Origin: Oribacterium sp. P6A1
Lineage (GTDB): Bacteria; Bacillota; Clostridia; Lachnospirales; Lachnospiraceae
Direction: 5' to 3'
Length of the DNA stretch: 58,518 bases
Assembly: GCF_000702885.1 (NCBI RefSeq)
Contig: NZ_JNKO01000017.1
Location: 1-58,518, forward strand
Below, in pieces: positions 1-58,518 of this stretch. Every line of letters begins with the position of its first letter. Positions within the stretch are counted from its first letter, which is position 1. The position numbers were made by a program, and so were the translations under genes. The notes below the pieces were generated by a model, which did no database searches, was not told where the DNA came from, and saw nothing but the letters and a program-made list of their open reading frames with translations.

Positions 1-300
1 GCGAGGCTGGTTTCGGCTTTAGCCGAAATCAAGCGAAAATGCCTGCGCGAAGCGCATTTAAATGGCATTTTCTCCGATTTCATGTTAAGAGCTTACAGCT
101 CTTTAAGTTCTTCCCGTTCAAAACTTAAGCTTGGCTTTTGTTCTGTCCGTTATTCTTTACTGCGAATAAATTCGCTACGACTTTTGTCGTTTCTGAAAAT
201 CTAATTCTTAGAATCTTCAGGGTCTGTGTATTAATCGATCTTTGATTTTCAAGGTTCTGAGCTGTTTCAGAGGAGCTTTTGTTTTGCTCTCGCTGACAGC
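1..300 (-). other. Probable rRNA-operon leader region
   Basis: This stretch has no convincing ORF and lies downstream of the strong minus-strand promoter at 307-335. Read on the minus strand it contains a hairpin with arms AAGAGCT and AGCTCTT (about 85-101). The right arm runs into GCTCTTAACA, which resembles the rRNA antitermination boxA. Two further strong hairpins lie toward the left edge, one with GGCTAAAGCC at its core and one with AAAATGCC/GGCATTTT arms at 36-73. A strong promoter, a long untranslated leader, a boxA-like element and terminal stems suggest a ribosomal RNA operon off the left edge. This is inference, because no rRNA sequence is inside the window. The terminal hairpins also resemble the repeat element near 31070. 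Confidence 0.4.
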
Positions 301-306
301 TTGTAC

Positions 307-335
307 ACTATAGCAGTAATAATTTTTGTTGTCAA
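307..335 (-). promoter_or_regulatory. Strong sigma-A-type promoter
   Basis: The minus strand reads TTGACA (330-335), a 17-bp spacer, then TATAGT (307-312). This is a consensus -35 box and a near-consensus -10 box at optimal spacing, driving transcription toward the left edge. The match is unusually good for this window and fits an rRNA operon. Confidence 0.7.
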
Positions 336-372
336 ACAATTTTGAGTATTTATTTTAATACAAAATGCAGTG

Positions 373-1161
373 TCACTTTCTTCCGAATTCCTGCACCCAA
401 TAATATGTTCCGTTGTTTTTATATACGCCTATTCCTATTTCAGTGAAATCACCAAGTATATTTCTTCTGTGCCCTGATGAATTAATCCATGTGACAAATG
501 CTTCGCCAGAAGACGTCTGCCCGAAAGCTATATTTTCAGCCGCGACTATATAAGAATATCCATTCTCTTTCATAAGAGTAAAACATCTTGAACCATCCGG
601 CCTTATATGAGAATAATTTCTGCTTAACTCCTCAGCCCTTTTCATCGCCACCCCGGACAGAGTGCCATTCAGTAAAAGAGCGTTTTTACCATTCTCCGCT
701 CTGTAAGCATTGACCATGGCATAAACTTCACCGGAAATCTCTTCATAGCTCTTCCGGTCAGTCTCTGATTCTCCAGACATACCAAAGCCTGCAGCGGTGC
801 CTGCCATGTGGTAGTTGTTTCCATAGCACAGGGGCAATGTCTTCCCAAATCCATTTATTAATGTTTCTGTACTCATATTTGAAGCCCCGCCGGTAAAGCA
901 GTTTATCAAAGCTCCGTCACTTCCGAACAGATACGGTACTCCGCCAATATATTTCCAACCTGTCACCATAAGGTTTGTTGCAGGATCAATATAATAAGTC
1001 TTATTTGAGTCACTTATCCATCCGGTTTTTACGGAATATCCATCCTCGATATAGGTCCAGTTGTTTTGTCCCAGCTGAAGCCAGGTACCGGCATATGCAG
1101 ATACAGACATCACTAAACATGCTGAAATCACTGCCGCACAGGTCAAAATGCTTTTCTTCAT
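373..1161 (-). CDS. Secreted CAP/SCP-domain protein with cell-wall-binding repeats
   Basis: 262 aa. Residues 1-24 are a signal peptide with hydrophobic core and AYA cleavage site, so the protein is exported. Residues about 25-90 carry Trp/Tyr/Gly-rich repeats (GWISDSNKTYYIDP, GWKYIGGVPYLFGSDG) like choline-binding or glucan-binding wall repeats. Residues about 140-262 are a CAP (cysteine-rich secretory/PR-1) domain, with NAYRAENG, a Ser-His-rich SRNYSHIRPDGSRCF segment, AAENIAFG and SSGHRRNIL, the family's usual His and Glu positions. CAP proteins of clostridia are surface-associated and mostly of unknown activity. It appears monocistronic, upstream of the promoter at 307-335. Wall association is inferred from the repeats. 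Confidence 0.85.
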   Translation of the reverse strand: MKKSILTCAAVISACLVMSVSAYAGTWLQLGQNNWTYIEDGYSVKTGWISDSNKTYYIDPATNLMVTGWKYIGGVPYLFGSDGALINCFTGGASNMSTETLINGFGKTLPLCYGNNYHMAGTAAGFGMSGESETDRKSYEEISGEVYAMVNAYRAENGKNALLLNGTLSGVAMKRAEELSRNYSHIRPDGSRCFTLMKENGYSYIVAAENIAFGQTSSGEAFVTWINSSGHRRNILGDFTEIGIGVYKNNGTYYWVQEFGRK

Positions 1162-1310
1162 CGTTTACCTTTCAGGGTCATATACACTTTCATTCTGCTC
1201 AAGTTCTGTCATGACCCGACATACAATTCAAACTCATTCGTATTAATTTCCCGAAGTTTTACTCGGTTTTTAATTTTAAAGTATACTATTATGAAAACAT
1301 TTTACAAGTT

Positions 1311-1340
1311 AAAAAGGCGGCGCTGTTACGCAGCACCGCC
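1311..1340 (-). terminator. Rho-independent terminator of the GAPDH gene
   Basis: A 10-bp GC-rich stem (GGCGG-C-GCTG paired with CAGC-A-CCGCC, 1316-1340) has a 5-nt loop. On the minus strand it is followed by TTTTT, about 70 nt after the stop codon at 1409. Confidence 0.85.
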
Positions 1341-1408
1341 CATTCTTTTCACTCTTAATATATATGTAAATATTCTTTTATATTATCTATACCATTTGTC
1401 TTGAAGAA

Positions 1409-2524
1409 TTATTTCTTCTTCTCATTCTGCTTCTTGTCAGCTTCCTGAACTGCAGGAGCAGCCTTTGGCTCTTCCTTCTTTCCGTTCTTTGCCGCAGCAG
1501 CTGCCGCCTTTGCATCCTTACGGGCAACATACTGTAAAAGGTTGATGCACTGGTTTGAATAACCCCATTCATTATCATACCAGGCAATAAGCTTTACAAA
1601 ATTATCATCGAGCATGATTCCGGCCTTAACATCGAAGATACAAGTCTGGAAATTTCCTCTCAGGTCTGAAGAAACGATTTCATCAGTATTGTACTCGATG
1701 ATATCCTTCATCTCATGACGGGATGCATGTTCGATTGCTTCACAGATCTCCTCATAGCTTGTCTTTGTCTTAAGCTCTGCTGTAAGATCAACTACTGATA
1801 CATCATTTGTAGGTACACGGAAGCTGAGACCTGTCATCTTGCCCTTGAGCTCAGGTATAACCATGCCTACTGCCTTTGCTGCACCTGTGGAAGAAGGAAT
1901 AATGTTGTTGAATACAGAACGTCCTGTTCTCCAGTCACGACCGCCGTTAGAGTCTACAGGCTTCTGCTTTGATGTGGATGCATGAATAGTGGACATAAGC
2001 GCACGCTCGATTCCGAACTTTTCATTGAGAACCTTTGCAAGAGGCGCAAGACAGTTTGTTGTACATGAAGCATTGGAAATGATTCTCATTGACGGATCAT
2101 AGCTCTCATTGTTTACACCAAATACGAATGTAGGGAAATCCGGATCCTTACCGGGTGCAGTAAGGATAACCTTCTTTGCACCGCCCTTGAAATGCTTCTC
2201 GCAATCCTCAAGACGAAGGAACTTACCTGTTGATTCAATGATGTACTCAGCTCCAGTTGATGCCCAGTCAATGTTTGCAGGATCATCCTCTGAGAACACA
2301 TGGATCTTCTTGCCATTGATAACGAGTTCCTTATCTGTACAGCGGACTCTTCCTCTGAATCTGCCAAATACAGAATCATACTCCATCTGATAAGCCATAC
2401 GTGCAAGATCCGCATTTCGTAAGTTGATGGCACATACCTCGATGTCATTGTCACGCTCTTCAAGAATCCGAAGGATAACTCTTGCGATACGACCGAAACC
2501 ATTGATACCAACTTTTACTAACAT
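1409..2524 (-). CDS. gap: Glyceraldehyde-3-phosphate dehydrogenase, type I, with C-terminal low-complexity tail
   Basis: 371 aa; the usual length is about 335. The N-terminal Rossmann motif is KVGINGFGRIAR. The active-site segment is SNASCTTNC with nucleophile Cys154, and His181 is the general base. It oxidises and phosphorylates glyceraldehyde-3-phosphate in glycolysis. Two features are odd. First, about 35 residues rich in Ala, Lys and Glu follow the normal end of the catalytic domain (about residue 336). Second, the segment after beta-strand 2 reads CAINLRNAD, so the Asp that normally holds the NAD ribose is replaced by Leu-Arg, and the usual Pro188 region reads DSN. Both changes lie at positions linked to NADP acceptance in other GAPDHs. 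The start has GAGGAG five bases upstream. Enzyme identity is certain; cofactor choice is inference. Confidence 0.95.
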   Translation of the reverse strand: MLVKVGINGFGRIARVILRILEERDNDIEVCAINLRNADLARMAYQMEYDSVFGRFRGRVRCTDKELVINGKKIHVFSEDDPANIDWASTGAEYIIESTGKFLRLEDCEKHFKGGAKKVILTAPGKDPDFPTFVFGVNNESYDPSMRIISNASCTTNCLAPLAKVLNEKFGIERALMSTIHASTSKQKPVDSNGGRDWRTGRSVFNNIIPSSTGAAKAVGMVIPELKGKMTGLSFRVPTNDVSVVDLTAELKTKTSYEEICEAIEHASRHEMKDIIEYNTDEIVSSDLRGNFQTCIFDVKAGIMLDDNFVKLIAWYDNEWGYSNQCINLLQYVARKDAKAAAAAAKNGKKEEPKAAPAVQEADKKQNEKKK

Positions 2525-2846
2525 AATTACTCCTCTCTGAATGGAAACATCAGCCCGTTTTTTTCTTTTTGTGATGAGCTGACGTCACATGTCAAATTCA
2601 ACAAAAATCCGACATGACCTTTCGCAAAATCAACTACGTGCATTGTAGCACTATCAATTTTGCATGAAAACAAATGATATTTTTCGGACATTTATGATTA
2701 TTTTTTATCATTATTTATAAATTTTTAACAATCGGATGATGCACATTCACTAAGGCTTGAAATTCCGTCGTTTTTCGCGTTTATTGTATACAATTCAAAA
2801 TAGCATTACGCACGCTAGCCAATGTTTTTCACTGTATTTTGTATTC
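2525..2846 (-). promoter_or_regulatory. GAPDH upstream region with a perfect palindrome
   Basis: This roughly 320-bp AT-rich gene-free stretch lies upstream of gap. It contains the perfect 12-bp palindrome ATTGTATACAAT at 2783-2794, a shape common among GntR-type and related operators. Nearer the gene, the minus strand has a candidate -10 TACAAT behind TTTTCA at 17 bp (about 2642-2670). No ORF or stable RNA fold was recognised. The regulator is unknown. Confidence 0.45.
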
Positions 2847-2896
2847 AAAAAAGTGCAGCTGCCAAAGAGTTTTACCTCTCCGGCAACTGCACTTTT
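2847..2896 (-). terminator. Terminator of the DUF4234 gene
   Basis: Arms AAAAGTGCAGCTGCC and GGCAACTGCACTTTT (2849-2896) form a long stem with one mismatch. The minus strand continues into TTTTTT just after the stop at 2917. Confidence 0.85.
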
Positions 2897-2916
2897 GTTT
2901 GAAAATTTATGCTTTA

Positions 2917-3288
2917 TCAGATATTGATCTGAATGTTTCCATACGGAGTTAAATCATTGATCTCCGACTGTACAATCGAAAACACCAGCAGATCCATTCC
3001 GAAAATAGAAAGAAGAAGGAACAGAATTCCTCTGTTCTGGTTCTGTCTTCCGCACTTTGAGAAGGTTTCATCCAGCTTTGTACCTGTACGATATAACCAA
3101 TAGAACTTATAGATACCGCAGGTCACTATTGAAAGCAGAAGAACCATCCCCGCCGATGTATCCTCTCTATGATCTGTCACCTCATTGACATCTCTCGCAA
3201 TACAGTAATGCCAGTACAGCATATATATTCCGCATGTTACGATAGATAATAAAATAGAAATAACTATATCACGTTTATTTACCTGCAT
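2917..3288 (-). CDS. Small DUF4234-type membrane protein
   Basis: 123 aa with three predicted membrane segments. It contains an internal duplication: the sequence SIVTCGIY followed by a Tyr-Trp pair occurs at residues about 15-27 and 53-65. This is the hallmark of the DUF4234 family, whose function is unknown. It has its own terminator and lies 150 nt downstream of the MerR gene. No partner is evident. Confidence 0.75.
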   Translation of the reverse strand: MQVNKRDIVISILLSIVTCGIYMLYWHYCIARDVNEVTDHREDTSAGMVLLLSIVTCGIYKFYWLYRTGTKLDETFSKCGRQNQNRGILFLLLSIFGMDLLVFSIVQSEINDLTPYGNIQINI

Positions 3289-3439
3289 AATTCTCTTTTC
3301 CCCTTTTCCATCTCATACTATGACCTGCGTGTCAAAATCGGCATCGAATCGTTCCGCCGGAAGGGCTGCCGCTTTTTGTCAGTTCCTCCTGACCTGCCAG
3401 AAAGCCCACGATTCTCGCAAAATCCGCCGAAAGCTTACA

Positions 3440-4204
3440 TCATGAAACTCTTCCTATGTCAATTTCTACACAGACCAGATCCTCAATATCTTCTTCTATA
3501 CCTCCCATGATCTGGTAGATATAGATTTCACCCTCGGGATTGTAGCCCATGGATCTTATCTCGTCAATGATGCCTTTAATGTCTCTGTATCTCAGCTTGC
3601 TCCCCTTCTCATGTTTACGTATGGTTCTATAATACTTATGCTCCGGAATCCGTTCGGTTTCATCTTCAAATTCCTCCATAGGTGTCGTGAACAGCAGTGC
3701 ATGTTCCTCCGGCCACACATCATTCTCCAGGTTCTCTCTCCTGACTCTGAATACAGACCTGGCAATGCCTCCATTCTCCGCAAGGGAACTATAGACATCT
3801 CCGGGACTCTCATCTTTTATTTCATAACAATATGAGCTATGTCGCACGCCGATTTCGTATGGAATCTCATCTCTTACCATACTGAGCAGTTTTGCGGAAT
3901 CCACGGCGCTGTTTATCTTCGCCCTGATCCACATCTCTTCATTTCTAAGCCTTTGGATGGAATCTTCCAGCTCGCATGTAGCATCTCTTATATCCTGTCC
4001 TTTCATCAGACGTAAAATAGTCTTAAGAGACATCCCCATGGTACTGTACTCATGTATCATAACTATCAGATTCAGATCATGGTCATTGTACTCGCGATAA
4101 TTATTGCCCCTGTTCCTTTGAGGATCAATCATTCCCTTTTTTTCGTAGAACCGTATCATATCCTTTGAAACGCCTGTCATACGGCTGGCCTGATTGATAT
4201 TCAT
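3440..4204 (-). CDS. MerR-family transcriptional regulator with C-terminal effector domain
   Basis: 254 aa. The N-terminal winged helix (MNINQASRMTGVSKDMIRFYEKKGMIDPQRN, residues 1-31) and second wing are typical of MerR. A coiled-coil dimer helix follows at about 75-115. The C-terminal part (about 120-254) has the size and pattern of a GyrI-like or BmrR-type small-molecule binding domain, with no metal-binding cysteine cluster, so a drug-type or organic effector is more likely than a metal. A TTGGAA-TTG-TTCCAA dyad lies 70 bp upstream (4274-4288), fitting autoregulation. The ligand is unknown. Confidence 0.85.
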   Translation of the reverse strand: MNINQASRMTGVSKDMIRFYEKKGMIDPQRNRGNNYREYNDHDLNLIVMIHEYSTMGMSLKTILRLMKGQDIRDATCELEDSIQRLRNEEMWIRAKINSAVDSAKLLSMVRDEIPYEIGVRHSSYCYEIKDESPGDVYSSLAENGGIARSVFRVRRENLENDVWPEEHALLFTTPMEEFEDETERIPEHKYYRTIRKHEKGSKLRYRDIKGIIDEIRSMGYNPEGEIYIYQIMGGIEEDIEDLVCVEIDIGRVS

Positions 4205-4267
4205 AATTTCATCCCCTTTTTGATCCTGTCTTTTATTAAAAATCCCCCTATTAGTCTATATTTTATA

Positions 4268-4298
4268 TTGACTTTGGAATTGTTCCAACCTTTATTAT
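4268..4298 (+). promoter_or_regulatory. MerR-type promoter with 19-bp spacer and dyad
   Basis: The plus strand reads TTGACT (4268-4273), a 19-bp spacer and TATTAT (4293-4298). The spacer holds the perfect dyad TTGGAATTGTTCCAA (4274-4288). Overlong 19-bp spacers containing a dyad are the signature of MerR-activated promoters. It points away from merR into a region with no plus-strand gene, and would end at the hairpin at 4341-4378. Confidence 0.55.
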
Positions 4299-4340
4299 TA
4301 AATTATGTAAAACCCTCAAACAAATATCTGTATTCTAACG

Positions 4341-4378
4341 AAAAGACCCATGACTCCCCCTAAAGTCATGGGCCTTTT
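4341..4378 (-). terminator. Bidirectional terminator after the NifX-like gene
   Basis: The stem CCCATGACT/AGTCATGGG (4347-4372) has an 8-nt loop. T runs follow on both strands: TCTTTT on minus and CCTTTT on plus. It sits 30 nt after the stop codon at 4408. Confidence 0.8.
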
Positions 4379-4407
4379 ACGATACTCTGATTTTATATTT
4401 CCGGGAT

Positions 4408-4773
4408 TCAATCACATGCAAGACGATATTCAGCCATTGCACAGCTCTCAGTACTATCCTGACAATTCAAACACCCCTCAGCGAATTGTTCAGCCGCCTT
4501 ATCACAGCTGCCGAGTACACCGTCATACACTCTAATGCCTAATTGTGCAAGTGTCACAAGGGCATCTTCTGTGATGTCTCCGCAAAGCACTGCGTTCACA
4601 CCGATTCTGCGCAGAACTCCGGCAAGAGCACAATGCCCCTGACCATCTGTACTGACAACCGATGAATCTATGATAACATTCTTCTCTATATTATAGAGCT
4701 TAAAGAATCCGGTCTTCTCGAAATGCTGAAATACCTCTTTGTTATCAGGATCATAAGTAATTGCAATAATCAT
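4408..4773 (-). CDS. Dinitrogenase iron-molybdenum cofactor-type (NifX/NifB-like) protein
   Basis: 121 aa, a single NifX-like domain. Diagnostic parts are the N-terminal strand MIIAITYD, the His-phase FQHFEKTGFFKLYNI, and GVNAVLCGDITEDALVTLAQLGIRVYDG. Proteins of this family bind iron-sulfur or heterometal clusters, and in non-fixing anaerobes are usually stand-alone proteins of unknown role. Four cysteines lie after residue 85 (GSCDKAAEQF...CLNC...SCAMAEYRLAC), which could bind a cluster. No nif genes are nearby. Confidence 0.75.
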   Translation of the reverse strand: MIIAITYDPDNKEVFQHFEKTGFFKLYNIEKNVIIDSSVVSTDGQGHCALAGVLRRIGVNAVLCGDITEDALVTLAQLGIRVYDGVLGSCDKAAEQFAEGCLNCQDSTESCAMAEYRLACD

Positions 4774-4977
4774 AGTTTCATCACCTTCTTCTATTCAATT
4801 TTCTATACTTGTCTCCAAAACCGAAGACTATTTTCGTCCCATGACAACATACGATCGTTTTAAGATCATAGCCCACCGCATGAGCCGAATCATGCTGTCA
4901 TTATAATTTTTATTTATATAGATTACAAGCCATGCACTTAATTTGCTGACAATAATTTAACTATCCTCTTTTTTGCA

Positions 4978-5085
4978 ATAAAAAGGGCGTACAGAAAATG
5001 ATGTTTCATCTTCTGCACGCCTATGCCAACGTTTCTTACTTGTGAACTTTGTGCCCATAAGCTTACTTACTATATTATTCCCACC
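4978..5085 (-). ncRNA. Predicted small RNA, about 108 nt
   Basis: The minus strand has TTGCAT (5115-5120), a 17-bp spacer and TATCAT (5092-5097). About 70 nt further on is a strong terminator: arms GGCGT-A-CAGAA and TTCTG-C-ACGCC (4986-5021), then CTTTTT. The transcript between has no long ORF. A 33-codon frame starting ATGGGC (about 5060) runs through the terminator stem without a well-spaced ribosome site. A short independent RNA is the simplest reading; its function is unknown. Confidence 0.45.
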
Positions 5086-5318
5086 ACCATCATGATACCC
5101 TATCAATAACAAAAATGCAACAAAAATATTAAATTTTTTTCCTTTTTTGTAATGATTTAGAAAGATTTAATTTTTGTTTTTATCTGCGCAAATTTAATGA
5201 TTTAAAGTGTCAAATTCATTATTCCGGAAATTTTTTTCAGCAAAAGGGTGGAGGTACAGACCCTTACGACTGCCTCTCAATCTGCTTTGACCCACTTCCA
5301 GAACTTTGGAAATCCAGC

Positions 5319-5349
5319 AAAAAGGACTCCGAAGCTGCCTTCGGAGCCC
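5319..5349 (-). terminator. Terminator of the ROK regulator gene
   Basis: The stem GG-A-CTCCGAAG/CTTCGGAG-C-CC (5324-5349) has a 4-nt loop and TTTTT on the minus strand. It lies 25 nt after the stop codon at 5374. Confidence 0.9.
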
Positions 5350-5373
5350 TATTGCTTTTGGTATGGGATTTTC

Positions 5374-6561
5374 TTATGCTTTTAACTTTAATATTTTATC
5401 ATTGAAAACTATGGCTACAGCGCCGATGGAATCTTCGAATTCGCCCAATGTGGATTTATTGATCATATCAATGTCTTCCATATGATAGCGTTCCACGAAA
5501 ATCCTCTTGAAGTTTTCTCTGATATAAGGCAGTTCAAACAGGCTGCCATAATAAATAATCTTATCCGGAGGCAGAACCATAGAAGCATTGTACAGGGCAA
5601 GAGCAAGCTTATCCATAACCTCATAAAGTATCTTTTCAAGACCGGAATCACGAATCCCTCCCCAAAGGGATATCGTTTTTGTCGTTATCTTTTCCCGATC
5701 TCCGCCAAGTGCCTCCCAGAGTTCCGGGGTTTCACTCTCCGAAAAACTCTCCCTGAGTTTTTCCGTAATGGTCTTTAATGAGACCATGGATTCAAGTGTA
5801 CCGCCCTTTTCATCCAGTATGATATGTCCGAGCTCGGGTATCCTTCCGTCCTGATTTCCATATACCTTGTTATTTATGGCTATGGCGGATCCAAGTCCCG
5901 GGCCCCATTTGACAAACACAAAGTTTCCTTTTTCCCTGCCTGCGCCGTAGATCAGCTCGGCAATGGCAAAGGCATTGACATTGTTCTCAACAATCACCGG
6001 AATGCGGAGACCTCTTTCCAGCTTTCTTCGGACAGGTACAGGTGCATTCCACAGGCTCGGGATATCATCCTCCATCAGTCTGTCCATTGAAACATTACCG
6101 GGCACCGATACTCCCGCTCCCAGGATGTCATCCGGCGTAATTGCCAGACTTTCCATCAGCTCATAGGCTGCGTCGATGATCTTCTCAAGAAATATCTCCG
6201 GCGGTAATTCAGTATCCGTTGCCAATGTCTTCTTCAGTAAGCATTTGCCTCTCATGTTATTTACGGAAACCACCGTCACATTTCTTTCGATACAGATTCC
6301 CAATATCTTCGTGAAATCGTCGTCAAGCCCTATGCGGATCTTTTTACGTCCCACATGAGCCTCTTCCTCCATCTCACCGTTTTCTTTCAGAATGCCTATC
6401 TCCAAAAGTTCATTGCTTATCTGTGTTACGGCAGCGGCAGTAAGTCCAAGTGCAGTCGCAATATCCTTCCTCGCCATATCACCCTTATCATTTAACAAAC
6501 GGATGATCTTACTTCTGTTTTCTGATTTAACATCGTTGCTGTTTATACCTGAGTATTTCAT
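5374..6561 (-). CDS. ROK-family transcriptional repressor, likely regulator of the sulfoquinovose operon
   Basis: 395 aa from the ATG with AGGAG five bases upstream (a longer in-frame start at 6582 lacks a ribosome site). Residues about 15-75 are a winged helix (RSKIIRLLNDKGDMARKDIATALGLTAAAVTQISNELL), and the rest is an ROK sugar-kinase fold (GAGVSVPGNV, ENNVNAFAIAELIYGAGR, FVKWGPGLGSAI). The usual ROK zinc site of a His plus three Cys is missing: after ELGHI the sequence is ILDEKGGTLES, with no cysteines. It follows the FucI-like isomerase gene in the same direction and is the only regulator next to the sulfosugar operon, which has a large inverted repeat over its start site (17093-17119). 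It is probably a sulfosugar-responsive repressor. Confidence 0.85.
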   Translation of the reverse strand: MKYSGINSNDVKSENRSKIIRLLNDKGDMARKDIATALGLTAAAVTQISNELLEIGILKENGEMEEEAHVGRKKIRIGLDDDFTKILGICIERNVTVVSVNNMRGKCLLKKTLATDTELPPEIFLEKIIDAAYELMESLAITPDDILGAGVSVPGNVSMDRLMEDDIPSLWNAPVPVRRKLERGLRIPVIVENNVNAFAIAELIYGAGREKGNFVFVKWGPGLGSAIAINNKVYGNQDGRIPELGHIILDEKGGTLESMVSLKTITEKLRESFSESETPELWEALGGDREKITTKTISLWGGIRDSGLEKILYEVMDKLALALYNASMVLPPDKIIYYGSLFELPYIRENFKRIFVERYHMEDIDMINKSTLGEFEDSIGAVAIVFNDKILKLKA

Positions 6562-6668
6562 GCCGTCTCCTATACGCTGCAAGAAAAATATAAAAAGGAA
6601 CTCTGTACATACTTTAATGAAAATGTCCGTATCCTAAGCATTCTTTAACACCATTGTTTGTAATTGTA

Positions 6669-6724
6669 ACATGGGATTTCAAGGCCAACCATGCACAAAA
6701 CGTTTGAAATCCCGTGTTTTTTTT
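6669..6724 (+). terminator. Hairpin between the isomerase and ROK genes
   Basis: A 14-bp stem (arms ACATGGGATTTCAA at 6669-6682 and TTGAAATCCCGTGT at 6704-6717) has a 21-nt loop. The T run (eight T) is on the plus strand, although the flanking genes are on minus. On minus it is preceded by A8 and has no U tract, so it may only attenuate or protect the isomerase mRNA end, or stop antisense transcription. Confidence 0.5.
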
Positions 6725-6762
6725 AGAAAAGCACTGACAATAGCCACATTTCCCAATCGGGA

Positions 6763-8103
6763 TCAGAACCTGTGCACTTCGATACCCAGCATATTTCCAA
6801 GCATTTCCAGTTCATCGGCACAGCTTCCGTAAGTCACAACATAGTGCGGTTCCCAGCCATCCTTGACTGCCTTCTCAACGATAGCCTTGGAGTTATTCTC
6901 TGTCTTTACTACGATAGATGTTCCAAGGAACTGTTTTGGCTTGTCAAGTACTGCTCCTTCTGCTATGAAGAATCTGAACTTTCCGTTCTCGTCTCTTCCC
7001 ACACGGAAAATGGTGGCATGCTCTGTGCTCTCGCAGCCGAATTCCATGGTCGGTCCAAGTTTTCTGTTAGGATGTACTCCAACTTCAGCTCCGGTGTCCT
7101 TTCTTGCAAGGTCACAGGCTGCCATTCCGCAATGCCAGAAGGTTATGGTATTCTCACCCTCATCAAGAGATACAGGATCCCCGAAGAAACAGGATCTGCC
7201 GGTGAGCTTTGAGCCTATATACATTGACAGAGCACCATAGGTATCGGATTCACAGCTTGCGCTTACTCCGAGAGAATTAAGGAGTGACAGTACCGCACAT
7301 ACAGGTGTTCCGAAATCCGTAAAGAAATCCGGCCAGCAGCGTGATGAAATGGCACCGATGTGATTTTCTGTGACATAATCCTTATAGGCCTTATAGAGCT
7401 TCGCAAAATCCTTTACGTTCTTCTCAGGAGTTTTATCAAGTCCGACTATCTTTTTCTTCGCATCCTCAAGGTAAGGCGCACACTCTTCATCGGTATATGA
7501 CTTAGCCTTGTTGATAAGCTCTCTTGATTCGATGGAATCAAGGGTTGCTCCGAAAACAGACGTGATATCTGCATCCAGCGCCCTTCCGAAACCGAAGCCC
7601 TGCGGTGTATGTCCGATGGACACAAGCTTCAAGCCCTTTAAATCTGCTTTTATCCTTGCTGCCTTGATAGCGGCCGCAGCCTTTTCGATGATTTCCTTTT
7701 CCTCAGGGCCTCCGAACATATACTCGAACTTTGAATCCTTACGGAAGGCCTTTATGCTGTTTGCGGCAGAGAAAGCACCTGTAAGGGAGTTAAGTCTGAG
7801 TCTTCCTCCGTCGATAACAGGTTCTCTCAGAGTCCAAAGCAGGATAGGACATGAAAATCTGCGAAGCACTTCTGTAGCATATGCAGCGTTGGCAAAAGTA
7901 ATGTTCTGTAAAACTATAAGATCCGGGTTGATCTCATCCAGAAACTCATCCAAAAGATCGATAGAGAGAAGCATCTCCTTTGGCACCACAACATCTTCTG
8001 TGATATCTCTAAGCATCTTTATTGATTTTTCGAACTGAATCTCAGCACTCTCTAAATGAAATGTTCCTACTCCGATAGGCACATATGCCACCTGAAAACC
8101 CAT
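6763..8103 (-). CDS. L-fucose/arabinose isomerase-like protein, candidate sulfoquinovose isomerase
   Basis: 446 aa, full length for the FucI/AraA-like superfamily (COG2407-type). The C-terminal half shows the family pattern: ISSRCWPDFFTDFGTPVCA, ASCESDTYGALSMYIGSKLTG, and ENTITFWHCGMAACDLA with likely metal-binding Glu/Asp/His. These enzymes interconvert aldoses and ketoses with Mn2+. In this operon the expected reaction is sulfoquinovose to 6-deoxy-6-sulfofructose, in the cytoplasm. The DUF4867 protein at 14666 is a rival candidate for the same step. It lies 200 nt downstream of tctA with its own AGAGGA ribosome site, and is the last enzyme gene before the regulator. The fold is sure; the substrate is inferred from context. 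Confidence 0.75.
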   Translation of the reverse strand: MGFQVAYVPIGVGTFHLESAEIQFEKSIKMLRDITEDVVVPKEMLLSIDLLDEFLDEINPDLIVLQNITFANAAYATEVLRRFSCPILLWTLREPVIDGGRLRLNSLTGAFSAANSIKAFRKDSKFEYMFGGPEEKEIIEKAAAAIKAARIKADLKGLKLVSIGHTPQGFGFGRALDADITSVFGATLDSIESRELINKAKSYTDEECAPYLEDAKKKIVGLDKTPEKNVKDFAKLYKAYKDYVTENHIGAISSRCWPDFFTDFGTPVCAVLSLLNSLGVSASCESDTYGALSMYIGSKLTGRSCFFGDPVSLDEGENTITFWHCGMAACDLARKDTGAEVGVHPNRKLGPTMEFGCESTEHATIFRVGRDENGKFRFFIAEGAVLDKPKQFLGTSIVVKTENNSKAIVEKAVKDGWEPHYVVTYGSCADELEMLGNMLGIEVHRF

Positions 8104-8302
8104 TGTTATTTCCTCTTTTCCAATTACTTTTAGTGTTCGATATCCGTTGTATAAGGTTCCTACATGCTTGGCACATATTTCGTCCGCTTTCTTGATGTAT
8201 CGAAACTTCAGATATCTTTTTTGTCTGATTTAAGTCTGTTTTTTTCGGAATGATTACCGTGACTCAAGATTCATTTTCCGTCCGGTCATCATTCACTCCC
8301 CT

Positions 8303-9865
8303 TCAACAAGCCTCTACCGAAAGATCCTCATGCATCTTTTCGATTTCTTCAGCCTGTGCATCATTAAGGGCCTCAACCTTCTTGTTGATTCTAATCATTG
8401 AAGTAACCAGAACAACAGTGATAAGAAGGATGATGAGAGATATAGGTCTCTTGAAGAAGATAAGATAATCTCTGTCATAGGACATCATGGCTGTAACAAA
8501 GTTTGTCTCCATGATCTTCGCAAGGATAAGTCCGAGAAGAAGCGGTATGGCATCTATCTCCATGATCTTAAGAAGATAGCTGAATACCAGAAGTACGGCA
8601 CAGAAGATCATTTCCTTGAAGTTTCCTGTTCCCGCAAATGCTCCTGCGAAGCAGAAAAGCATGATGGCAGGTGCAAGATAGGTGTACTTGACCTGAACCA
8701 CCTTTGCAACCGCTCTTGTCATGACTTTACCCAGGGGCCAAAGGAAACAGTTAGCAACAAAACATCCGACGATAATTGTGTAAGCCTGTACAGCCTGCTT
8801 TGTGAACATGTTTGGTCCGGGCTGCATGCCGTGGAGGATGAAAGCTCCGAGAAGGAGGGCTGTAACACCGTCTCCCGGGATACCCATGGTCATAAGAGGG
8901 ATCATTGCAGAACCAACCACAGCATTGTTTGAAGACTCTGCTGCTGCAATTCCTTCGAGAGAACCTTTACCGAACTTCTCGGGGTGCTTTGATAACTGCT
9001 TTGCCTGGTTATAGCAAAGGAACTGTGCAACACCGCCGCCTACGCCGGGCATGGCACCGATAAAGGAAGCGATAATTGTAGAAAGTGCTGTTGCAGGAAG
9101 TATTGACTTCGCCTCTGAAAGGCTTAATCCCTTCTTATCGATCTTGTTGGCGTCTTCCATCTTTCCGCCGTTTACCTTGAACTCCGCAAGCTTTCCAACA
9201 ACCTGCTTAAGAGCAACAAGGGCGATCATGGCAGGAAGCATATCGATACCGAACTGAAGTATGGATACTCCGAAAGTGAATCTGGAAACACCTGTTACGG
9301 CATCAACACCGATGCAGGCGATAAGTATTCCGAAAAGACCTGAAAGGATTCCCTTTGGAAGTGAATTTCCTGATACACCTGCAAGAAGTGAGATTCCAAG
9401 GATTGCCATTGAGAAATACTCAACTGAAGTGAACTTTGAAACAAATGCGGCAATCGGTGCAGCAAGAACAAGCAGTAAAAGTGCTCCTATGATACCACCG
9501 AAGGATGATGCAAAAAGTGATGTATCAAGTGCCTGGAGAACTCTTCCCTTCTTAGCCAAAGGATAACCGTCAAAGGTTGTGGCGATAGCTGAGTTTGTAC
9601 CGGGAGTATTGAGTGTGATGGCACTTATGGAACCGCCGTACATTCCTCCTACGTAAACCGCAAGGAGTGAAATGATAGCTGTACTCGGATCCTTGATTCC
9701 GTATGTAAGAGGAAGGAAAAGGATGATTCCCAGGGTAACACTGAGTCCCGGGATACAGCCGATAACCATTCCCATGAGCATTCCGCCGAATATGAATGCC
9801 AGATTTCCTAATGTAAATACCGCAGCAAAAGCGGATGAAATATAATCAAAATAACCCATAATCAT
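8303..9865 (-). CDS. tctA: Tripartite tricarboxylate transporter, large permease TctA
   Basis: 520 aa, about 11-12 membrane segments. It has the two conserved TctA glycine/proline motifs: LGNLAFIFGGMLMGMVIGCIPGLSVTLG near the N-terminus and IIASFIGAMPGVGGGVAQFLCYNQ near residue 270. TctA with TctB forms the membrane part of a binding-protein-dependent, ion-driven importer. Known substrates are carboxylates and, in some bacteria, the sulfonate sulfolactate. Here tctC-tctB-tctA sits inside a sulfosugar operon, so sulfoquinovose or its glyceryl glycoside is the likely cargo (inference). Stop and start of tctB and tctA are 6 nt apart. Confidence 0.93.
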   Translation of the reverse strand: MIMGYFDYISSAFAAVFTLGNLAFIFGGMLMGMVIGCIPGLSVTLGIILFLPLTYGIKDPSTAIISLLAVYVGGMYGGSISAITLNTPGTNSAIATTFDGYPLAKKGRVLQALDTSLFASSFGGIIGALLLLVLAAPIAAFVSKFTSVEYFSMAILGISLLAGVSGNSLPKGILSGLFGILIACIGVDAVTGVSRFTFGVSILQFGIDMLPAMIALVALKQVVGKLAEFKVNGGKMEDANKIDKKGLSLSEAKSILPATALSTIIASFIGAMPGVGGGVAQFLCYNQAKQLSKHPEKFGKGSLEGIAAAESSNNAVVGSAMIPLMTMGIPGDGVTALLLGAFILHGMQPGPNMFTKQAVQAYTIIVGCFVANCFLWPLGKVMTRAVAKVVQVKYTYLAPAIMLFCFAGAFAGTGNFKEMIFCAVLLVFSYLLKIMEIDAIPLLLGLILAKIMETNFVTAMMSYDRDYLIFFKRPISLIILLITVVLVTSMIRINKKVEALNDAQAEEIEKMHEDLSVEAC

Positions 9866-9871
9866 ACCTCT

Positions 9872-10348
9872 TTAGATTATTCCCTTGAGTATTCCGGCAG
9901 GAAGATCCACATGGAACACATTCTGGAAAAGGAAGTAAACTATGACCACCATAGCCAGTGTATAAATGTAGATAAGCGGCTTTCTTTCACCTTCATACCA
10001 TTGAATGGCGCAAAAGATAAGCATTCCTGCAGGAATAAAACCAAGTGTTTTTGTGAGTGCTACAAACACTACCAGCGCTGCGATAAGAAGCAGCTCTTTT
10101 CTTTCATTTTCCCAGACGAATTCATAAATATGCTCTTTATGGAAAACGAGACTTTGTACCAGAAGTATGATGGAACAGATAAGTATGCCAACCAGACATA
10201 TACCGGGTATGATTCTTGGGCTTGGCGCTCCCGAATCCCACATGGGAAGTCGCACCTGTGTAGGCATTACCAGAAGCATGATGACCGAAAACAGTCCCAT
10301 TACGATACCCGCCAGAAGGTTGGTTCTGATTTTAATTGTTTTTTTCAT
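9872..10348 (-). CDS. tctB: Tripartite tricarboxylate transporter, small permease TctB
   Basis: 158 aa from the ATG at 10348 (MKKTIKIRTNLLAGIVMG), which has GGAG eight bases upstream. An upstream in-frame ATG at 10390 would place coding sequence inside the hairpin at 10377-10406 and is less likely. Four hydrophobic segments, including LLLIAALVVFVALTKTLGFIPAGMLIF with the Lys-Thr-Leu-Gly-Phe feature typical of TctB. It is the small membrane subunit of the transporter, directly upstream of tctA. Confidence 0.9.
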   Translation of the reverse strand: MKKTIKIRTNLLAGIVMGLFSVIMLLVMPTQVRLPMWDSGAPSPRIIPGICLVGILICSIILLVQSLVFHKEHIYEFVWENERKELLLIAALVVFVALTKTLGFIPAGMLIFCAIQWYEGERKPLIYIYTLAMVVIVYFLFQNVFHVDLPAGILKGII

Positions 10349-10376
10349 AAGAAAATCTCCAAAATAGACCAAAACA

Positions 10377-10406
10377 GCCCGGCACTGCACAAAGGCAATG
10401 CCGGGC
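10377..10406 (-). terminator. Intercistronic hairpin between tctC and tctB
   Basis: A very stable stem (GCCCGGCA-C-TGC with GGCA-A-TGCCGGGC) lies 60 nt after tctC and 30 nt before tctB. The minus strand continues TGTTTTGG, a weak U tract. Such partial terminators after binding-protein genes usually give excess binding protein over permease. Confidence 0.7.
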
Positions 10407-10469
10407 AGCTCTTAAGTTTTTAACTTATTAATAATTCAATGAACAACTATTTATACCTGATAACCAGAA

Positions 10470-11576
10470 TCAGTTCTGACCGCTGAGAAGCTTGAATGCC
10501 TCAAGTGCTGCCTTACAAGCATCCTCATAATGCTGAACATCATCCTGTCCGTAGATCTCTGTATCGTTAAGCATGATGCTTGCGATGAAATCCTTGTACT
10601 CATCTGTTGCCCAAACGTCCTTGGCAACCTGAATAACTGCATCCTGCCACTCCTGTGAAGCGCCCTTACGTGTTGCAAGAGAACCGCCGGCAGGAAGGAT
10701 TGACTTTGTATAATCCTTAGAAGAATCAAGGTCAGCTGCCATATCGGCACCTGCAAGTGAAGGAACTGTTATATCACCCTGAGGTCCCTTGAAGCCTGTG
10801 AATGCCTTATCTGAGAATGCAAGTACAGGGATAAGATTTCCTGCTTCAACATCTTCCTGTGCAGCCTGTGTTGTACCTACGAAACAGTCAACTTCACCAT
10901 CTGTAAGGCCCTTCTTCTGAGCAGCACCACCGTCATAAGGTACTACCATCACCTTTCCGCCCTCCTGAGCAAGAAGTGAACCTAAAGCAAGATGTGGGTC
11001 TGAAAGAGGGTTTCCTCCGGACATCTTAAGTCCGCCTGTTTTTGACTTCTCAAGAAGTCCTGCAAGTGTCTGGTCAGGTGTTGTATAGAGGATCCATGTT
11101 CTGTCGTCTACTGTTGCAAGCGGAAGGATCTCACTTCTGTCAAACTCAACAACCTCTGTATTGAACTGCTTTCCGAGATCATGACGATAAGCTACACCGT
11201 ATCCGTAAACAAGAAGATCTGTTGTGCTTGGATCTTCCTGTGTAAATGCTGTTGCTGCTGCAAATCCGTCACCGCCTGTCTGCTGCTCAACGATGAAGTT
11301 GTACTCAGGATGAGTCTTTGTTGCTACTTCTGCGAACTTTCTTGCGATGATATCTGCTGTTCCGCCTACGCCGTAAGGGCAGATAACCTTAACTGTCTCA
11401 CCGCTTCCTGTAGCCTTATTTTCCTCTGCCTTTGTTTCTGCAGCTGACTCTGTTTTAGCTGCTTCTGTCTTTGCTGCCTCTGTTGCAGGTGCAGCTGTGT
11501 TTGAGCTTCCGCATCCGGTAAGTGATGCTGCTGCCATTGCTGTTGCAAGAAATCCTGCCAATAATTGTTTTCTCAT
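10470..11576 (-). CDS. tctC: Tripartite tricarboxylate transporter solute-binding lipoprotein TctC
   Basis: 368 aa. A lipoprotein signal peptide (MRKQLLAGFLATAMAAASLTGC, lipobox LTGC) anchors it outside the membrane. An Ala/Glu/Lys-rich linker (residues 25-58) follows, then a Bug/TctC binding domain starting VKVICPYGVGGTADIIARKFAEVA, whose P-Y-G-x-GGTAD loop is the family's ligand-binding motif. It captures the substrate for TctAB. The gene is first of the tctCBA block, behind the tauE-like gene at a 160-nt gap. It is probably the specificity component for sulfoquinovose or a related sulfonate; only the family is certain. Confidence 0.92.
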   Translation of the reverse strand: MRKQLLAGFLATAMAAASLTGCGSSNTAAPATEAAKTEAAKTESAAETKAEENKATGSGETVKVICPYGVGGTADIIARKFAEVATKTHPEYNFIVEQQTGGDGFAAATAFTQEDPSTTDLLVYGYGVAYRHDLGKQFNTEVVEFDRSEILPLATVDDRTWILYTTPDQTLAGLLEKSKTGGLKMSGGNPLSDPHLALGSLLAQEGGKVMVVPYDGGAAQKKGLTDGEVDCFVGTTQAAQEDVEAGNLIPVLAFSDKAFTGFKGPQGDITVPSLAGADMAADLDSSKDYTKSILPAGGSLATRKGASQEWQDAVIQVAKDVWATDEYKDFIASIMLNDTEIYGQDDVQHYEDACKAALEAFKLLSGQN

Positions 11577-11736
11577 AGTAACTTCCTCCTGTTTACTATA
11601 CCTTTAATAATTTTTATTTTACGCGGTCCTTTCAGGACCCATAATTCTGTTTCAGTCTGACAATGTCGTCTGCCCTCTGTTTGTGCTCCTATATCTCTAT
11701 AATTCCATCAGATCTATTCACACTTAGCCAATCCCC

Positions 11737-12558
11737 TCATAAAAGCAGCTTTACGCCCATGACGAGAAGCAATACATAACTCATTATCATGAATGTTCTC
11801 TGGCTCATCCTCTTGTAAAGAATGGAACCTATCTTAAGTCCCGAGAACAGGAACGGCGCTGCCACAAGAGCACTTATGATCAGTGATATATTCCAGTAGC
11901 CCGATCTTATGTCATCCACAAGTACCATACCGTTCAGAAATATCCAGACCGTTGAAATGGTGGTTCTGAATCTGTTCTTGTCCGGCAGCTTTTTAGTCAT
12001 ATAACTAATGAGAAGCGGTCCTCCGCTGACAAATATGCCATGTACTATTCCTGCTATAGGAAGAAGCAGATACAAAAGCCTGTCTTTGAAACTTTCTCTT
12101 CCGGAACTCTCCGAAGCAACATCATCTTCCTTTACATCCCCTGTGAAGGCAGCCTCATTTGTTTTGTCCCCTTCTTTATTCCGTACTCTCCCGGCGATCA
12201 GCTCCTTATAAAGGCCGTGAACCGAGACGCATATAACAAAGGCTCCAAGGACGAAATAAAGCATTTTCTCCTTTCCAAGGAGCTGATCCTTGATGAGAAT
12301 ACCAAGAAGTATTCCGCATCCCATGATCACTACTATCTTCCTAAGCTCTTTCCAGTCCACATATTTTCTGTTTCCCAGAAACACATATATGCCGCTTGCC
12401 ATACCAAGTACATTCAGTATAGGTTTTGCCGACGTATATCCAACCAGCATCAGCCCGAAGGGCATGGCCAGTACCGTTCCCGCAAAGCCTGTGACCCCGT
12501 GCATGATATGTGTCACGAATATGGCCAGAAAGAATAAAATGAAATTTGTACTTAACAT
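11737..12558 (-). CDS. TauE/SafE-family anion exporter, candidate DHPS/sulfonate exporter
   Basis: 273 aa with about eight membrane segments. The N-terminal half has the family motif FLAIFVTHIMHGVTGFAGTVLAMP, and the second half repeats the fold with PIAGIVHGIFVSGGPLLISYM. Between them lies a charged loop (residues about 125-160). TauE/SafE proteins move small organosulfur or sulfite anions out of cells and recur in sulfoglycolysis gene clusters. It begins six bases after the GH31 gene, so it is co-translated with the pathway. The likely job is export of dihydroxypropanesulfonate; direction and substrate are inferred. Confidence 0.85.
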   Translation of the reverse strand: MLSTNFILFFLAIFVTHIMHGVTGFAGTVLAMPFGLMLVGYTSAKPILNVLGMASGIYVFLGNRKYVDWKELRKIVVIMGCGILLGILIKDQLLGKEKMLYFVLGAFVICVSVHGLYKELIAGRVRNKEGDKTNEAAFTGDVKEDDVASESSGRESFKDRLLYLLLPIAGIVHGIFVSGGPLLISYMTKKLPDKNRFRTTISTVWIFLNGMVLVDDIRSGYWNISLIISALVAAPFLFSGLKIGSILYKRMSQRTFMIMSYVLLLVMGVKLLL

Positions 12559-12564
12559 TAGTTT

Positions 12565-14565
12565 TTATTTTCCGTATTTAACACGTATACCCTCGAAGAG
12601 TTCTCTGTATTTTGATGTCCTACGGTAAAATACAGGAGTATCACCGAGCTCCGCTTCTACGACATTGACACCATGTCCGTAGCTTTGTCCTGTCCAGAGG
12701 TGGATCCACTCATCATCCGGAAGATATACTTCTCTTTCTGTCTGCCCTGCTGTATAAACCGGTGCCACCAGAACATCTCTTCCGAGAAGATACTGGAACT
12801 GCTCCGTATAACATCGTGGCTCATCATAATGAAGGAACAGCGGTCTCTGAACCGGCATTCCCTTTTCATGATTTTCCCTGACTGCGTCCTTTATGTACGG
12901 TGCCATCATGGTGTAAATGTCTACAAGTCTCGCCATCCTGAGGATTCCGTCTTCATCATCGTAGAACTGGTAGCAGTCATCGGGACGGTTTCCTTCATGA
13001 GTCCTCATAACCGGTGTGAATGCCGCCATCTCAGCCCATCTCATGAATACTTCCTTGGTTCTGATATTACCGAAAAGTGAAGTATATCCGCCGATGTCGC
13101 TGTGGCTGATTCCGCATCCCATCATACCGGTTCCCAGAGCCGCCGAGATAACTGTGCAAAGTCCGTCATGTCTTGAAAAATCCACCGACTGATCCCCTGC
13201 CCAGAGAAGTGTGCAGTACTTCTGACTGCCGTTAGCACCTGCTCTCATGAAGTAAACTATCTTTCCGAGATTGCCCGTCTCGGAAACCGCTTCGTAATTG
13301 CATTTTGCCCAGAGAAGCGGCCAATGATTATGCTCAACCATAGCCTCTTTTCCGCTGTGAAGCACAATATCGTCAGTTGGAAGGTATTCACCGAAATCCG
13401 CCATCCATCCGTCGATTCCTATGTCAATGCTGTACTTCTTGATGATTCCCTTGAACCACTCGAAGGCTTCCGGGTTTGTAAGATCCACCGCACCGCAGTA
13501 GAACTCACCGAAATCCACAAGATATGTGGTACCATCGTGGCGCTTTGCGAAATATCCCTTTTCTTCGCCTTCCCTGAAAAGCTCTCCGTCATTCACAAGA
13601 TAGGGGTTCACATAACCGAGGAACTTGATTCCCTTTTTGTGAAGCTCTGCTATCTTCTCAGGAAGATCCGGATACATCTCTTTGTGATAATGCCAGTCCC
13701 ACTGAAGTCTCTTGCCGAAGCTTGTGATTCTCTTGCCGCACCAGTCCTGACACCAGATTCCCGAAAGCTTTACGCCTTTCTCACGTATCTTTTCCGCAAG
13801 TCCGAAGGACCTTTCATTTCCGCCCTGAACTCCGAAGATAAGTCCGTTATATACCCAGTCGGGAAGTTCAGGCTGCCTTCCGAAGTATGCTGTTTCCTTT
13901 AAAAGAAGTTCTTCAAAATCCTTTGCTGCCTCTATGCGTATAGAAGCGGGAACCTCCCAGATCTGAAGCTCATGGAACTCATCATATCTGAAATCAAAAT
14001 CAGCATAGGCTGTTGAATCAACATGGAGATAATATCTTTTTGATGAAACGAAGGTAGGCTCAGGATAGTTCGTATTGTAGTAGTCCCCTCCGGCCTTGTT
14101 CTCAACGTCCGATCTCCAGGTTACATATGTGGTTTTATCTCTGCCGACTCCCGGCTCTGATGTCCAAAGGGGGAAATGTCTCCCTCTCAGGTCAAAATAG
14201 GACATCTGCTCACCACAGCCATAGATATGCTCATCCTTGTCGGCTGCGACTCTGAACCAAAACCTGTTTATGGTCGGATCATGATTCTCTAATTTTATTT
14301 CCGCACACTCACCCTTTACGGCAACTGCAGCACTTATCTTTCCTTCAAAATCAAGAACAGTGATACCGTCTTTTTCTTCCGCTGAAGTAAGTTTCAAAGG
14401 AACCTTATCCTCCACATAATCCTCGATCTTGAAATTTCCTCTGTACATATCCACAGATTCTTTTCCATGACCCACATAAATCAAAGGTCTCTCCGAATCT
14501 GCGGAAAGGATGGTTCTGTCACCCTCTGTAAGTTTTAGTGTCTGACCAATAATCTGTAATTCCAT
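12565..14565 (-). CDS. yihQ: Sulfoquinovosidase, glycoside hydrolase family 31 (YihQ-like)
   Basis: 666 aa, no signal peptide, so cytoplasmic. It cleaves alpha-sulfoquinovosides such as sulfoquinovosyl glycerol to free sulfoquinovose. The identification rests on residues, not only family. The sulfonate-recognition triad of E. coli YihQ (Gln288, Arg301, Trp304) is present as Gln273, Arg286, Trp289 in GIWCQDWCG...SFGKRLQWDW. The nucleophile is Asp390 in GWMADFGEYLPTD (YihQ Asp405) and the acid is Asp458 in WAGDQ (YihQ Asp472). The offset to YihQ is 15 at four positions and 14 at the fifth. Ordinary GH31 glucosidases lack the Arg/Trp pair. It is central to the operon, between the DUF4867 gene and the exporter. 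The specificity call is strong although untested. Confidence 0.93.
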   Translation of the reverse strand: MELQIIGQTLKLTEGDRTILSADSERPLIYVGHGKESVDMYRGNFKIEDYVEDKVPLKLTSAEEKDGITVLDFEGKISAAVAVKGECAEIKLENHDPTINRFWFRVAADKDEHIYGCGEQMSYFDLRGRHFPLWTSEPGVGRDKTTYVTWRSDVENKAGGDYYNTNYPEPTFVSSKRYYLHVDSTAYADFDFRYDEFHELQIWEVPASIRIEAAKDFEELLLKETAYFGRQPELPDWVYNGLIFGVQGGNERSFGLAEKIREKGVKLSGIWCQDWCGKRITSFGKRLQWDWHYHKEMYPDLPEKIAELHKKGIKFLGYVNPYLVNDGELFREGEEKGYFAKRHDGTTYLVDFGEFYCGAVDLTNPEAFEWFKGIIKKYSIDIGIDGWMADFGEYLPTDDIVLHSGKEAMVEHNHWPLLWAKCNYEAVSETGNLGKIVYFMRAGANGSQKYCTLLWAGDQSVDFSRHDGLCTVISAALGTGMMGCGISHSDIGGYTSLFGNIRTKEVFMRWAEMAAFTPVMRTHEGNRPDDCYQFYDDEDGILRMARLVDIYTMMAPYIKDAVRENHEKGMPVQRPLFLHYDEPRCYTEQFQYLLGRDVLVAPVYTAGQTEREVYLPDDEWIHLWTGQSYGHGVNVVEAELGDTPVFYRRTSKYRELFEGIRVKYGK

Positions 14566-14665
14566 ACTGCCCTCTTTTGTTTTCTATATTGAAGCGTTTA
14601 TCTGTCACGAAGGCTGCGCCGCCGCTTCACAGTGACGGCTGCACCCCGTGATCATGGCAAAAGTT

Positions 14666-15337
14666 TCAATAATGGAGTTCCTTATTTGGTCCGATGACTC
14701 CTGTAACCGCTCCCTGTTTTACCAGTGGTTCTCTCTCAGGATGACAGATGACCCATTTGTTTCTCTGAAGAAGCAGCTCGCTTTCTTTATCTACAGGAGT
14801 GAGCTTTTCAAGAGGTGTATTGGTTCCCTTTGGCAGAATCACAACTCCCTTGAATCCTTCATCCGTCACTCTGCAGGGTGAAAGGTGAAGAGTTGTCTCA
14901 TACATCTCTATCACTGTGCCCTTCGGTACGAAGAATACCTGCACATCATTTATGTCATAGGTATTATCCTTTATGTCCCAGACATGTCCGAGACAAAGCA
15001 TAAAGTCTGTAACGGCAATGTTTATCTCGCTGCCTTTGTGATACTCGAAACCGTTGTATGTTGTGTTTCTTCCGTTGCAGTATCCGATTTCTATAGGCAT
15101 CCCTCCGTACAGAAGATTCTCAACCTTCTCTTTTACAGCCAGGTTCTCCATTTCGGGAACCGAGGCTACATAGACATTGCCCTGCTCCGGAATAGGAGTT
15201 TCTTTTTCCATATAGGCGATAACTTCCGAAAAATCATATCCTGTGACTACACGTCCGTAGGTCTTGAAGGCTTCCGGGTCAAGAACTGACTTTACAGAAA
15301 CATCATTAACTTCATTTAAATGCTTTAAAAGCTCCAT
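14666..15337 (-). CDS. DUF4867-family protein, possible sulfosugar isomerase
   Basis: 223 aa, no signal peptide. Beta-rich, with a cupin-like cluster of potential metal ligands: GFEYHKGSEINIAV (His and Glu), LCLGHVWD, MYETTLHLSPC. The family is DUF4867, which I recall as a recurring member of transaldolase-type sulfoglycolysis clusters, where it has been proposed as the sulfoquinovose isomerase; I cannot verify that here. If so, the FucI-like gene at 6763 would have another job or be redundant. It sits between the reductase and sulfoquinovosidase genes (gaps 94 and 100 nt). No strong Shine-Dalgarno was seen before ATGGAGC, so the start is less certain. Confidence 0.6.
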   Translation of the reverse strand: MELLKHLNEVNDVSVKSVLDPEAFKTYGRVVTGYDFSEVIAYMEKETPIPEQGNVYVASVPEMENLAVKEKVENLLYGGMPIEIGYCNGRNTTYNGFEYHKGSEINIAVTDFMLCLGHVWDIKDNTYDINDVQVFFVPKGTVIEMYETTLHLSPCRVTDEGFKGVVILPKGTNTPLEKLTPVDKESELLLQRNKWVICHPEREPLVKQGAVTGVIGPNKELHY

Positions 15338-15431
15338 AATTATTCATAGATAAACGGCCATCTCCCCTGTCGTTATTTTCCCCGTGGATCAACCACCGCC
15401 ATCTTTCATTCCCCTTTTACAGTTACTCTCT

Positions 15432-16295
15432 TTATGCCTTTTCAGATCTTACAACCTTGATGGTCGCCGAGAAGTCTTCCTTGGCAAATCCCATCTCCAT
15501 TGCCTTGTCGTAAACTCTAACTACGTTCATCTCACCCGGCATAGGAAGTCCCTTTTCCTCAGCAAGCTTCTTGCAGATGTTCACATCCTTATACATGTTC
15601 TCGATGGAGAATGCTGTTGTGAAATCATTCTTCTCAATAACGTCCTTCTTGCTGTCCAGATAGAAGTTCTGTCCGCCGCCGTAGGAAATAGCTGTTGCGA
15701 AAGTCTGAATGTCTATGCCGCAGACTGCTGCAAGGTTTGAAACTTCATTTACACCGTTCTGAATCTGTCCGACAAGTGCATTGTGAAGGATCTTCATGGT
15801 GATTCCGGTTCCGTTCTCACCCATACGGATGATGTTCTCACCCATGTAGGAAAGGATAGGACGAACTGTATCGTAAAGTTCTTCGTCACAACCAACGTAG
15901 ATTCCAAGCTTTCCTGCAATTGCTGCAGGCTTTGACTTAACTACGGGAGCATCTGCGAACTGAGCGCCTGTTTCCTTAACCATCTTTGCGATCTCAACTG
16001 AAACGCTTGGGTCGATGGTACTCATATCGATGCAGATCTTGCCTTTTCCAAGTTTAGGAAGGATTTCGGTATAAACCGCTCTTGAATGCTCTGACTTGGG
16101 AACCATGGAAATGATCACATCCGATTTCTCAGCGAGGTCAACATTGTTCTCAGCAGGAACTGCTCCCAGCTTTGCAAGTTCTTCAACCTTTGCTTTTGCA
16201 AGATCGAAACAGTAAACTGTGTCGTCGTGCTTTTTTACTATATTTGCACACATTGACTCGCCCATGATTCCGAGTCCGATAAAACCAATCTTCAT
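15432..16295 (-). CDS. Beta-hydroxyacid dehydrogenase-family sulfolactaldehyde reductase
   Basis: 287 aa from the ATG with GGAGG five bases upstream. N-terminal Rossmann motif GFIGLGIMGESM, with Asp31 at the end of the second strand, pointing to NAD(H). Catalytic Lys168 and Asn172 lie in GTGITMKILHNAL. The family's usual carboxylate-binding segment DAPVSGG is replaced by DAPVVKSKPAA (residues 115-124). E. coli YihU, the sulfolactaldehyde reductase, also departs from SGG at this place with a basic and a hydroxyl residue. It therefore probably reduces 3-sulfolactaldehyde to 2,3-dihydroxypropane-1-sulfonate, regenerating NAD+. It follows the transaldolase by 18 nt. Alternatives such as tartronate semialdehyde reductase fit the motif less well. 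Confidence 0.82.
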   Translation of the reverse strand: MKIGFIGLGIMGESMCANIVKKHDDTVYCFDLAKAKVEELAKLGAVPAENNVDLAEKSDVIISMVPKSEHSRAVYTEILPKLGKGKICIDMSTIDPSVSVEIAKMVKETGAQFADAPVVKSKPAAIAGKLGIYVGCDEELYDTVRPILSYMGENIIRMGENGTGITMKILHNALVGQIQNGVNEVSNLAAVCGIDIQTFATAISYGGGQNFYLDSKKDVIEKNDFTTAFSIENMYKDVNICKKLAEEKGLPMPGEMNVVRVYDKAMEMGFAKEDFSATIKVVRSEKA

Positions 16296-16313
16296 TGCTT
16301 CCTCCAAAAATGA

Positions 16314-17000
16314 TTACTCTGTCTTTGTGTTGTCCCATGCATCACAGAAGGTTCCGATTCCCTGAGTTGTGTATGCGTGGTGCTGAGCACTCTTGTAAAT
16401 TGCAAGACCTGCTGTGATGATGTCTGCACCTGCTACTGCGCAGTCAACCATCTGCTTTGGCGAACGAAGTGCTGCACAGATGATCTGTGTCTTTCCGTAG
16501 AAGCCGTAGTTCTTATAGATGTCAACGATGTCCTTGATGTACTGTCTGCAGTCTTCGCCGTTGTCCTCTTTCCAGCCGATGAAAGGTGATACAAAAAGTG
16601 AACCGTTCTTAGCTGCGAAAATAGCCTGTGCAGGAGCAAATACAAGTGTAAGGTTTGTTCTGATGCCTTCCTTTTCAAGCTGTCTTGCTGCTGCTACACC
16701 AGCCTCTGTTGCAGGAATCTTGATAGCAAAGTTTGGAGAAACCTTTGCATACTTTCTTGCCTCAGCCACCATATCCTCTGTCTTGTCAAGATGTGGATTG
16801 ATCTCGATGGATACAGGGAACTTATCGATACCCTCAAGGCCGTTTTCCTTAATCCAGTTTGCGATATCTGTAATGGCTGTTACAAAAGGCTTTCCGCTGA
16901 GCATGATGTGCTTAGGGTTTGTTGTTACACCGTCAATTCCGAATGTCTTGTACGCATAGTCAATCTCATCTAATTTTGCACTGTCTAAAAAGAACTTCAT
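16314..17000 (-). CDS. Transaldolase-family enzyme, candidate 6-deoxy-6-sulfofructose transaldolase
   Basis: 228 aa, the short transaldolase/fructose-6-phosphate aldolase type. Landmarks are FLDSAKLDEI, GVTTNPKHI, the Schiff-base lysine Lys94 in FAIKIPATEAG, and NLTLVFAPAQA. The loop that normally reads SPFxGR reads SPFIGWKEDNG, so the phosphate-binding Arg is replaced by Trp-Lys, consistent with an altered C6 group. In the sulfo-TAL pathway it moves the C1-C3 dihydroxyacetone unit of sulfofructose onto glyceraldehyde-3-phosphate, giving fructose-6-phosphate and sulfolactaldehyde. It is the first gene of the operon, with a GAGGAGG ribosome site and the promoter at 17122-17149. Family sure; sulfonated substrate from context. 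Confidence 0.85.
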   Translation of the reverse strand: MKFFLDSAKLDEIDYAYKTFGIDGVTTNPKHIMLSGKPFVTAITDIANWIKENGLEGIDKFPVSIEINPHLDKTEDMVAEARKYAKVSPNFAIKIPATEAGVAAARQLEKEGIRTNLTLVFAPAQAIFAAKNGSLFVSPFIGWKEDNGEDCRQYIKDIVDIYKNYGFYGKTQIICAALRSPKQMVDCAVAGADIITAGLAIYKSAQHHAYTTQGIGTFCDAWDNTKTE

Positions 17001-17092
17001 TACTTCCTCCTCTTTGACGAGAATCCTGTCCCCATTAAACCCATTTTCAATGGTCTGATTCCGTCTCGCCTGCTTCTTTATTTGATTTGCAT

Positions 17093-17149
17093 TAATTAGT
17101 TAATTCAATTAATTAATTAGTATTATAGTTAGTATTGCACAAATGTAAA
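17093..17149 (-). promoter_or_regulatory. Promoter and operator of the sulfoquinovose operon
   Basis: The minus strand shows TTTACA (17144-17149), a 16-bp spacer and TATAAT (17122-17127). Directly after the -10 box is an inverted repeat with 13-bp arms and one mismatch, centred on C17106 (17093-17119; core arms TTAGTTAATT and AATTAATTAA). It would cover the transcription start. An AT-rich palindrome over the start site suits an ROK repressor such as the one at 5374. The rest of 17001-17298 holds only the leader with its GAGGAGG site and AT-rich sequence. Confidence 0.65.
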
Positions 17150-17298
17150 GAGCATAATCGCCCATAAATGCATCACTTTATGATTTTTGTGAATTCTATA
17201 TCAAACGCCAACTTAATTTTATCCAAATTGACAGCTTTTTAAGATTGTATTTTTGTAGCAAATATGCATTGCGATCATCAGCTAAAATCTCACAAAAA

Positions 17299-17352
17299 TA
17301 CCACCCTTAACTTCCATGACCATAAAGAGCTCATGAAATATCAAGGGTGGTT
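17299..17352 (-). terminator. Terminator of the GH32/ABC-transporter operon
   Basis: Outer arms ACCACCCTT (17300-17308) and AAGGGTGGT (17343-17351) enclose a second ATGA/TCAT pairing. The minus strand continues with ATTTTT. It separates the sucrose-type operon from the sulfosugar operon. The 17353-17509 stretch between it and the GH32 stop holds no gene I can support. Confidence 0.8.
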
Positions 17353-17509
17353 TTGCTTTCAGACTTCTCACATTAAAAATGGCAGCGCACCATTAATGTT
17401 TGAATGTCAGGTATCTTATATTCTCTTTTAAACTATGATATCACGTAAGGACGTTTTTTGCGGCCTGGGCGTGAGGAATATGGGAGGAACGCGTGAGCGC
17501 AAGGCGGAT

Positions 17510-18991
17510 TCACTTGTCCAGTTTCCAGAAATCGAGATTCATCACTGCGCTTCCTTTTGCTGAAAAGCTTATTTTTCCTGCATCTTCAGGAGCATATACT
17601 GTTGACGAACATGTACTTCCCCCATCATTGACAAAAATTTCAGCGGAAAATCTGTCAAGAAGTATACGAAGCTTAAGCCTGCCGCCATTATATCTCACAG
17701 GGAACTCTCTTTTGTTATTTATATCATTCGGGAATCCTGAATAGGTTCTGTCGAAGATGGCTATACCATCCTCCGGTCTGTAAATAAAGTCTGTATGGAA
17801 ATCAGCATTTGAATGGAATGATATCTTAAATTCCCTAAAACTCTGTCCGTTAGGCACAAGCTCAAGTTCCATATCGCAAACCTTCCCGGAAACCCCCGGA
17901 AGAGTTGTCTCATTAAACAGATCCACATCCCTGTAGGAGACATGCTCCTTTCTGTAATTCTCTATCTCTCTCACCGGTCTCTGATAAAGTCTGCCGTCTT
18001 TACAGCTCAGCTCTCTCGGAAGAATCATCTGACCGAACCACTTCTGTCCCTCGGGCACCGCCTTACTGGACTCCCAAGACTGCATCCATGCTGTCATGAT
18101 CCTTCGGCCATCCTCGGATTTTAGAGTCTGCATGGCATAGAAATCAAGGCCGTAATCTATGGCAGATACACTTTCGCGTACAAAGCTGTGATTTTTCCTG
18201 TCATAGCTTCCCACAATCACGATATTACCGTTTCCATTGTGAAATTCCAGCGTTCTGGCCTGCATGAACTGAGGAGAGGTAAATATAAAGTGTTTACCGT
18301 CAAGTTCAAAAAAGTCAGGACACTCCCACATCTTTCCGTATTCATTTCTGGAGCGGTCAAGTACAGTTACAAACTTCCACTCTTTTCCGTCCTTGCTTTC
18401 AAAAAGAAGTATGGCTCCACTGCCATCCTCTGTTCTGTTGCCGGCCACTATGTAGTAACAGTCATCCTCTTCATCAAACCATATCTTAGGATCTCTGAAA
18501 TCCACGGGACTCCAGCCCTCCGGAATACTTTTATGATCTATTACGGGATTCTGCCGGAATTTTTCATAATCAGCCCCATCTCCGAAAGCAAGACACTGGG
18601 TCTGTCGTATGATTTCTTTTCCTTCCTTATGTTCGGATTTCACTCCGGTATAGACCAAAAGCTGCTTTCCGTCCTTTGTTTCAACCGCACCGCCTGAAAA
18701 GCATCCGAAATTATCATAGGATTCATCCGGAGCTATAGCCGCAGGTAGATAATCCCACTTCACATAGTCCTTTGATACCGCATGGCCCCAATGCATGGGA
18801 CCCCACTCTGTTTTGTATGGATAATACTGATAAAACTGATGGATCGTTCCCTTATAAATCGAGAATCCGTTGGGATCGTTCATCCATCCTGCCCGGGGCG
18901 AGAGATGATATACGGGTCTTTCATCCTCACCTATATATCTCTCTGTCTCTTTCTCCTGCTCTCTGGCCTTTTTCAGTAATTCACTAATCAT
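17510..18991 (-). CDS. Glycoside hydrolase family 32, sucrose-6-phosphate hydrolase/fructosidase type
   Basis: 493 aa, no signal peptide, cytoplasmic. The beta-propeller nucleophile motif is WMNDPNG (in YHLSPRAGWMNDPNGF), the stabiliser motif is FRDPK, and the acid/base is Glu in WECPDFF. A beta-sandwich domain fills the C-terminal 150 residues. It hydrolyses beta-fructosides such as sucrose, its phosphate, or short fructans. The neighbours are a sugar ABC transporter, not a PTS, so an unphosphorylated fructo-oligosaccharide or sucrose is the likelier substrate. Its start overlaps the lacI-type gene by 4 nt (ATGA), showing translational coupling. Confidence 0.92.
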   Translation of the reverse strand: MISELLKKAREQEKETERYIGEDERPVYHLSPRAGWMNDPNGFSIYKGTIHQFYQYYPYKTEWGPMHWGHAVSKDYVKWDYLPAAIAPDESYDNFGCFSGGAVETKDGKQLLVYTGVKSEHKEGKEIIRQTQCLAFGDGADYEKFRQNPVIDHKSIPEGWSPVDFRDPKIWFDEEDDCYYIVAGNRTEDGSGAILLFESKDGKEWKFVTVLDRSRNEYGKMWECPDFFELDGKHFIFTSPQFMQARTLEFHNGNGNIVIVGSYDRKNHSFVRESVSAIDYGLDFYAMQTLKSEDGRRIMTAWMQSWESSKAVPEGQKWFGQMILPRELSCKDGRLYQRPVREIENYRKEHVSYRDVDLFNETTLPGVSGKVCDMELELVPNGQSFREFKISFHSNADFHTDFIYRPEDGIAIFDRTYSGFPNDINNKREFPVRYNGGRLKLRILLDRFSAEIFVNDGGSTCSSTVYAPEDAGKISFSAKGSAVMNLDFWKLDK

Positions 18992-19983
18992 ACTTTTCCC
19001 TTCACTTCCGTCGACATTCCCCTCTTTAATTTTACAGGCAGTGTAATGACTTTTTTCTCCGGACCCTTTCCTTCTATTCTCATCTCAAGCTGTTTGAAGC
19101 ACTCTCTTGCAAGTTCCTTGATGGGCTGCTCTATAACGGTTATGGTTGGATATGCCATCTCTATGATATCTGTTCCGTCATAGGAAACTATCTTCAGATC
19201 CTCAGGTATACGCTTTCCTGACTTCAGGGCTTCCTTTTCGATATTGAGTGCTATAAGGTCTGTACCAAACACTCCGTCTATATCACCATGCCTTGCAAAA
19301 AAATCCTTACACAGATTTTTGTTATACTCGTAGCCCAGGCTGTTCCACCTGGTGTAGACATTGACCACCTCAACGCCCCTGTCTCTCAGTACCTTTTCAA
19401 AAGTATCATGCCTTATGACAAAAGGTGCCGAGGTATTTTCTTCATTTCTGAATTGAGCCACTTTTCTGCAGCCTGCTGCCAACAGCTCTTCAGCAGCCAT
19501 CCTTCCTCCGGCTTCATGATCCGATCTCACGCACGGAATCATATCTCCCAGATCTCTGTCAAGTGCTACAACCGGACGTTCAACCGCTGCATACTGCTCA
19601 ATGTCCAATGTATGCGAGGCCACCACTATCCCATCCACCAGCTTTTCTTTGAGCATCTTCAGGTACTGATACTCATAATTCTCTTTAAACCAGGTGTTGC
19701 AGAGCATCATCCTGTATTTATGCTCTGCAAATATCTCCTCCAGTTCATTTACAAAGGCGGAAAAAAACGGATGATCTATCTCAGGGATAATAACCGCAAT
19801 TATACCGTTTTTATTGCGGTACAGATTTCTGGCTACAGCATTGGGCGTATAGTCAAGCTCCCGAATAGCATTTTCTATGCGTTCTCTCGTCTCTTCCTTT
19901 ACGTAGCCCGTATCATTAATGACACGCGATACGGTGGCAACTCCAACCCCTGCCAGCTTTGCCACTTCCTGTATGGTTGCCAT
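18988..19983 (-). CDS. LacI-family repressor of the fructoside operon
   Basis: 331 aa. The N-terminal LacI helix-turn-helix is TIQEVAKLAGVGVATVSRVIND, followed by the hinge helix TPNAVARNL and a periplasmic-binding-like sensor domain (GIIAVIIPEIDHPFF, GVFGTDLIALNIEKEAL). It lies between the transporter and GH32 genes and overlaps the latter by 4 nt. The two identical LacI-type palindromes at 23325-23413, before the binding-protein gene, are its probable operators, giving autoregulation of the whole operon. The inducer is probably the transported fructoside. Confidence 0.92.
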   Translation of the reverse strand: MATIQEVAKLAGVGVATVSRVINDTGYVKEETRERIENAIRELDYTPNAVARNLYRNKNGIIAVIIPEIDHPFFSAFVNELEEIFAEHKYRMMLCNTWFKENYEYQYLKMLKEKLVDGIVVASHTLDIEQYAAVERPVVALDRDLGDMIPCVRSDHEAGGRMAAEELLAAGCRKVAQFRNEENTSAPFVIRHDTFEKVLRDRGVEVVNVYTRWNSLGYEYNKNLCKDFFARHGDIDGVFGTDLIALNIEKEALKSGKRIPEDLKIVSYDGTDIIEMAYPTITVIEQPIKELARECFKQLEMRIEGKGPEKKVITLPVKLKRGMSTEVKGKV

Positions 19984-20075
19984 AGCTCCTTACTCCTTTC
20001 CTTCCGTCTTTCCTTAAATCAAAAAACATACACATATTTTTGCATATTCCCTGCGCTTCATCAACCTGCATCTCA

Positions 20076-20933
20076 TCATCCCTTTATTCCGGAGGAAGCT
20101 ATTCCTTCCACATAGTATTTCTGCATGAATATGAACATGAGGATCATAGGTACCGCAGAGATCACAAGGGCTGCCATGATGGCACTGTAATGAACAGGCT
20201 GTGTTCCGAAAAACACCTGAACGGCCAGCTGGATAGTTCTCTTTTCCTCTCCGGTCATAACAAGAAACGGCCACATAAAATCATTCCAGTGTGCCACAAA
20301 ATCAAGTATGAACACTGTTGCATAAACTGTTTTTGAAATAGGCACCACTATACTGAAAAAGGTTCTGATATGTCCGCTTCCGTCGATATATGCAGCTTCG
20401 ATCAACTCATCCGGAATATCGGAAAAGAACTGTCTGAACATATATATCGAAAAGCACTTCGGGATGAAAGGGATAACCAAAGCCTGAAGTGTATTGACCC
20501 AGCCAAGCTGTGACATCTCTATGTAGAGCGGCAGCATAATGGCCTCCATGGGAAGCACCATAAGTGCTATAACCAGATTAAGTATGAGTCCCTTACCCTT
20601 AAAATCAAATTTTGCAAGTGCATACCCGCAAAGTGAATTCAGAAACAGATCTCCCACAAGAATCAAAGCGATATAGCAGAATGTATTTTTCAGAACATTC
20701 AGGATATTAAGTCGTGTAAATACCTCTATATAATTGTTGAAGGATGCGTGTGTAGGTATAAATGTCCTGATGGAATTCATATTGGCAAATATCTCCGCCT
20801 CAGGTTTCAGTGAAGCACATAACATCCAAAGCAGAGGTGAAACAAAGATTATTCCGATGATAAAATTCCCAAGATAAAATAGAATTTTTCCTATCAATTT
20901 TTGTCTTTCAATCGAACTGGTTCTGCTGCTCAT
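20076..20933 (-). CDS. Sugar ABC transporter permease, MalG-type
   Basis: 285 aa, six membrane segments. The EAA loop that docks the ATPase is EAAYIDGSGHIRTFFSIVVPISK (residues about 190-212), complete. It pairs with the MalF-type protein encoded immediately upstream. No ATPase gene is in the operon, so a shared MsmK-like ATPase elsewhere is likely, as is usual in Firmicutes carbohydrate transporters. The 92-nt gap to lacI contains no evident promoter. Confidence 0.93.
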   Translation of the reverse strand: MSSRTSSIERQKLIGKILFYLGNFIIGIIFVSPLLWMLCASLKPEAEIFANMNSIRTFIPTHASFNNYIEVFTRLNILNVLKNTFCYIALILVGDLFLNSLCGYALAKFDFKGKGLILNLVIALMVLPMEAIMLPLYIEMSQLGWVNTLQALVIPFIPKCFSIYMFRQFFSDIPDELIEAAYIDGSGHIRTFFSIVVPISKTVYATVFILDFVAHWNDFMWPFLVMTGEEKRTIQLAVQVFFGTQPVHYSAIMAALVISAVPMILMFIFMQKYYVEGIASSGIKG

Positions 20934-20953
20934 GAAATACCCCTTTCAGTCTC

Positions 20954-21847
20954 TCAGTCTTTCGGCATGGTCAGACGTTTCATAACAAGTGACATCGTTA
21001 CAACGATGATGAAAAACACAGCTGCCGCAGAGCAGGCATATCCAAAATTACCTTCCTGAAAACCTTCGGTATAGATATAGTAGACCAGTGTTTTTGTAGA
21101 GTTCTGCGGTCCGCCCTTAGTCATGACATAAGGCTGCGTGAAGAGCTTCATAGCCTGTATCATAGTTATCATCACAACATATTTTATGGTGGATTTCAGC
21201 CCCGGCAATGTTATGTAAACAAGTTTCTGAAATGCTGTCGCACCGTCAACCGAAGCCGCCTCATACTGAGATGCCGGGATAGCCTGAAGTCCTGCGATGA
21301 AGATCATCATCTGATACCCTGCCCCCTGCCATGCAGACATGAAAATGATTGAATTCATAGCAGTCTTTTTGTTGCTCAGGAAATTGATGCTCTCCATCCC
21401 CAGACTTTTAAGCATTGAATTTATGAGTCCTGTGGAGGGATTTGAATTATAAAGGATTGTCCACAGAATGGATATGACAACCATAGAAGTGAGCTGTGGA
21501 GCAAAGTACATGGTTCTGAAAAAAGCCACTCCCCGTGTTCTCGCAGCAACCAGAAGTGCAAGGCCCAGAGCCAGAGCAGTCTGTACAGGAACTACAACTA
21601 CCGTAAAGTAAATTGTATTTTTAAACGCCTGCCAAAAATCTTTGTCCTGAAAAAGCTTTATGTAGTTTTCAAAATTTATGAAAGTCATGTCCTGCGGCCG
21701 CATTATCTGATACCGGAAGACCGAAAAATACACGGTGTATATCATCGGTACAAGAAGAAATGCTATGAGCAGAAAAACCGATGGTGTTACAAGCACTGCG
21801 GCTGAAGTACCTTCATTTCTGTTTTTTACATTATTTACCTTTATCAT
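20954..21847 (-). CDS. Sugar ABC transporter permease, MalF-type
   Basis: 297 aa with six membrane segments and the EAA loop EAASVDGATAFQKLVYITLPGLK (residues about 205-227). It forms the translocation channel with the MalG-type subunit, 20 nt downstream. The gene is 71 nt after the binding-protein gene. By family and context it imports an oligosaccharide, probably a fructoside split by the GH32 enzyme of the same operon. Confidence 0.93.
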   Translation of the reverse strand: MIKVNNVKNRNEGTSAAVLVTPSVFLLIAFLLVPMIYTVYFSVFRYQIMRPQDMTFINFENYIKLFQDKDFWQAFKNTIYFTVVVVPVQTALALGLALLVAARTRGVAFFRTMYFAPQLTSMVVISILWTILYNSNPSTGLINSMLKSLGMESINFLSNKKTAMNSIIFMSAWQGAGYQMMIFIAGLQAIPASQYEAASVDGATAFQKLVYITLPGLKSTIKYVVMITMIQAMKLFTQPYVMTKGGPQNSTKTLVYYIYTEGFQEGNFGYACSAAAVFFIIVVTMSLVMKRLTMPKD

Positions 21848-21918
21848 GTTATAGTTCCTCTTATGCAGTCAGCGCATAAGCGCCGACTGCCGTTCTTTAC
21901 ATATATGATGCTTGAACA

Positions 21919-23277
21919 TCATTTTGCATAGTAAGTATTGTAGTCCTCGGCAAAATCCGCTGCCACGCTGTCAAGCTGCTCCTTGATGTAAGCTTCATCA
22001 ACCTTATGATCTGAAGCTGCTGCGGAGAATATGTTAGACATAGCCTCTGCATACTTTGTAGAGAAGGACGCATAGGACGGAGTACGTGGACGAGGTACTG
22101 CAGTATGATTGAGCTGCTCAACCATCAGTGAAAGCGGGTAATCCTTGTAAGCAGCCATTGACTCGGTATCATAAGAAGAGTTTCTGGTGGCAGGCTTTGC
22201 AATCGCTGCTGCATATGTAGCAACATTGTCTGTATTCATAAGCCACTGTAAGAACTTTCCTGCAGCGTCAACATTTTTGCAATCCTTTGAAATAGCTGCT
22301 GACCAGTCGCCGCAGGGTGAAACTGCCTTCTTTGTATCATCAGAAACCGGATAGTAGGTTACTCCCCAGTCAAAGTCGGCATTCTCTGTTAATGTTGCCA
22401 CATCCCATGAACCGCCCAGCATGGTCGCACATGCCTTGTTAAGGAACTCATCTGTTATGGGCTCTATGTTCGCATATCCGTCTGCAATAAGCTGTGCAAG
22501 GAAGGCACTGGTCTTTACTGCTTCATCACTGTTTACATAGCCCTCTGCCGTATCTCCTGTTTCATTTATATAGTCCTTACCCTGTGAGATATACATTGGT
22601 TCCAGTGCATAAGGAATTCCTTCACCATGATCCATGATGATATGTGTTCCCACATGATCCTCCGTTGTACACTTTTCAGCTATATTACGAAGCTCTGACC
22701 AAGTAATAGGGTTATCAACAGTTCTTTTATCGATGTCATCCACATCGATGCCTGCTTCTCTGAGCATGTCTTTGTTGTAGTAGAAGGCAACAGATGATTC
22801 CGTCGCGGAAATGGCATATGTCTTTCCGTCATATGTGCACTGGGCAACTGTTGAAGGAACAAAATCCTTCAGATCCTCTGCCGTAAAGTATTTATCCAGA
22901 GGCACTATGATATCATTCGCTGCATAGTAGGAAACCTGAGGCCCGTCCACGAAGAAAATGTCCGGAAGAGAATTTGATGTGACAGCTGTTGCAACTTTAT
23001 TGTCATAAGCGTATGAATCAGAACGATCTATAGCATCTCTTTTTACCTGTATATCAGGATTTGCCTTGTTCCACTCATCAATCTTTTCTGCCCACCACTT
23101 TTCCACAGATTCCTTGTCTGTAGGGCTCCAGATTGTCAGGCTCGCTGCTCCGTCTGCCGTCTTTGATTCCGCCTGGGTTGACTGATCCTGCACTGTTCCT
23201 GTAGTTGAGGCTCCGCCGCATGCTGTAAGTGATACGGCCATAACTGTTGAAAAAATGGTTAATAGGTTCTTTTTCAT
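21919..23277 (-). CDS. Extracellular sugar-binding lipoprotein of ABC transporter
   Basis: 452 aa from the ATG at 23277, which has AAGGGAG six bases upstream; the in-frame ATG at 23298 has none. Lipoprotein signal MKKNLLTIFSTVMAVSLTAC with lipobox LTAC. The mature part is a family-1 solute-binding fold (LTIWSPTDKESVEKWWAEKIDEWNKANPDIQVK; MLGGSWDVATL). It delivers sugar to the two permeases downstream. First gene of the operon, behind a double operator. Confidence 0.93.
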   Translation of the reverse strand: MKKNLLTIFSTVMAVSLTACGGASTTGTVQDQSTQAESKTADGAASLTIWSPTDKESVEKWWAEKIDEWNKANPDIQVKRDAIDRSDSYAYDNKVATAVTSNSLPDIFFVDGPQVSYYAANDIIVPLDKYFTAEDLKDFVPSTVAQCTYDGKTYAISATESSVAFYYNKDMLREAGIDVDDIDKRTVDNPITWSELRNIAEKCTTEDHVGTHIIMDHGEGIPYALEPMYISQGKDYINETGDTAEGYVNSDEAVKTSAFLAQLIADGYANIEPITDEFLNKACATMLGGSWDVATLTENADFDWGVTYYPVSDDTKKAVSPCGDWSAAISKDCKNVDAAGKFLQWLMNTDNVATYAAAIAKPATRNSSYDTESMAAYKDYPLSLMVEQLNHTAVPRPRTPSYASFSTKYAEAMSNIFSAAASDHKVDEAYIKEQLDSVAADFAEDYNTYYAK

Positions 23278-23324
23278 TGAATCTCCCTTTCTCTGCATTA
23301 CATATACAGTAGTAACGTCATTTG

Positions 23325-23413
23325 TGGAACCCGTTCCATATGTTGCCTTTTATAATGCACAACCAGAAAAGTTGTGCATTATCCCCTTCAATTCATTAAT
23401 GGAACCCGTTCCA
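23325..23413 (-). promoter_or_regulatory. Double LacI-type operator with central hairpin
   Basis: TGGAAC-CC-GTTCCA occurs twice (23325-23338 and 23400-23413), centres 75 bp apart, each within a longer repeat that continues TATGTTGC. Between them lies a perfect inverted repeat, arms ATAATGCACAAC/GTTGTGCATTAT (23352-23382) with a 7-nt loop. The twin palindromes match LacI-family operators and would allow repressor looping. The central repeat could be a third, different site. Confidence 0.75.
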
Positions 23414-23493
23414 TATGTTGCTTTTAACTATAAACATCTTTTGAATTTCTGTCAAGCCTTTAATATGCAAAAGACTCTGAATGGATTAAAAAA

Positions 23494-23541
23494 TAAAAAA
23501 GTGCAGATGTCAGAGGAAATTAATCTCTGATATCTGCACTT
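23494..23541 (-). terminator. Terminator of the alcohol dehydrogenase operon
   Basis: A 17-bp stem with one mismatch (AAGTGCAGAT-G-TCAGAG paired with CTCTGA-T-ATCTGCACTT) is followed by TTTTTT on the minus strand, 65 nt after the stop codon at 23606. Confidence 0.9.
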
Positions 23542-23605
23542 AATCATCATTTTCACGGAAGGTCCTGAAAAATGATCCTTCCTTTCTCCAAAGCTCAAAG
23601 ACCTG

Positions 23606-24763
23606 TCACAGTGCCTCTTTATAAAGCATCACGCAGTCCTTGAGAGTGGTCTGTCTTGGATTTGCCATGATGTTAGCCTGTCCCTTCATGGCATCTTCTG
23701 CCATAACATCGATCTTATCTTCTGTTACCCCAACATCCGAAAGCTTCTCAGGTATACCGAGCTGCCTGTTAAGCTTTTTAAGTTCATCCACAAGCATCAT
23801 GGGAACGAAGTTCTCAACAGGTCCCTTCTCTTCCCTGATGTATCTGTAAATCTTCTCATACTTTCCGTCGCGGTCTGCAATGGCGTTGAACTCAGCCACA
23901 TAAGGCAGGAGGATGGCATTGGCAACACCGTGAGCCACATGGAAATGTCCGCTTACAGGGTGGCTCAATGCGTGAACGTCGCCGAGTCTTGCCCATGCAA
24001 ATGATATTCCCGCGAAGTTGGAACCCAGCATCATGGCGCTGGCTGCCTCAGTGTCCTTGCGGTTGGCGGTGAATCTGCGGAGATTCTTTCCGATAAGCTC
24101 CATAGCCTTCTCTGCCATTGCATCTGAGAATGGTGTGGCATTGTTTGAAACGTATGCCTCCATGGCGTGAATAAGGGCATCGATACCGCAGGAAGCTGCC
24201 ACAGAAGCAGGTGCGGTCATGATGAGCTCGGGATCAAGAATCGCAAACTTCGGAATCTGCTCATAACTGAAAACAGACATCTTGAAGTTTGTTATCTCGT
24301 CAGTAATTACCGCTGAAGCCGTAACTTCACTTCCTGTTCCCGCAGTTGTGGGAACAGCAATGATAGGTGTGATAGGGCCGGGAACCTTGCCTGTTCCCAC
24401 ATACTGCTGTATCTCACCGCCGTATGTTGCAAGAACACCAACGGCCTTGGCAACATCCATAGGGCTTCCGCCGCCGAGAGCAACGATGCAGCCTGCACCG
24501 GACTCCTTGTACTTTGCAGTTGCTTCTTTCACACAGGCAACTGTAGGATTCGGAATCACATCAAGAAAACTTTCGCAGCTGATGCCTGCTGCCTCTATAA
24601 GGTCAACTACCTTCTTAACTACACCTATGGACTCGAGTCCTCTGTCAGAAACAAGAAAAACTTTATCTGTCTTCATCTCTGACTTCACAAGCTCAGGAAT
24701 CTCCCTGAGGCTTCCCACTCCGAACTTTATAGTCTGCGGTACTTTAAATTCAAAATCTTTCAT
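23606..24763 (-). CDS. Iron-containing alcohol dehydrogenase, probable 1,3-diol or sulfo-aldehyde reductase
   Basis: 385 aa from the second in-frame ATG, which has GGAG six bases upstream (the ATG at 24775 overlaps that site). Group III Fe-ADH: NAD-binding GGGSPMDVAKA, metal-ligand region GIDALIHAMEAYVS and HPVSGHFHVAHGVANAILLPYV. In operons with a diol-dehydratase glycyl radical enzyme, such a gene is normally the partner aldehyde reductase: DhaT (3-hydroxypropanal to 1,3-propanediol) in glycerol fermenters, or the 3-sulfopropionaldehyde reductase in DHPS fermenters. Both disposals regenerate NAD+. It is 190 nt after the GRE gene. Which aldehyde is used cannot be told from sequence alone. 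Confidence 0.85.
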   Translation of the reverse strand: MKDFEFKVPQTIKFGVGSLREIPELVKSEMKTDKVFLVSDRGLESIGVVKKVVDLIEAAGISCESFLDVIPNPTVACVKEATAKYKESGAGCIVALGGGSPMDVAKAVGVLATYGGEIQQYVGTGKVPGPITPIIAVPTTAGTGSEVTASAVITDEITNFKMSVFSYEQIPKFAILDPELIMTAPASVAASCGIDALIHAMEAYVSNNATPFSDAMAEKAMELIGKNLRRFTANRKDTEAASAMMLGSNFAGISFAWARLGDVHALSHPVSGHFHVAHGVANAILLPYVAEFNAIADRDGKYEKIYRYIREEKGPVENFVPMMLVDELKKLNRQLGIPEKLSDVGVTEDKIDVMAEDAMKGQANIMANPRQTTLKDCVMLYKEAL

Positions 24764-24952
24764 CTCATTCTCCATTAATCAATTCCCAAAGCTCCGCGCT
24801 TTATCCAATGATACGCGAAAAATCAGGAACCATTCCATAATATTTATTTTTATAATCAGCTATAATCTCTCACCTGAAAGAATCATACATTTGTCATAAG
24901 CTTCCGGATGTATCCAGGTAAAAAAGCTTCTGAAAGTCCTATATTTCATAAA

Positions 24953-27439
24953 CTATCCAAAGCTAAGCTCTGTCCTCTGTATCAGATCTTTCTGCAGCGC
25001 TTTTCCAAGTTCCACGAAATAAGCGCTGTACCCTGCAACTCTCACCAACATGTCCTTATATTCCTCAGGATGCTTCTGTGCCTCCCTCATGGTTTTGGAA
25101 CTCATAATGTTAAATTGCACATGCATCGCTCCCAGCTTTACATACTGGTCTATAAATGCTATCAGGTTGTCTCTTCCCGTTATTCCCGCTACTGCGTCCT
25201 GGGGAAACTTCATGTTCATGAGAGTTCCGTTTCCTGCCTTGCTGTGGTCAACCTTTACAAGAGAGTTTGTCAATGCTGTCGGCCCCGACACATCATGTGA
25301 ACCTCCATCCGTATGCACCGGTCCCATGTTGTCGGAAATCGCTTCACCCTTCTTCCGCCCGTCAAGTGTGGCGTTGGTGGCCATTCCCATGGCGACATTG
25401 GCATTAACGGAATATACACCGGGATTGAACTGTCCGCCTGTGCGGTAAGTCTTTCTGCCGCTGATATGTCCGGTGTAGCAGTCAAACATGAACTTAAACA
25501 GCTCATCTGCATAGTCATCATCATTACCGTAATGATGGACCTTCGAACCGTTCACAAGGGCGTACAGCATTTCATGCCCCTTCCAGTTGTCCTTGACTGC
25601 TTTAAGAAGCTCTTCACCTGTATACCTATGCTCATCAAACATAAGCTGCTTTATGACCGAAAGGGAATCTGCGCAGGTTCCGAGACCGCTGGCCTGGGGG
25701 CCTATGCCGTTGTACTTTGCGCCGCCCTCTGTGAGATCCTTTCCCGTATCCATACAGTTTTGGAAAAATGCTGACACATAGGGTATGGGCTTTCTGTGTT
25801 CATGAGCCCCTTCGATGATGTACAGGCTTGAGCACATCTGGTCACACCAGTAGTCAAACTGCTTATCTATGCTTTCAAGAACCTCCTCAAAACTCTTGTA
25901 TGTAATGAGGCTTCCTGTATCCGGCCCGAACTGCTCATCTGAATCAAGGAACTTTCCTCCGTTAATTACCATTTCCAGCATCTTGGGTGTGTTAACGTAA
26001 GCGGCGTCATGCCAGCCGTACTCAGCTCCCGGAAGATCAGGTTCAACACAGCCCACGACACAGTAGTCCCTTGCTTCTTCAAGAGACATGCCCTTCGAAA
26101 GCATGGCTTTTATTGCGGGAGCATCATTGAAAAGCTTTGGGTGACCGAAGCCCGCACGTATACATTCAACTGTTTTTACCTTGAGTTCATAGGGAGTCTT
26201 CTCCGATACACGTACACAGATCCAGGGCACCATCATACGGGTTTGCTCCGAGGCTTCAAGAACCAGAAATGTAAGATCGTTTGTGGCATCATCCCCGTCT
26301 CTGCCGAGACCTCCGATGGTGAGACTTTCTCCACCGAAACCACGTCCGTTTCTTACGGCAGTTGAGCCCCAGTCTTTTAGCTTTGTGGGATTGTTCAGCT
26401 TCACAAACTGGTCTTCAAGTATCTCAAGAGCCTGCATCTTGGTGAGAACTCCGTCATCTATATCCGCCTTGTAATAAGGATAAAGCCACTGATCCATACG
26501 TCCGTAGGAGATGGAATGTCCGTTGCTTTCTATAGTTATGAGGGTTGTTGCAAAATTGAAAAGCTGAACCGCCTGCCAGAAGGATCTCGCAGGTCCTCCC
26601 GCAATCTGATGACAGTTAAATGCCATCCTTGTAAGCTCATCTTTTCTGACAGGGTCAGTTTCTGCCAGAGCTGTCTCCTCCGCAAGTCGGGCGTATCTCT
26701 CGATATATGCGATTGATGCCCGAAGTTCTATGAGCATGGCATCATAAAAATCTCTTTTATCCGAAAACTCAGGGTCCTTTTTGGATAAGGCTTCTCTGTG
26801 GGCTCTTGCTTCTTCAATGAGACCCATGAAGCCTACCTTCATGAGCTTTCCGTAATCTATGGCCAGATGCCCGGTTCCCGCATAATGATACAGATTAGTC
26901 TGGAAGATTTTCTTCCCGGCTTCAGAACCCTTGATCTGCTCTTCATCGAGTCTTCCTTCTACTTCATCCGCTACAGTTCTTCCCTGCCACCACTTTAAGA
27001 GTTCTATGGCTTCCTGTTTTTCCTCTTCGCTCCTCCAGTAAAACTGGTCATGCTCTCTGTCCTCGAAAGGATGGTTAACAGCTTCATCAAGTATCCAGTT
27101 AACAGAAAACTCAGGGTATATGGGTGCTGCCTTCGCGGGAGCAGCATTATCACCCAGGATAAGCTCACGGTCATATATATGAAGGGTGACATTTTCGAGA
27201 ATATTTTTAAATGCGTAAGCACACTGAAGCTTTGCCGGTGCCTTTGGATGCGCTTTGTAGGATTCTGTAACCAGCCTGAGGCGCTCGATATCTATCCAGT
27301 AATTCTTCTCAAGAAAATTCTTTCTAAGGAAATTTATCCTCGGAAACGGTGACCAGTCCTTGTGATTGACCTCGTATCCAAGGTGGCACTGATGATCATA
27401 AGGCTCAGTGCCTGAGCAGGTAGTGTGAAATTCTGCCAT
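24953..27439 (-). CDS. Glycyl radical enzyme, glycerol/diol-dehydratase type
   Basis: 828 aa from the ATG with GGAGG eight bases upstream (the ATG at 27469 has none). The glycyl loop is RVAGYSAYF with Gly803, and the thiyl site is VVGCVEP with Cys464 and general base Glu466. All substrate-binding residues of Clostridium butyricum glycerol dehydratase seem kept: His191 (H164), His308-Ser309 (H281-S282), Asp478 (D447). It is therefore a radical dehydratase of a vicinal diol, not pyruvate formate-lyase, which has a Cys-Cys pair. Candidate substrates are glycerol, propanediol, or DHPS (HpfG-like, giving 3-sulfopropionaldehyde). The nearby DHPS-producing operon makes DHPS worth testing. It is oxygen-sensitive and needs the activase upstream. 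Confidence 0.9.
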   Translation of the reverse strand: MAEFHTTCSGTEPYDHQCHLGYEVNHKDWSPFPRINFLRKNFLEKNYWIDIERLRLVTESYKAHPKAPAKLQCAYAFKNILENVTLHIYDRELILGDNAAPAKAAPIYPEFSVNWILDEAVNHPFEDREHDQFYWRSEEEKQEAIELLKWWQGRTVADEVEGRLDEEQIKGSEAGKKIFQTNLYHYAGTGHLAIDYGKLMKVGFMGLIEEARAHREALSKKDPEFSDKRDFYDAMLIELRASIAYIERYARLAEETALAETDPVRKDELTRMAFNCHQIAGGPARSFWQAVQLFNFATTLITIESNGHSISYGRMDQWLYPYYKADIDDGVLTKMQALEILEDQFVKLNNPTKLKDWGSTAVRNGRGFGGESLTIGGLGRDGDDATNDLTFLVLEASEQTRMMVPWICVRVSEKTPYELKVKTVECIRAGFGHPKLFNDAPAIKAMLSKGMSLEEARDYCVVGCVEPDLPGAEYGWHDAAYVNTPKMLEMVINGGKFLDSDEQFGPDTGSLITYKSFEEVLESIDKQFDYWCDQMCSSLYIIEGAHEHRKPIPYVSAFFQNCMDTGKDLTEGGAKYNGIGPQASGLGTCADSLSVIKQLMFDEHRYTGEELLKAVKDNWKGHEMLYALVNGSKVHHYGNDDDYADELFKFMFDCYTGHISGRKTYRTGGQFNPGVYSVNANVAMGMATNATLDGRKKGEAISDNMGPVHTDGGSHDVSGPTALTNSLVKVDHSKAGNGTLMNMKFPQDAVAGITGRDNLIAFIDQYVKLGAMHVQFNIMSSKTMREAQKHPEEYKDMLVRVAGYSAYFVELGKALQKDLIQRTELSFG

Positions 27440-27524
27440 GTGTTTATCCTCCGTTAGTTTTAAACACATTAAATTTTAGTCCGGACAGATAAGATTTAAC
27501 ATTACCCGCATTGCCTATTCCATG

Positions 27525-27540
27525 TAGGGAATGTTCCCTA
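27525..27540 (-). promoter_or_regulatory. Operator-like palindrome before the glycyl radical enzyme gene
   Basis: The perfect 7-2-7 palindrome TAGGGAATGTTCCCTA lies 86 bp upstream of the GRE start. A two-mismatch version is upstream of the activase gene (28778-28793). The shared site suggests joint control by the LuxR-type regulator encoded next to them. Confidence 0.6.
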
Positions 27541-27583
27541 TATTTTTATCATTCCTTTGTATCATAAGTATATGTAAAACAAA

Positions 27584-27621
27584 TATAACCGAGAGTTCAC
27601 ATAAGACGTAAACTCTCGGTT
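27584..27621 (-). terminator. Terminator-like hairpin after the activase gene
   Basis: An 11-bp perfect stem AACCGAGAGTT/AACTCTCGGTT (27587-27621) has a 13-nt loop and is followed on minus by TATATTTGTTTT. The activase and GRE genes thus have separate transcripts or attenuated read-through. Confidence 0.75.
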
Positions 27622-27750
27622 ACTAAATGTCTGCATACCTGTGATTTTAGCCGATTGGATCTGCATCTGTGGGCCGGAAATAAACGACGTAAAAACAGGT
27701 TTACCGATAAGGAAATATTTATCTCTTATATATCCCGAATCGGACTAATT

Positions 27751-28695
27751 TCAAGCTCCGGTTCCAACGATACAGTTAATGCCTCTTTCATTAAAGTATT
27801 CTGCTATCTTTTCCACGCGCTTCTGAAAAGAGTGTCTGCTGAACCTCAGAGTCTTCATAGGATATTCACGCCCCAGGGACTCGTACTTCTCCACTCCCAG
27901 CCTCATAAAACTAAGAAGCTGCAAAACCTTTATATCGTTGTTCAAGTCCTGAAGAATAAAGTCTGCGGTTTTCTCGATATTCATATCATCGTCATTCACA
28001 TGAGGTATCACAGGAATACGCAATATGAGTTCCTTATGAAGATTTGCAATCTTTCGGATATTTTCATGTATAAGATGATTGTCAGCCCCTGTGTACGCTC
28101 TGTGGATCTCTTCATTCATGATTTTAAGATCTGTAATGATAAGATCAGTGTAAGGCAGTACCTTTTCCACCTCACTCCATGCTGCGCAAAAGGTGGTTTC
28201 AAGACAGGTTTGAATCTTTTCTTCCCTGCATCGTTTAAAGAGTTCCGCAACGAAATCCGCCTGCAGAAGAGGTTCTCCTCCCGAAACCGTTACTCCTCCT
28301 CCTGACTCCTCGTAGTACCCGCTGTCCCTGCAGATTATCTCCATACATTCATCCACGGACATCTTCTGTCCCCATCTCTTGATGGCATCGGAAGGGCAGT
28401 TATCTCCGCAGACCAGGCAGCCTTCGCAAATGTTTCTGTCTACTCTTATAGGCTTGTTCCTCAGGAACTGAATAACATTATCCTTTGGACAGACAGCCTT
28501 GCATGCTCCGCATTGTTTAAGTCCTATGCATTTACTTTTATAAAGTCCAGGCTCTATACCTTTCCTCTGACTTTCCGGATTACTGCACCACATGCATTTC
28601 AAGGGACACCCCTTCAAAAAAAGTTCTGTCCGCATTCCCGGGCCGTCATGTATGGTAAATCTCTGTATGTTAAAGACAATTCCATTCGTACTCAA
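27751..28695 (-). CDS. Glycyl-radical-enzyme activating enzyme (radical SAM)
   Basis: 314 aa. The radical SAM cluster motif is GCPLKCMWCSNPES (CxxxCxxC, near residue 30). Two ferredoxin-type 4Fe-4S clusters follow (CIGLKQCGACKAVCP, CEGCLVCGDNCP, residues about 56-110), the arrangement of GRE activases other than the short PflA. The SAM-binding GGEP motif is at VTVSGGEPLLQ. It installs the glycyl radical on Gly803 of the enzyme encoded 310 nt downstream. The reported start ATG opens MSTNGIVFNIQRFTIHDGPGMRTELFLKGCP, a typical N-terminus. Confidence 0.93.
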   Translation of the reverse strand: MSTNGIVFNIQRFTIHDGPGMRTELFLKGCPLKCMWCSNPESQRKGIEPGLYKSKCIGLKQCGACKAVCPKDNVIQFLRNKPIRVDRNICEGCLVCGDNCPSDAIKRWGQKMSVDECMEIICRDSGYYEESGGGVTVSGGEPLLQADFVAELFKRCREEKIQTCLETTFCAAWSEVEKVLPYTDLIITDLKIMNEEIHRAYTGADNHLIHENIRKIANLHKELILRIPVIPHVNDDDMNIEKTADFILQDLNNDIKVLQLLSFMRLGVEKYESLGREYPMKTLRFSRHSFQKRVEKIAEYFNERGINCIVGTGA

Positions 28696-28777
28696 CTCGT
28701 CACCTATCCCTGTGGTATATTAAAAAATATTATATGCAGTCTGATTAATACAACATAACCAACTATTCCTATATTTA

Positions 28778-28793
28778 TAAGGAATTCTCCCTA
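28778..28793 (-). promoter_or_regulatory. Operator-like palindrome before the activase gene
   Basis: TAAGGAATTCTCCCTA matches the palindrome at 27525-27540 with two arm mismatches. It lies 83 bp before the activase start, almost the same distance as the first copy from the GRE start. Confidence 0.5.
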
Positions 28794-28853
28794 TATTGTC
28801 ATACTAACATAGATTGTAATACAAATCTTTTTCTTGAATTTAAGTATCAAAAA

Positions 28854-28873
28854 AAGAACACCGAAGTGTTCTT
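28854..28873 (-). terminator. Terminator of the LuxR-type regulator gene
   Basis: The stem AAGAACAC/GTGTTCTT closes a TTCG tetraloop (minus strand) and is followed by TTTTTTT. Confidence 0.9.
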
Positions 28874-28920
28874 CCCGGTATGCCGTATTACTGAATCTGC
28901 CACAAGTCAGGCATGTCATA

Positions 28921-30114
28921 TCAGGACTTTTTCATCACCTGCATCAACTGATATCTGCTGTTCACATGGCACTTTTCGTAGATATTTTCAACGTGCTTCT
29001 TTACGGTGTGGTAACTGATGACCATGGTGGACGCAATCTCCTTATAGGTATACCCCTTAGCCATGAGACGGGCCACCTTCTGTTCTGTTTTTGTGAGTGC
29101 GTCGAGACTCTCCGTCCCGACATACAACACCCCATCCGTTTTGGGAAGAGCCTCATGCTCTTCCTTATGTATAGTGATCCAGTGATAGAGATCCACTATT
29201 CCGTTTGAGTATCTCTGCCTGTAATCATGTATAGTGTAAATGTAATTCTTAATGGTCCTGTTATGAACCTCACTGTTGTCCAAATCGGAAACTCCCAGCA
29301 GGAATGGAAGCCAGTTACAGGGGGTGTCAGAGTCAATGCTTCCGAGATTCACCCCCATCAGTTCTTCAAGTCTCTTTAGCGCTTCACTGCTGTGGTCAAG
29401 AATATGCATAAAGTCATCGGTTATCAGATATGCCTTCTCTCCCGATGCGATAATCTCTCCCTGTATCTTCGAGATTATTTTAATCTGCTCATATTTTTTG
29501 AAATTCTTGTAGGCAGTTGCTATATATGAATATATATCACGGAGATGCTCCACATCTTTATCGGAAAAATCTCCCTCTGCTTTATCCCTGAGAAAAACAA
29601 GCTGAATGTAGGCATTGATACCAAAAGCCATAGTGAGGCTGTAATGTGCAGAAAAATTCTTTTTCAGGAAAGCCGCATGAGAAGAATTCCCGTAATCCTT
29701 AACTATATCAGTTCCACGATACAGCCTTGGTTCGATGTCGAAATAGGTCAGATGGTCATTGACAGCTTCTTCATATATTTTTTGTCTCACTATGTCTTCG
29801 GACTCAAAATACATATATGGATGGTCTGTCTCATCAGTAATGCTTTGATTATCTCCAGGAGTCAAGAAGGATCCGGATAAGTCTTTAGTCTTATGTGAAC
29901 CATCATTTATGTTTGAAATATTCCCTTCAACTTTATCTGTCCAGGACAGAAACCTTCCTACCGTGTCAAAATACATAATGATAACTTTTGACAAACCGAA
30001 ATTTCTCTCTAAAGACTCCAGCATAAACGGATTGAAAAATTCCTGCGCAGAAATCTGGTGGTTCTCCATCTCCAGAAAAAAGTTCCGTATTCCCTTCTCT
30101 GTTGCTTTGCCCAT
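28921..30114 (-). CDS. LuxR-type transcriptional regulator with N-terminal sensor
   Basis: 397 aa from the ATG at 30114 (MGKATEKGIRN), preceded by AAAGGAG at ten bases; a longer frame from 30162 lacks a ribosome site. The C-terminal 65 residues are a LuxR helix-turn-helix (LTKTEQKVARLMAKGYTYKEIASTMVISYHTVKKHVENIYEKCHV). The first 300 residues form an unrecognised, GAF/PAS-sized sensory region with no receiver-domain Asp site or ATP-binding motif. It lies just upstream of the activase and GRE genes, whose promoters share a palindrome, so it is probably their activator. The effector is unknown. Confidence 0.8.
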   Translation of the reverse strand: MGKATEKGIRNFFLEMENHQISAQEFFNPFMLESLERNFGLSKVIIMYFDTVGRFLSWTDKVEGNISNINDGSHKTKDLSGSFLTPGDNQSITDETDHPYMYFESEDIVRQKIYEEAVNDHLTYFDIEPRLYRGTDIVKDYGNSSHAAFLKKNFSAHYSLTMAFGINAYIQLVFLRDKAEGDFSDKDVEHLRDIYSYIATAYKNFKKYEQIKIISKIQGEIIASGEKAYLITDDFMHILDHSSEALKRLEELMGVNLGSIDSDTPCNWLPFLLGVSDLDNSEVHNRTIKNYIYTIHDYRQRYSNGIVDLYHWITIHKEEHEALPKTDGVLYVGTESLDALTKTEQKVARLMAKGYTYKEIASTMVISYHTVKKHVENIYEKCHVNSRYQLMQVMKKS

Positions 30115-30207
30115 GATATAAATACTCCTTTTGAGCCCTTCTACTTCCTTGAATTTTAGCAAAAGGTCAGGAAATACTCAAACGAAGATGAAGCATCAGT
30201 TTCTTGT

Positions 30208-30876
30208 TTATTCCGGATTAAGGGAAACTACGATTCCGATAAAGTAACCTGCCGTGAAACACAGCGCATGGATGATTGTAAGCGGAGCAGTTTTAGCATT
30301 AAAATCAAATAAACAAATAACAACGAATACTATCAGGATATATAAAAGCCTTTTCCATTCACCTTTTATAACGCGCATCAGCTCATTAACATCTTCACGC
30401 TTCCCTATATATTCTGTCAGCTGGATTACAATCATACTGAAGAAGGCCACCACATAAGGTGTAAACACTTCTTTACCTGAACGGCCATTTATGGTCATTA
30501 AATAACCGTCTATCAAGGCAAGAATAAAAGTTGCGATATACAGCCACATTCTTTCGCTTTTTGAAACGATAGATTTTTTTCCTGTCTTACAGTACATATT
30601 CTCCAGATATGCAAATAACCTTATGATAATCAGGCATAGGATATTCATACCTGCAGCCAAAAGCATCGCAGACTTTCCTGCCGAAGGAAGAGCCGCATCT
30701 TTACTACCGTTCAAGTTATCGGCAACAGCGCCGGGCTGACTGCTGAAAGCAAAGAATAAAACGAAGGACATAAAAATATAAAACAATAGTTTAAAATCCA
30801 GGGTTTCTTTCTTCTTTTGCCAATAAGTCAGACAAAAACTAAATGCCATTGAACAGGTAAAAACTATTAGATACAT
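30208..30876 (-). CDS. Polytopic membrane protein of unknown function
   Basis: 222 aa with six or seven hydrophobic segments (residues about 1-15, 28-45, 65-90, 108-128, 138-155, 175-190, 200-218). No family recognised. It precedes the LuxR-type regulator by 93 nt on the same strand, so the two may be co-transcribed. It could be a sensor partner or transport-like component, but nothing in the sequence decides this. The roughly 80 bases above it are AT-rich with no clear promoter. Confidence 0.6.
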   Translation of the reverse strand: MYLIVFTCSMAFSFCLTYWQKKKETLDFKLLFYIFMSFVLFFAFSSQPGAVADNLNGSKDAALPSAGKSAMLLAAGMNILCLIIIRLFAYLENMYCKTGKKSIVSKSERMWLYIATFILALIDGYLMTINGRSGKEVFTPYVVAFFSMIVIQLTEYIGKREDVNELMRVIKGEWKRLLYILIVFVVICLFDFNAKTAPLTIIHALCFTAGYFIGIVVSLNPE

Positions 30877-30959
30877 ATATGATTCCTCCTTTTCAGAAAC
30901 TCGTTTTCACAGAATTATGTCGGCCGAAAATTTTCTATTATTATAATATGATATAAGTG

Positions 30960-31015
30960 TCATGAAATATCTCTCCAACTTGTGCTCGCACAAAAGTGGG
31001 AGAGATATTTCATGA
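30960..31015. repeat. Long inverted repeat
   Basis: Arms of about 25 nt begin TCATGAAATATCTCTCC and pair across a CTCG loop, with 17 perfect bp at the base and a few mismatches near the tip. It lies between the GGDEF gene (ends 31146) and the membrane-protein gene. It may act as a terminator for the GGDEF transcript, although there is no U run, or be part of the hairpin-rich element at 31016-31140. Confidence 0.75.
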
Positions 31016-31140
31016 CGCGCCCCACATGACTGGTGGCAGATTCCGTAGGAATCTGGCATATAGCACCAGCCCTTCGCGAAGCGAATACAAATGGGCTGAC
31101 GTTCCCAGTGAGAGCGAAGCGGTCCGATATCAGCTTTTAA
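31016..31140. repeat. Hairpin-rich intergenic element
   Basis: A chain of small stems: CAGATTCC-GTA-GGAATCTG (31039-31057); AGCCC...GGGCT enclosing the palindrome CTTCGCGAAG (31071-31100); then GAGCGAAGCGG. Similar modules occur at 1-75 and 51955-52020. No ORF. Confidence 0.5.
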
Positions 31141-31145
31141 CAGTT

Positions 31146-32552
31146 TCAGTCAATGCGTTCTGCTTTCATTTCCTTCTTTCTCTGATACATGGCGTCATCT
31201 GCACGACGGAATACGTCTTCAACGCCGGTATCTGTGTTCATGTCAAAATATGCTACACCTATTGCCGCAGAAGGTGCTTCCCAAGGCTTGGCATCCTGTC
31301 CTGCTGCACGTTCATTTAAGGCTTTTTCAAAGTTCTGAATTAGCTTATCAGCATTTTCCAGATCCCTTTTCTGCAGGATGATGGCGAACTCGTCACCGCC
31401 TATCCTGTATATCGGAGAATGTACAAAGCTATCACATACTATGGCGCAGAAGTTCTGGATGAGAATATCACCGTATTTGTGGCCATAGGTATCATTGATT
31501 TTCTTTAGATAATTAACGTCCATCATCATGATACCGAATTGATTGATGTGTTTTGCAGTTATCTCCCTATTGAGATGTTTTACTTTCTCATCATAGGCAA
31601 GCTTATTTCTTACTCCTGTAAGAGAATCCGTACTTGCCACCTCTTTCATATGCACTGTTTCTTTTTCCGCAGATATGATACGGAACATGTAGTCCTTCAT
31701 ATCTTCAGTCATCTGATTGATGGTATTTCCCAGGGATTCAACCTCGTTTTTTATATTAAACTCGGGTTTTTCAAATTTAAGCTTATCCGGAGAGCTCACC
31801 TCCCTGCTCTTTTTAATATACCCGATAGCGCTCTTTTCCAGCATCTCGATAGGATCCGTTATGTTTCTGGATGCCCAGGTCATAAAACCCAGGATAAATA
31901 CAGCACCGGTCATCAGGATAAGGATCAGGTTAGTGACCGTTCTGTACAGAATATCACGTGACATCTGTGTCAAATCTATATCAACACCAAGAATTGCATA
32001 GGGAACTCCTGAAGAATCGCGAAGAGTGTAGTAACCGCAATAGGAATGGCCCCAGTAAGTAGTACTTTCCATGAAAACAATATCTCTTTCCCCCATAATG
32101 AGATGGAGCTCGTCCACTTCTTCTTTTGTGTATTCATCCTCTGTTATGTCACCAAGGTACAGATTCCCCTCAGTATCCTCATATCGGTCATAATTGTTTT
32201 CTGCTGACACAACAATCAGGACATGATTTCCTCCATCCTCTTTTAAAGGTTTTATGACATAGAGATACTGCGGATTCAGATCTTCTTTGACGTCATCCAG
32301 AAAAACCATCATGTCTTTATACTTCTGGCTTTCTGTTTTTGTTTCCATGCAGTTTTTTAAATCATCGTTATCGATATATCCGGTAACATAAGTGATGATC
32401 TGCCTTATATGATCCTGGCTTTCTTTAATAAACAGACTTTTGTAATTGAAATATATATTGACGCCAAGTACCAGACACAGTACAAGCACGAATGAAATAC
32501 ATCCGAATCGTATACTCCTTTTTAAAGGTTTCTGAATTCTTTTATTTTCCAT
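31146..32552 (-). CDS. Membrane-bound diguanylate cyclase (GGDEF) with extracytoplasmic sensor
   Basis: 468 aa from the ATG with AAGG eight bases upstream. TM1 (about residues 15-35), a 165-residue extracytoplasmic Cache-like sensor (NDDLKNCMETKTE... YYTLRDSSGVPYAILGVDID), TM2 (about 205-225), a HAMP-like linker, then GGDEF (about 300-465) with an intact catalytic signature IYRIGGDEFAIIL. It makes the second messenger c-di-GMP in response to an external signal. An I-site RxxD is not obvious. Follows the AlkD-like gene by 17 nt, so probably co-transcribed. Confidence 0.9.
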   Translation of the reverse strand: MENKRIQKPLKRSIRFGCISFVLVLCLVLGVNIYFNYKSLFIKESQDHIRQIITYVTGYIDNDDLKNCMETKTESQKYKDMMVFLDDVKEDLNPQYLYVIKPLKEDGGNHVLIVVSAENNYDRYEDTEGNLYLGDITEDEYTKEEVDELHLIMGERDIVFMESTTYWGHSYCGYYTLRDSSGVPYAILGVDIDLTQMSRDILYRTVTNLILILMTGAVFILGFMTWASRNITDPIEMLEKSAIGYIKKSREVSSPDKLKFEKPEFNIKNEVESLGNTINQMTEDMKDYMFRIISAEKETVHMKEVASTDSLTGVRNKLAYDEKVKHLNREITAKHINQFGIMMMDVNYLKKINDTYGHKYGDILIQNFCAIVCDSFVHSPIYRIGGDEFAIILQKRDLENADKLIQNFEKALNERAAGQDAKPWEAPSAAIGVAYFDMNTDTGVEDVFRRADDAMYQRKKEMKAERID

Positions 32553-32569
32553 AAGCATTACCTTCTAGG

Positions 32570-33262
32570 TCATTTGCCCTTCACCTTTAACGACTTAAGA
32601 TATATCTTCTGTTCTTCTGTAATGCGATAACTTTCTACCGCCTTTTGTATAGTCTTATTATGAGTCCATGCATCAAGCCTGTTGTTTTCAATAAACGGCA
32701 GTATATCGTCATACTGTTTTGCAAGAGCCGTGGCAAAGTACCAGGCCGTCATCATGTTGACATAGTATTCCTCTGACCTTATTTCAGCTACAAGTCCCGC
32801 ATAGGACACATCAAACTCCTCATCCAGGAAATGTTCCATAAGCATCCCTATTCCGAACCTCACTGTATAGGTTTCTTCTGATCTCAGCCAGTTCTTAATC
32901 TCTGAAAAGAGTTCCCCCCGATGCTTTTTAAACACTTTTGGAGATAACTGATCACAGGTTGCCCAGTTATCAATATATGGAAGAAATCGTTTTAACTCCT
33001 GAAGACATTCATCATAGTCTTTTATCTCTGAAATCAAAAAAGCATGGAGCTGGTTTTCATCAAAATATCTATGGGGTAATTCCCCCAAAAAATCCTTAAT
33101 ATCCTCCTTTTTTGAGAGAGCTTTTGCCATTTTACGCAGCGCCGGTGTCCTGACTCCTATCACCGTTTCCGGATCTATATTCGGTATCAGCCTGCTTTGA
33201 AAATCTCTGTATTTTATATCCTGTAATTTAAACAACTCGTTCCTGATTTCTTCTCCGAACAT
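32570..33262 (-). CDS. DNA alkylation repair protein, AlkD/AlkC-like HEAT-repeat glycosylase
   Basis: 230 aa, all-helical HEAT-like repeats. Family landmarks are GVRTPALRKMAKAL near residue 36, LPYIDNWATCDQLSP (Trp and Asp of the DNA-binding/catalytic cleft), MMTAWYFATALAK and AWTHNKTIQKAVES. AlkD-type enzymes excise bulky or cationic alkylated purines. Cytoplasmic; first gene of a probable two-gene unit with the GGDEF gene. Confidence 0.88.
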   Translation of the reverse strand: MFGEEIRNELFKLQDIKYRDFQSRLIPNIDPETVIGVRTPALRKMAKALSKKEDIKDFLGELPHRYFDENQLHAFLISEIKDYDECLQELKRFLPYIDNWATCDQLSPKVFKKHRGELFSEIKNWLRSEETYTVRFGIGMLMEHFLDEEFDVSYAGLVAEIRSEEYYVNMMTAWYFATALAKQYDDILPFIENNRLDAWTHNKTIQKAVESYRITEEQKIYLKSLKVKGK

Positions 33263-33344
33263 AGTACTCTCCCGTTATTCTAAATTCTCACGTACATTCT
33301 AATCTGAATTTATTATAACACTTACTACTTCGACAGTTTTTCAA

Positions 33345-33729
33345 AAAATAAAATAAGCCCGGAGGACTTTTCCTCCAGGCTCTTGAGAAGCGCGAGACGG
33401 GGGCGCTGCATGCCCTTTGGCATGCGCTTAGCGCCGACCGAGCCGGCAGGCGAGACTAACCCTTGGGTTCGATCTCCGGCGAACGCGAAAACACCCCGAA
33501 AGTCTTTACCTTCGGGGCGTTGAGAAGCGCGAGACGGGGGCGCTACATGCCCTTTGGCATGTGCTTAGCGCCGACCGAGCCGGCAGGCAATAAGCAGGAA
33601 TCCTATCGGATTCCTATGAACCGCTCAAAGCCGCGCGGCTCCTCCGATCATAGATCGGGGGCAGTGACGAACCGTAGGTTCGATCCTCGGCGAACGCGAA
33701 AAGAGCCTCAGGTCACTCCTGAGGCTCTT
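33345..33729 (-). repeat. Array of three terminators with tRNA-end repeats behind tRNA-Gly
   Basis: Three stable terminator hairpins (33345-33382, 33487-33520, 33698-33729) follow tRNA-Gly. Each is followed in plus-strand order by TTGAGAAGCGCGAGACGGGG, which is the end of the tRNA gene: copies at 33383-33402, 33520-33539 and in the tRNA itself at 33728-33747. Two 69-nt blocks (33383-33451 and 33520-33588) are identical except for two bases, and those two form a pair in a hairpin: G408-C425 in one is A545-T562 in the other. Between are more hairpins (for example GAACC-TAC-GGTTC). This looks like tandem duplication of the tRNA 3' end plus terminator, diversified since. Confidence 0.75.
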
Positions 33730-33733
33730 GAGA

Positions 33734-33805
33734 AGCGCGAGACGGGGATCGAACCCGCGATCTTCGCCTTGGCAAGGCGACGTAGTACCACTCTACTACT
33801 CGCGC
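33734..33805 (-). tRNA. tRNA-Gly (GCC anticodon)
   Basis: 72-nt cloverleaf on the minus strand: acceptor GCGCGAG/CTCGCGC with discriminator T, D arm GTAG...CTAC, anticodon arm TCGCC-TTGCCAA-GGCGA giving anticodon GCC, T arm GCGGG-TTCGATC-CCCGT. CCA is not encoded. A terminator follows at once (33698-33729). Confidence 0.97.
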
Positions 33806-33885
33806 ACTTCATGTTCGCTTGTTTCTTGCGAACATTGAAGAGTATACAGAAACTATATACTGTTGTCAATAAAAAAATAACATTT

Positions 33886-35343
33886 TTATGCCCAGTCTTC
33901 TCTTGCCAGCATATCCATCTTCATCTCATAGTATGCCGGTGTCATATCGATGTAGTGATAGTGAGGATTCTCGAATCTCTGCTCCTCATCCCAAATCTCA
34001 TTGGCAAGCTGCTCTTTTACATAAACAGCGATCTCCTTTGCGGAAACGGCTTCTTCTGTTCTCTTTCCGTTTTTAAGTACCTGCTTTTGCATCTTCTTTG
34101 CAGTACAGTTTTCGAAGGAACGAACCTTCCATGGCTTTCTTGGATCCACAAATCTGAAGGAATCCGAAAGGTCCACTTCTTCACCCTTCTTTGCGATGAG
34201 ATCCGCAAGGGCACGGCCTTCACTGTTGTAGATACGGTAAACTTCCTTAAGTCCCGGATTTGTGATCTTTTCAACGGTTTCGGATACCTTGATTCTCGGC
34301 TGCATCTCTCCGTTTTCCTCAACGGCACAAAGCTTATATACAGCACCGAATACGGGCTCGGAACGTGATGTGATAAGTCTTTCACCTACGCCGAAAGCAT
34401 TGACCTGACCACCCTGGGCAAGGATTGAGTTGATGGTATTCTCATCGAGACAGTTGGATATAACGATCTTTGCATCAGGGAAACCGGCATCATCGAGCAT
34501 CTTTCTTGTCTCCTTTGTGAGGTATGCAAGGTCTCCGCTGTCTATGCGGATACCGAAGCTCTTTGACTTTATTCCCTGTTCCTTCATCTCGTTGAAGACC
34601 TTTATGGCGTTAGGGATACCTGAATCCAGAACATCATAAGTATCTACCAGAAGGATGCAGTTATCAGGATAGATCTTTGCAAACTTACGGAAGGCAGTGA
34701 GCTCGTCACCATAGTACATCACCCAGCTGTGTGCCATGGTGCCTCCAACCGGGATGTCAAAATACTGGCCCGCTATAACTGTGGCCGTACTTGAAACACC
34801 TCCGATTATGGCAGCTCTTGCGCCGTAAATTGCAGCATCGTTGTTATGGGCACGGCGTGCGCCGAAATCAGAAACAGCTCTGCCCTGGGCGGCACGTACA
34901 ACGCGACGGGCCTTTGTTGCAATGAGGCTCTGATGGTTTATCTGTGTGAGAAGCTCAGTCTCAACAAGCTGCGCCTCAACGATATTGGCAACTACGGTCA
35001 CGATGGGCTCGTTTGGATATATGACGCTGCCCTCCGGAAATGCATACACATCACCTGTAAAACGGAAATTTGAAAGCCAATCAAGGAACTTTTCATCAAA
35101 GAGATTCAGGCTTCTGAGATACTCCACATCCTCGGAATCGAAATGCATGTCCTCAAGATACTGGATTACCTGCTCTAGTCCAGCAAATATGGAAAAACCG
35201 CCTTCATCCGGATTTCTTCTGAAGAATACATCAAATGCCACCTTTGTTTCGGTGTTTTCCCCAAGGAAATAGCCATTGGCCATGGTAAGTTCATAAAGAT
35301 CCATCATCATGGAAATATTTCTTTTGTCATTAATTCGTTTCAT
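33886..35343 (-). CDS. pncB: Nicotinate phosphoribosyltransferase
   Basis: 485 aa from MKRINDKRN, chosen because AGGTGG lies just before it; an in-frame ATG at 35370 is also possible. Family motifs: DLYELTMANGYF at the N-terminus, EGSVIYPNEPIVTV, DFGARRAHNNDAAIYGARAAIIGGVSSTATV, the catalytic-His region GTMAHSWVMYYGDELTAF, FGIRIDSGDLAYLTKETR, and GVGERLITS. It converts nicotinate and PRPP to nicotinate mononucleotide, salvaging NAD, in the cytoplasm. It follows alr by 40 nt and probably shares its transcript. Confidence 0.95.
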   Translation of the reverse strand: MKRINDKRNISMMMDLYELTMANGYFLGENTETKVAFDVFFRRNPDEGGFSIFAGLEQVIQYLEDMHFDSEDVEYLRSLNLFDEKFLDWLSNFRFTGDVYAFPEGSVIYPNEPIVTVVANIVEAQLVETELLTQINHQSLIATKARRVVRAAQGRAVSDFGARRAHNNDAAIYGARAAIIGGVSSTATVIAGQYFDIPVGGTMAHSWVMYYGDELTAFRKFAKIYPDNCILLVDTYDVLDSGIPNAIKVFNEMKEQGIKSKSFGIRIDSGDLAYLTKETRKMLDDAGFPDAKIVISNCLDENTINSILAQGGQVNAFGVGERLITSRSEPVFGAVYKLCAVEENGEMQPRIKVSETVEKITNPGLKEVYRIYNSEGRALADLIAKKGEEVDLSDSFRFVDPRKPWKVRSFENCTAKKMQKQVLKNGKRTEEAVSAKEIAVYVKEQLANEIWDEEQRFENPHYHYIDMTPAYYEMKMDMLAREDWA

Positions 35344-35382
35344 CTCTCCACCTGTCCGGATAAAGATCATCCTTTTTTATTA

Positions 35383-36552
35383 TTACATCCTGAGCATCAG
35401 CTCTCTGTAAACCACTTCGCCATCAGCGATATAAACTCTGTGAACACGCTTGCTGACGGCACACACTATTTCATATGGTATGGTTCCTGCCATTTCTGCC
35501 ATATTCTCTATAGGATTGTGTTCTCCGAAAATCTCAACTTCGCTTCCCACAACAACTTCCGGCTTATCCGTGAGGTCGATCATACACATATCCATGCAGA
35601 TACGTCCCCGTACCGGCGCGGCGCCCTGGCCGGTCATAACGCTGTATCGGTCTGATAAAGACCTCAGGAATCCGTCTGCGTATCCGTAAGGAACAACTCC
35701 GATACGGGTCTTTTTATCTGTTGTGTAAAGTCCTCCGTAACTGATCTTTGTACCCTCAGGATAGATCTTAATGGTGCTGACCGTAGTCTTCATGGTCATG
35801 ATGGGCTTAAGTCCCAAACGCTTTGCAAAGTCCCCATATCCGTAAAGCAGAAGCCCCGGGCGTACCATATCGAGATAGGTCTCAGGATAGTCCACCGTAG
35901 CACCTGTATTGGCACAATGTCTAAGTTTGAACTTCTTACCGAGCTTTTCCTCGACGGCGCTCACCACATCTGTAAACAGCTTAAACTGATGCTTTGTATA
36001 CTCTACGCACTCATCACCCGTTTCGTCAGATACCGCAAAGTGTGTAAATATTCCCTCCGCATCAAGTCCCGGAAGATTGCAGGCATAGCAGATTCCATCA
36101 ACTCCATGTTCGAAATAATCTCCCTCGCAGATATAACCGAGACGGGACATACCTGAATCAACCTTGATATGTACTTTCAGGGTTCCGCCGTATTTTACTG
36201 CCTCTTCGCTGTATTCGATGGCCTTGGCCTCACAGGTAACCGCCTGGGTGATGTTGAAGCAGATAAGTCTGTCCACCTGTTCCCTTGGTGTATGTCCAAG
36301 AATGAGGATAGGCATGGTGATGCCGTTGAATCTGAGCTCCATGGCCTCATCTATACTGCTGACAGCGAGATAATCAGCTCCAAGATCCTGAAGATGCCGG
36401 GATACCTGAACAGCGCCGTGACCGTAGGCATCCGCCTTTACAACCCCAAGGAACTTAACATCTTTCCCGATGTATTCTCTTATTTTTTTATAGTTAAAGG
36501 CAAGATTATCAAGATTGATCTCTGCCCATGTTCTTTTTAATGTTGACTTCAT
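35383..36552 (-). CDS. alr: Alanine racemase
   Basis: 389 aa. The PLP-lysine motif is VKADAYGHGAVQVSRHL (Lys about 39), and the second-base tyrosine lies in the RIGVVPYGYADGFLR region. Carboxylated-Lys and Met-Cys loop features (MVRPGLLLYGY, RGRICMDMCMIDLT) fit fold-type III alanine racemases. It supplies D-alanine for peptidoglycan. Probable operon alr-pncB. A structured leader lies between the promoter and the start codon. Confidence 0.96.
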   Translation of the reverse strand: MKSTLKRTWAEINLDNLAFNYKKIREYIGKDVKFLGVVKADAYGHGAVQVSRHLQDLGADYLAVSSIDEAMELRFNGITMPILILGHTPREQVDRLICFNITQAVTCEAKAIEYSEEAVKYGGTLKVHIKVDSGMSRLGYICEGDYFEHGVDGICYACNLPGLDAEGIFTHFAVSDETGDECVEYTKHQFKLFTDVVSAVEEKLGKKFKLRHCANTGATVDYPETYLDMVRPGLLLYGYGDFAKRLGLKPIMTMKTTVSTIKIYPEGTKISYGGLYTTDKKTRIGVVPYGYADGFLRSLSDRYSVMTGQGAAPVRGRICMDMCMIDLTDKPEVVVGSEVEIFGEHNPIENMAEMAGTIPYEIVCAVSKRVHRVYIADGEVVYRELMLRM

Positions 36553-36580
36553 TACCTATAGAAACTCCTCGTATTCATAT

Positions 36581-36638
36581 GAGTATCGCCTGCACACCTA
36601 TGTGTGTTTCGGCGTTGATCTGCGCGTAGCTGATACTC
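36581..36638 (-). promoter_or_regulatory. Structured leader element upstream of alr
   Basis: The closing stem GAGTATC/GATACTC (36581-36587, 36632-36638) encloses a second stem CGCC...GGCG with inner CACAC/GTGTG. It lies in the 5' untranslated region; a candidate -10 TACAAT is about 70 bp further upstream. It does not match a riboswitch I recognise. The remaining 36639-36968 between the divergent genes is AT-rich with one GC-rich patch at 36790-36830 and no other feature I can support. Confidence 0.4.
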
Positions 36639-36968
36639 TTCCACTCACATCATTATCATTCTTTATGTAATGCAGAGTGTCGAAATCACTCCGTAATGGG
36701 TTTAATTGTAGCACTTATGGAGTGAAATTGTTCATTAAAATATTTTTAATAGCTTAATCAGGCATTTCCTTCTATTTCTCCTTCAAGCTCTCCACCGGCT
36801 GAACCGGCCCCCGACCGGTCCAAATATCACATTCCAGGCGAATCTGACATATACAAGAGCCCCCACTAATCGGGTTATTTATCTTATACTTGCCTTTCCC
36901 ATAGCCGATTAAAATCTTAAGCTATTTCTCTTAATTTGATGGTTTTACTGGATGAAAGGAGCTGTTTT

Positions 36969-39900
36969 ATGGCCGGATTCTGTCGTTACTGCGGAACGAA
37001 GCTTCAGGATAATGCTTCCATTTGTGGCGGATGCGGAAAGCCTGTACCGAATAAAAGTCCTCAGAAGATGGGGATAAACAATAAAAAATTCTGCGGAAAC
37101 TGCGGCAGTGCATTAACCCCTGAAGCCAGATTCTGCCGTGCATGCGGCTGGAAGGTGCCGACAGATGCAGATAGCCCTGCCTCATCACAAAGAGGCAATA
37201 ACACTGCACAGAACATTCCATACCGGAACCCTGTTCAGGTGCCTGCTTCCGCACAAAACGCTTCATCCCATAGCTCTGTTCAGGACATCCATTCCGGGCA
37301 GACTGTCTCTCAGCATGGCTCCTTTTCGGGACCCGCTTCTGCTGATAATGCAAATTCCACCGGAGCTTTCCAGGGCTTTGTTCCCACGAGTAACAGCTCC
37401 TTTCAGGGTTCCTTTATCCCTCCCGGTTCAGGCATTCAGCAGAACCATGCCGGGGAAAAGGAAGGCTTCTCCCTGTTCACCCTTAGTCGGATGAATCTTT
37501 TTCTGCTGCTCAGCGTATTCATGTTCAATGCAGGTCCGTCACTTTTCTGCTCAGTCAGAATGACTCAGCTTCAGTCATTTCTCAGCGACTCCCAGGTAAA
37601 ACTGTGTGGTTTTTCCGCGCGCTTTATGGGAACACTATTTCTGATGGCAGTTTTCCTTTGCATGTCCGGAACCCGGATTTCTCTGCCGGGACGAGCCGCC
37701 AAAGTATTGCTCGGATTGACTCCTCTGTACTTTGCCCTGTCATTAAGCATGTTTGTTGCTTCAAATTTTGTATCATCATTTTCCATACTTCCTGTTTTCT
37801 TACTGGCGGTTATCATGTCCCTTATCATGGTGGCTGCCGGCTTCAGTGCCACCGTAGATGCTGTTTCCCTAAAAGCACGGGGTTTTATCAGGAACCTTCT
37901 TCTGCTTATCAGGCATCCCCTTAACTGTTTTCTATGGCTGATGGCCTTTCTGACCATCACGCTGGTTCAGACGGCAGTGACTTTCGGACTTCTGCTTGTA
38001 AGAACCAGCACCACCCTGACCTCTGATTACGTGTCATGGCTTTTGATCAGCGTTGCGGAAACACTGGTAATTTCACTTATTCTAAAATCCATGGCTGCAT
38101 CTTCTGTGAAATGGATATCCCAAAACAGTATTCCAAAAAACGTCCGCAATCGCATGGCTGCCACTGCCGGGGCAGGTATGCAGTTTGGTATGCATAATCT
38201 TTCATCATACTTTGAACCTCAGCCACAACCGGACAACGGAACCCCTGTGCAGGGCAATGTCTCTTCGGAGAAATCCTCATCTCACCCTACCGGACTGCTC
38301 TCCTTCCTCACCCCGGTTTCCCGGGAGTCTGCCATCACCGCGCTGGTGCTGACTGTTCTAGGAAGCATAATGTTTCTGATAAGACCATCGGTGCCTGCCT
38401 CTGATTGGAAAAGAGAAATAGAAAGCGAGATCAACAGTGATCTTGCCCTCAGCAACTACACTCTTGTTGCCGGAAGTGTGCCTGATGCCATGGTCTATGC
38501 AGACCGTGCCACTGAAAAGATCGCTCTCCTTGATGCTTACTTAAGAAATGACGGATGGGCCCTTCTTTCATCAGCAAAACGTACAGGCGATACCAGAACC
38601 TGGCTTATGTATCTGGCTCTTCAGGGTTCAGATGAATCAAAAGTAAAAGACGCCGTGGGAAAACTCGAAGAGTCCGTAATTTCCGCCCCCATGAATCTGG
38701 ACCTTAAAGGGCTGTTGCTGGAATGTTATGAAACAGGCCTTTTAGGTGAAATGGAATCCTATCAGGAAAACTACCGGAAAGAAATCGTCACGGAATATGT
38801 TCTTGATGGTATCTATACCCATGTTCTTCCTGAAATACCGGAGAATGGTCCTGAACTTGAGAATACTCTGGAGAAACTGAAAAAACATACTTCTTTTATA
38901 AGCGATTATCGTAATGCACTTTCTGATCTTGACCAGATAGGAAAGAAAGGAAAGCTTGAAGGCAACGACATCGACAAATTTATAAAACGTGCAGAAGAAA
39001 ATCCTGATGAGGTGGGACTCCAGTATATTGCCGCATACGCGGCCTCAGAAGGGGCAAGCGATGATACCAGATACCTTTTTGAACGCGCAAGAGAACGTAC
39101 CCTTCGCTTCCTTGAACTGGTTAAAAAGGACAATGACCCCGATGCCCTCAGAAAAGCCGGAATTATGGCTGTTCAGATGCTTCTGAAACTAAGAGGCTAC
39201 AGAGAAGCTGCGGACATACTTTCCGGAATCGATACCCGTGATGTTCCGGAACTCAAGGAGAAACTCACAACCCTCAAGCTCAGTGCATTAAACGGACTCG
39301 AGGATCCGGCAGAGGCCTATGTTTTCACTAAGGATCTGCTGGAAAACGGCACCGAGACCCCTGAACTTCTTTTCAAGTACGGTGTAGCGGCCCTTAAGTA
39401 CGGAAAACGGGAAGAGATGATTGACGCCCTGGAACGCCTCTCAACCTATATGCTGGATGAAGGTATCAAAGGAAAGGAACTTTATCAGATCGAAACCTGG
39501 TTTTACGTCATGTGTACCTACATCACCTTCAATGATGACAGTAATTACACAGGTTACAGCTACTCATTTTTCGGTTCCTTGTCAGATGAAGAGAAACAAT
39601 CCATGTTCTCTCCTTTCCTTCTGCATTACCTTACAGCTATGGACAAAGGATATCGCCGTTATATTGATATCGCGGAAGAAGAGCTTTCCGCTGTTCTTGA
39701 AACACGAAGTGATCTCACCTATGCAAAATATCTGAGAGGTGTCATAGCATTTGCAGATCATGATTATGAAACTGCTGCAAAATATTACAAGATGGCATGT
39801 GACGTTGATCCCGAAAATACCACCTTCCTCTTTGGTCTGGCCAATGCCTACGACGGACTGGAAGACTATCAGAAGGCCTACGAACTCTGCCTTCGTATCC

Positions 39901-40004
39901 AAGCCATGGTTCCTACGGTAAATCATGATGAGGACTGGTACGGTATCGGTTACCACAACACTCAGCTTTTAAACAGACTTAAAGACAGATTAAAGGAGGA
40001 ATGA
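36969..40004 (+). CDS. Zinc-ribbon, multi-pass membrane and TPR-repeat protein of unknown function
   Basis: 1011 aa from the ATG with AAAGGAG seven bases upstream (an ATG at 36936 has no site). Residues 1-55 hold two zinc ribbons (FCRYCGTKL...CGGCGKP, FCGNCGSAL...CRACGWKVP). A Ser/Gln/Asn-rich linker runs to about 160. Five or six membrane helices span about 165-395 and another near 465 (ITALVLTVLGSIMFLI). The C-terminal 530 residues are helical TPR/SEL1-like repeats (for example FADHDYETAAKYYKMACDVDPEN). First gene of a plus-strand trio with overlapping ends. It could be a membrane scaffold for secretion or envelope stress; no known system fits the set. Confidence 0.7.
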   Translation: MAGFCRYCGTKLQDNASICGGCGKPVPNKSPQKMGINNKKFCGNCGSALTPEARFCRACGWKVPTDADSPASSQRGNNTAQNIPYRNPVQVPASAQNASSHSSVQDIHSGQTVSQHGSFSGPASADNANSTGAFQGFVPTSNSSFQGSFIPPGSGIQQNHAGEKEGFSLFTLSRMNLFLLLSVFMFNAGPSLFCSVRMTQLQSFLSDSQVKLCGFSARFMGTLFLMAVFLCMSGTRISLPGRAAKVLLGLTPLYFALSLSMFVASNFVSSFSILPVFLLAVIMSLIMVAAGFSATVDAVSLKARGFIRNLLLLIRHPLNCFLWLMAFLTITLVQTAVTFGLLLVRTSTTLTSDYVSWLLISVAETLVISLILKSMAASSVKWISQNSIPKNVRNRMAATAGAGMQFGMHNLSSYFEPQPQPDNGTPVQGNVSSEKSSSHPTGLLSFLTPVSRESAITALVLTVLGSIMFLIRPSVPASDWKREIESEINSDLALSNYTLVAGSVPDAMVYADRATEKIALLDAYLRNDGWALLSSAKRTGDTRTWLMYLALQGSDESKVKDAVGKLEESVISAPMNLDLKGLLLECYETGLLGEMESYQENYRKEIVTEYVLDGIYTHVLPEIPENGPELENTLEKLKKHTSFISDYRNALSDLDQIGKKGKLEGNDIDKFIKRAEENPDEVGLQYIAAYAASEGASDDTRYLFERARERTLRFLELVKKDNDPDALRKAGIMAVQMLLKLRGYREAADILSGIDTRDVPELKEKLTTLKLSALNGLEDPAEAYVFTKDLLENGTETPELLFKYGVAALKYGKREEMIDALERLSTYMLDEGIKGKELYQIETWFYVMCTYITFNDDSNYTGYSYSFFGSLSDEEKQSMFSPFLLHYLTAMDKGYRRYIDIAEEELSAVLETRSDLTYAKYLRGVIAFADHDYETAAKYYKMACDVDPENTTFLFGLANAYDGLEDYQKAYELCLRIQAMVPTVNHDEDWYGIGYHNTQLLNRLKDRLKEE

Positions 40005-40006
40005 CT

Positions 40007-40840
40007 ATGTTTATGGGAATCTTATGTGTGACCGCTCTTCTGTCACTCCTTTCGTTTTTTGTCTTTTCGGAAATCGGGTTCTCCACCTTCCTGCTGCTCC
40101 TTATATCTCTGGGAGGACTCGTGGCGGTACCTCTGTTTTCAAAACTTCACATCCCCGGAAAGAAACTGTGGAAGTTTATTCCGGTGATTTGCGCTGTTCT
40201 TGCCATACTGACTGCTTTTATCGTTCCGTCAGCAAAAAAGACCGAAAACAGCACCTACGATTTTGCAAACAGGGTACTTAAGACTGAGGAAATGATACTT
40301 AGTCTTGATGAAGCCGCGGAAGAGACATTGGCAAAGCTTGAAGAGGATTACGGAGAAAGCGACCGTACCTATGGACTCAGAGCATATCTTTGTCTGACTT
40401 CGGGAGACATAAGTGAAGCCTGGAAATGGCTTAACCTCATATCAGACAGGACATCAAAGGAGTTTTATGTACGGCTTGAGGCTCTCACTCTGTCGGATCC
40501 TGAAAAGACTGATGCCGAGGCACTTTACCGCCTTTATAAGGAAGCGGCCCAGAATCATCCGGACTGGGGCTATATGCAGCGCATGGCCGGTATCTCGGAA
40601 TATGAAAAAGGCAATCTTACATCGGCTCAATACTATCTTAACAATGCCCTCAAACAGGATCCCGGAGACTGCTCAGCACTTTACTATATGGGCGCCATTG
40701 CCTGCAAATGGGGTGATTATTCAAATGCTGATGCATATTTCCGTGCCAGCATGGAAAACGGCGCCACGGATCAGATGCGGGCCCGGATGACCATGTACAT
40801 GAATCAGGCGAAACAGGAAGGAGGATTAAGTCATGAATAA
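40007..40840 (+). CDS. Membrane-anchored TPR protein
   Basis: 277 aa from the second ATG, seven bases after AGGAGG (the ATG at 40001 is one base from it). Three N-terminal membrane segments (residues 1-20, 22-42, 56-75), then a roughly 200-residue TPR region whose last repeats are YEKGNLTSAQYYLNNALKQDPGDCSALYYMGAIACKWGDYSNADAYFRASM. Its layout is a short version of the C-terminal half of the preceding protein, suggesting an ancient duplication. The ribosome site is embedded in the end of the first gene. Confidence 0.75.
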   Translation: MFMGILCVTALLSLLSFFVFSEIGFSTFLLLLISLGGLVAVPLFSKLHIPGKKLWKFIPVICAVLAILTAFIVPSAKKTENSTYDFANRVLKTEEMILSLDEAAEETLAKLEEDYGESDRTYGLRAYLCLTSGDISEAWKWLNLISDRTSKEFYVRLEALTLSDPEKTDAEALYRLYKEAAQNHPDWGYMQRMAGISEYEKGNLTSAQYYLNNALKQDPGDCSALYYMGAIACKWGDYSNADAYFRASMENGATDQMRARMTMYMNQAKQEGGLSHE

Positions 40841-42875
40841 AAACAGGCACTTACTCAGACGTTTTTGTGCAATGCTTATGACCTGTGCTCTTCTTATACA
40901 GCAAACGTCTTTTTCTCTTGGTGCGCCTAAGAATGTTTCATCCGGGAAAGATACCGGAAACGATACCGGAAAAGAATCAGAACCCGCCGAAACATACGGT
41001 CCTCCGGTTCCATGGGATATGTTGGATTACTATTTATCCGAAGAAGAACTGAAAAAAATCTGTGAGGAAAATGATATAGATTTCTCCGAACCACCCATTG
41101 ATGACAGTTACATTGAAGAAATACAAAAAGAATACTCTCGTATACAGCGAGAACTTGAACACAAAGATGACATTGTTGCTGCCAGGATCTATAACAAAAC
41201 GACAACATCAAAAGAAAAAGAGAAAGATCCAAATTATAAAAGGCAGGTAGCCGAAGGAGCTCTTTCCGGATATTTATCCGAGTATGGAACCCAGGAAGCC
41301 TTAATGGCATTGAACTCCAGCAGATACGGTTTGGAACTGGATATTCTTAATGATGGAGGGGTTCAGGGGTTCCTGGACAGATATACGGCTTCACCTGGTG
41401 ATAGTACTTTCTTTAATACAAGCAATATGACCAGAATGGAAATGGAGAGTGCTTCTTTAACCGAAAAATCCAAATCCTTATTTGATTATTTAACTAAAAA
41501 TGATCAGGCCACAATTAACAGATATTCCGAATTAGGGGCAGAGTATTCCCGATGTGATAGAATTTACGAAGAAATGTCGCAATACAGAGCTCAAAGTGAT
41601 TGGGAACAGCAGATGATAAATGAAGGGAGATTACACAGTAAATCCTATAAGAACCCAAGCAATGAAGAACTTGGTACTGCCAAGAAACTCCTCGATAATT
41701 CCAAAAAAGATTTTAAAGCAGATAAAGCGAAATGGTATAGAACCGGACGCAACCTTCTGATGCGGGGTTTTAACATTTTCATGGGAGGTTATACCATATA
41801 CCAGGAAATGGAGAATCTCGGAACCCTCACAGGAGAATATGAAAATATGACTGATGATGATCATGCCGCTTCATGGCTCGGAAGGGCCGGTCTGTCAATT
41901 ACATCTTTAACATCCGGAGCACTTGCCCTCCTCTCCGGTATTTCGGCCGAGATTCCTTCCTTTACCATATATTCCCTGGGAACCGCAACAGGTGGTTTTT
42001 GGGGAACTCTAGCAGGCATAGCTGTTCTGGTGGCAGGCACTGTTGGCGCAGGATGGCTTGCCACAACTGATGAATTCAAAGAGCACACCAGTGACTGGAC
42101 CTGGCGTAACCTGAGAGAAACCTGGCAGGGAGCGAAAGATATCGCTTTCGGAAATATTACTGATGCCAATGCTTTTCTTTTGGATGAAATGCTTACCGAA
42201 CTGGAGGAATATCCCTGGAAGCAAAACATGGATGAAGGTTTCCAGGAAATGTACTATTTCTTTGATGATCTTATCTACCGTGAAAACAGCGAAAGAAACA
42301 AGATAAAGCCTGCACCGGGTATAGGCGCTCTGAAACCTAACATCTATATCTACACAGAGACTGAACAGAACATTTCCGTAACCTTTGGTATGCCTCAGTG
42401 GCTCACAAAGTCCATCCCGGACTATACGGGAACCTGGCAGGTCAGAGCAACACCCGGAGGAATTCTGAATGCTGCTGACGGCAGCACTTACGGCTATCTT
42501 TTCTACGAATCGGAAACCAGGCCCTACTACTTCCAAAAAGATGAGGGCTGGCTTATTAAATCAGACACCAGAGCTTCACAGTTTGAGAAAATCCTTAAGG
42601 CCTACGGTTTCAACAACACTGAAATCCGTGATTTCCTTGAATTCTGGACCGGGAAACTGTCCGAAGATGAGGATTTCATGATGTACCCGCAGCTTACGGA
42701 TACCATTGATAATGCTATGCCCGTTAAGGTATCACCTGAGCCTGATAATATTTTCCGCCTCTGGTTCACCTTTGAACCATACGCTGATCAGGAAGTATCA
42801 AAACCGGTAATCGAACCTATATCCCGTAACGGCTATACTGTAGTTGAATGGGGCGGCGTTATTTTGAACGAATAG
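40833..42875 (+). CDS. Large exported protein of unknown function with internal hydrophobic Gly-rich segment
   Basis: 680 aa, overlapping the previous gene by 8 nt. The signal peptide is residues 1-30 (CAMLMTCALLIQQTSFSLGA). An acidic, helical region of about 300 residues follows, then two hydrophobic Gly/Ala-rich stretches (about 348-375 LSITSLTSGALALLSGIS and 385-408 GGFWGTLAGIAVLVAGTVGAG) like those of pore-forming or membrane-inserting proteins. The C-terminal 180 residues are beta-rich (YIYTETEQNISVTFG, TWQVRATPGG). No domain recognised. Base composition at 41100-41900 is more AT-rich than its neighbours. It is the likely effector or substrate of the trio. Confidence 0.7.
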   Translation: MNKNRHLLRRFCAMLMTCALLIQQTSFSLGAPKNVSSGKDTGNDTGKESEPAETYGPPVPWDMLDYYLSEEELKKICEENDIDFSEPPIDDSYIEEIQKEYSRIQRELEHKDDIVAARIYNKTTTSKEKEKDPNYKRQVAEGALSGYLSEYGTQEALMALNSSRYGLELDILNDGGVQGFLDRYTASPGDSTFFNTSNMTRMEMESASLTEKSKSLFDYLTKNDQATINRYSELGAEYSRCDRIYEEMSQYRAQSDWEQQMINEGRLHSKSYKNPSNEELGTAKKLLDNSKKDFKADKAKWYRTGRNLLMRGFNIFMGGYTIYQEMENLGTLTGEYENMTDDDHAASWLGRAGLSITSLTSGALALLSGISAEIPSFTIYSLGTATGGFWGTLAGIAVLVAGTVGAGWLATTDEFKEHTSDWTWRNLRETWQGAKDIAFGNITDANAFLLDEMLTELEEYPWKQNMDEGFQEMYYFFDDLIYRENSERNKIKPAPGIGALKPNIYIYTETEQNISVTFGMPQWLTKSIPDYTGTWQVRATPGGILNAADGSTYGYLFYESETRPYYFQKDEGWLIKSDTRASQFEKILKAYGFNNTEIRDFLEFWTGKLSEDEDFMMYPQLTDTIDNAMPVKVSPEPDNIFRLWFTFEPYADQEVSKPVIEPISRNGYTVVEWGGVILNE

Positions 42876-42913
42876 TACCGGGCCGGAACATGAGCCCGTT
42901 ATATCCTACAAAG

Positions 42914-42950
42914 TAAAAGGTGGAGTGTCATATGCGACACCCCACCTTTA
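42914..42950. terminator. Terminator of the plus-strand trio
   Basis: The stem AAAGGTGG-A-GTGTC/GACAC-C-CCACCTTT has a 6-nt loop. It has short T tracts on both strands and lies 40 nt after the stop at 42875; it would also end the minus-strand relic beyond it. Confidence 0.8.
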
Positions 42951-42954
42951 TATT

Positions 42955-43300
42955 GATCAAAGAAGTTATAAGCCTCCTCCCAGTGTCCTGCCATGAACTG
43001 ATTGTAGATCATAGCCATGTTGTGAGGATAAGCATTGGCACAACCTGAAATTCCGCCTGTGCCGCCTGCCTGAAGTGTCCAGAGGATCAGCTGATCATTG
43101 CCGGAGAGTACAGCAAAGTCAGGATCCGCCTTCTTTCCTTCATCGATGTATCCAAGGATGTTGGAGAAGTTTCCTGAAGAATCCTTGGCACCTACGATGT
43201 TATCAACTGCTGCAAGCTTTCCTACAGTCTTTGGATCGATCTTGTTTCCTGTTCTTGCAGGAATGTTGTAAAGCACGATAGGCATGTTTGGAACCGCTGC
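42955..43300 (-). pseudogene. Internal fragment of a DapA-family (dihydrodipicolinate synthase/NAL) gene
   Basis: About 115 codons match the middle of DapA-family proteins: VPNMPIVLYNIPARTG, the Schiff-base Lys in IVGAKDSSGN, and TLQAGGTGGISGCANAYP. The N-terminal third (with the Thr-Thr motif) and the C-terminal quarter are absent. The frame enters directly from unrelated sequence at about 43300 and ends in the terminator stem at 42950. It is a gene relic, marking past rearrangement at the border of the defence region. Confidence 0.8.
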
Positions 43301-43538
43301 TGCAACTCCAATCACAACTAATACAGATTTTGTCTTTCCAAAAGAAAAACCCCGGAAACACATCGGTTTCTGAGGTTTGTGAATTCTTTTCGATTCTCCG
43401 AAGATTCTCTCTTTAAGAACTGTGGGAATGGCAAAAAGCTTGAAATTACGCCATTTTCAGAAGTTTTTGCTTGTTACCTGTTTCTTATCGGGAGAGTCCC
43501 AGGGCTCCCGGTGAAAACAGGAAGTAGAACTAACTCTA

Positions 43539-44021
43539 TTAATTACAATATGAATTACAAGCCTTTTCAAGCTTGCTAAAGTCATTAGTCCTTTTAGCTA
43601 ATGGTGTATTATCACCATTTCTCAGCTTATGCTTATATACAATATCTGCATTTTTCAATATTCTATTTTTTTGCCTGTTGATTTCTCTGCTTTCAGCCTG
43701 CAATAAGAACCTGTAATGCGGATCCTTGGTCCCATTAACATCAACAAGATGAAATTTCTCATTCGGCACAGGAATCATATTATTTATATTGATCACCGCA
43801 TAATCTTTGATCTTAACAAAATCAACACTTTCAGACATTTTCTTATGCTTTGACTTAAATGATGATAATGGTGCAAAGTATTTAAAACCATTTATTTCCA
43901 AGACAATACCTATGTATTTCCTGGAGGACTTATCCTCATCAGAAAAAAATATATGTTCCTGAAATGCCGATAAGTATTTAACATATTGGGAATCAACTTC
44001 ATATAACTTTAAGCTTCTCAT
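43539..44021 (-). CDS. toxN: Type III toxin, ToxN/AbiQ-family endoribonuclease
   Basis: 160 aa from the ATG just after AGGTGG; earlier in-frame ATGs lie inside the terminator and repeats. It shares the ToxN pattern throughout: KLYEVDSQYVKYLSAF, KYIGIVLEINGFKYFAPLSS, INNMIPVPNEKFHLVDVNG, and YRFLLQAESREINRQKNRIL. ToxN is an RNase that processes its own antitoxin RNA and, when released, cuts cellular RNA; such systems abort phage infection. Upstream are exactly the expected elements: a promoter, tandem antitoxin repeats and a leaky terminator. Length is typical of the family. The assignment is secure at family level; phage protection is inferred. Confidence 0.93.
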   Translation of the reverse strand: MRSLKLYEVDSQYVKYLSAFQEHIFFSDEDKSSRKYIGIVLEINGFKYFAPLSSFKSKHKKMSESVDFVKIKDYAVININNMIPVPNEKFHLVDVNGTKDPHYRFLLQAESREINRQKNRILKNADIVYKHKLRNGDNTPLAKRTNDFSKLEKACNSYCN

Positions 44022-44040
44022 ATTCCACCTAAACATAAAA

Positions 44041-44064
44041 CAGGGACAAGAAACCTTGTCCCTG
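44041..44064 (-). terminator. Regulatory terminator between toxI and toxN
   Basis: The perfect 10-bp stem CAGGGACAAG/CTTGTCCCTG has a 4-nt loop and is followed by TTTTATGTTT on minus. In type III systems this terminator keeps the antitoxin RNA in excess over toxin mRNA. Confidence 0.92.
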
Positions 44065-44143
44065 CTGCTAACTCGCTCACTTATAAGGCTGTGCATCACC
44101 TACTATTAACTCGCTCATTTATAAGGCTGTGCATCACCTACTT
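44065..44143 (-). ncRNA. toxI: ToxI antitoxin RNA, two 38-nt tandem repeats
   Basis: Two direct repeats (44069-44106 and 44107-44144) of 38 nt differ at three positions (one internal C/T and the unit end). The transcript predicted from the promoter at 44150-44177 starts at about 44143, the exact start of the first RNA repeat, and ends at the terminator at 44041-44064. Each repeat would be one antitoxin pseudoknot bound by ToxN. Two copies is a low number compared with the 5.5 of the founding ToxIN system. Confidence 0.9.
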
Positions 44144-44149
44144 AATTAG

Positions 44150-44177
44150 AGTATACATCAATGATCTTATCTTTCAA
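44150..44177 (-). promoter_or_regulatory. Promoter of toxI-toxN
   Basis: The minus strand has TTGAAA (44172-44177), a 16-bp spacer and TATACT (44150-44155), seven bases from the start of the antitoxin repeats. Confidence 0.85.
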
Positions 44178-44215
44178 GTAGCAAAATCACAAACTCAACT
44201 GATTTTACAAAAAAT

Positions 44216-44962
44216 TCACATCAACGTATTCATCATCATAATAGCTTGTTCTTCCGGTGTGGGTTCACGGTCAGGAAGGGAGGACATCTTCTGTTTTGCC
44301 TCCGAAAGAAGTGCTTTCACCTTTTCCACTTCTCTTTCGTCGCAGGCATTTTCTTCAAGTCCTGCTTCCACCTCCTGAAGATCCTGTTCCAGCAAGGCGA
44401 TGATTGCCTGCATATCACCTCTGGTAGCAGCTGCTGCAATCTGTCTCCTTCGCTTTTGCTCGTTGACACCCACAGTTTTACTGGTAGATTCCGTTGTGAC
44501 TTCTCCATCATCGTCGATTTTTATCTTCATACTTTGAAAGCCTACTTCTCCCCGCTTTTCTTCAAGAGCTTCATCTGCTGCCTTTAAATTTTCGAAAAGA
44601 GACTGGCGTTTGTCCGAATCCGTGAGACAATCTCTCAGGTATTTTGATGAAATTTCCGCCATACCCTGTTTTACGATGTTAAAGTTCTCATAAAGGTATT
44701 TTGAAAGATCATCAACTGTATCAAATGACAGATTGGATTTTGTATCCTCCACTGCCTGTTTTTCCTTTAAGGCTGTCCTACCCTGTTCGGAAATCTCCAG
44801 GGTATCTTTTTGGTTTAGCAATACTTCAACTACTGACTCTCCGGCTCTGTCTCCCATCTCTGTGTCTCGTCTGATTCCGGAGTTCTTTCCTCGTTTTATT
44901 ATCTTTGGATTTACATTATTGCCGACATATTTTCCATATGTATCATTAATCTCTACTGCCAT
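44216..44962 (-). CDS. Target-gene protein A of LytTR system (MAVEIND..YG family), unknown function
   Basis: 248 aa, no signal peptide, highly charged. The N-terminus MAVEINDTYGKYVGNN matches that of the protein at 48634 (MAMDINGVYGNYAGA), so the two form a family; the rest is divergent. Predicted helical with coiled-coil tendency at about 130-230 (KRRRQIAAAATRGDMQAIIALLEQDLQEVEAGLEE). A LytTR direct-repeat site lies 63-92 bp upstream, and the histidine-kinase/LytTR operon is immediately upstream. Good ribosome site (AAGGAGG, 6 nt). Role unknown; possibly the main output of the signalling module. Confidence 0.65.
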   Translation of the reverse strand: MAVEINDTYGKYVGNNVNPKIIKRGKNSGIRRDTEMGDRAGESVVEVLLNQKDTLEISEQGRTALKEKQAVEDTKSNLSFDTVDDLSKYLYENFNIVKQGMAEISSKYLRDCLTDSDKRQSLFENLKAADEALEEKRGEVGFQSMKIKIDDDGEVTTESTSKTVGVNEQKRRRQIAAAATRGDMQAIIALLEQDLQEVEAGLEENACDEREVEKVKALLSEAKQKMSSLPDREPTPEEQAIMMMNTLM

Positions 44963-45024
44963 TTCAAACCTCCTTCATCTAATCTTTACTTCGGAGGTCA
45001 GAAACCAGATATAATGCAATTGCA

Positions 45025-45054
45025 GTGAACACCACTATTCTTGCAGTCAATTCC
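45025..45054 (-). promoter_or_regulatory. Candidate LytTR binding site before target gene A
   Basis: On minus: GGAATTGAC, 12 bp, GGTGTTCAC. The second half fits the consensus of the other three sites; the first is weaker. An AT-rich TTATAT follows about 10 bp on. The site overlaps the histidine-kinase stop codon. Confidence 0.5.
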
Positions 45055-46588
45055 TTGTGCACTTATTATTCATCATAACTGTCAAACAAAACATCTGTCT
45101 TTCTCCTTTATTATAAATCTCAATGTCTACATCCCCCATATATTTTCTTGCGCATTTTTGAATATTCGACATCCCAATCCCATGCAAATGCTTATCCGTT
45201 TTACTCGTCACGGGAAGTCCGGTATCCTTATCAAAAGTCACCTGCCCGTCAAATACATTTTCAATCTCAATAAAGAACAGAGTTCCTTTCATATAGGACT
45301 TAATGGTGATTTTTCTTACATCATCTACCTCCCGGCAAGCTTCAAAGGCATTGTCTAAAGCATTATCCAAAATGACAGCAATATCATAAATATCTATGTA
45401 TCCGTAGCCCGACGCAACAAAATCTTCCTCTATGCGCCCGGACCCTGGTGCAACAAAGTCCGACTCAAAGAAAATCCCACTCCTCTTCGCTTCCTGCATC
45501 CTTTGATAAATAATGATATCCGTGATGGGATTTCCGCTCTTTGATGAAAAATCCAGTTTATTTACTGCATTCTCCAACTCGCAGAGGTATCCGTCTATCT
45601 CCGACCTATCATTTCCAGTGTTCTTAACATACTGCATGATATTATTCAAATGATTCCTCATATCATGCTTCAGTCCCCGCAGGTCAGAATATATATTTTC
45701 AACATCCTCAATTTCCCTGTGAAGCTGCTCCATCTGTTTTTCAAGGATAGCCTGCTTCCGTCTCTCTTCATTACGTTCAATAAGATATTGAAACAGCATC
45801 ATGGCAGCAATGATGGAGCCAAGGAGCAATACGCAAATGACTATGATCCATATGAGAACCTCCGGAACCTTGTCATAAATCAGCAGGGATAATCTTTCGT
45901 TGATTTTCAATATGATCACACGCAAAGTCATGGACACCCCAAGGCCGGTAATGCAGGGGAGTATCAAAAATATGCTTTCCCCTGGGCTTGGCTCATAGCC
46001 TTTGTGGATATATTTGCTGCTCAAGACTTTCAGATATGTAAACATTAGCCCTACATATATGACTACGGATGCCAGGCTCTGGGCGAAAAGATAGATGTTG
46101 AGAAACATATCTGCTTTTTCCGTGGTCAGGTTTTCGGATTCAAGAATTAGGCTTTCAAAAATACTACAAGTGGCGTGGGAGATCAGGTAATAACCGACAC
46201 TTCCGATATTTCTGATCAACTCTTTTCCGGCGGTAAAGCTTATGGCGGCAAATATCTGCCTTTTGAAATCCTGTTCGAAGAACAAAAGCTCAAGAAGGTA
46301 CAACAAAACGAAGTCCATCAATGTGCGGAATGCAGCTGTTTGCGTATCCATCACTTTGAAAAGTATGGCTTCAACGAAAAGGTAAATGATTATCCAGAGA
46401 ATAAGCATTAGCCTCTCAGGGTGTTTCGATTTCAGAAGCCTTGCTACATATAGTTTGTCATTTTCCGGCGATGAGCCCCCGAAGTCATTGTATCTCGGTT
46501 TCAGAAGCACAGTTCCGTATCGCCCGCTGAAAACCGCGTCTGCCACATATATCGGAAGTGTCAAGGTGACAGTCAAAAGATCAAACAT
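45047..46588 (-). CDS. AgrC/LytS-like sensor histidine kinase, module A
   Basis: 513 aa. Six or seven membrane segments in residues about 1-270. A coiled coil follows (RRKQAILEKQMEQLHREIEDVENIY), then the phospho-acceptor segment LRGLKHDMRNHLNNIM, of the KHDxxNH type found in peptide-sensing AgrC-like kinases. The GHKL ATPase has its N-box in DIAVILDNALDNAFEA and a G-box in KHLHGIGMSNIQKCARKY. It phosphorylates the LytTR regulator, whose gene overlaps its start by 8 nt. No AgrB/AgrD pair is evident, so the ligand is unknown. Confidence 0.88.
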   Translation of the reverse strand: MFDLLTVTLTLPIYVADAVFSGRYGTVLLKPRYNDFGGSSPENDKLYVARLLKSKHPERLMLILWIIIYLFVEAILFKVMDTQTAAFRTLMDFVLLYLLELLFFEQDFKRQIFAAISFTAGKELIRNIGSVGYYLISHATCSIFESLILESENLTTEKADMFLNIYLFAQSLASVVIYVGLMFTYLKVLSSKYIHKGYEPSPGESIFLILPCITGLGVSMTLRVIILKINERLSLLIYDKVPEVLIWIIVICVLLLGSIIAAMMLFQYLIERNEERRKQAILEKQMEQLHREIEDVENIYSDLRGLKHDMRNHLNNIMQYVKNTGNDRSEIDGYLCELENAVNKLDFSSKSGNPITDIIIYQRMQEAKRSGIFFESDFVAPGSGRIEEDFVASGYGYIDIYDIAVILDNALDNAFEACREVDDVRKITIKSYMKGTLFFIEIENVFDGQVTFDKDTGLPVTSKTDKHLHGIGMSNIQKCARKYMGDVDIEIYNKGERQMFCLTVMMNNKCTRN

Positions 46589-47303
46589 TCACGATACCTC
46601 CGTTCTTGGCGTAGCGAAGGTACGCTTTGACGAAATCCGTATACTTCTTTTCGGCAATGATAATGCTGTCGCCGTTAAGTACTCGAATGGTGTTCACGGA
46701 ATAAGCCGTCACCTTTTCAAAATTCACAAGATAGCACCTGTGGCACCTAAAGAAAGTCTCCCCCAATTCCTTTTCAAGATCGCACATTCTGGCATAGGTT
46801 TCTGCGAGTCCACTGTCTGTATGGAAAACCACCTTCCTGTCATTGCTTTCTATATACTGAATCTCGGAAAACATGATTTTTTTCCTGTTCTCTCCGTCCT
46901 TAATGATCACGTATTTTTTTCTTTGTTCATCAGAAGACCGGGCCTCTTTAAGCGCCCGTTGAAACACCTCTGCAAACTTGCTTTCCTTGATAGGTTTCAC
47001 AAGATAATGAAAAGCATTTACATCGAAGGCTTCTTCCATATACTCTCGGTAAGCGGTAACGAATATAATTATGCTTCGCTTCCCATAATCTTTCTGCCCC
47101 GCACGGATATTCTTTGCAAGCTCTATACCGGATACGTTTCCCATTTCAATATCAAGAAAATAAATATTAAAAAAATCTCCGCAGGAAATCAGGTCCTCAC
47201 TTCCCCTAAAGAAGCTGATTTTCGCATCTGCATATTGTTTCATTATCAGATCAGCTAATTGGTTTCTGACATTTATGTCGTCATCGCATACAGCTATATT
47301 CAT
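46581..47303 (-). CDS. LytTR-family response regulator, module A
   Basis: 240 aa. Receiver domain 1-120 with acidic pocket CDDD and phospho-Asp51 in YFLDIEMGNVSG. LytTR DNA-binding domain about 135-235 (IQYIESNDRKVVFHTDSG, FFRCHRCYLVNFEKV). It activates genes by binding 9-bp direct repeats 21 bp apart. A matching site lies in front of its own operon (47378-47407). It is paralogous to the regulator at 51242. Confidence 0.93.
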   Translation of the reverse strand: MNIAVCDDDINVRNQLADLIMKQYADAKISFFRGSEDLISCGDFFNIYFLDIEMGNVSGIELAKNIRAGQKDYGKRSIIIFVTAYREYMEEAFDVNAFHYLVKPIKESKFAEVFQRALKEARSSDEQRKKYVIIKDGENRKKIMFSEIQYIESNDRKVVFHTDSGLAETYARMCDLEKELGETFFRCHRCYLVNFEKVTAYSVNTIRVLNGDSIIIAEKKYTDFVKAYLRYAKNGGIVNV

Positions 47304-47377
47304 TTCCGAATTCCTTTCATTATAGAATGAACTATTATTATATAGCCATAATGTGTTCTAATTTTCATTATTATGTA

Positions 47378-47407
47378 GTGAACTACGGGATTTTTGCGGT
47401 GAAATAT
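47378..47407 (-). promoter_or_regulatory. LytTR binding site before module A operon
   Basis: On minus: ATATTTCAC, 12 bp, GTAGTTCAC, followed 35 bp later by TATAAT (47337-47342). Spacing and half-site ends match the sites at 49623 and 52070. Confidence 0.6.
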
Positions 47408-47418
47408 ACGTTTGAACA

Positions 47419-47536
47419 GAAAAGCCGCAGCTACCTGCTTGTACAGATAACTGCGGTTCTTTACTCATATATTTTCTCCTGACAATTAAATGACCCAACG
47501 TGGTCCGCATCCTTGAGAGGCGTGTTGGGTTCTGTT
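47419..47536 (-). ncRNA. Predicted small RNA A, twin of the RNA at 52111
   Basis: The promoter on minus is TTGATT (47567-47572), 18 bp, TATACT (47543-47548). The 5' part is a 59-nt block (47493-47551, including the -10) that matches 52187-52245 at 58 of 59 positions. It forms a hairpin with arms ACCCAAC/GTTGGGT and a large loop containing CCTCTC, complementary to a Shine-Dalgarno. The 3' end is a terminator with stem CCGCAG/CTGCGG (47425-47456) and a TTTT run. Conservation of promoter and loop against weak conservation elsewhere argues for a functional RNA. Confidence 0.6.
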
Positions 47537-47602
47537 GCTGTCAGTATATTCTATAACCGATACGTTAATCAAGTTCTTTAATACTTGATGTATGCATTCT
47601 AA

Positions 47603-47923
47603 TCACCTGAGCTTACTCTCAAAATCCTCTAACCCATGAAATACGTCTGTAATATATACTTTGTCATCATCGCCTATGTAGAACAAAACAAAATAGTTAT
47701 GCCTCAAAAAATTCATTCTTTTCAAACCGCGTTCTTTTAGCTTCTCGCTATCGGGTTCTTTAATACTTCCCGCTACATTCTTCAAGCTTTTCTTTGTATC
47801 CCTAAAATCTTCCAGAACATTCTTAACTGCCTGGGGATTCTTCTTGACATCACGAAGATATGCAACGTATTTCCTTAGATCTTCTTCCGCATCAGGAGTT
47901 ACAATTACTTTGTACTGTTTCAT
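47603..47923 (-). CDS. ParE/RelE-superfamily toxin
   Basis: 106 aa, basic. RelE/ParE fold pattern: YKVIVTPDAEEDLRKYVAYL at the N-terminus, then MNFLRHNYFVLFYIGDDDKVYITDVFHGLEDFESKLR at the C-terminus. Its start overlaps the antitoxin gene by 4 nt, the normal antitoxin-then-toxin order. Whether it targets gyrase or ribosome-bound mRNA cannot be told. Confidence 0.85.
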   Translation of the reverse strand: MKQYKVIVTPDAEEDLRKYVAYLRDVKKNPQAVKNVLEDFRDTKKSLKNVAGSIKEPDSEKLKERGLKRMNFLRHNYFVLFYIGDDDKVYITDVFHGLEDFESKLR

Positions 47924-48177
47924 TGACCGTATTCCTTCATCAGGTCCTCTATTACATCATCTGCATCTCGTCCCTGACCTGCTTTTGCCTGTGTCAGTGA
48001 ATGATCGATATGATTCCATAGCTCTTCTTCTGTTTTTATCCCTAATGGGCTATGCCATTTCTCCCGTGCGGCTGTCAATTCCACAATAACTGAGTGAATT
48101 GCCCTTAGTTGGCTCTCGTCTAATGATTTTAGCAAATCAACGGTATCATCGTATATTGACTGTGCTTGTAAAGTCAT
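47920..48177 (-). CDS. Type II antitoxin partner
   Basis: 85 aa from the ATG with GGAGG seven bases upstream; the in-frame ATG at 48192 overlaps that site. Acidic and helical (DDTVDLLKSLDESQLRAIHSVIVELT), with a disordered acidic C-terminus (GRDADDVIEDLMKEYGQ) suitable for toxin neutralisation. No clear helix-turn-helix or ribbon-helix-helix is seen. Call rests mainly on the overlap with the ParE-like gene. Confidence 0.75.
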   Translation of the reverse strand: MTLQAQSIYDDTVDLLKSLDESQLRAIHSVIVELTAAREKWHSPLGIKTEEELWNHIDHSLTQAKAGQGRDADDVIEDLMKEYGQ

Positions 48178-48522
48178 ATCGAATACCTCCATAACAAATA
48201 ATAAGCACTATGAAAAAAGGGGATTTACCCCGGAACGCAGAACACCTCGTCTGTTACTCTATATTGTAGCACCAGAGGCCTTTCCTGCTCAAGAAACCCA
48301 GCGTTATCAATTATTAAACTTTGCTAAACAAACGTTCACGATATCAATAAAAGGGATATGTCTCTACCGAAGCATTTAACCCCTTTTTAAACCCATCCTT
48401 AGGATTGAGTGTTCACTGTCAGCCATGAATATAGGCGATCTGTTAATCAGAATGTTGCATCTATGGTTATAAGACCTGATCTTGCATCCAGAATGACAAC
48501 TTTGAAAAACTTCATCTAAGCA

Positions 48523-48628
48523 TTGACTTTTTTATCATTTACTTTATACTTGCAAATAGTAATTGGGGTATGCATTTGCGGATGCATACTTGAAGGGAGT
48601 CGGATTAGTCCGGCTCCCTTCCTTTTTT
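48523..48628 (+). ncRNA. Predicted 72-nt small RNA with its promoter
   Basis: Plus strand: TTGACT (48523-48528), 16 bp, TATACT (48545-48550), start near 48557. Two hairpins follow: GTATGCAT/ATGCATAC (48568-48589) and a 12-bp terminator stem GAAGGGAG.../...CTCCCTTC (48592-48621) ending in TTTTTT. No ORF. It converges on the gene ending at 48634 and stops five bases short of its stop codon. The rest of 48193-48522 holds no gene I can support. Confidence 0.6.
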
Positions 48629-48633
48629 AGCAT

Positions 48634-49437
48634 TTATAACTTCTTGTCAAAATTAAAACCAACCATATCATTCTTTAATCCTTTCCTTGCTTCTCCGGAA
48701 AGAAAATCCTCCGTGATATCATACATTTCGGATCCTTTGTACTTATCTCCAAGAATCTTCTTATTGTCACTGTCTATCTTTTCCTTCAAGGCAGCCTTTT
48801 CTTCCCGAGCCGCTTTTAACTTTTCTTCCAAAGCCTCTTTTTGCTCTGCTTTTTCTTTTTTCTTTTCCGCAACCTTTTCTTCTGTTTTTTTCTTTTCTGC
48901 CTTTTGCTGACGGATCTTAGCTCCATATTCATTTGGAGACGTTACCTTTGAACGACTGTCATCATACTTACCTATAGACCAGCAGCTAATGCCTCCGTCC
49001 TTATCTATGGCCCATCCCATAGCAACAACAGTACCGCCACCACTCTCTATTCTTTGACGTCTTTGTGCATCCAACGACTGCATATTTGCAATTTCTTTTT
49101 CATATTCCTCTTCAAGCTCCGGATCATTTGCCATCTTCTGTAAGAAGTCCGGAGAGATTGCCACATTGGTTGTTTTGTTGGAACCATATCTCATTCCAGG
49201 CTGAAAATTCGCCGCGGCAAAAGTGTAGCCATCATATTTTTTACTGAGATATTTCAATTCATCCGCCGCTGTTTTCCTTATGTTGTTAGAACTATTTTCA
49301 TTCTCAACGGATGATATCTGACCGGTTGAATTCCCGGATTCATTTACAACTTTCGAATTACTTGTTCGATTTGTATTCTTTTGATTGGTATATGCTCCTG
49401 CGTAGTTACCATATACACCATTTATATCCATTGCCAT
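48634..49437 (-). CDS. Target-gene protein B of LytTR system (MAMDING..YG family), unknown function
   Basis: 267 aa from the ATG with AAGGAGG eight bases upstream (the ATG at 49464 has none). No signal peptide. N-terminus MAMDINGVYGNYAGAYTNQ parallels protein A. A central globular part contains GGTVVAMGWAIDKDGGISCWSIGKYDD. Then a strong Lys/Glu coiled coil (about 175-240, AEKKKTEEKVAEKKKEKAEQ...) and a tail ending NFDKKL. The LytTR site at 49623-49652 lies 186 bp upstream, and the paralogous kinase/regulator module is directly upstream. Function unknown. Confidence 0.65.
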   Translation of the reverse strand: MAMDINGVYGNYAGAYTNQKNTNRTSNSKVVNESGNSTGQISSVENENSSNNIRKTAADELKYLSKKYDGYTFAAANFQPGMRYGSNKTTNVAISPDFLQKMANDPELEEEYEKEIANMQSLDAQRRQRIESGGGTVVAMGWAIDKDGGISCWSIGKYDDSRSKVTSPNEYGAKIRQQKAEKKKTEEKVAEKKKEKAEQKEALEEKLKAAREEKAALKEKIDSDNKKILGDKYKGSEMYDITEDFLSGEARKGLKNDMVGFNFDKKL

Positions 49438-49622
49438 ATTCCTGCCCTCCTTTGCAGTGAACAACGTCCCCTTGAAAGCATGTTTGTTTCAAACCGGACA
49501 TTTGGAAAACTCGAATCTATCAATCTTTAATCCTGACATCCATTTCATATGATTATGATTTGATAGTTATACCTCTCTACTCTTTTCTTCGAACATCAGG
49601 GCCATATATTAACCCCAATGAA

Positions 49623-49652
49623 GTGAACGGTAGATTTTCTGATGTAAATGGT
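49623..49652 (-). promoter_or_regulatory. LytTR binding site before target gene B
   Basis: On minus: ACCATTTAC, 12 bp, ACCGTTCAC. Both halves match the pair at 52070-52099 closely. A TAATAT box follows about 14 bp later. Confidence 0.7.
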
Positions 49653-49763
49653 AAAGGCTACCACGAAATAATTTTCATCATTTCATGATAGCCTATATTC
49701 CGCATGATCATTCGATTTTCTGTTGTTTACAGAAGTTCGCTTTAACCAAGGAAACGTTATTTA

Positions 49764-51140
49764 TCATTTCGGTATCATCAACATGGCTGTAAAAATCACA
49801 GTGTCCTCTTTCTGCTCCAGCTGAATGGTTCCGTAATATTTTTCCGTGATCCGTTTTATATTCCTAAGTCCGTATCCATGGCTTTCTATATCATCCTTTG
49901 AGGTTTCAGGCAGCCCCGTATCCGGATTCAAGGACAATTCTCCCGAAAAGCTATTCTTTACCTGTATCAGGTAAGCATTGTTGTTCTTCATGGATTTTAC
50001 TTCTATCGTTGAACCAGAGCATTCTTTTGATGCTGTGACAGCATTTGCCAAAGCATTGTTGAGTATTACAGCTATATCTATAGCTTCAACCTTGCCAGTT
50101 GTTGGATAACGGAACTCGTCAATGAACTCAATACCTGATTCCTCAGCTTCTCGTCTTTTTTCAGATATAACAATGTCCGTGACAGGATTGCCCGTCCTGG
50201 CATTTATATCCGTAGCCGGAAAGCCATCATGCCATTCATTAAGATATGTTACGGCCGAAGCATTATCACCTTTTTCCAAAAGATTCCCCAAAACCATGAT
50301 GTGATCATTTATATCGTGCTTTATTCCGCGGATTTCAGCATACAGTTTTTCAATCGAATGCACATGAACCGACAGTTCTTCCACCTGTTTTGATACAAGT
50401 GCGCTCTGCAGTTGATCGTCCCGTGACTGCTTTATCTTTTGATATGAGTAAATAACTGAGATAGTTGCCAGGAACGCAATAAATCCGAATAGCCCACGTA
50501 GTCCGTCATATATAGGGTATCTGTCGGATACATGTTCTTTAACAGTATTAAAATATGCATCAGATAAAAATGAGAAGATCCAATATCCTGCAATTATTGC
50601 AACGTAGGGTGTCACAAACAGAATGAACTCACGCCATGACATATGTTCATTTTTTCTGTAATAGACTTTTTCAGATATTATGATTTCAAGATACCTGAGT
50701 GCATTCTGAATAATGTACAACAAAGTTACTGCAATATAATAAAGTATGAACTGTTGCATGCCATCTCTTATTTTGGGATTCATAAACGTTATCCTGCTAA
50801 TGCCTTTCCACGGCAACAACGACATTTCACTGGATATCCAAAGGAACATATATATGGTCAAAGCCAGAAATATTTTCTGAGGGATATTTTTCTTTTCCGC
50901 TAAAATGGATATGGAACAAACTGTTATAACTCCCAAAGGATACGCAATAAGCCCCGACATTGGAACAGGGCATATATAAAGGATAGCCATGATCGCAAAG
51001 TAAGCTATTCCTGTAATTACAGCTACTGTTATTTTTTTCACATAAGGATTATAGAATCTGACCACAAGTGATGCACTGACAAGTAAGTTACAGAATACTA
51101 CTACAGTATCGCCAATTTTTTGCATCATATCTAACGTCAT
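49764..51140 (-). CDS. AgrC/LytS-like sensor histidine kinase, module B
   Basis: 458 aa. Six or seven membrane segments in residues 1-235. Coiled coil about 240-265, phospho-acceptor IRGIKHDINDHIMVLG, and a GHKL ATPase with N-box DIAVILNNALANAVTA and G-box SHGYGLRNIKRITEKYYG. Same architecture as the kinase of module A but only moderately similar, so an old duplication. It follows its regulator by 101 nt, whereas in module A the genes overlap. Good ribosome site GAGGGGG, 9 nt. Ligand unknown. Confidence 0.88.
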   Translation of the reverse strand: MTLDMMQKIGDTVVVFCNLLVSASLVVRFYNPYVKKITVAVITGIAYFAIMAILYICPVPMSGLIAYPLGVITVCSISILAEKKNIPQKIFLALTIYMFLWISSEMSLLPWKGISRITFMNPKIRDGMQQFILYYIAVTLLYIIQNALRYLEIIISEKVYYRKNEHMSWREFILFVTPYVAIIAGYWIFSFLSDAYFNTVKEHVSDRYPIYDGLRGLFGFIAFLATISVIYSYQKIKQSRDDQLQSALVSKQVEELSVHVHSIEKLYAEIRGIKHDINDHIMVLGNLLEKGDNASAVTYLNEWHDGFPATDINARTGNPVTDIVISEKRREAEESGIEFIDEFRYPTTGKVEAIDIAVILNNALANAVTASKECSGSTIEVKSMKNNNAYLIQVKNSFSGELSLNPDTGLPETSKDDIESHGYGLRNIKRITEKYYGTIQLEQKEDTVIFTAMLMIPK

Positions 51141-51241
51141 GAATTAATTCCCCCTCGAAAAATCCGGCAGAGATTTCAACTTCTCTTGCGCCTGTATGAT
51201 AGTTCATAATCCGTTTTGATTTTGAGTCCTTTATAGACGGC

Positions 51242-51946
51242 TTAACAACAGCTACAGTACTCCATGTAGGCCCTGAGAAATCTGTCATATTCTCTTCTTG
51301 CAATGGGGATATTATCTCCGCCATACGTTGTTAATGTTGTCCTGTCATATCTTTCCACATACTTCATATTTACAAGATATGATCTGTGTATACGGTAGAA
51401 GTCCCTCCCTACAAGGCTTTCCAACGCAGATAACTGACCATAATATTCTATGTTCTCATCCTTCATATGAAGGATTGTTTTCCGGTCATACACCTCTGCA
51501 TATAAGAGTTGAGAAAGATTAATTCGTATATGTGAAGTACCTGACTGAATTTCAATATACTTATCATGATCCCCTGACAAATCCCCACATCGTTCCAGTT
51601 CTCTCACGGCATCATCCAGCACTTCTTTAAGCTTTTTATCTGCCACGGGTTTCACGAGGAAATGAAACGGATGCAGATCAAATGAATTAAACACCTGATC
51701 CTCTTCTCCGGTCACAAAGATCAGTATCTTTCTCCAGTCTCTGTCTTTCAATGTCTTTGCCACATCCATGCCACTGACTTCTGGCATCCTGATATCAAGC
51801 AATAGGATATCCGGGAGTTTATCGGCTTCCAACAATTCTTTTCCGGAAGTGTATGTAATAATCTCTGCCTCCGGGCAGATTCTTCCAACTTTCTCAGCAA
51901 GGATAGCGCATATTCTTTTTTCATCATCACAAATAGCTATTATCAT
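51242..51946 (-). CDS. LytTR-family response regulator, module B
   Basis: 234 aa. Receiver domain with CDDEK and phospho-Asp51 in LLLDIRMPEVSG; LytTR domain from about 135 (LLYAEVYDRKTILHM, FYRIHRSYLVNMKYVERYD). Expected to bind ACC(A/G)TTCAC direct repeats at 49623, 52070 and perhaps the module A sites. First gene of the module B operon, behind the site at 52070-52099. Confidence 0.93.
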   Translation of the reverse strand: MIIAICDDEKRICAILAEKVGRICPEAEIITYTSGKELLEADKLPDILLLDIRMPEVSGMDVAKTLKDRDWRKILIFVTGEEDQVFNSFDLHPFHFLVKPVADKKLKEVLDDAVRELERCGDLSGDHDKYIEIQSGTSHIRINLSQLLYAEVYDRKTILHMKDENIEYYGQLSALESLVGRDFYRIHRSYLVNMKYVERYDRTTLTTYGGDNIPIARREYDRFLRAYMEYCSCC

Positions 51947-51954
51947 GGTTGTCT

Positions 51955-52020
51955 CCGCTTCGCTCCGGTCGGCTCATGGCAGACATCCACTGGATGTCTT
52001 GCGCCTTCCCAAAGGGCATA
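51955..52020. repeat. Hairpin-rich intergenic element
   Basis: It contains GCTTCGCTCCGGTCGGC, the stem AGACATCC-ACT-GGATGTCT (51983-52001), then GCGCCTTCCCAAAGGGC. The stem flanks (GGCAGA...TCTNGC) match the element at 31034-31062. It lies directly upstream of regulator B, in its leader. Confidence 0.45.
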
Positions 52021-52069
52021 CTTTGTATATATTATCAGCTTTATCCCAATATAATCATCTTCTAATGTA

Positions 52070-52099
52070 GTGAATGGTCGTTTTTTTGCGGTGAACGGT
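52070..52099 (-). promoter_or_regulatory. LytTR binding site before module B operon
   Basis: On minus: ACCGTTCAC, 12 bp, ACCATTCAC, the best match in the window to the 21-bp spaced LytTR direct repeat. An AT-rich TATATTGGG region follows toward the gene. Confidence 0.75.
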
Positions 52100-52110
52100 A
52101 AGTCACTATA

Positions 52111-52230
52111 TAAAAAAGTCGCAGTTATCTGTCTTTACAGATAACCACGGTCATTTCTGCTAATGTATTTTCTTAATATTAAAATAACCCAACGTGGTCC
52201 GCATCGTTGAGAGGCGTGTTGGGTTCTGTT
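52111..52230 (-). ncRNA. Predicted small RNA B, twin of the RNA at 47419
   Basis: The promoter on minus is TTGTGA (52260-52265), 17 bp, TATACT (52237-52242). The 5' hairpin block is 58/59 identical to RNA A. The 3' terminator has the stem GTTATCTG/CAGATAAC around a 6-nt loop and a TTTTTT run (52112-52117). It ends just before the LytTR site of module B, the same arrangement as RNA A. Confidence 0.6.
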
Positions 52231-52265
52231 GCTGTCAGTATATTCCAAAGCTTATAAAATCACAA

Positions 52266-52603
52266 TGAGAATCTCATCAAACGCAAATAATTAAGAATTA
52301 AGAGTTAAGAATTAAGTTGTTAATAAAATACAACCTTTAACCGAGTAAATTTATATCTTTTACAATTAATTACGGAAGCGTGCCACGCTCCCGTATATGC
52401 TACTAGATAATACACTTCTCACCCCCTATCTGTTTGTGAATTCTCTTGGATTCTCCAACGATTATCTTAACTGTAACTGATTATATCGGAGAGACTGCCG
52501 CAAAAAAACCTCTGCAAAAAATAAGTGTTTCGTATTTGAACATTGTTGCATTCACACTCATACAAGCAACAATAACTGTTCACTTACGAAACACTCTAGA
52601 AAT
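52266..52603. other. Gene-free stretch between small RNA B and treC
   Basis: AT-rich, with a short direct repeat of TTAAGAATTAAG (about 52291-52316). A GC-rich hairpin with arms TACGG-A-AGCGT and ACGCT-C-CCGTA lies near 52370-52395; it lacks a T run on either strand. No gene I can support; a plus-strand 80-codon frame here lacks a ribosome site. Confidence 0.5.
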
Positions 52604-54301
52604 TCAAATAGCAAAAACTAATAATTCATACGGACGTAATCTTATACTTCCTTCATCCAAAAATCCACCAATCCGATTCTTTTCCTGATTTTCCGGATTC
52701 TCCTGAGCCAAAGCTTTGTAATTACAGAGTATAAGTTTCAGTCCCTTTATATCCTCCGCCTGTGTACGAGACAGGTCCACTGTGATTTCTTCTTCAGACA
52801 TATTTCCGTACACAAGCATTTTCCTGTTTCCAAGTGTTCTTTTATAGCATATAACCTCTTCTGGCACCTCAGTATCAAAGCTGATGTCTCCATCTGAAAT
52901 AATCGGCATTTCCTTACGCATCGAAATAAGCTTTTTATAGAAGTTAAGTATGGAGTCCTCGTCCTGAAGCTGAGCCTCTACAGTCACTTCATCACCGCAT
53001 GCCGGTACTTTGATCCACGGAGTTCCCTCTGTAAATCCAGAGTTCTCACCTTTGTCCCACTGCATGGGAGTGCGTCCGTTATCTCTGGATCTTTCGTCTA
53101 TGACCTTAAGGGCATCCTCAGCTGACATACCTCTTAATTTCAGTATCTCATAGTAGTTAAGACTCTCCACATCCCGGTAGTCACCGATACTTCCGTAGTG
53201 AGCATTGAGCATCCCTATCTCCTCTCCCTGATAAACATATGGCGTGCCTCTCATGAGATGAAGTATTCCAGCGAACAGCTTTCCGGACTGTTTCCAGTAT
53301 TTCTTTTCGTCCCCAAAGCGGGAAATGGTTCTCGGCTGATCGTGGTTCGTCCAGAACACTGCATTCCATCCGCCCCCTGAAGCCATCCCCTCCTGCCAGG
53401 TCTTAAGAAGCTGCTTCAACTCTATTTTGTCATAGGGCTTCAGAGCCCACTTATCTCCGTTTTTGTAGTCAACCTTCAGGTGATGGAAACTGAAGGCCAT
53501 GGAAAGCTCCTCTTCCTTCGGATTCGAATATCTTATGCAGTTATCTATGGTCGTAGAGGACATCTCTCCTACTGTTATCATGTCCCTGATTCCGGTATCA
53601 CGAACCAGTTCCTTAAGATACTCATGCACCAGAGGTCCGTCAGTGTAAAAGCGTCTTCCGTCTCCCTCTGTATCATCCTCCAGAATATCAGGTTTTGAAA
53701 TCAGATTTATAACATCGAATCTGAAGCCGTTCACACCCTTTTCCTTCCAGAATCTGATGATATCCTTCAGCTCTTCCCGGACCTTTTTGTTATTCCAGTT
53801 AAGGTCTGCCTGAGTCACATCAAAAAGGTGAAGATACCATTTTCCCAAAGATTCCACATATTCCCATGCACTTCCTCCGAACTTGGATTCCCAGTTGGTA
53901 GGCGGAGCATCCGCTGTTCCCTCAACGAAGATATAGTAGTCCTGATATTCCTTATCACCGGCAAGAGCGCGTTTGAACCACTCATGTTCTGTGGAAGTAT
54001 GGTTGAACACCATGTCCAGCATGATGCCTATTCCCTTTTCATGTGCCGTCCTTGAAAGCTCTTCAAAATCAGACATGGTACCAAAGCGCTCATCAATCTT
54101 CCGGTAATCCGCGATGTCATAGCCATTATCCCGCTGAGGCGAAACAAAAAACGGAGTGATCCATATATAGTCTATACCCAGCTCACTAAGGTAATCCAGA
54201 CGGGCTGTGATTCCCCTGAGATCCCCTATTCCGTCTCCATCCGTATCATAAAAGGATCTCGGATATATCTGATAAACTACCTTGTCTCCGAATGATGACA
54301 T
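52604..54301 (-). CDS. treC: Trehalose-6-phosphate hydrolase, GH13
   Basis: 565 aa. GH13 oligo-1,6-glucosidase/TreC subfamily: YQIYPRSFYDTDGDGIGDLRGI, DMVFNHTSTEHEWF, nucleophile Asp in GFRFDVINLISK, acid Glu in TVGEMSS, and NHDQPR. It splits trehalose-6-phosphate to glucose and glucose-6-phosphate in the cytoplasm. Gene order treB-treC, with the ATG abutting the treB stop, fixes the substrate. The gene ends just before an AT-rich gap, with no obvious terminator until the RNA B region. Confidence 0.95.
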   Translation of the reverse strand: MSSFGDKVVYQIYPRSFYDTDGDGIGDLRGITARLDYLSELGIDYIWITPFFVSPQRDNGYDIADYRKIDERFGTMSDFEELSRTAHEKGIGIMLDMVFNHTSTEHEWFKRALAGDKEYQDYYIFVEGTADAPPTNWESKFGGSAWEYVESLGKWYLHLFDVTQADLNWNNKKVREELKDIIRFWKEKGVNGFRFDVINLISKPDILEDDTEGDGRRFYTDGPLVHEYLKELVRDTGIRDMITVGEMSSTTIDNCIRYSNPKEEELSMAFSFHHLKVDYKNGDKWALKPYDKIELKQLLKTWQEGMASGGGWNAVFWTNHDQPRTISRFGDEKKYWKQSGKLFAGILHLMRGTPYVYQGEEIGMLNAHYGSIGDYRDVESLNYYEILKLRGMSAEDALKVIDERSRDNGRTPMQWDKGENSGFTEGTPWIKVPACGDEVTVEAQLQDEDSILNFYKKLISMRKEMPIISDGDISFDTEVPEEVICYKRTLGNRKMLVYGNMSEEEITVDLSRTQAEDIKGLKLILCNYKALAQENPENQEKNRIGGFLDEGSIRLRPYELLVFAI

Positions 54302-55789
54302 TTAATTCCCTCCAACTACTACTGCAATGACCGTATCTTTCTTTCCTGCCGCAGCAGTCTCCTTCTCCTCACCGTAAAGATCCGAAGCCGTAAGCTTTTT
54401 CTTTCCTACCACTACTGTGAGGCAGAAAGGAACAGCAATGGCAACCAGCATAGCCAGTGCAAATATGCCCATATATCTTGTCTGGATGGAAAGGATACCC
54501 GGTATTCCGCCCACACCTATGGAGTTGGCCATGACTCCGCTTCCCACGGATATAACTGCAGCTATGCAGGAACCGATCATGGCACTGAAGAACGGGAATC
54601 CGTACTTCAGGTTAACACCGAACATGGCAGGCTCTGTAACTCCAAGGTAACATGAAATACATGCAGGTATGGAAACCTCCTGGGTCTTTGCATTTTTCTT
54701 CTGGAGATAGATCATTCCGAGTACTGCCGAACCCTGTGCGATGTTTGAAAGGGCGATCATAGGCCAGAGGATGGTACCTCCGAAGTCAGCCACAAGCTGA
54801 GTGTCAATGGCATTGGTCATATGATGAAGCCCCGTGATAACAAGAGGCGCATAAAGGAAACCGAAGACACCTGCAAAGAGCCAGTTCACTGTACTGGTGA
54901 GGCCTGCGTGAACCCCTGCGGATATCCATGAACCTATCTTCCAGCCTATAGGGCCAAGAATGAAGTGGGACGCCATAACAGCAAGCAGTAATGAGAAGAA
55001 AGGCACCACTATCATGGAGATGACCTTGGGACAGATTTTATTGAAGAACTTCTCAAGGAATACGAGGCAGAAACCTGCAAGGATAGCAGGAATTACCTGA
55101 GCCTGGTATCCTATCATATTTACCTGTGCAAATCCGAAATCCCATTTGGGGATGGCATCTGCCGCAGCTCCCGCAACACCGTAGGCATTAAGCAGCTGAC
55201 CTGAAACAAGAGTACATCCAAGAATTATACCGAGTATCTGTGTTGTTCCCATTTTCTTGGTTATGGACCAGCAGATACCTACCGGAAGCATATGAAAGAT
55301 GGCTTCACCTATGAGCCAGAGAAAACTGTGTACCCCGGCCCAGAACACAGATTGGGAAACGATGGTGCCGTTTCCGAAATCAATTTCACCAATTACGTTT
55401 CTGAATCCTAAGATGAGACCTCCCACTACCAGTGCGGGGATGATAGGTGCAAATATCTCCGCAATCGACGCCATGATCTGCTGAAGCGGGTTCTGATTCT
55501 GTTTAGCCTGCTTTTTTACCTGCTCCTTGCTGACACCTTCAATGCCGGAAACAGCAGTAAAGTCGTTGTAAAACTCCTGTACCTCCTGTCCGATGATGAC
55601 CTGAAACTGTCCTGCCTGTGTGAATGTTCCTTTCACGCCCTTGATCTTTTCGATCCCTGGAACATCCGCCTTTGATGGATCATTTAATACAAATCGCATT
55701 CTTGTTACGCAGTGAGATACAGCCGCAATATTACTTTTTCCGCCCACAAGCTTCAAAAGCTGCTCACTTTCTTCTGTGAATTTTCCCAT
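54302..55789 (-). CDS. treB: Trehalose PTS permease EIIBC
   Basis: 495 aa. EIIB domain 1-85 with phospho-Cys in AAVSHCVTRMRF; EIIC membrane domain about 105-470 with about ten segments, including the GITEPAMFG-like GVTEPAMFGVNL. It imports trehalose as trehalose-6-phosphate using phosphate from HPr and a separate EIIA-Glc. First gene of the tre operon, behind two TreR operators. Confidence 0.95.
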   Translation of the reverse strand: MGKFTEESEQLLKLVGGKSNIAAVSHCVTRMRFVLNDPSKADVPGIEKIKGVKGTFTQAGQFQVIIGQEVQEFYNDFTAVSGIEGVSKEQVKKQAKQNQNPLQQIMASIAEIFAPIIPALVVGGLILGFRNVIGEIDFGNGTIVSQSVFWAGVHSFLWLIGEAIFHMLPVGICWSITKKMGTTQILGIILGCTLVSGQLLNAYGVAGAAADAIPKWDFGFAQVNMIGYQAQVIPAILAGFCLVFLEKFFNKICPKVISMIVVPFFSLLLAVMASHFILGPIGWKIGSWISAGVHAGLTSTVNWLFAGVFGFLYAPLVITGLHHMTNAIDTQLVADFGGTILWPMIALSNIAQGSAVLGMIYLQKKNAKTQEVSIPACISCYLGVTEPAMFGVNLKYGFPFFSAMIGSCIAAVISVGSGVMANSIGVGGIPGILSIQTRYMGIFALAMLVAIAVPFCLTVVVGKKKLTASDLYGEEKETAAAGKKDTVIAVVVGGN

Positions 55790-55820
55790 GACTTCCTCCT
55801 ATAAAAACATAACTCGTTAT

Positions 55821-55874
55821 AGCTGTTTAAACAGCTCCTGTATTTTTTATATCATACCTGTTTAAACAGGTCAA
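55821..55874 (-). promoter_or_regulatory. treBC promoter with two TreR operators
   Basis: The minus-strand promoter is TTGACC (55869-55874), 17 bp, TATAAA (55846-55851). Two perfect 16-bp palindromes flank it: ACCTGTTTAAACAGGT (55856-55871), inside the spacer, and AGCTGTTTAAACAGCT (55821-55836), over the early transcribed region. Centres are 35 bp apart. This fits a GntR-type repressor, TreR. Confidence 0.9.
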
Positions 55875-55972
55875 TGTTTTTGGGAAATAAAAATATATTT
55901 CTTAAAATCATGTCTACGGTCTTTTGTGCAAGCACAACGCCCAGTTGACCGTTTGACGGGTTTATCGCGAAA

Positions 55973-56013
55973 AAAGCGACTAAAATTCTTATTCACCGAA
56001 TTTTAGTCGCTTT
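55973..56013 (-). terminator. Terminator of treR
   Basis: A perfect 16-bp stem AAAGCGACTAAAATTC/GAATTTTAGTCGCTTT with a 9-nt loop is followed by TTTTTTC on the minus strand. Confidence 0.93.
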
Positions 56014-56020
56014 GAAATAA

Positions 56021-56746
56021 CTATTTATTTTTTCGTACTGCCGTATCCATGAAGCAAAAATACTCAGGTACATGCCTTGACTGGGTGTATTCAAACATAA
56101 GTCCCATGCCGTTAAAAGTCTGGCTGGTAACTACCGCAAGACAATTATAATCTCCGAGGCTGAGGCACTTTTCATCCACCTGTGTAACTCTCTCAACAGT
56201 CATCCTTCTTTTACTCATGGCGATATCCATATGGAGCTCATTTTCTATGTACTCATATACGGATTTTCCGGCTATTTCCCTGGTGATACCCGGAACCAGG
56301 GACCTGTCGAACATATTTATATCCAAAATGCAAGGTTTGCCGTCAAGTTTTCTTAAACGCTGTATGTAATACAGTTCCGTCCCCTCAGGAAATCCCGTTC
56401 TTCTTGCCACTCTTTTGTCTGCGGTTATTTCCGCAAACATCACAACTTCCGTTGTGGCATTGAGCCTGTTCCTGAATGCGGTTTCCTGAAAAGTTTCGAT
56501 GCCGCCTATGATGAAGCTGGCTTTTCCCACAGGCTGATATATAACCCTTACACCGACTCCGTTGATGGCCTGTACATAACCTATATCACCTAACTGCTTC
56601 AGGGCCCTTCGAACTGTATTTCTGGAACAGTCATATGTAACAACCAGCGAGCTCTCCGGAGGAAGTATGCTCTGATACGGATACTCCTCCGATTCTATCC
56701 TGTCTTTTAAATCTCTGTATATGCTCTCGTACTTTGCTTTAGCCAT
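56021..56746 (-). CDS. treR: Trehalose operon repressor, GntR/HutC type
   Basis: 241 aa. N-terminal winged helix (YRDLKDRIESEEYPYQSILPPESSLVVTYDCSRNTVRRALKQL) and a UTRA ligand domain (about 80-235, ELYYIQRLRKLDGKPCILDINMFD). In Firmicutes TreR binds trehalose-6-phosphate and leaves the operators. Separate transcript from treBC, ending at 55973-56013. The 56747-57015 stretch upstream is AT-rich intergenic sequence without other features. Confidence 0.93.
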   Translation of the reverse strand: MAKAKYESIYRDLKDRIESEEYPYQSILPPESSLVVTYDCSRNTVRRALKQLGDIGYVQAINGVGVRVIYQPVGKASFIIGGIETFQETAFRNRLNATTEVVMFAEITADKRVARRTGFPEGTELYYIQRLRKLDGKPCILDINMFDRSLVPGITREIAGKSVYEYIENELHMDIAMSKRRMTVERVTQVDEKCLSLGDYNCLAVVTSQTFNGMGLMFEYTQSRHVPEYFCFMDTAVRKNK

Positions 56747-57015
56747 TATCTTACTTCCATAATTTCATCCTGGTAAAACCGGACTTACCTGCAGGACTCC
56801 TTCCTGCGATTCAGTACCGAAAAAGCAGCTTACTTTCCGATGCTTCCCGGTTTCCAGTATATTTTAGCATATCATCCCCTTAATGTAATAACATGATGCA
56901 ATGATGGAAATAACCAAATCATTTGTTTTCAAGATGATCTGATTCTATATTCCTTCCACATAAATCGTATGCACAAAAATGCCTATACTCGATTTAACCA
57001 AGACACCCCTTATAC

Positions 57016-58128
57016 CTATTTCCGGCTGCAAAGCTCCGTATCAAGCCAGGTGGCTTCATCGTCGATTTCAGCACTGAAAATCCTTGACTTATCCTCCGGA
57101 TACTTGTTCTGATGGAACTTGAAAAGCATTTTGCCTTCCTCCGATTCCCCAAGTATCTCTATCTTTCCAAGAGGGTGGCTCATGGCATATCTCACACTTT
57201 TTCCTATACCGTTCTGCAGAGCCTTTGCCTCATCAACTATCCTTACTCCCTGTCGCAGCGGAACCTGAAAATGTCCCTTTACACCGGTAACCGGACGACA
57301 CTGGAAGATATAATAGGGCACCACTTCAATTCTGGTGAGTCCCCTGAGAAGTTCACCAAGAACCTCCGGATCATCATTGACCCCGCGAAGAAGAACCGTC
57401 TGATTTCTTACCTGTATGCCCCGGCACTGCAGAGCCTTAACAGCACGGATGGATTCTTCAGTGATTTCCCGTGGATGGTTAAACTGAGTAACAACATATA
57501 AAGGCTTAACCCCCGCATACTCAGACAAAAGTGAAAGAAGCTCTTCATCCTCATATATCCTCTTTGGAAAGGTCACAGGTACTCTGGAGCCGAATCTGAT
57601 AAAATCAAGATTTTCAATGGCCGAAAACTCTTTCAGGTAGCGGGCAATGATGGCATTGGGATTCATCAGTGCATCTCCGCCGGTAATGAGTACATTTGTG
57701 ATTTCCGGATGAGCATGTACATATTCCGCCGCTTCATCCACCTTCTTGTTAAGTTCAGCATCCGACAGCCCCACAAGGCGCTTCCTAAAACAATGCCTGC
57801 AATACATGGCACAAACATTGGTGGACAGGATCAATGCCGTCTGCCTGTACTTATGCTGCACTCCCTCCCACTTTGTGTTTTCACTTTCACCGCTGGTGTC
57901 GAAGCTTCCCTCCTGCAAAAGTTCTTCTTCTGAGGGAATACACATCTTAGCAATGGGATCTTCGGGATCCTTTAAGTCGATGAGTGAAAAATAGTATGGT
58001 GTGATCATCATAGGAAAACGCGATATGATACTCCGGTATTTGTCACGTTCTTCATCAGGAAGCTTAAGCGCATCACACAGTTGGTCAGCTGTAGTAATAC
58101 AGTTTTTTAATTCTTTCTGCCATTCCAT
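57016..58128 (-). CDS. KamA-family radical SAM aminomutase
   Basis: 370 aa. The radical SAM cluster is Cys106, Cys110 and Cys113 in NVCAMYCRHCFRKR, with the SAM loop LITGGDALM. The PLP-lysine segment SHPLGKIEILGE near the C-terminus is the lysine 2,3-aminomutase hallmark. Family members move an amino group from C2 to C3 of lysine, glutamate or similar. The length is between EpmB (about 340) and clostridial KamA (about 415). No lysine-fermentation genes adjoin, so the substrate is open. Confidence 0.85.
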   Translation of the reverse strand: MEWQKELKNCITTADQLCDALKLPDEERDKYRSIISRFPMMITPYYFSLIDLKDPEDPIAKMCIPSEEELLQEGSFDTSGESENTKWEGVQHKYRQTALILSTNVCAMYCRHCFRKRLVGLSDAELNKKVDEAAEYVHAHPEITNVLITGGDALMNPNAIIARYLKEFSAIENLDFIRFGSRVPVTFPKRIYEDEELLSLLSEYAGVKPLYVVTQFNHPREITEESIRAVKALQCRGIQVRNQTVLLRGVNDDPEVLGELLRGLTRIEVVPYYIFQCRPVTGVKGHFQVPLRQGVRIVDEAKALQNGIGKSVRYAMSHPLGKIEILGESEEGKMLFKFHQNKYPEDKSRIFSAEIDDEATWLDTELCSRK

Positions 58129-58296
58129 CTCATATCCCTTTCCTTTATTAAATTTTCAGTCTTTGTCACGAACCATAAGCTTTATGTAAACTATCATAGT
58201 TACAATATAAAGCTTAATATTATATACTCAAACTTCCCACATAAATAGTGGGCATCGCACCTTGAAAACTCTATATTCCAGACTATAAAAAAACAA

Positions 58297-58518
58297 TTAC
58301 GCCACCTTGTAATCTCTTGTCAGCGCATCCTGCATATATTCTGGCAACCTGAAAAAGAAATCTTTATAGATTTCCTCAACCTGTTCGTCGGTGATATGAA
58401 GTATGTTCTTTATACTTGCAGTCATTGCTTCTACAAGTATAAAAAGAGAATGTTGGAAAGTGATGTCCTCCATTTCCTGAAGAAGTACATAGAAAATTTC
58501 TCCTATTGTACGTTCGTC
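58297..58518 (-). CDS. C-terminal part of an uncharacterised protein, cut by the window edge
   Basis: 73 codons open through the right edge, ending in TAA at 58297: DERTIGEIFYVLLQEMED...ITDEQVEEIYKDFFFRL, then a stop after DYKVA. Helical and acidic; no family recognised. It precedes the KamA-type gene by 168 nt on the same strand. The 58129-58296 gap is AT-rich with no clear promoter. Confidence 0.6.
   Translation of the reverse strand, partial: DERTIGEIFYVLLQEMEDITFQHSLFILVEAMTASIKNILHITDEQVEEIYKDFFFRLPEYMQDALTRDYKVA

Follow-up and report, generated by a model that had tools for sequence, protein, structure and literature searches.

Oribacterium sp. P6A1 is a gut-type bacterium with a gene set for the plant sulfosugar sulfoquinovose (SQ). 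The window analysed here (58,518 nucleotides, positions 1 to 58,518 of contig NZ_JNKO01000017.1) contains an SQ operon at positions 5374–17000, whose ten genes are all located on the minus strand, are separated by gaps of 6–199 bases and are all present in the list of open reading frames (ORFs) of the window, as claimed in an earlier note on this DNA. These encode: (i) SftT, (ii) SftR, (iii) SftX, (iv) SftG, (v) TauE, (vi–viii) the tripartite tricarboxylate transporter (TTT) subunits TctC, TctB and TctA, (ix) SftI and (x) a ROK regulator. One promoter and one palindrome precede the whole operon (Table 1).

Table 1. Genes and sequence features of the SQ operon and the linked HpfGHD module.
Feature	Position	Strand	Evidence
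Terminator-like hairpin 3' of the ROK gene	5323..5350	-	
ROK-family transcriptional regulator	5374..6582	-	PF00480 + PF13412
SftI, predicted sulfoquinovose isomerase	6763..8103	-	NF048012 416 bits (cut-off 700); PF02952
TctA, large membrane subunit	8303..9865	-	PF01970 436 bits
TctB, small membrane subunit	9872..10390	-	PF07331 69.5 bits
Strong terminator-like hairpin between tctC and tctB	10377..10406	-	12 pairs, 9 G-C
TctC, probable TTT substrate-binding protein	10470..11576	-	PF03401 22.4 bits, below cut-off 27
TauE/SafE-family exporter	11737..12558	-	PF01925 80.3 bits
SftG/YihQ, GH31 sulfoquinovosidase	12565..14565	-	6PNR 1120 bits; named residues present
SftX, DUF4867 cupin	14666..15337	-	PF16161 260.9 bits; DUF4867 protein 9GYY, E 4.1e-72
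SftR, predicted sulfolactaldehyde reductase (beta-hydroxyacid dehydrogenase)	15432..16307	-	PF03446 + PF14833; DAPVVKS replacing SGG
SftT, SF transaldolase	16314..17000	-	PF00923; best PDB match BmSF-TAL 8BC3, E 5.5e-83
AT-rich palindrome just after the promoter	17093..17119		27 bases, 12 pairs
Sigma-70-like promoter TTTACA-16-TATAAT	17122..17149	-	11/12 consensus match
HpfD candidate, Fe-type alcohol dehydrogenase (3-sulfopropionaldehyde reductase)	23606..24775	-	PF00465; no NCBIfam model reached its cut-off
HpfG, DHPS dehydratase (glycyl radical enzyme)	24953..27469	-	NF048009 1523 bits, cut-off 1000
HpfH, radical SAM activator of HpfG	27751..28695	-	NF048008 524.6 bits, cut-off 500

The enzyme steps of the operon are predicted from protein families, and the transaldolase, TauE-type exporter and ROK regulator named in the earlier note were all recovered. 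The GH31 residues that it listed are present in SftG as well; we take Gln273, Arg286 and Trp289 to be the sulfonate-binding triad and Asp390 and Asp458 the catalytic pair. SftG aligns over nearly its full length to 6PNR and to the YihQ-named chains 5OHY (813 bits) and 5AED (798 bits), the nearest structure being the E. rectale sulfoquinovosidase 6PNR, described as that of SftG (PMC11968277). No signal peptide was seen in this protein on inspection by eye. The dehydrogenase SftR does lack SGG, the usual consensus motif at that site in beta-hydroxyacid dehydrogenases; it scores 143 bits against the sulfolactaldehyde 3-reductase model PRK15461 (cut-off 348), and 6SM7 is not its top PDB match. The isomerase, previously left as several candidates, is now assigned to one gene, for which SftI is the sole NCBIfam match; the cut-off of this model was reached in none of the 397 family genomes, and a PDB search with the protein gave no match. 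The sulfo-TAL portion of the operon is an already-known pathway, a reading that fits every enzyme, though SftI and SftR fall below curated cut-offs. The DUF4867 protein SftX, for which a putative role in SQ/SF ring opening or as a mutarotase has been proposed (PMC11968277), had been overlooked, as had the hpf genes lying upstream, beyond the region covered by the earlier note.

Both the promoter, which had been called strong, and the palindrome were found. A scan of the window gave 37 promoter-like sites versus 36.2 expected, so that the match alone carries little weight. The TTTACA/TATAAT hexamers also occur 5' of sftT in each of the three further Oribacterium loci checked (L074, L076 and L105) and are absent there in L079, L080 and L085. 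The palindrome, located 92 bases before the start codon, was equalled by none of 300 mononucleotide shuffles, and it has a near-copy in L074 and a relative in L105; its linkage to the ROK gene makes it a candidate operator of this regulator. The hairpin separating tctC from tctB may allow an excess of tctC message.

The HpfD, HpfG and HpfH genes (23606–28695) lie 6.6 kb upstream of the SQ operon on the same strand. An identity of HpfG as HpsG, a sulfite-releasing lyase, was ruled out (NF048009 1523 versus NF048011 505 bits). The HpfD candidate shares 71% identity with the FeADH beside HpfG in L045, and 90 and 93% with those of L105 and L076, respectively, where the FeADH lies between HpfG and SftT. 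Because these genes are present upstream and HpfG-HpfD directly adjoin sftT in two relatives, DHPS may be converted onward to 3-hydroxypropanesulfonate (3-HPS), and DHPS, previously given as the end product, is probably not the sole one. PMC12330013 reports no detection of 3-HPS in E. clostridioformis YL32 despite its HpfGHD, and PMC11489063 no growth of B. wadsworthia on 3-HPS.

The TctC protein is divergent, with a lipobox-like start, and its PDB matches are TTT binding proteins, led by 8HKB (E 3.6e-11); the real start of TctB is probably an internal ATG. Among 37 aligned clade members, Asp157-Asp158-Arg159 of TctC is invariant, and Lys221 and Arg131 are each kept in 36, whereas Arg159 and Lys221 occur in none of 15 other TctC proteins, 13 of which have a gap at the position of Arg131. 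All pocket-residue claims made here are based on this alignment. It seems on balance probable that a distinct TTT clade, spread over both Bacillota and Spirochaetota, serves specifically to import a sulfonated hexose and has a re-built TctC pocket, in which Lys221, perhaps together with Arg131, is the candidate sulfonate ligand; such a clade would be a main SQ entry route of gut and rumen fermenters.

A scan for the TctA of the window yielded 46 loci in named genomes, in which SftG and SftI neighbours were counted at an identity of at least 40% within 10 kb. SftG and/or SftI were nearby in 42 loci (both in 37); the other four had neither, and for one of these (L102) none was found genome-wide. 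The branch genes beside TctA differed, being SftT alone (21 loci), transketolase alone (7), both (3), phosphofructokinase (1) or none recognised (14). At E ≤ 1e-150, four of the 397 family genomes had this TctA, adjoining SftI in all four, as did three of the 391 class genomes (the window's own included in both sets). Of these three, one is new, namely L072 (G504, from a different family), which carries SftG, SftT and SftI; the family and class examples recur among the 46 loci, and the sets are thus not independent. In a quick tree with long outgroup branches, the TctA of the window and those of the scan formed one clade, joined by one further row identical to the TctA of L076 (L146, labelled generic and probably the same genome, which accounts for the second label change). 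The single TctA from a scan of viral contigs (L073, 32%) served solely as an outgroup in the tree, and L134 yielded no TctA protein. SftI-like matches of at most 244 bits (L031–L034 and further ones) were excluded as SQ loci, the cut being placed in the gap between 369 and 244 bits. The operon is also present in strains of SQ-fermenting species, namely C. symbiosum ATCC 14940 (L080) and C. clostridioforme AGR2157 (L085), and growth on SQ has been reported for other strains of these species (PMC8397734, PMC12330013).

Within the genus, 6 of 17 genomes have SftI, and exactly these six also have the window-type TctA, always as its neighbour (Fisher p 8e-5, relatedness ignored); the next-closest TctA there shows 38% identity. 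This co-occurrence, together with the presence of both genes in loci of other families, argues against import of a carboxylate merely co-metabolised with SQ, whose uptake would fall to an unlinked system; a GG(T)xD loop in TctC resembles the binding loop of other TTT binding proteins (PMC13390454), but we regard such a cargo as very unlikely. Retention of TctA across differing branches and its co-occurrence with SftI in the genus point instead to a common substrate, SQ or its glycoside, as the predicted cargo. The proposal that SQ is taken up by a TTT therefore gains comparative support, while the accompanying statement that this class is known for carboxylates and sulfolactate, for which TTTs are indeed best known (PMC5812351), needs correcting, as an alginate-oligosaccharide TTT was published in 2026 (PMC13390454). 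No TTT assigned to sulfoquinovose was found in the open-access literature searched.

Could the TTT rather import DHPS (or sulfolactate) for HpfG, with SQ entering elsewhere? HpfG is close by in the window and occurs in 9 of the 46 TTT genomes, known TTTs take sulfolactate (PMC5812351), and in L088, where SftI and SftG are on other contigs, TctCBA adjoins the DHPS enzyme HpsG, an activating enzyme being present as well. However, HpfG was not found at E ≤ 1e-200 in 37 of the 46 genomes (many of them drafts, HpsG being outside the count), the TTT also accompanies transketolase or phosphofructokinase branches, SftR (at least 40% identity) is present in only 20 of the 46 loci (some on short contigs), and in 41 of the 42 SQ loci the probes used (GPH, SSS and one ABC set) revealed no further importer, which makes this explanation improbable. 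The GPH carrier of L052, treated by position as a stand-in for SftA, was the sole importer type searched genome-wide. Of 19 genomes, 16 gave no match to it at E ≤ 1e-60, the window's own among them, and three (those of L099, L118 and L119) carried it. Among the 25 family SftI loci besides the window, three have TctA and the remaining 22 have ABC (3), GPH of at least 60% identity (4), SSS (2) or no recognised importer (13). The E. clostridioformis importer is drawn as SftA, without a locus tag, in a legend of PMC12330013; a strain of this species nevertheless has TctCBA flanked by SftG and SftI, and its genome gave no match to the single GPH-type carrier used as a probe.

TauE probably exports the C3-sulfonate product, as its linkage suggests. 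It adjoins TctCBA and is present (at least 40% identity) in only 17 of the 46 loci, as might be expected if TctCBA were a secondary system exporting the C3-sulfonate and TauE had another role, but loci with DASS- or EamA-type carriers retain the TTT, and binding-protein-dependent transport systems are generally expected to import, so that this possibility appears extremely remote. Points counting against TctCBA as the SQ importer are the usual association of TTTs with carboxylates and sulfolactate, the TctC score below the Pfam cut-off, the TctCBA-HpsG pair of L088, the four loci lacking SftG and SftI, the GPH carrier in three genomes and the lack of 3-HPS in YL32.

Gene content, linkage and clade membership characterise a sulfo-transaldolase SQ operon, and this linkage makes it quite likely that the dedicated TctCBA clade is its uptake system. 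TctC, probably a surface lipoprotein, would capture SQ or sulfoquinovosyl glycerol, which TctA/TctB would drive inward using an ion gradient. The glycoside would be cleaved by SftG, seemingly in the cytoplasm, and SftI, perhaps aided by SftX, would form sulfofructose, from which SftT would pass a C3 unit on to glyceraldehyde-3-phosphate; the products would be fructose-6-phosphate and sulfolactaldehyde. The latter would be converted to DHPS by SftR, then dehydrated and reduced to 3-HPS by HpfG/HpfH/HpfD as an extra electron sink, and the C3-sulfonate would leave via TauE. The palindrome is probably the site at which the ROK protein acts as a repressor.

Few organosulfur compounds are as abundant as sulfoquinovose, whose fermentation supplies the gut's producers of hydrogen sulfide. 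If the proposed role of TctCBA is true, SQ uptake becomes annotatable in genomes carrying it, the substrate range of TTTs reaches hexose sulfonates and TctC offers a handle for a simple binding assay. The linked HpfGHD may in addition make 3-HPS, rather than DHPS, the product predicted to be cross-fed.

For SQ glycosides, an uptake system that depends on a binding protein is already known, namely SmoEFGH, an ABC importer for SQ-glycerol. SmoEFGH (named in PMC13219744) is an ATP-driven ABC system, whereas the TTT of the window is a secondary transporter. Counterparts of SftT, SftG and SftX of the sulfo-TAL (sulfo-SFT) pathway of B. aryabhattai/megaterium, E. rectale and C. symbiosum are present in the window, as are probable ones of SftI and SftR, but TctCBA fills the import slot, for which SftA (most likely; PMC11659671) or SqvU (PMC11489063) has been published. 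The extended sulfo-TAL system of Enterococcus gilvus (PMC11489063) likewise has HpfG, HpfH, HpfD (in the window a candidate) and TauE near the sulfo-TAL genes; unlike it, the window has an intervening sucrose-type operon and a TTT importer, and no HpfX/HpfYZ was noticed by eye in its ORF lists. Compared by description, the sulfolactate transporter SlcHFG (PMC5812351) is an organosulfonate TTT, as proposed here, although its cargo is a C3 sulfonate with a carboxylate and that proposed for the window a hexose sulfonate. The alginate-oligosaccharide TTT of Vibrio sp. C42 (PMC13390454), also compared by description, is a sugar-uptake TTT within a sugar-utilisation locus, as in the window, but differs in serving carboxylated sugars in a marine Vibrio.

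The single-strand sulfosugar operon described in the earlier note was borne out by ten open reading frames and family matches; it lies in a genome of 3.7 Mb (95 contigs). SftG aligns over approximately its full length with 6PNR (1120 bits), the Eubacterium rectale sulfoquinovosidase (PMC11968277), and scores 813 and 798 bits against the YihQ-named chains 5OHY and 5AED; all GH31 residues proposed from the sequence alone (Gln273, Arg286, Trp289, Asp390 and Asp458) were found in it. The structure closest to SftT is BmSF-TAL 8BC3, while SftX matches the DUF4867 structure 9GYY. For a DUF4867 protein, a mutarotase or ring-isomerase role was proposed and activity was not detected, according to PMC11968277. 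The sole NCBIfam match of the isomerase is SftI, with a score below the curated cut-off, which was attained in none of 397 family genomes. SftR belongs to the expected family, though its score with the model for sulfolactaldehyde reductase lies under the cut-off.

Features of the window
Feature	Position	Strand	Remarks
sft operon: sftT, sftR, sftX, sftG, tauE, tctC, tctB, tctA, sftI, ROK regulator	17000 to 5374	minus	intergenic gaps of 6 to 199 bases
promoter TTTACA-16-TATAAT	17149-17122	minus	motif match
palindrome, 27 bases	directly after promoter		upstream of sftT
sucrose-type operon (GH32, LacI, ABC importer)	17510-23298		separates hpf from sft
HpfD-HpfG-HpfH module for DHPS dehydration	23606-28695
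LuxR-type regulator	28921-30162		beside hpf module
Clostridiales-1 RNA (Rfam RF01699)	30949-31065		50.5 bits (gathering 48)

The promoter and palindrome previously read upstream of this operon are both present, but promoter-like matches are no commoner in the region than in shuffles (37 versus 36.2), and the weight therefore rests on conservation. Identical hexamers precede sftT in three other Oribacterium loci (L074, L076 and L105); they were not found upstream in L079 (Treponema), L080 (Clostridium symbiosum ATCC 14940) and L085 (C. clostridioforme AGR2157), and a further compared locus, L092, has a different pair. The palindrome, whose shuffles preserved base composition only and not dinucleotides, has a near-copy in L074 and an altered form in L105, and the best palindrome in L076 is a different one.

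Judged by sequence comparison, the TctA of the operon is distinct from the ordinary TctA of the same genome. Oribacterium sp. WCC10 has a TctA 98% identical to it; across 17 genomes of the genus, SftI-adjacent copies share 87–98% identity with it, the other listed copies at most 38%. Of these 17 genomes, the 6 that carry SftI are also the 6 with the window-type TctA, and the two genes adjoin each other every time. Within the family, the window-type TctA (E≤1e-150) was found in 4 of 397 genomes, in all four adjoining SftI, and a class sample yielded 3 of 391: the source genome itself, one family example and a genome of another family (G504), in which SftG, SftT and SftI accompany it. When named genomes were scanned, 69 pattern matches were obtained, and 46 TctA loci were confirmed; since the scan used an alignment of five TctA, every one from sulfoquinovose (SQ) loci, and relies on two short peptide patterns, it is biased towards close relatives and may have overlooked more distant ones. 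Neighbouring genes played no part in choosing these loci, of which 42 have SftG and/or SftI (at least 40% identity) and 37 both, counts that are not independent of the preceding ones because family and class examples (L083, L090, L107 and L109) and several genus genomes recur.

Four loci (L088, L102, L103 and L113) have neither gene nearby. The genomes of L088 and L103 carry SftI and SftG elsewhere; in that of L113 (G815, Spirochaetales; contig C9:862-3980) a 43% YihQ-like GH31 adjoins a 28% SftI-like isomerase, perhaps for a different sulfosugar, and neither SftI nor SftG was found in the 2.2 Mb assembly containing L102. At L088 (1-7823), whose contig lacks both genes, TctCBA is followed by HpsG (sulfite-releasing DHPS lyase), an activase-like gene and a ROK gene. 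Three deep-branching loci (L104, L108 and L110) encode an M24-peptidase-like protein, identified by Pfam in L110 only, just after or near SftI; we know of no role for it in SQ use.

Among the 46 loci, branch genes comprise SftT alone (21), transketolase alone (7), both (3) and phosphofructokinase (1; L110, Halalkalibacter). None was recognised in 14, several on short contigs and four being those without SftG/SftI. These routes have SQ, its glycoside and sulfofructose in common, and such variety beside the tripartite tricarboxylate transporter (TTT) points to SQ or its glycoside, rather than the product, as candidate cargo. Exporter candidates differ between loci (TauE, DASS-type or EamA-type carriers). 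Of the 22 family SQ loci without TTT, 9 have a recognisable ABC, GPH or SSS carrier and 13 do not. A GPH of the tested type (probe from L052) occurs in 3 of 19 genomes, and L099 is the single TTT locus that also has a GPH; from its position, our guess is that the L052 carrier is the SftA of the literature.

The binding protein TctC scores below the Pfam cut-off (22.4 of 27), as do those of L080 and L085, but finds matches among structurally solved binding proteins of the TTT class. A lipobox-like pattern lies within the first 45 residues in 28 of 37 aligned clade members. Tyr68, Asp103, Asp157, Asp158, Arg159, His195 and Glu228 are invariant in all 37, and Arg131 and Lys221 are each present in 36; in 15 other TctC found by profile, Arg159 and Lys221 never occur and the Arg131 position is a gap (13) or Gln (2). 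Asp157 aligns with a proline of 8HKB. In PMC13390454, on a Vibrio TTT, Pro104 is reported to be required for binding and to be conserved among those TTT binding proteins that have been characterised; the 8HKB proline would correspond to it.

In a quick TctA tree, the Treponema loci L079 and L097 branch among Bacillota, and L079 retains the Oribacterium gene order, which suggests transfer between phyla. L097 (547-12734, Treponema zioleckii) comprises TctCBA, SftT, SftR, SftX, SftI, SftG, HpsG (NF048011, 1387 bits) and an activase-like gene; a single organism might here carry out every step from SQ to sulfite.

In the window, both HpfG and HpfH score above the curated cut-offs, and beside them is encoded the HpfD candidate, an alcohol dehydrogenase of the Fe type. 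In L105 and L076, sftT is immediately preceded by HpfG and this dehydrogenase, with nothing like the sucrose-type operon between HpfD and SftT; L074 shares GH32 and LacI genes with that operon. HpfG was detected in 9 of the 46 TTT genomes. Given this linkage, DHPS may go on to 3-hydroxypropanesulfonate (3-HPS) in the window organism, the route of the extended pathway outlined in PMC11489063. Against this, Enterocloster clostridioformis YL32 has the same three hpf genes by the account in PMC12330013, yet 3-HPS was undetectable.

Among the papers listed in searches on TTT and SQ (mostly open-access; 20 of 530 for one search), judged by their listings and, for PMC10507020, by parts of its text, none assigned a TTT to SQ, which is weak evidence of novelty. 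Expression of SFT genes during growth of C. symbiosum with SQ is mentioned in PMC8397734 (citing Frommeyer 2020), and YL32 converts SQ to DHPS at nearly one to one (PMC12330013). A figure legend of the latter draws the importer as SftA, without a locus tag; if tags step by fives, those it gives for SftI and YihQ are far enough apart for about five intervening genes. In AGR2157, a different strain of this species in whose genome the tested GPH was not found, the four genes between SftG and SftI are TauE, TctC, TctB and TctA.
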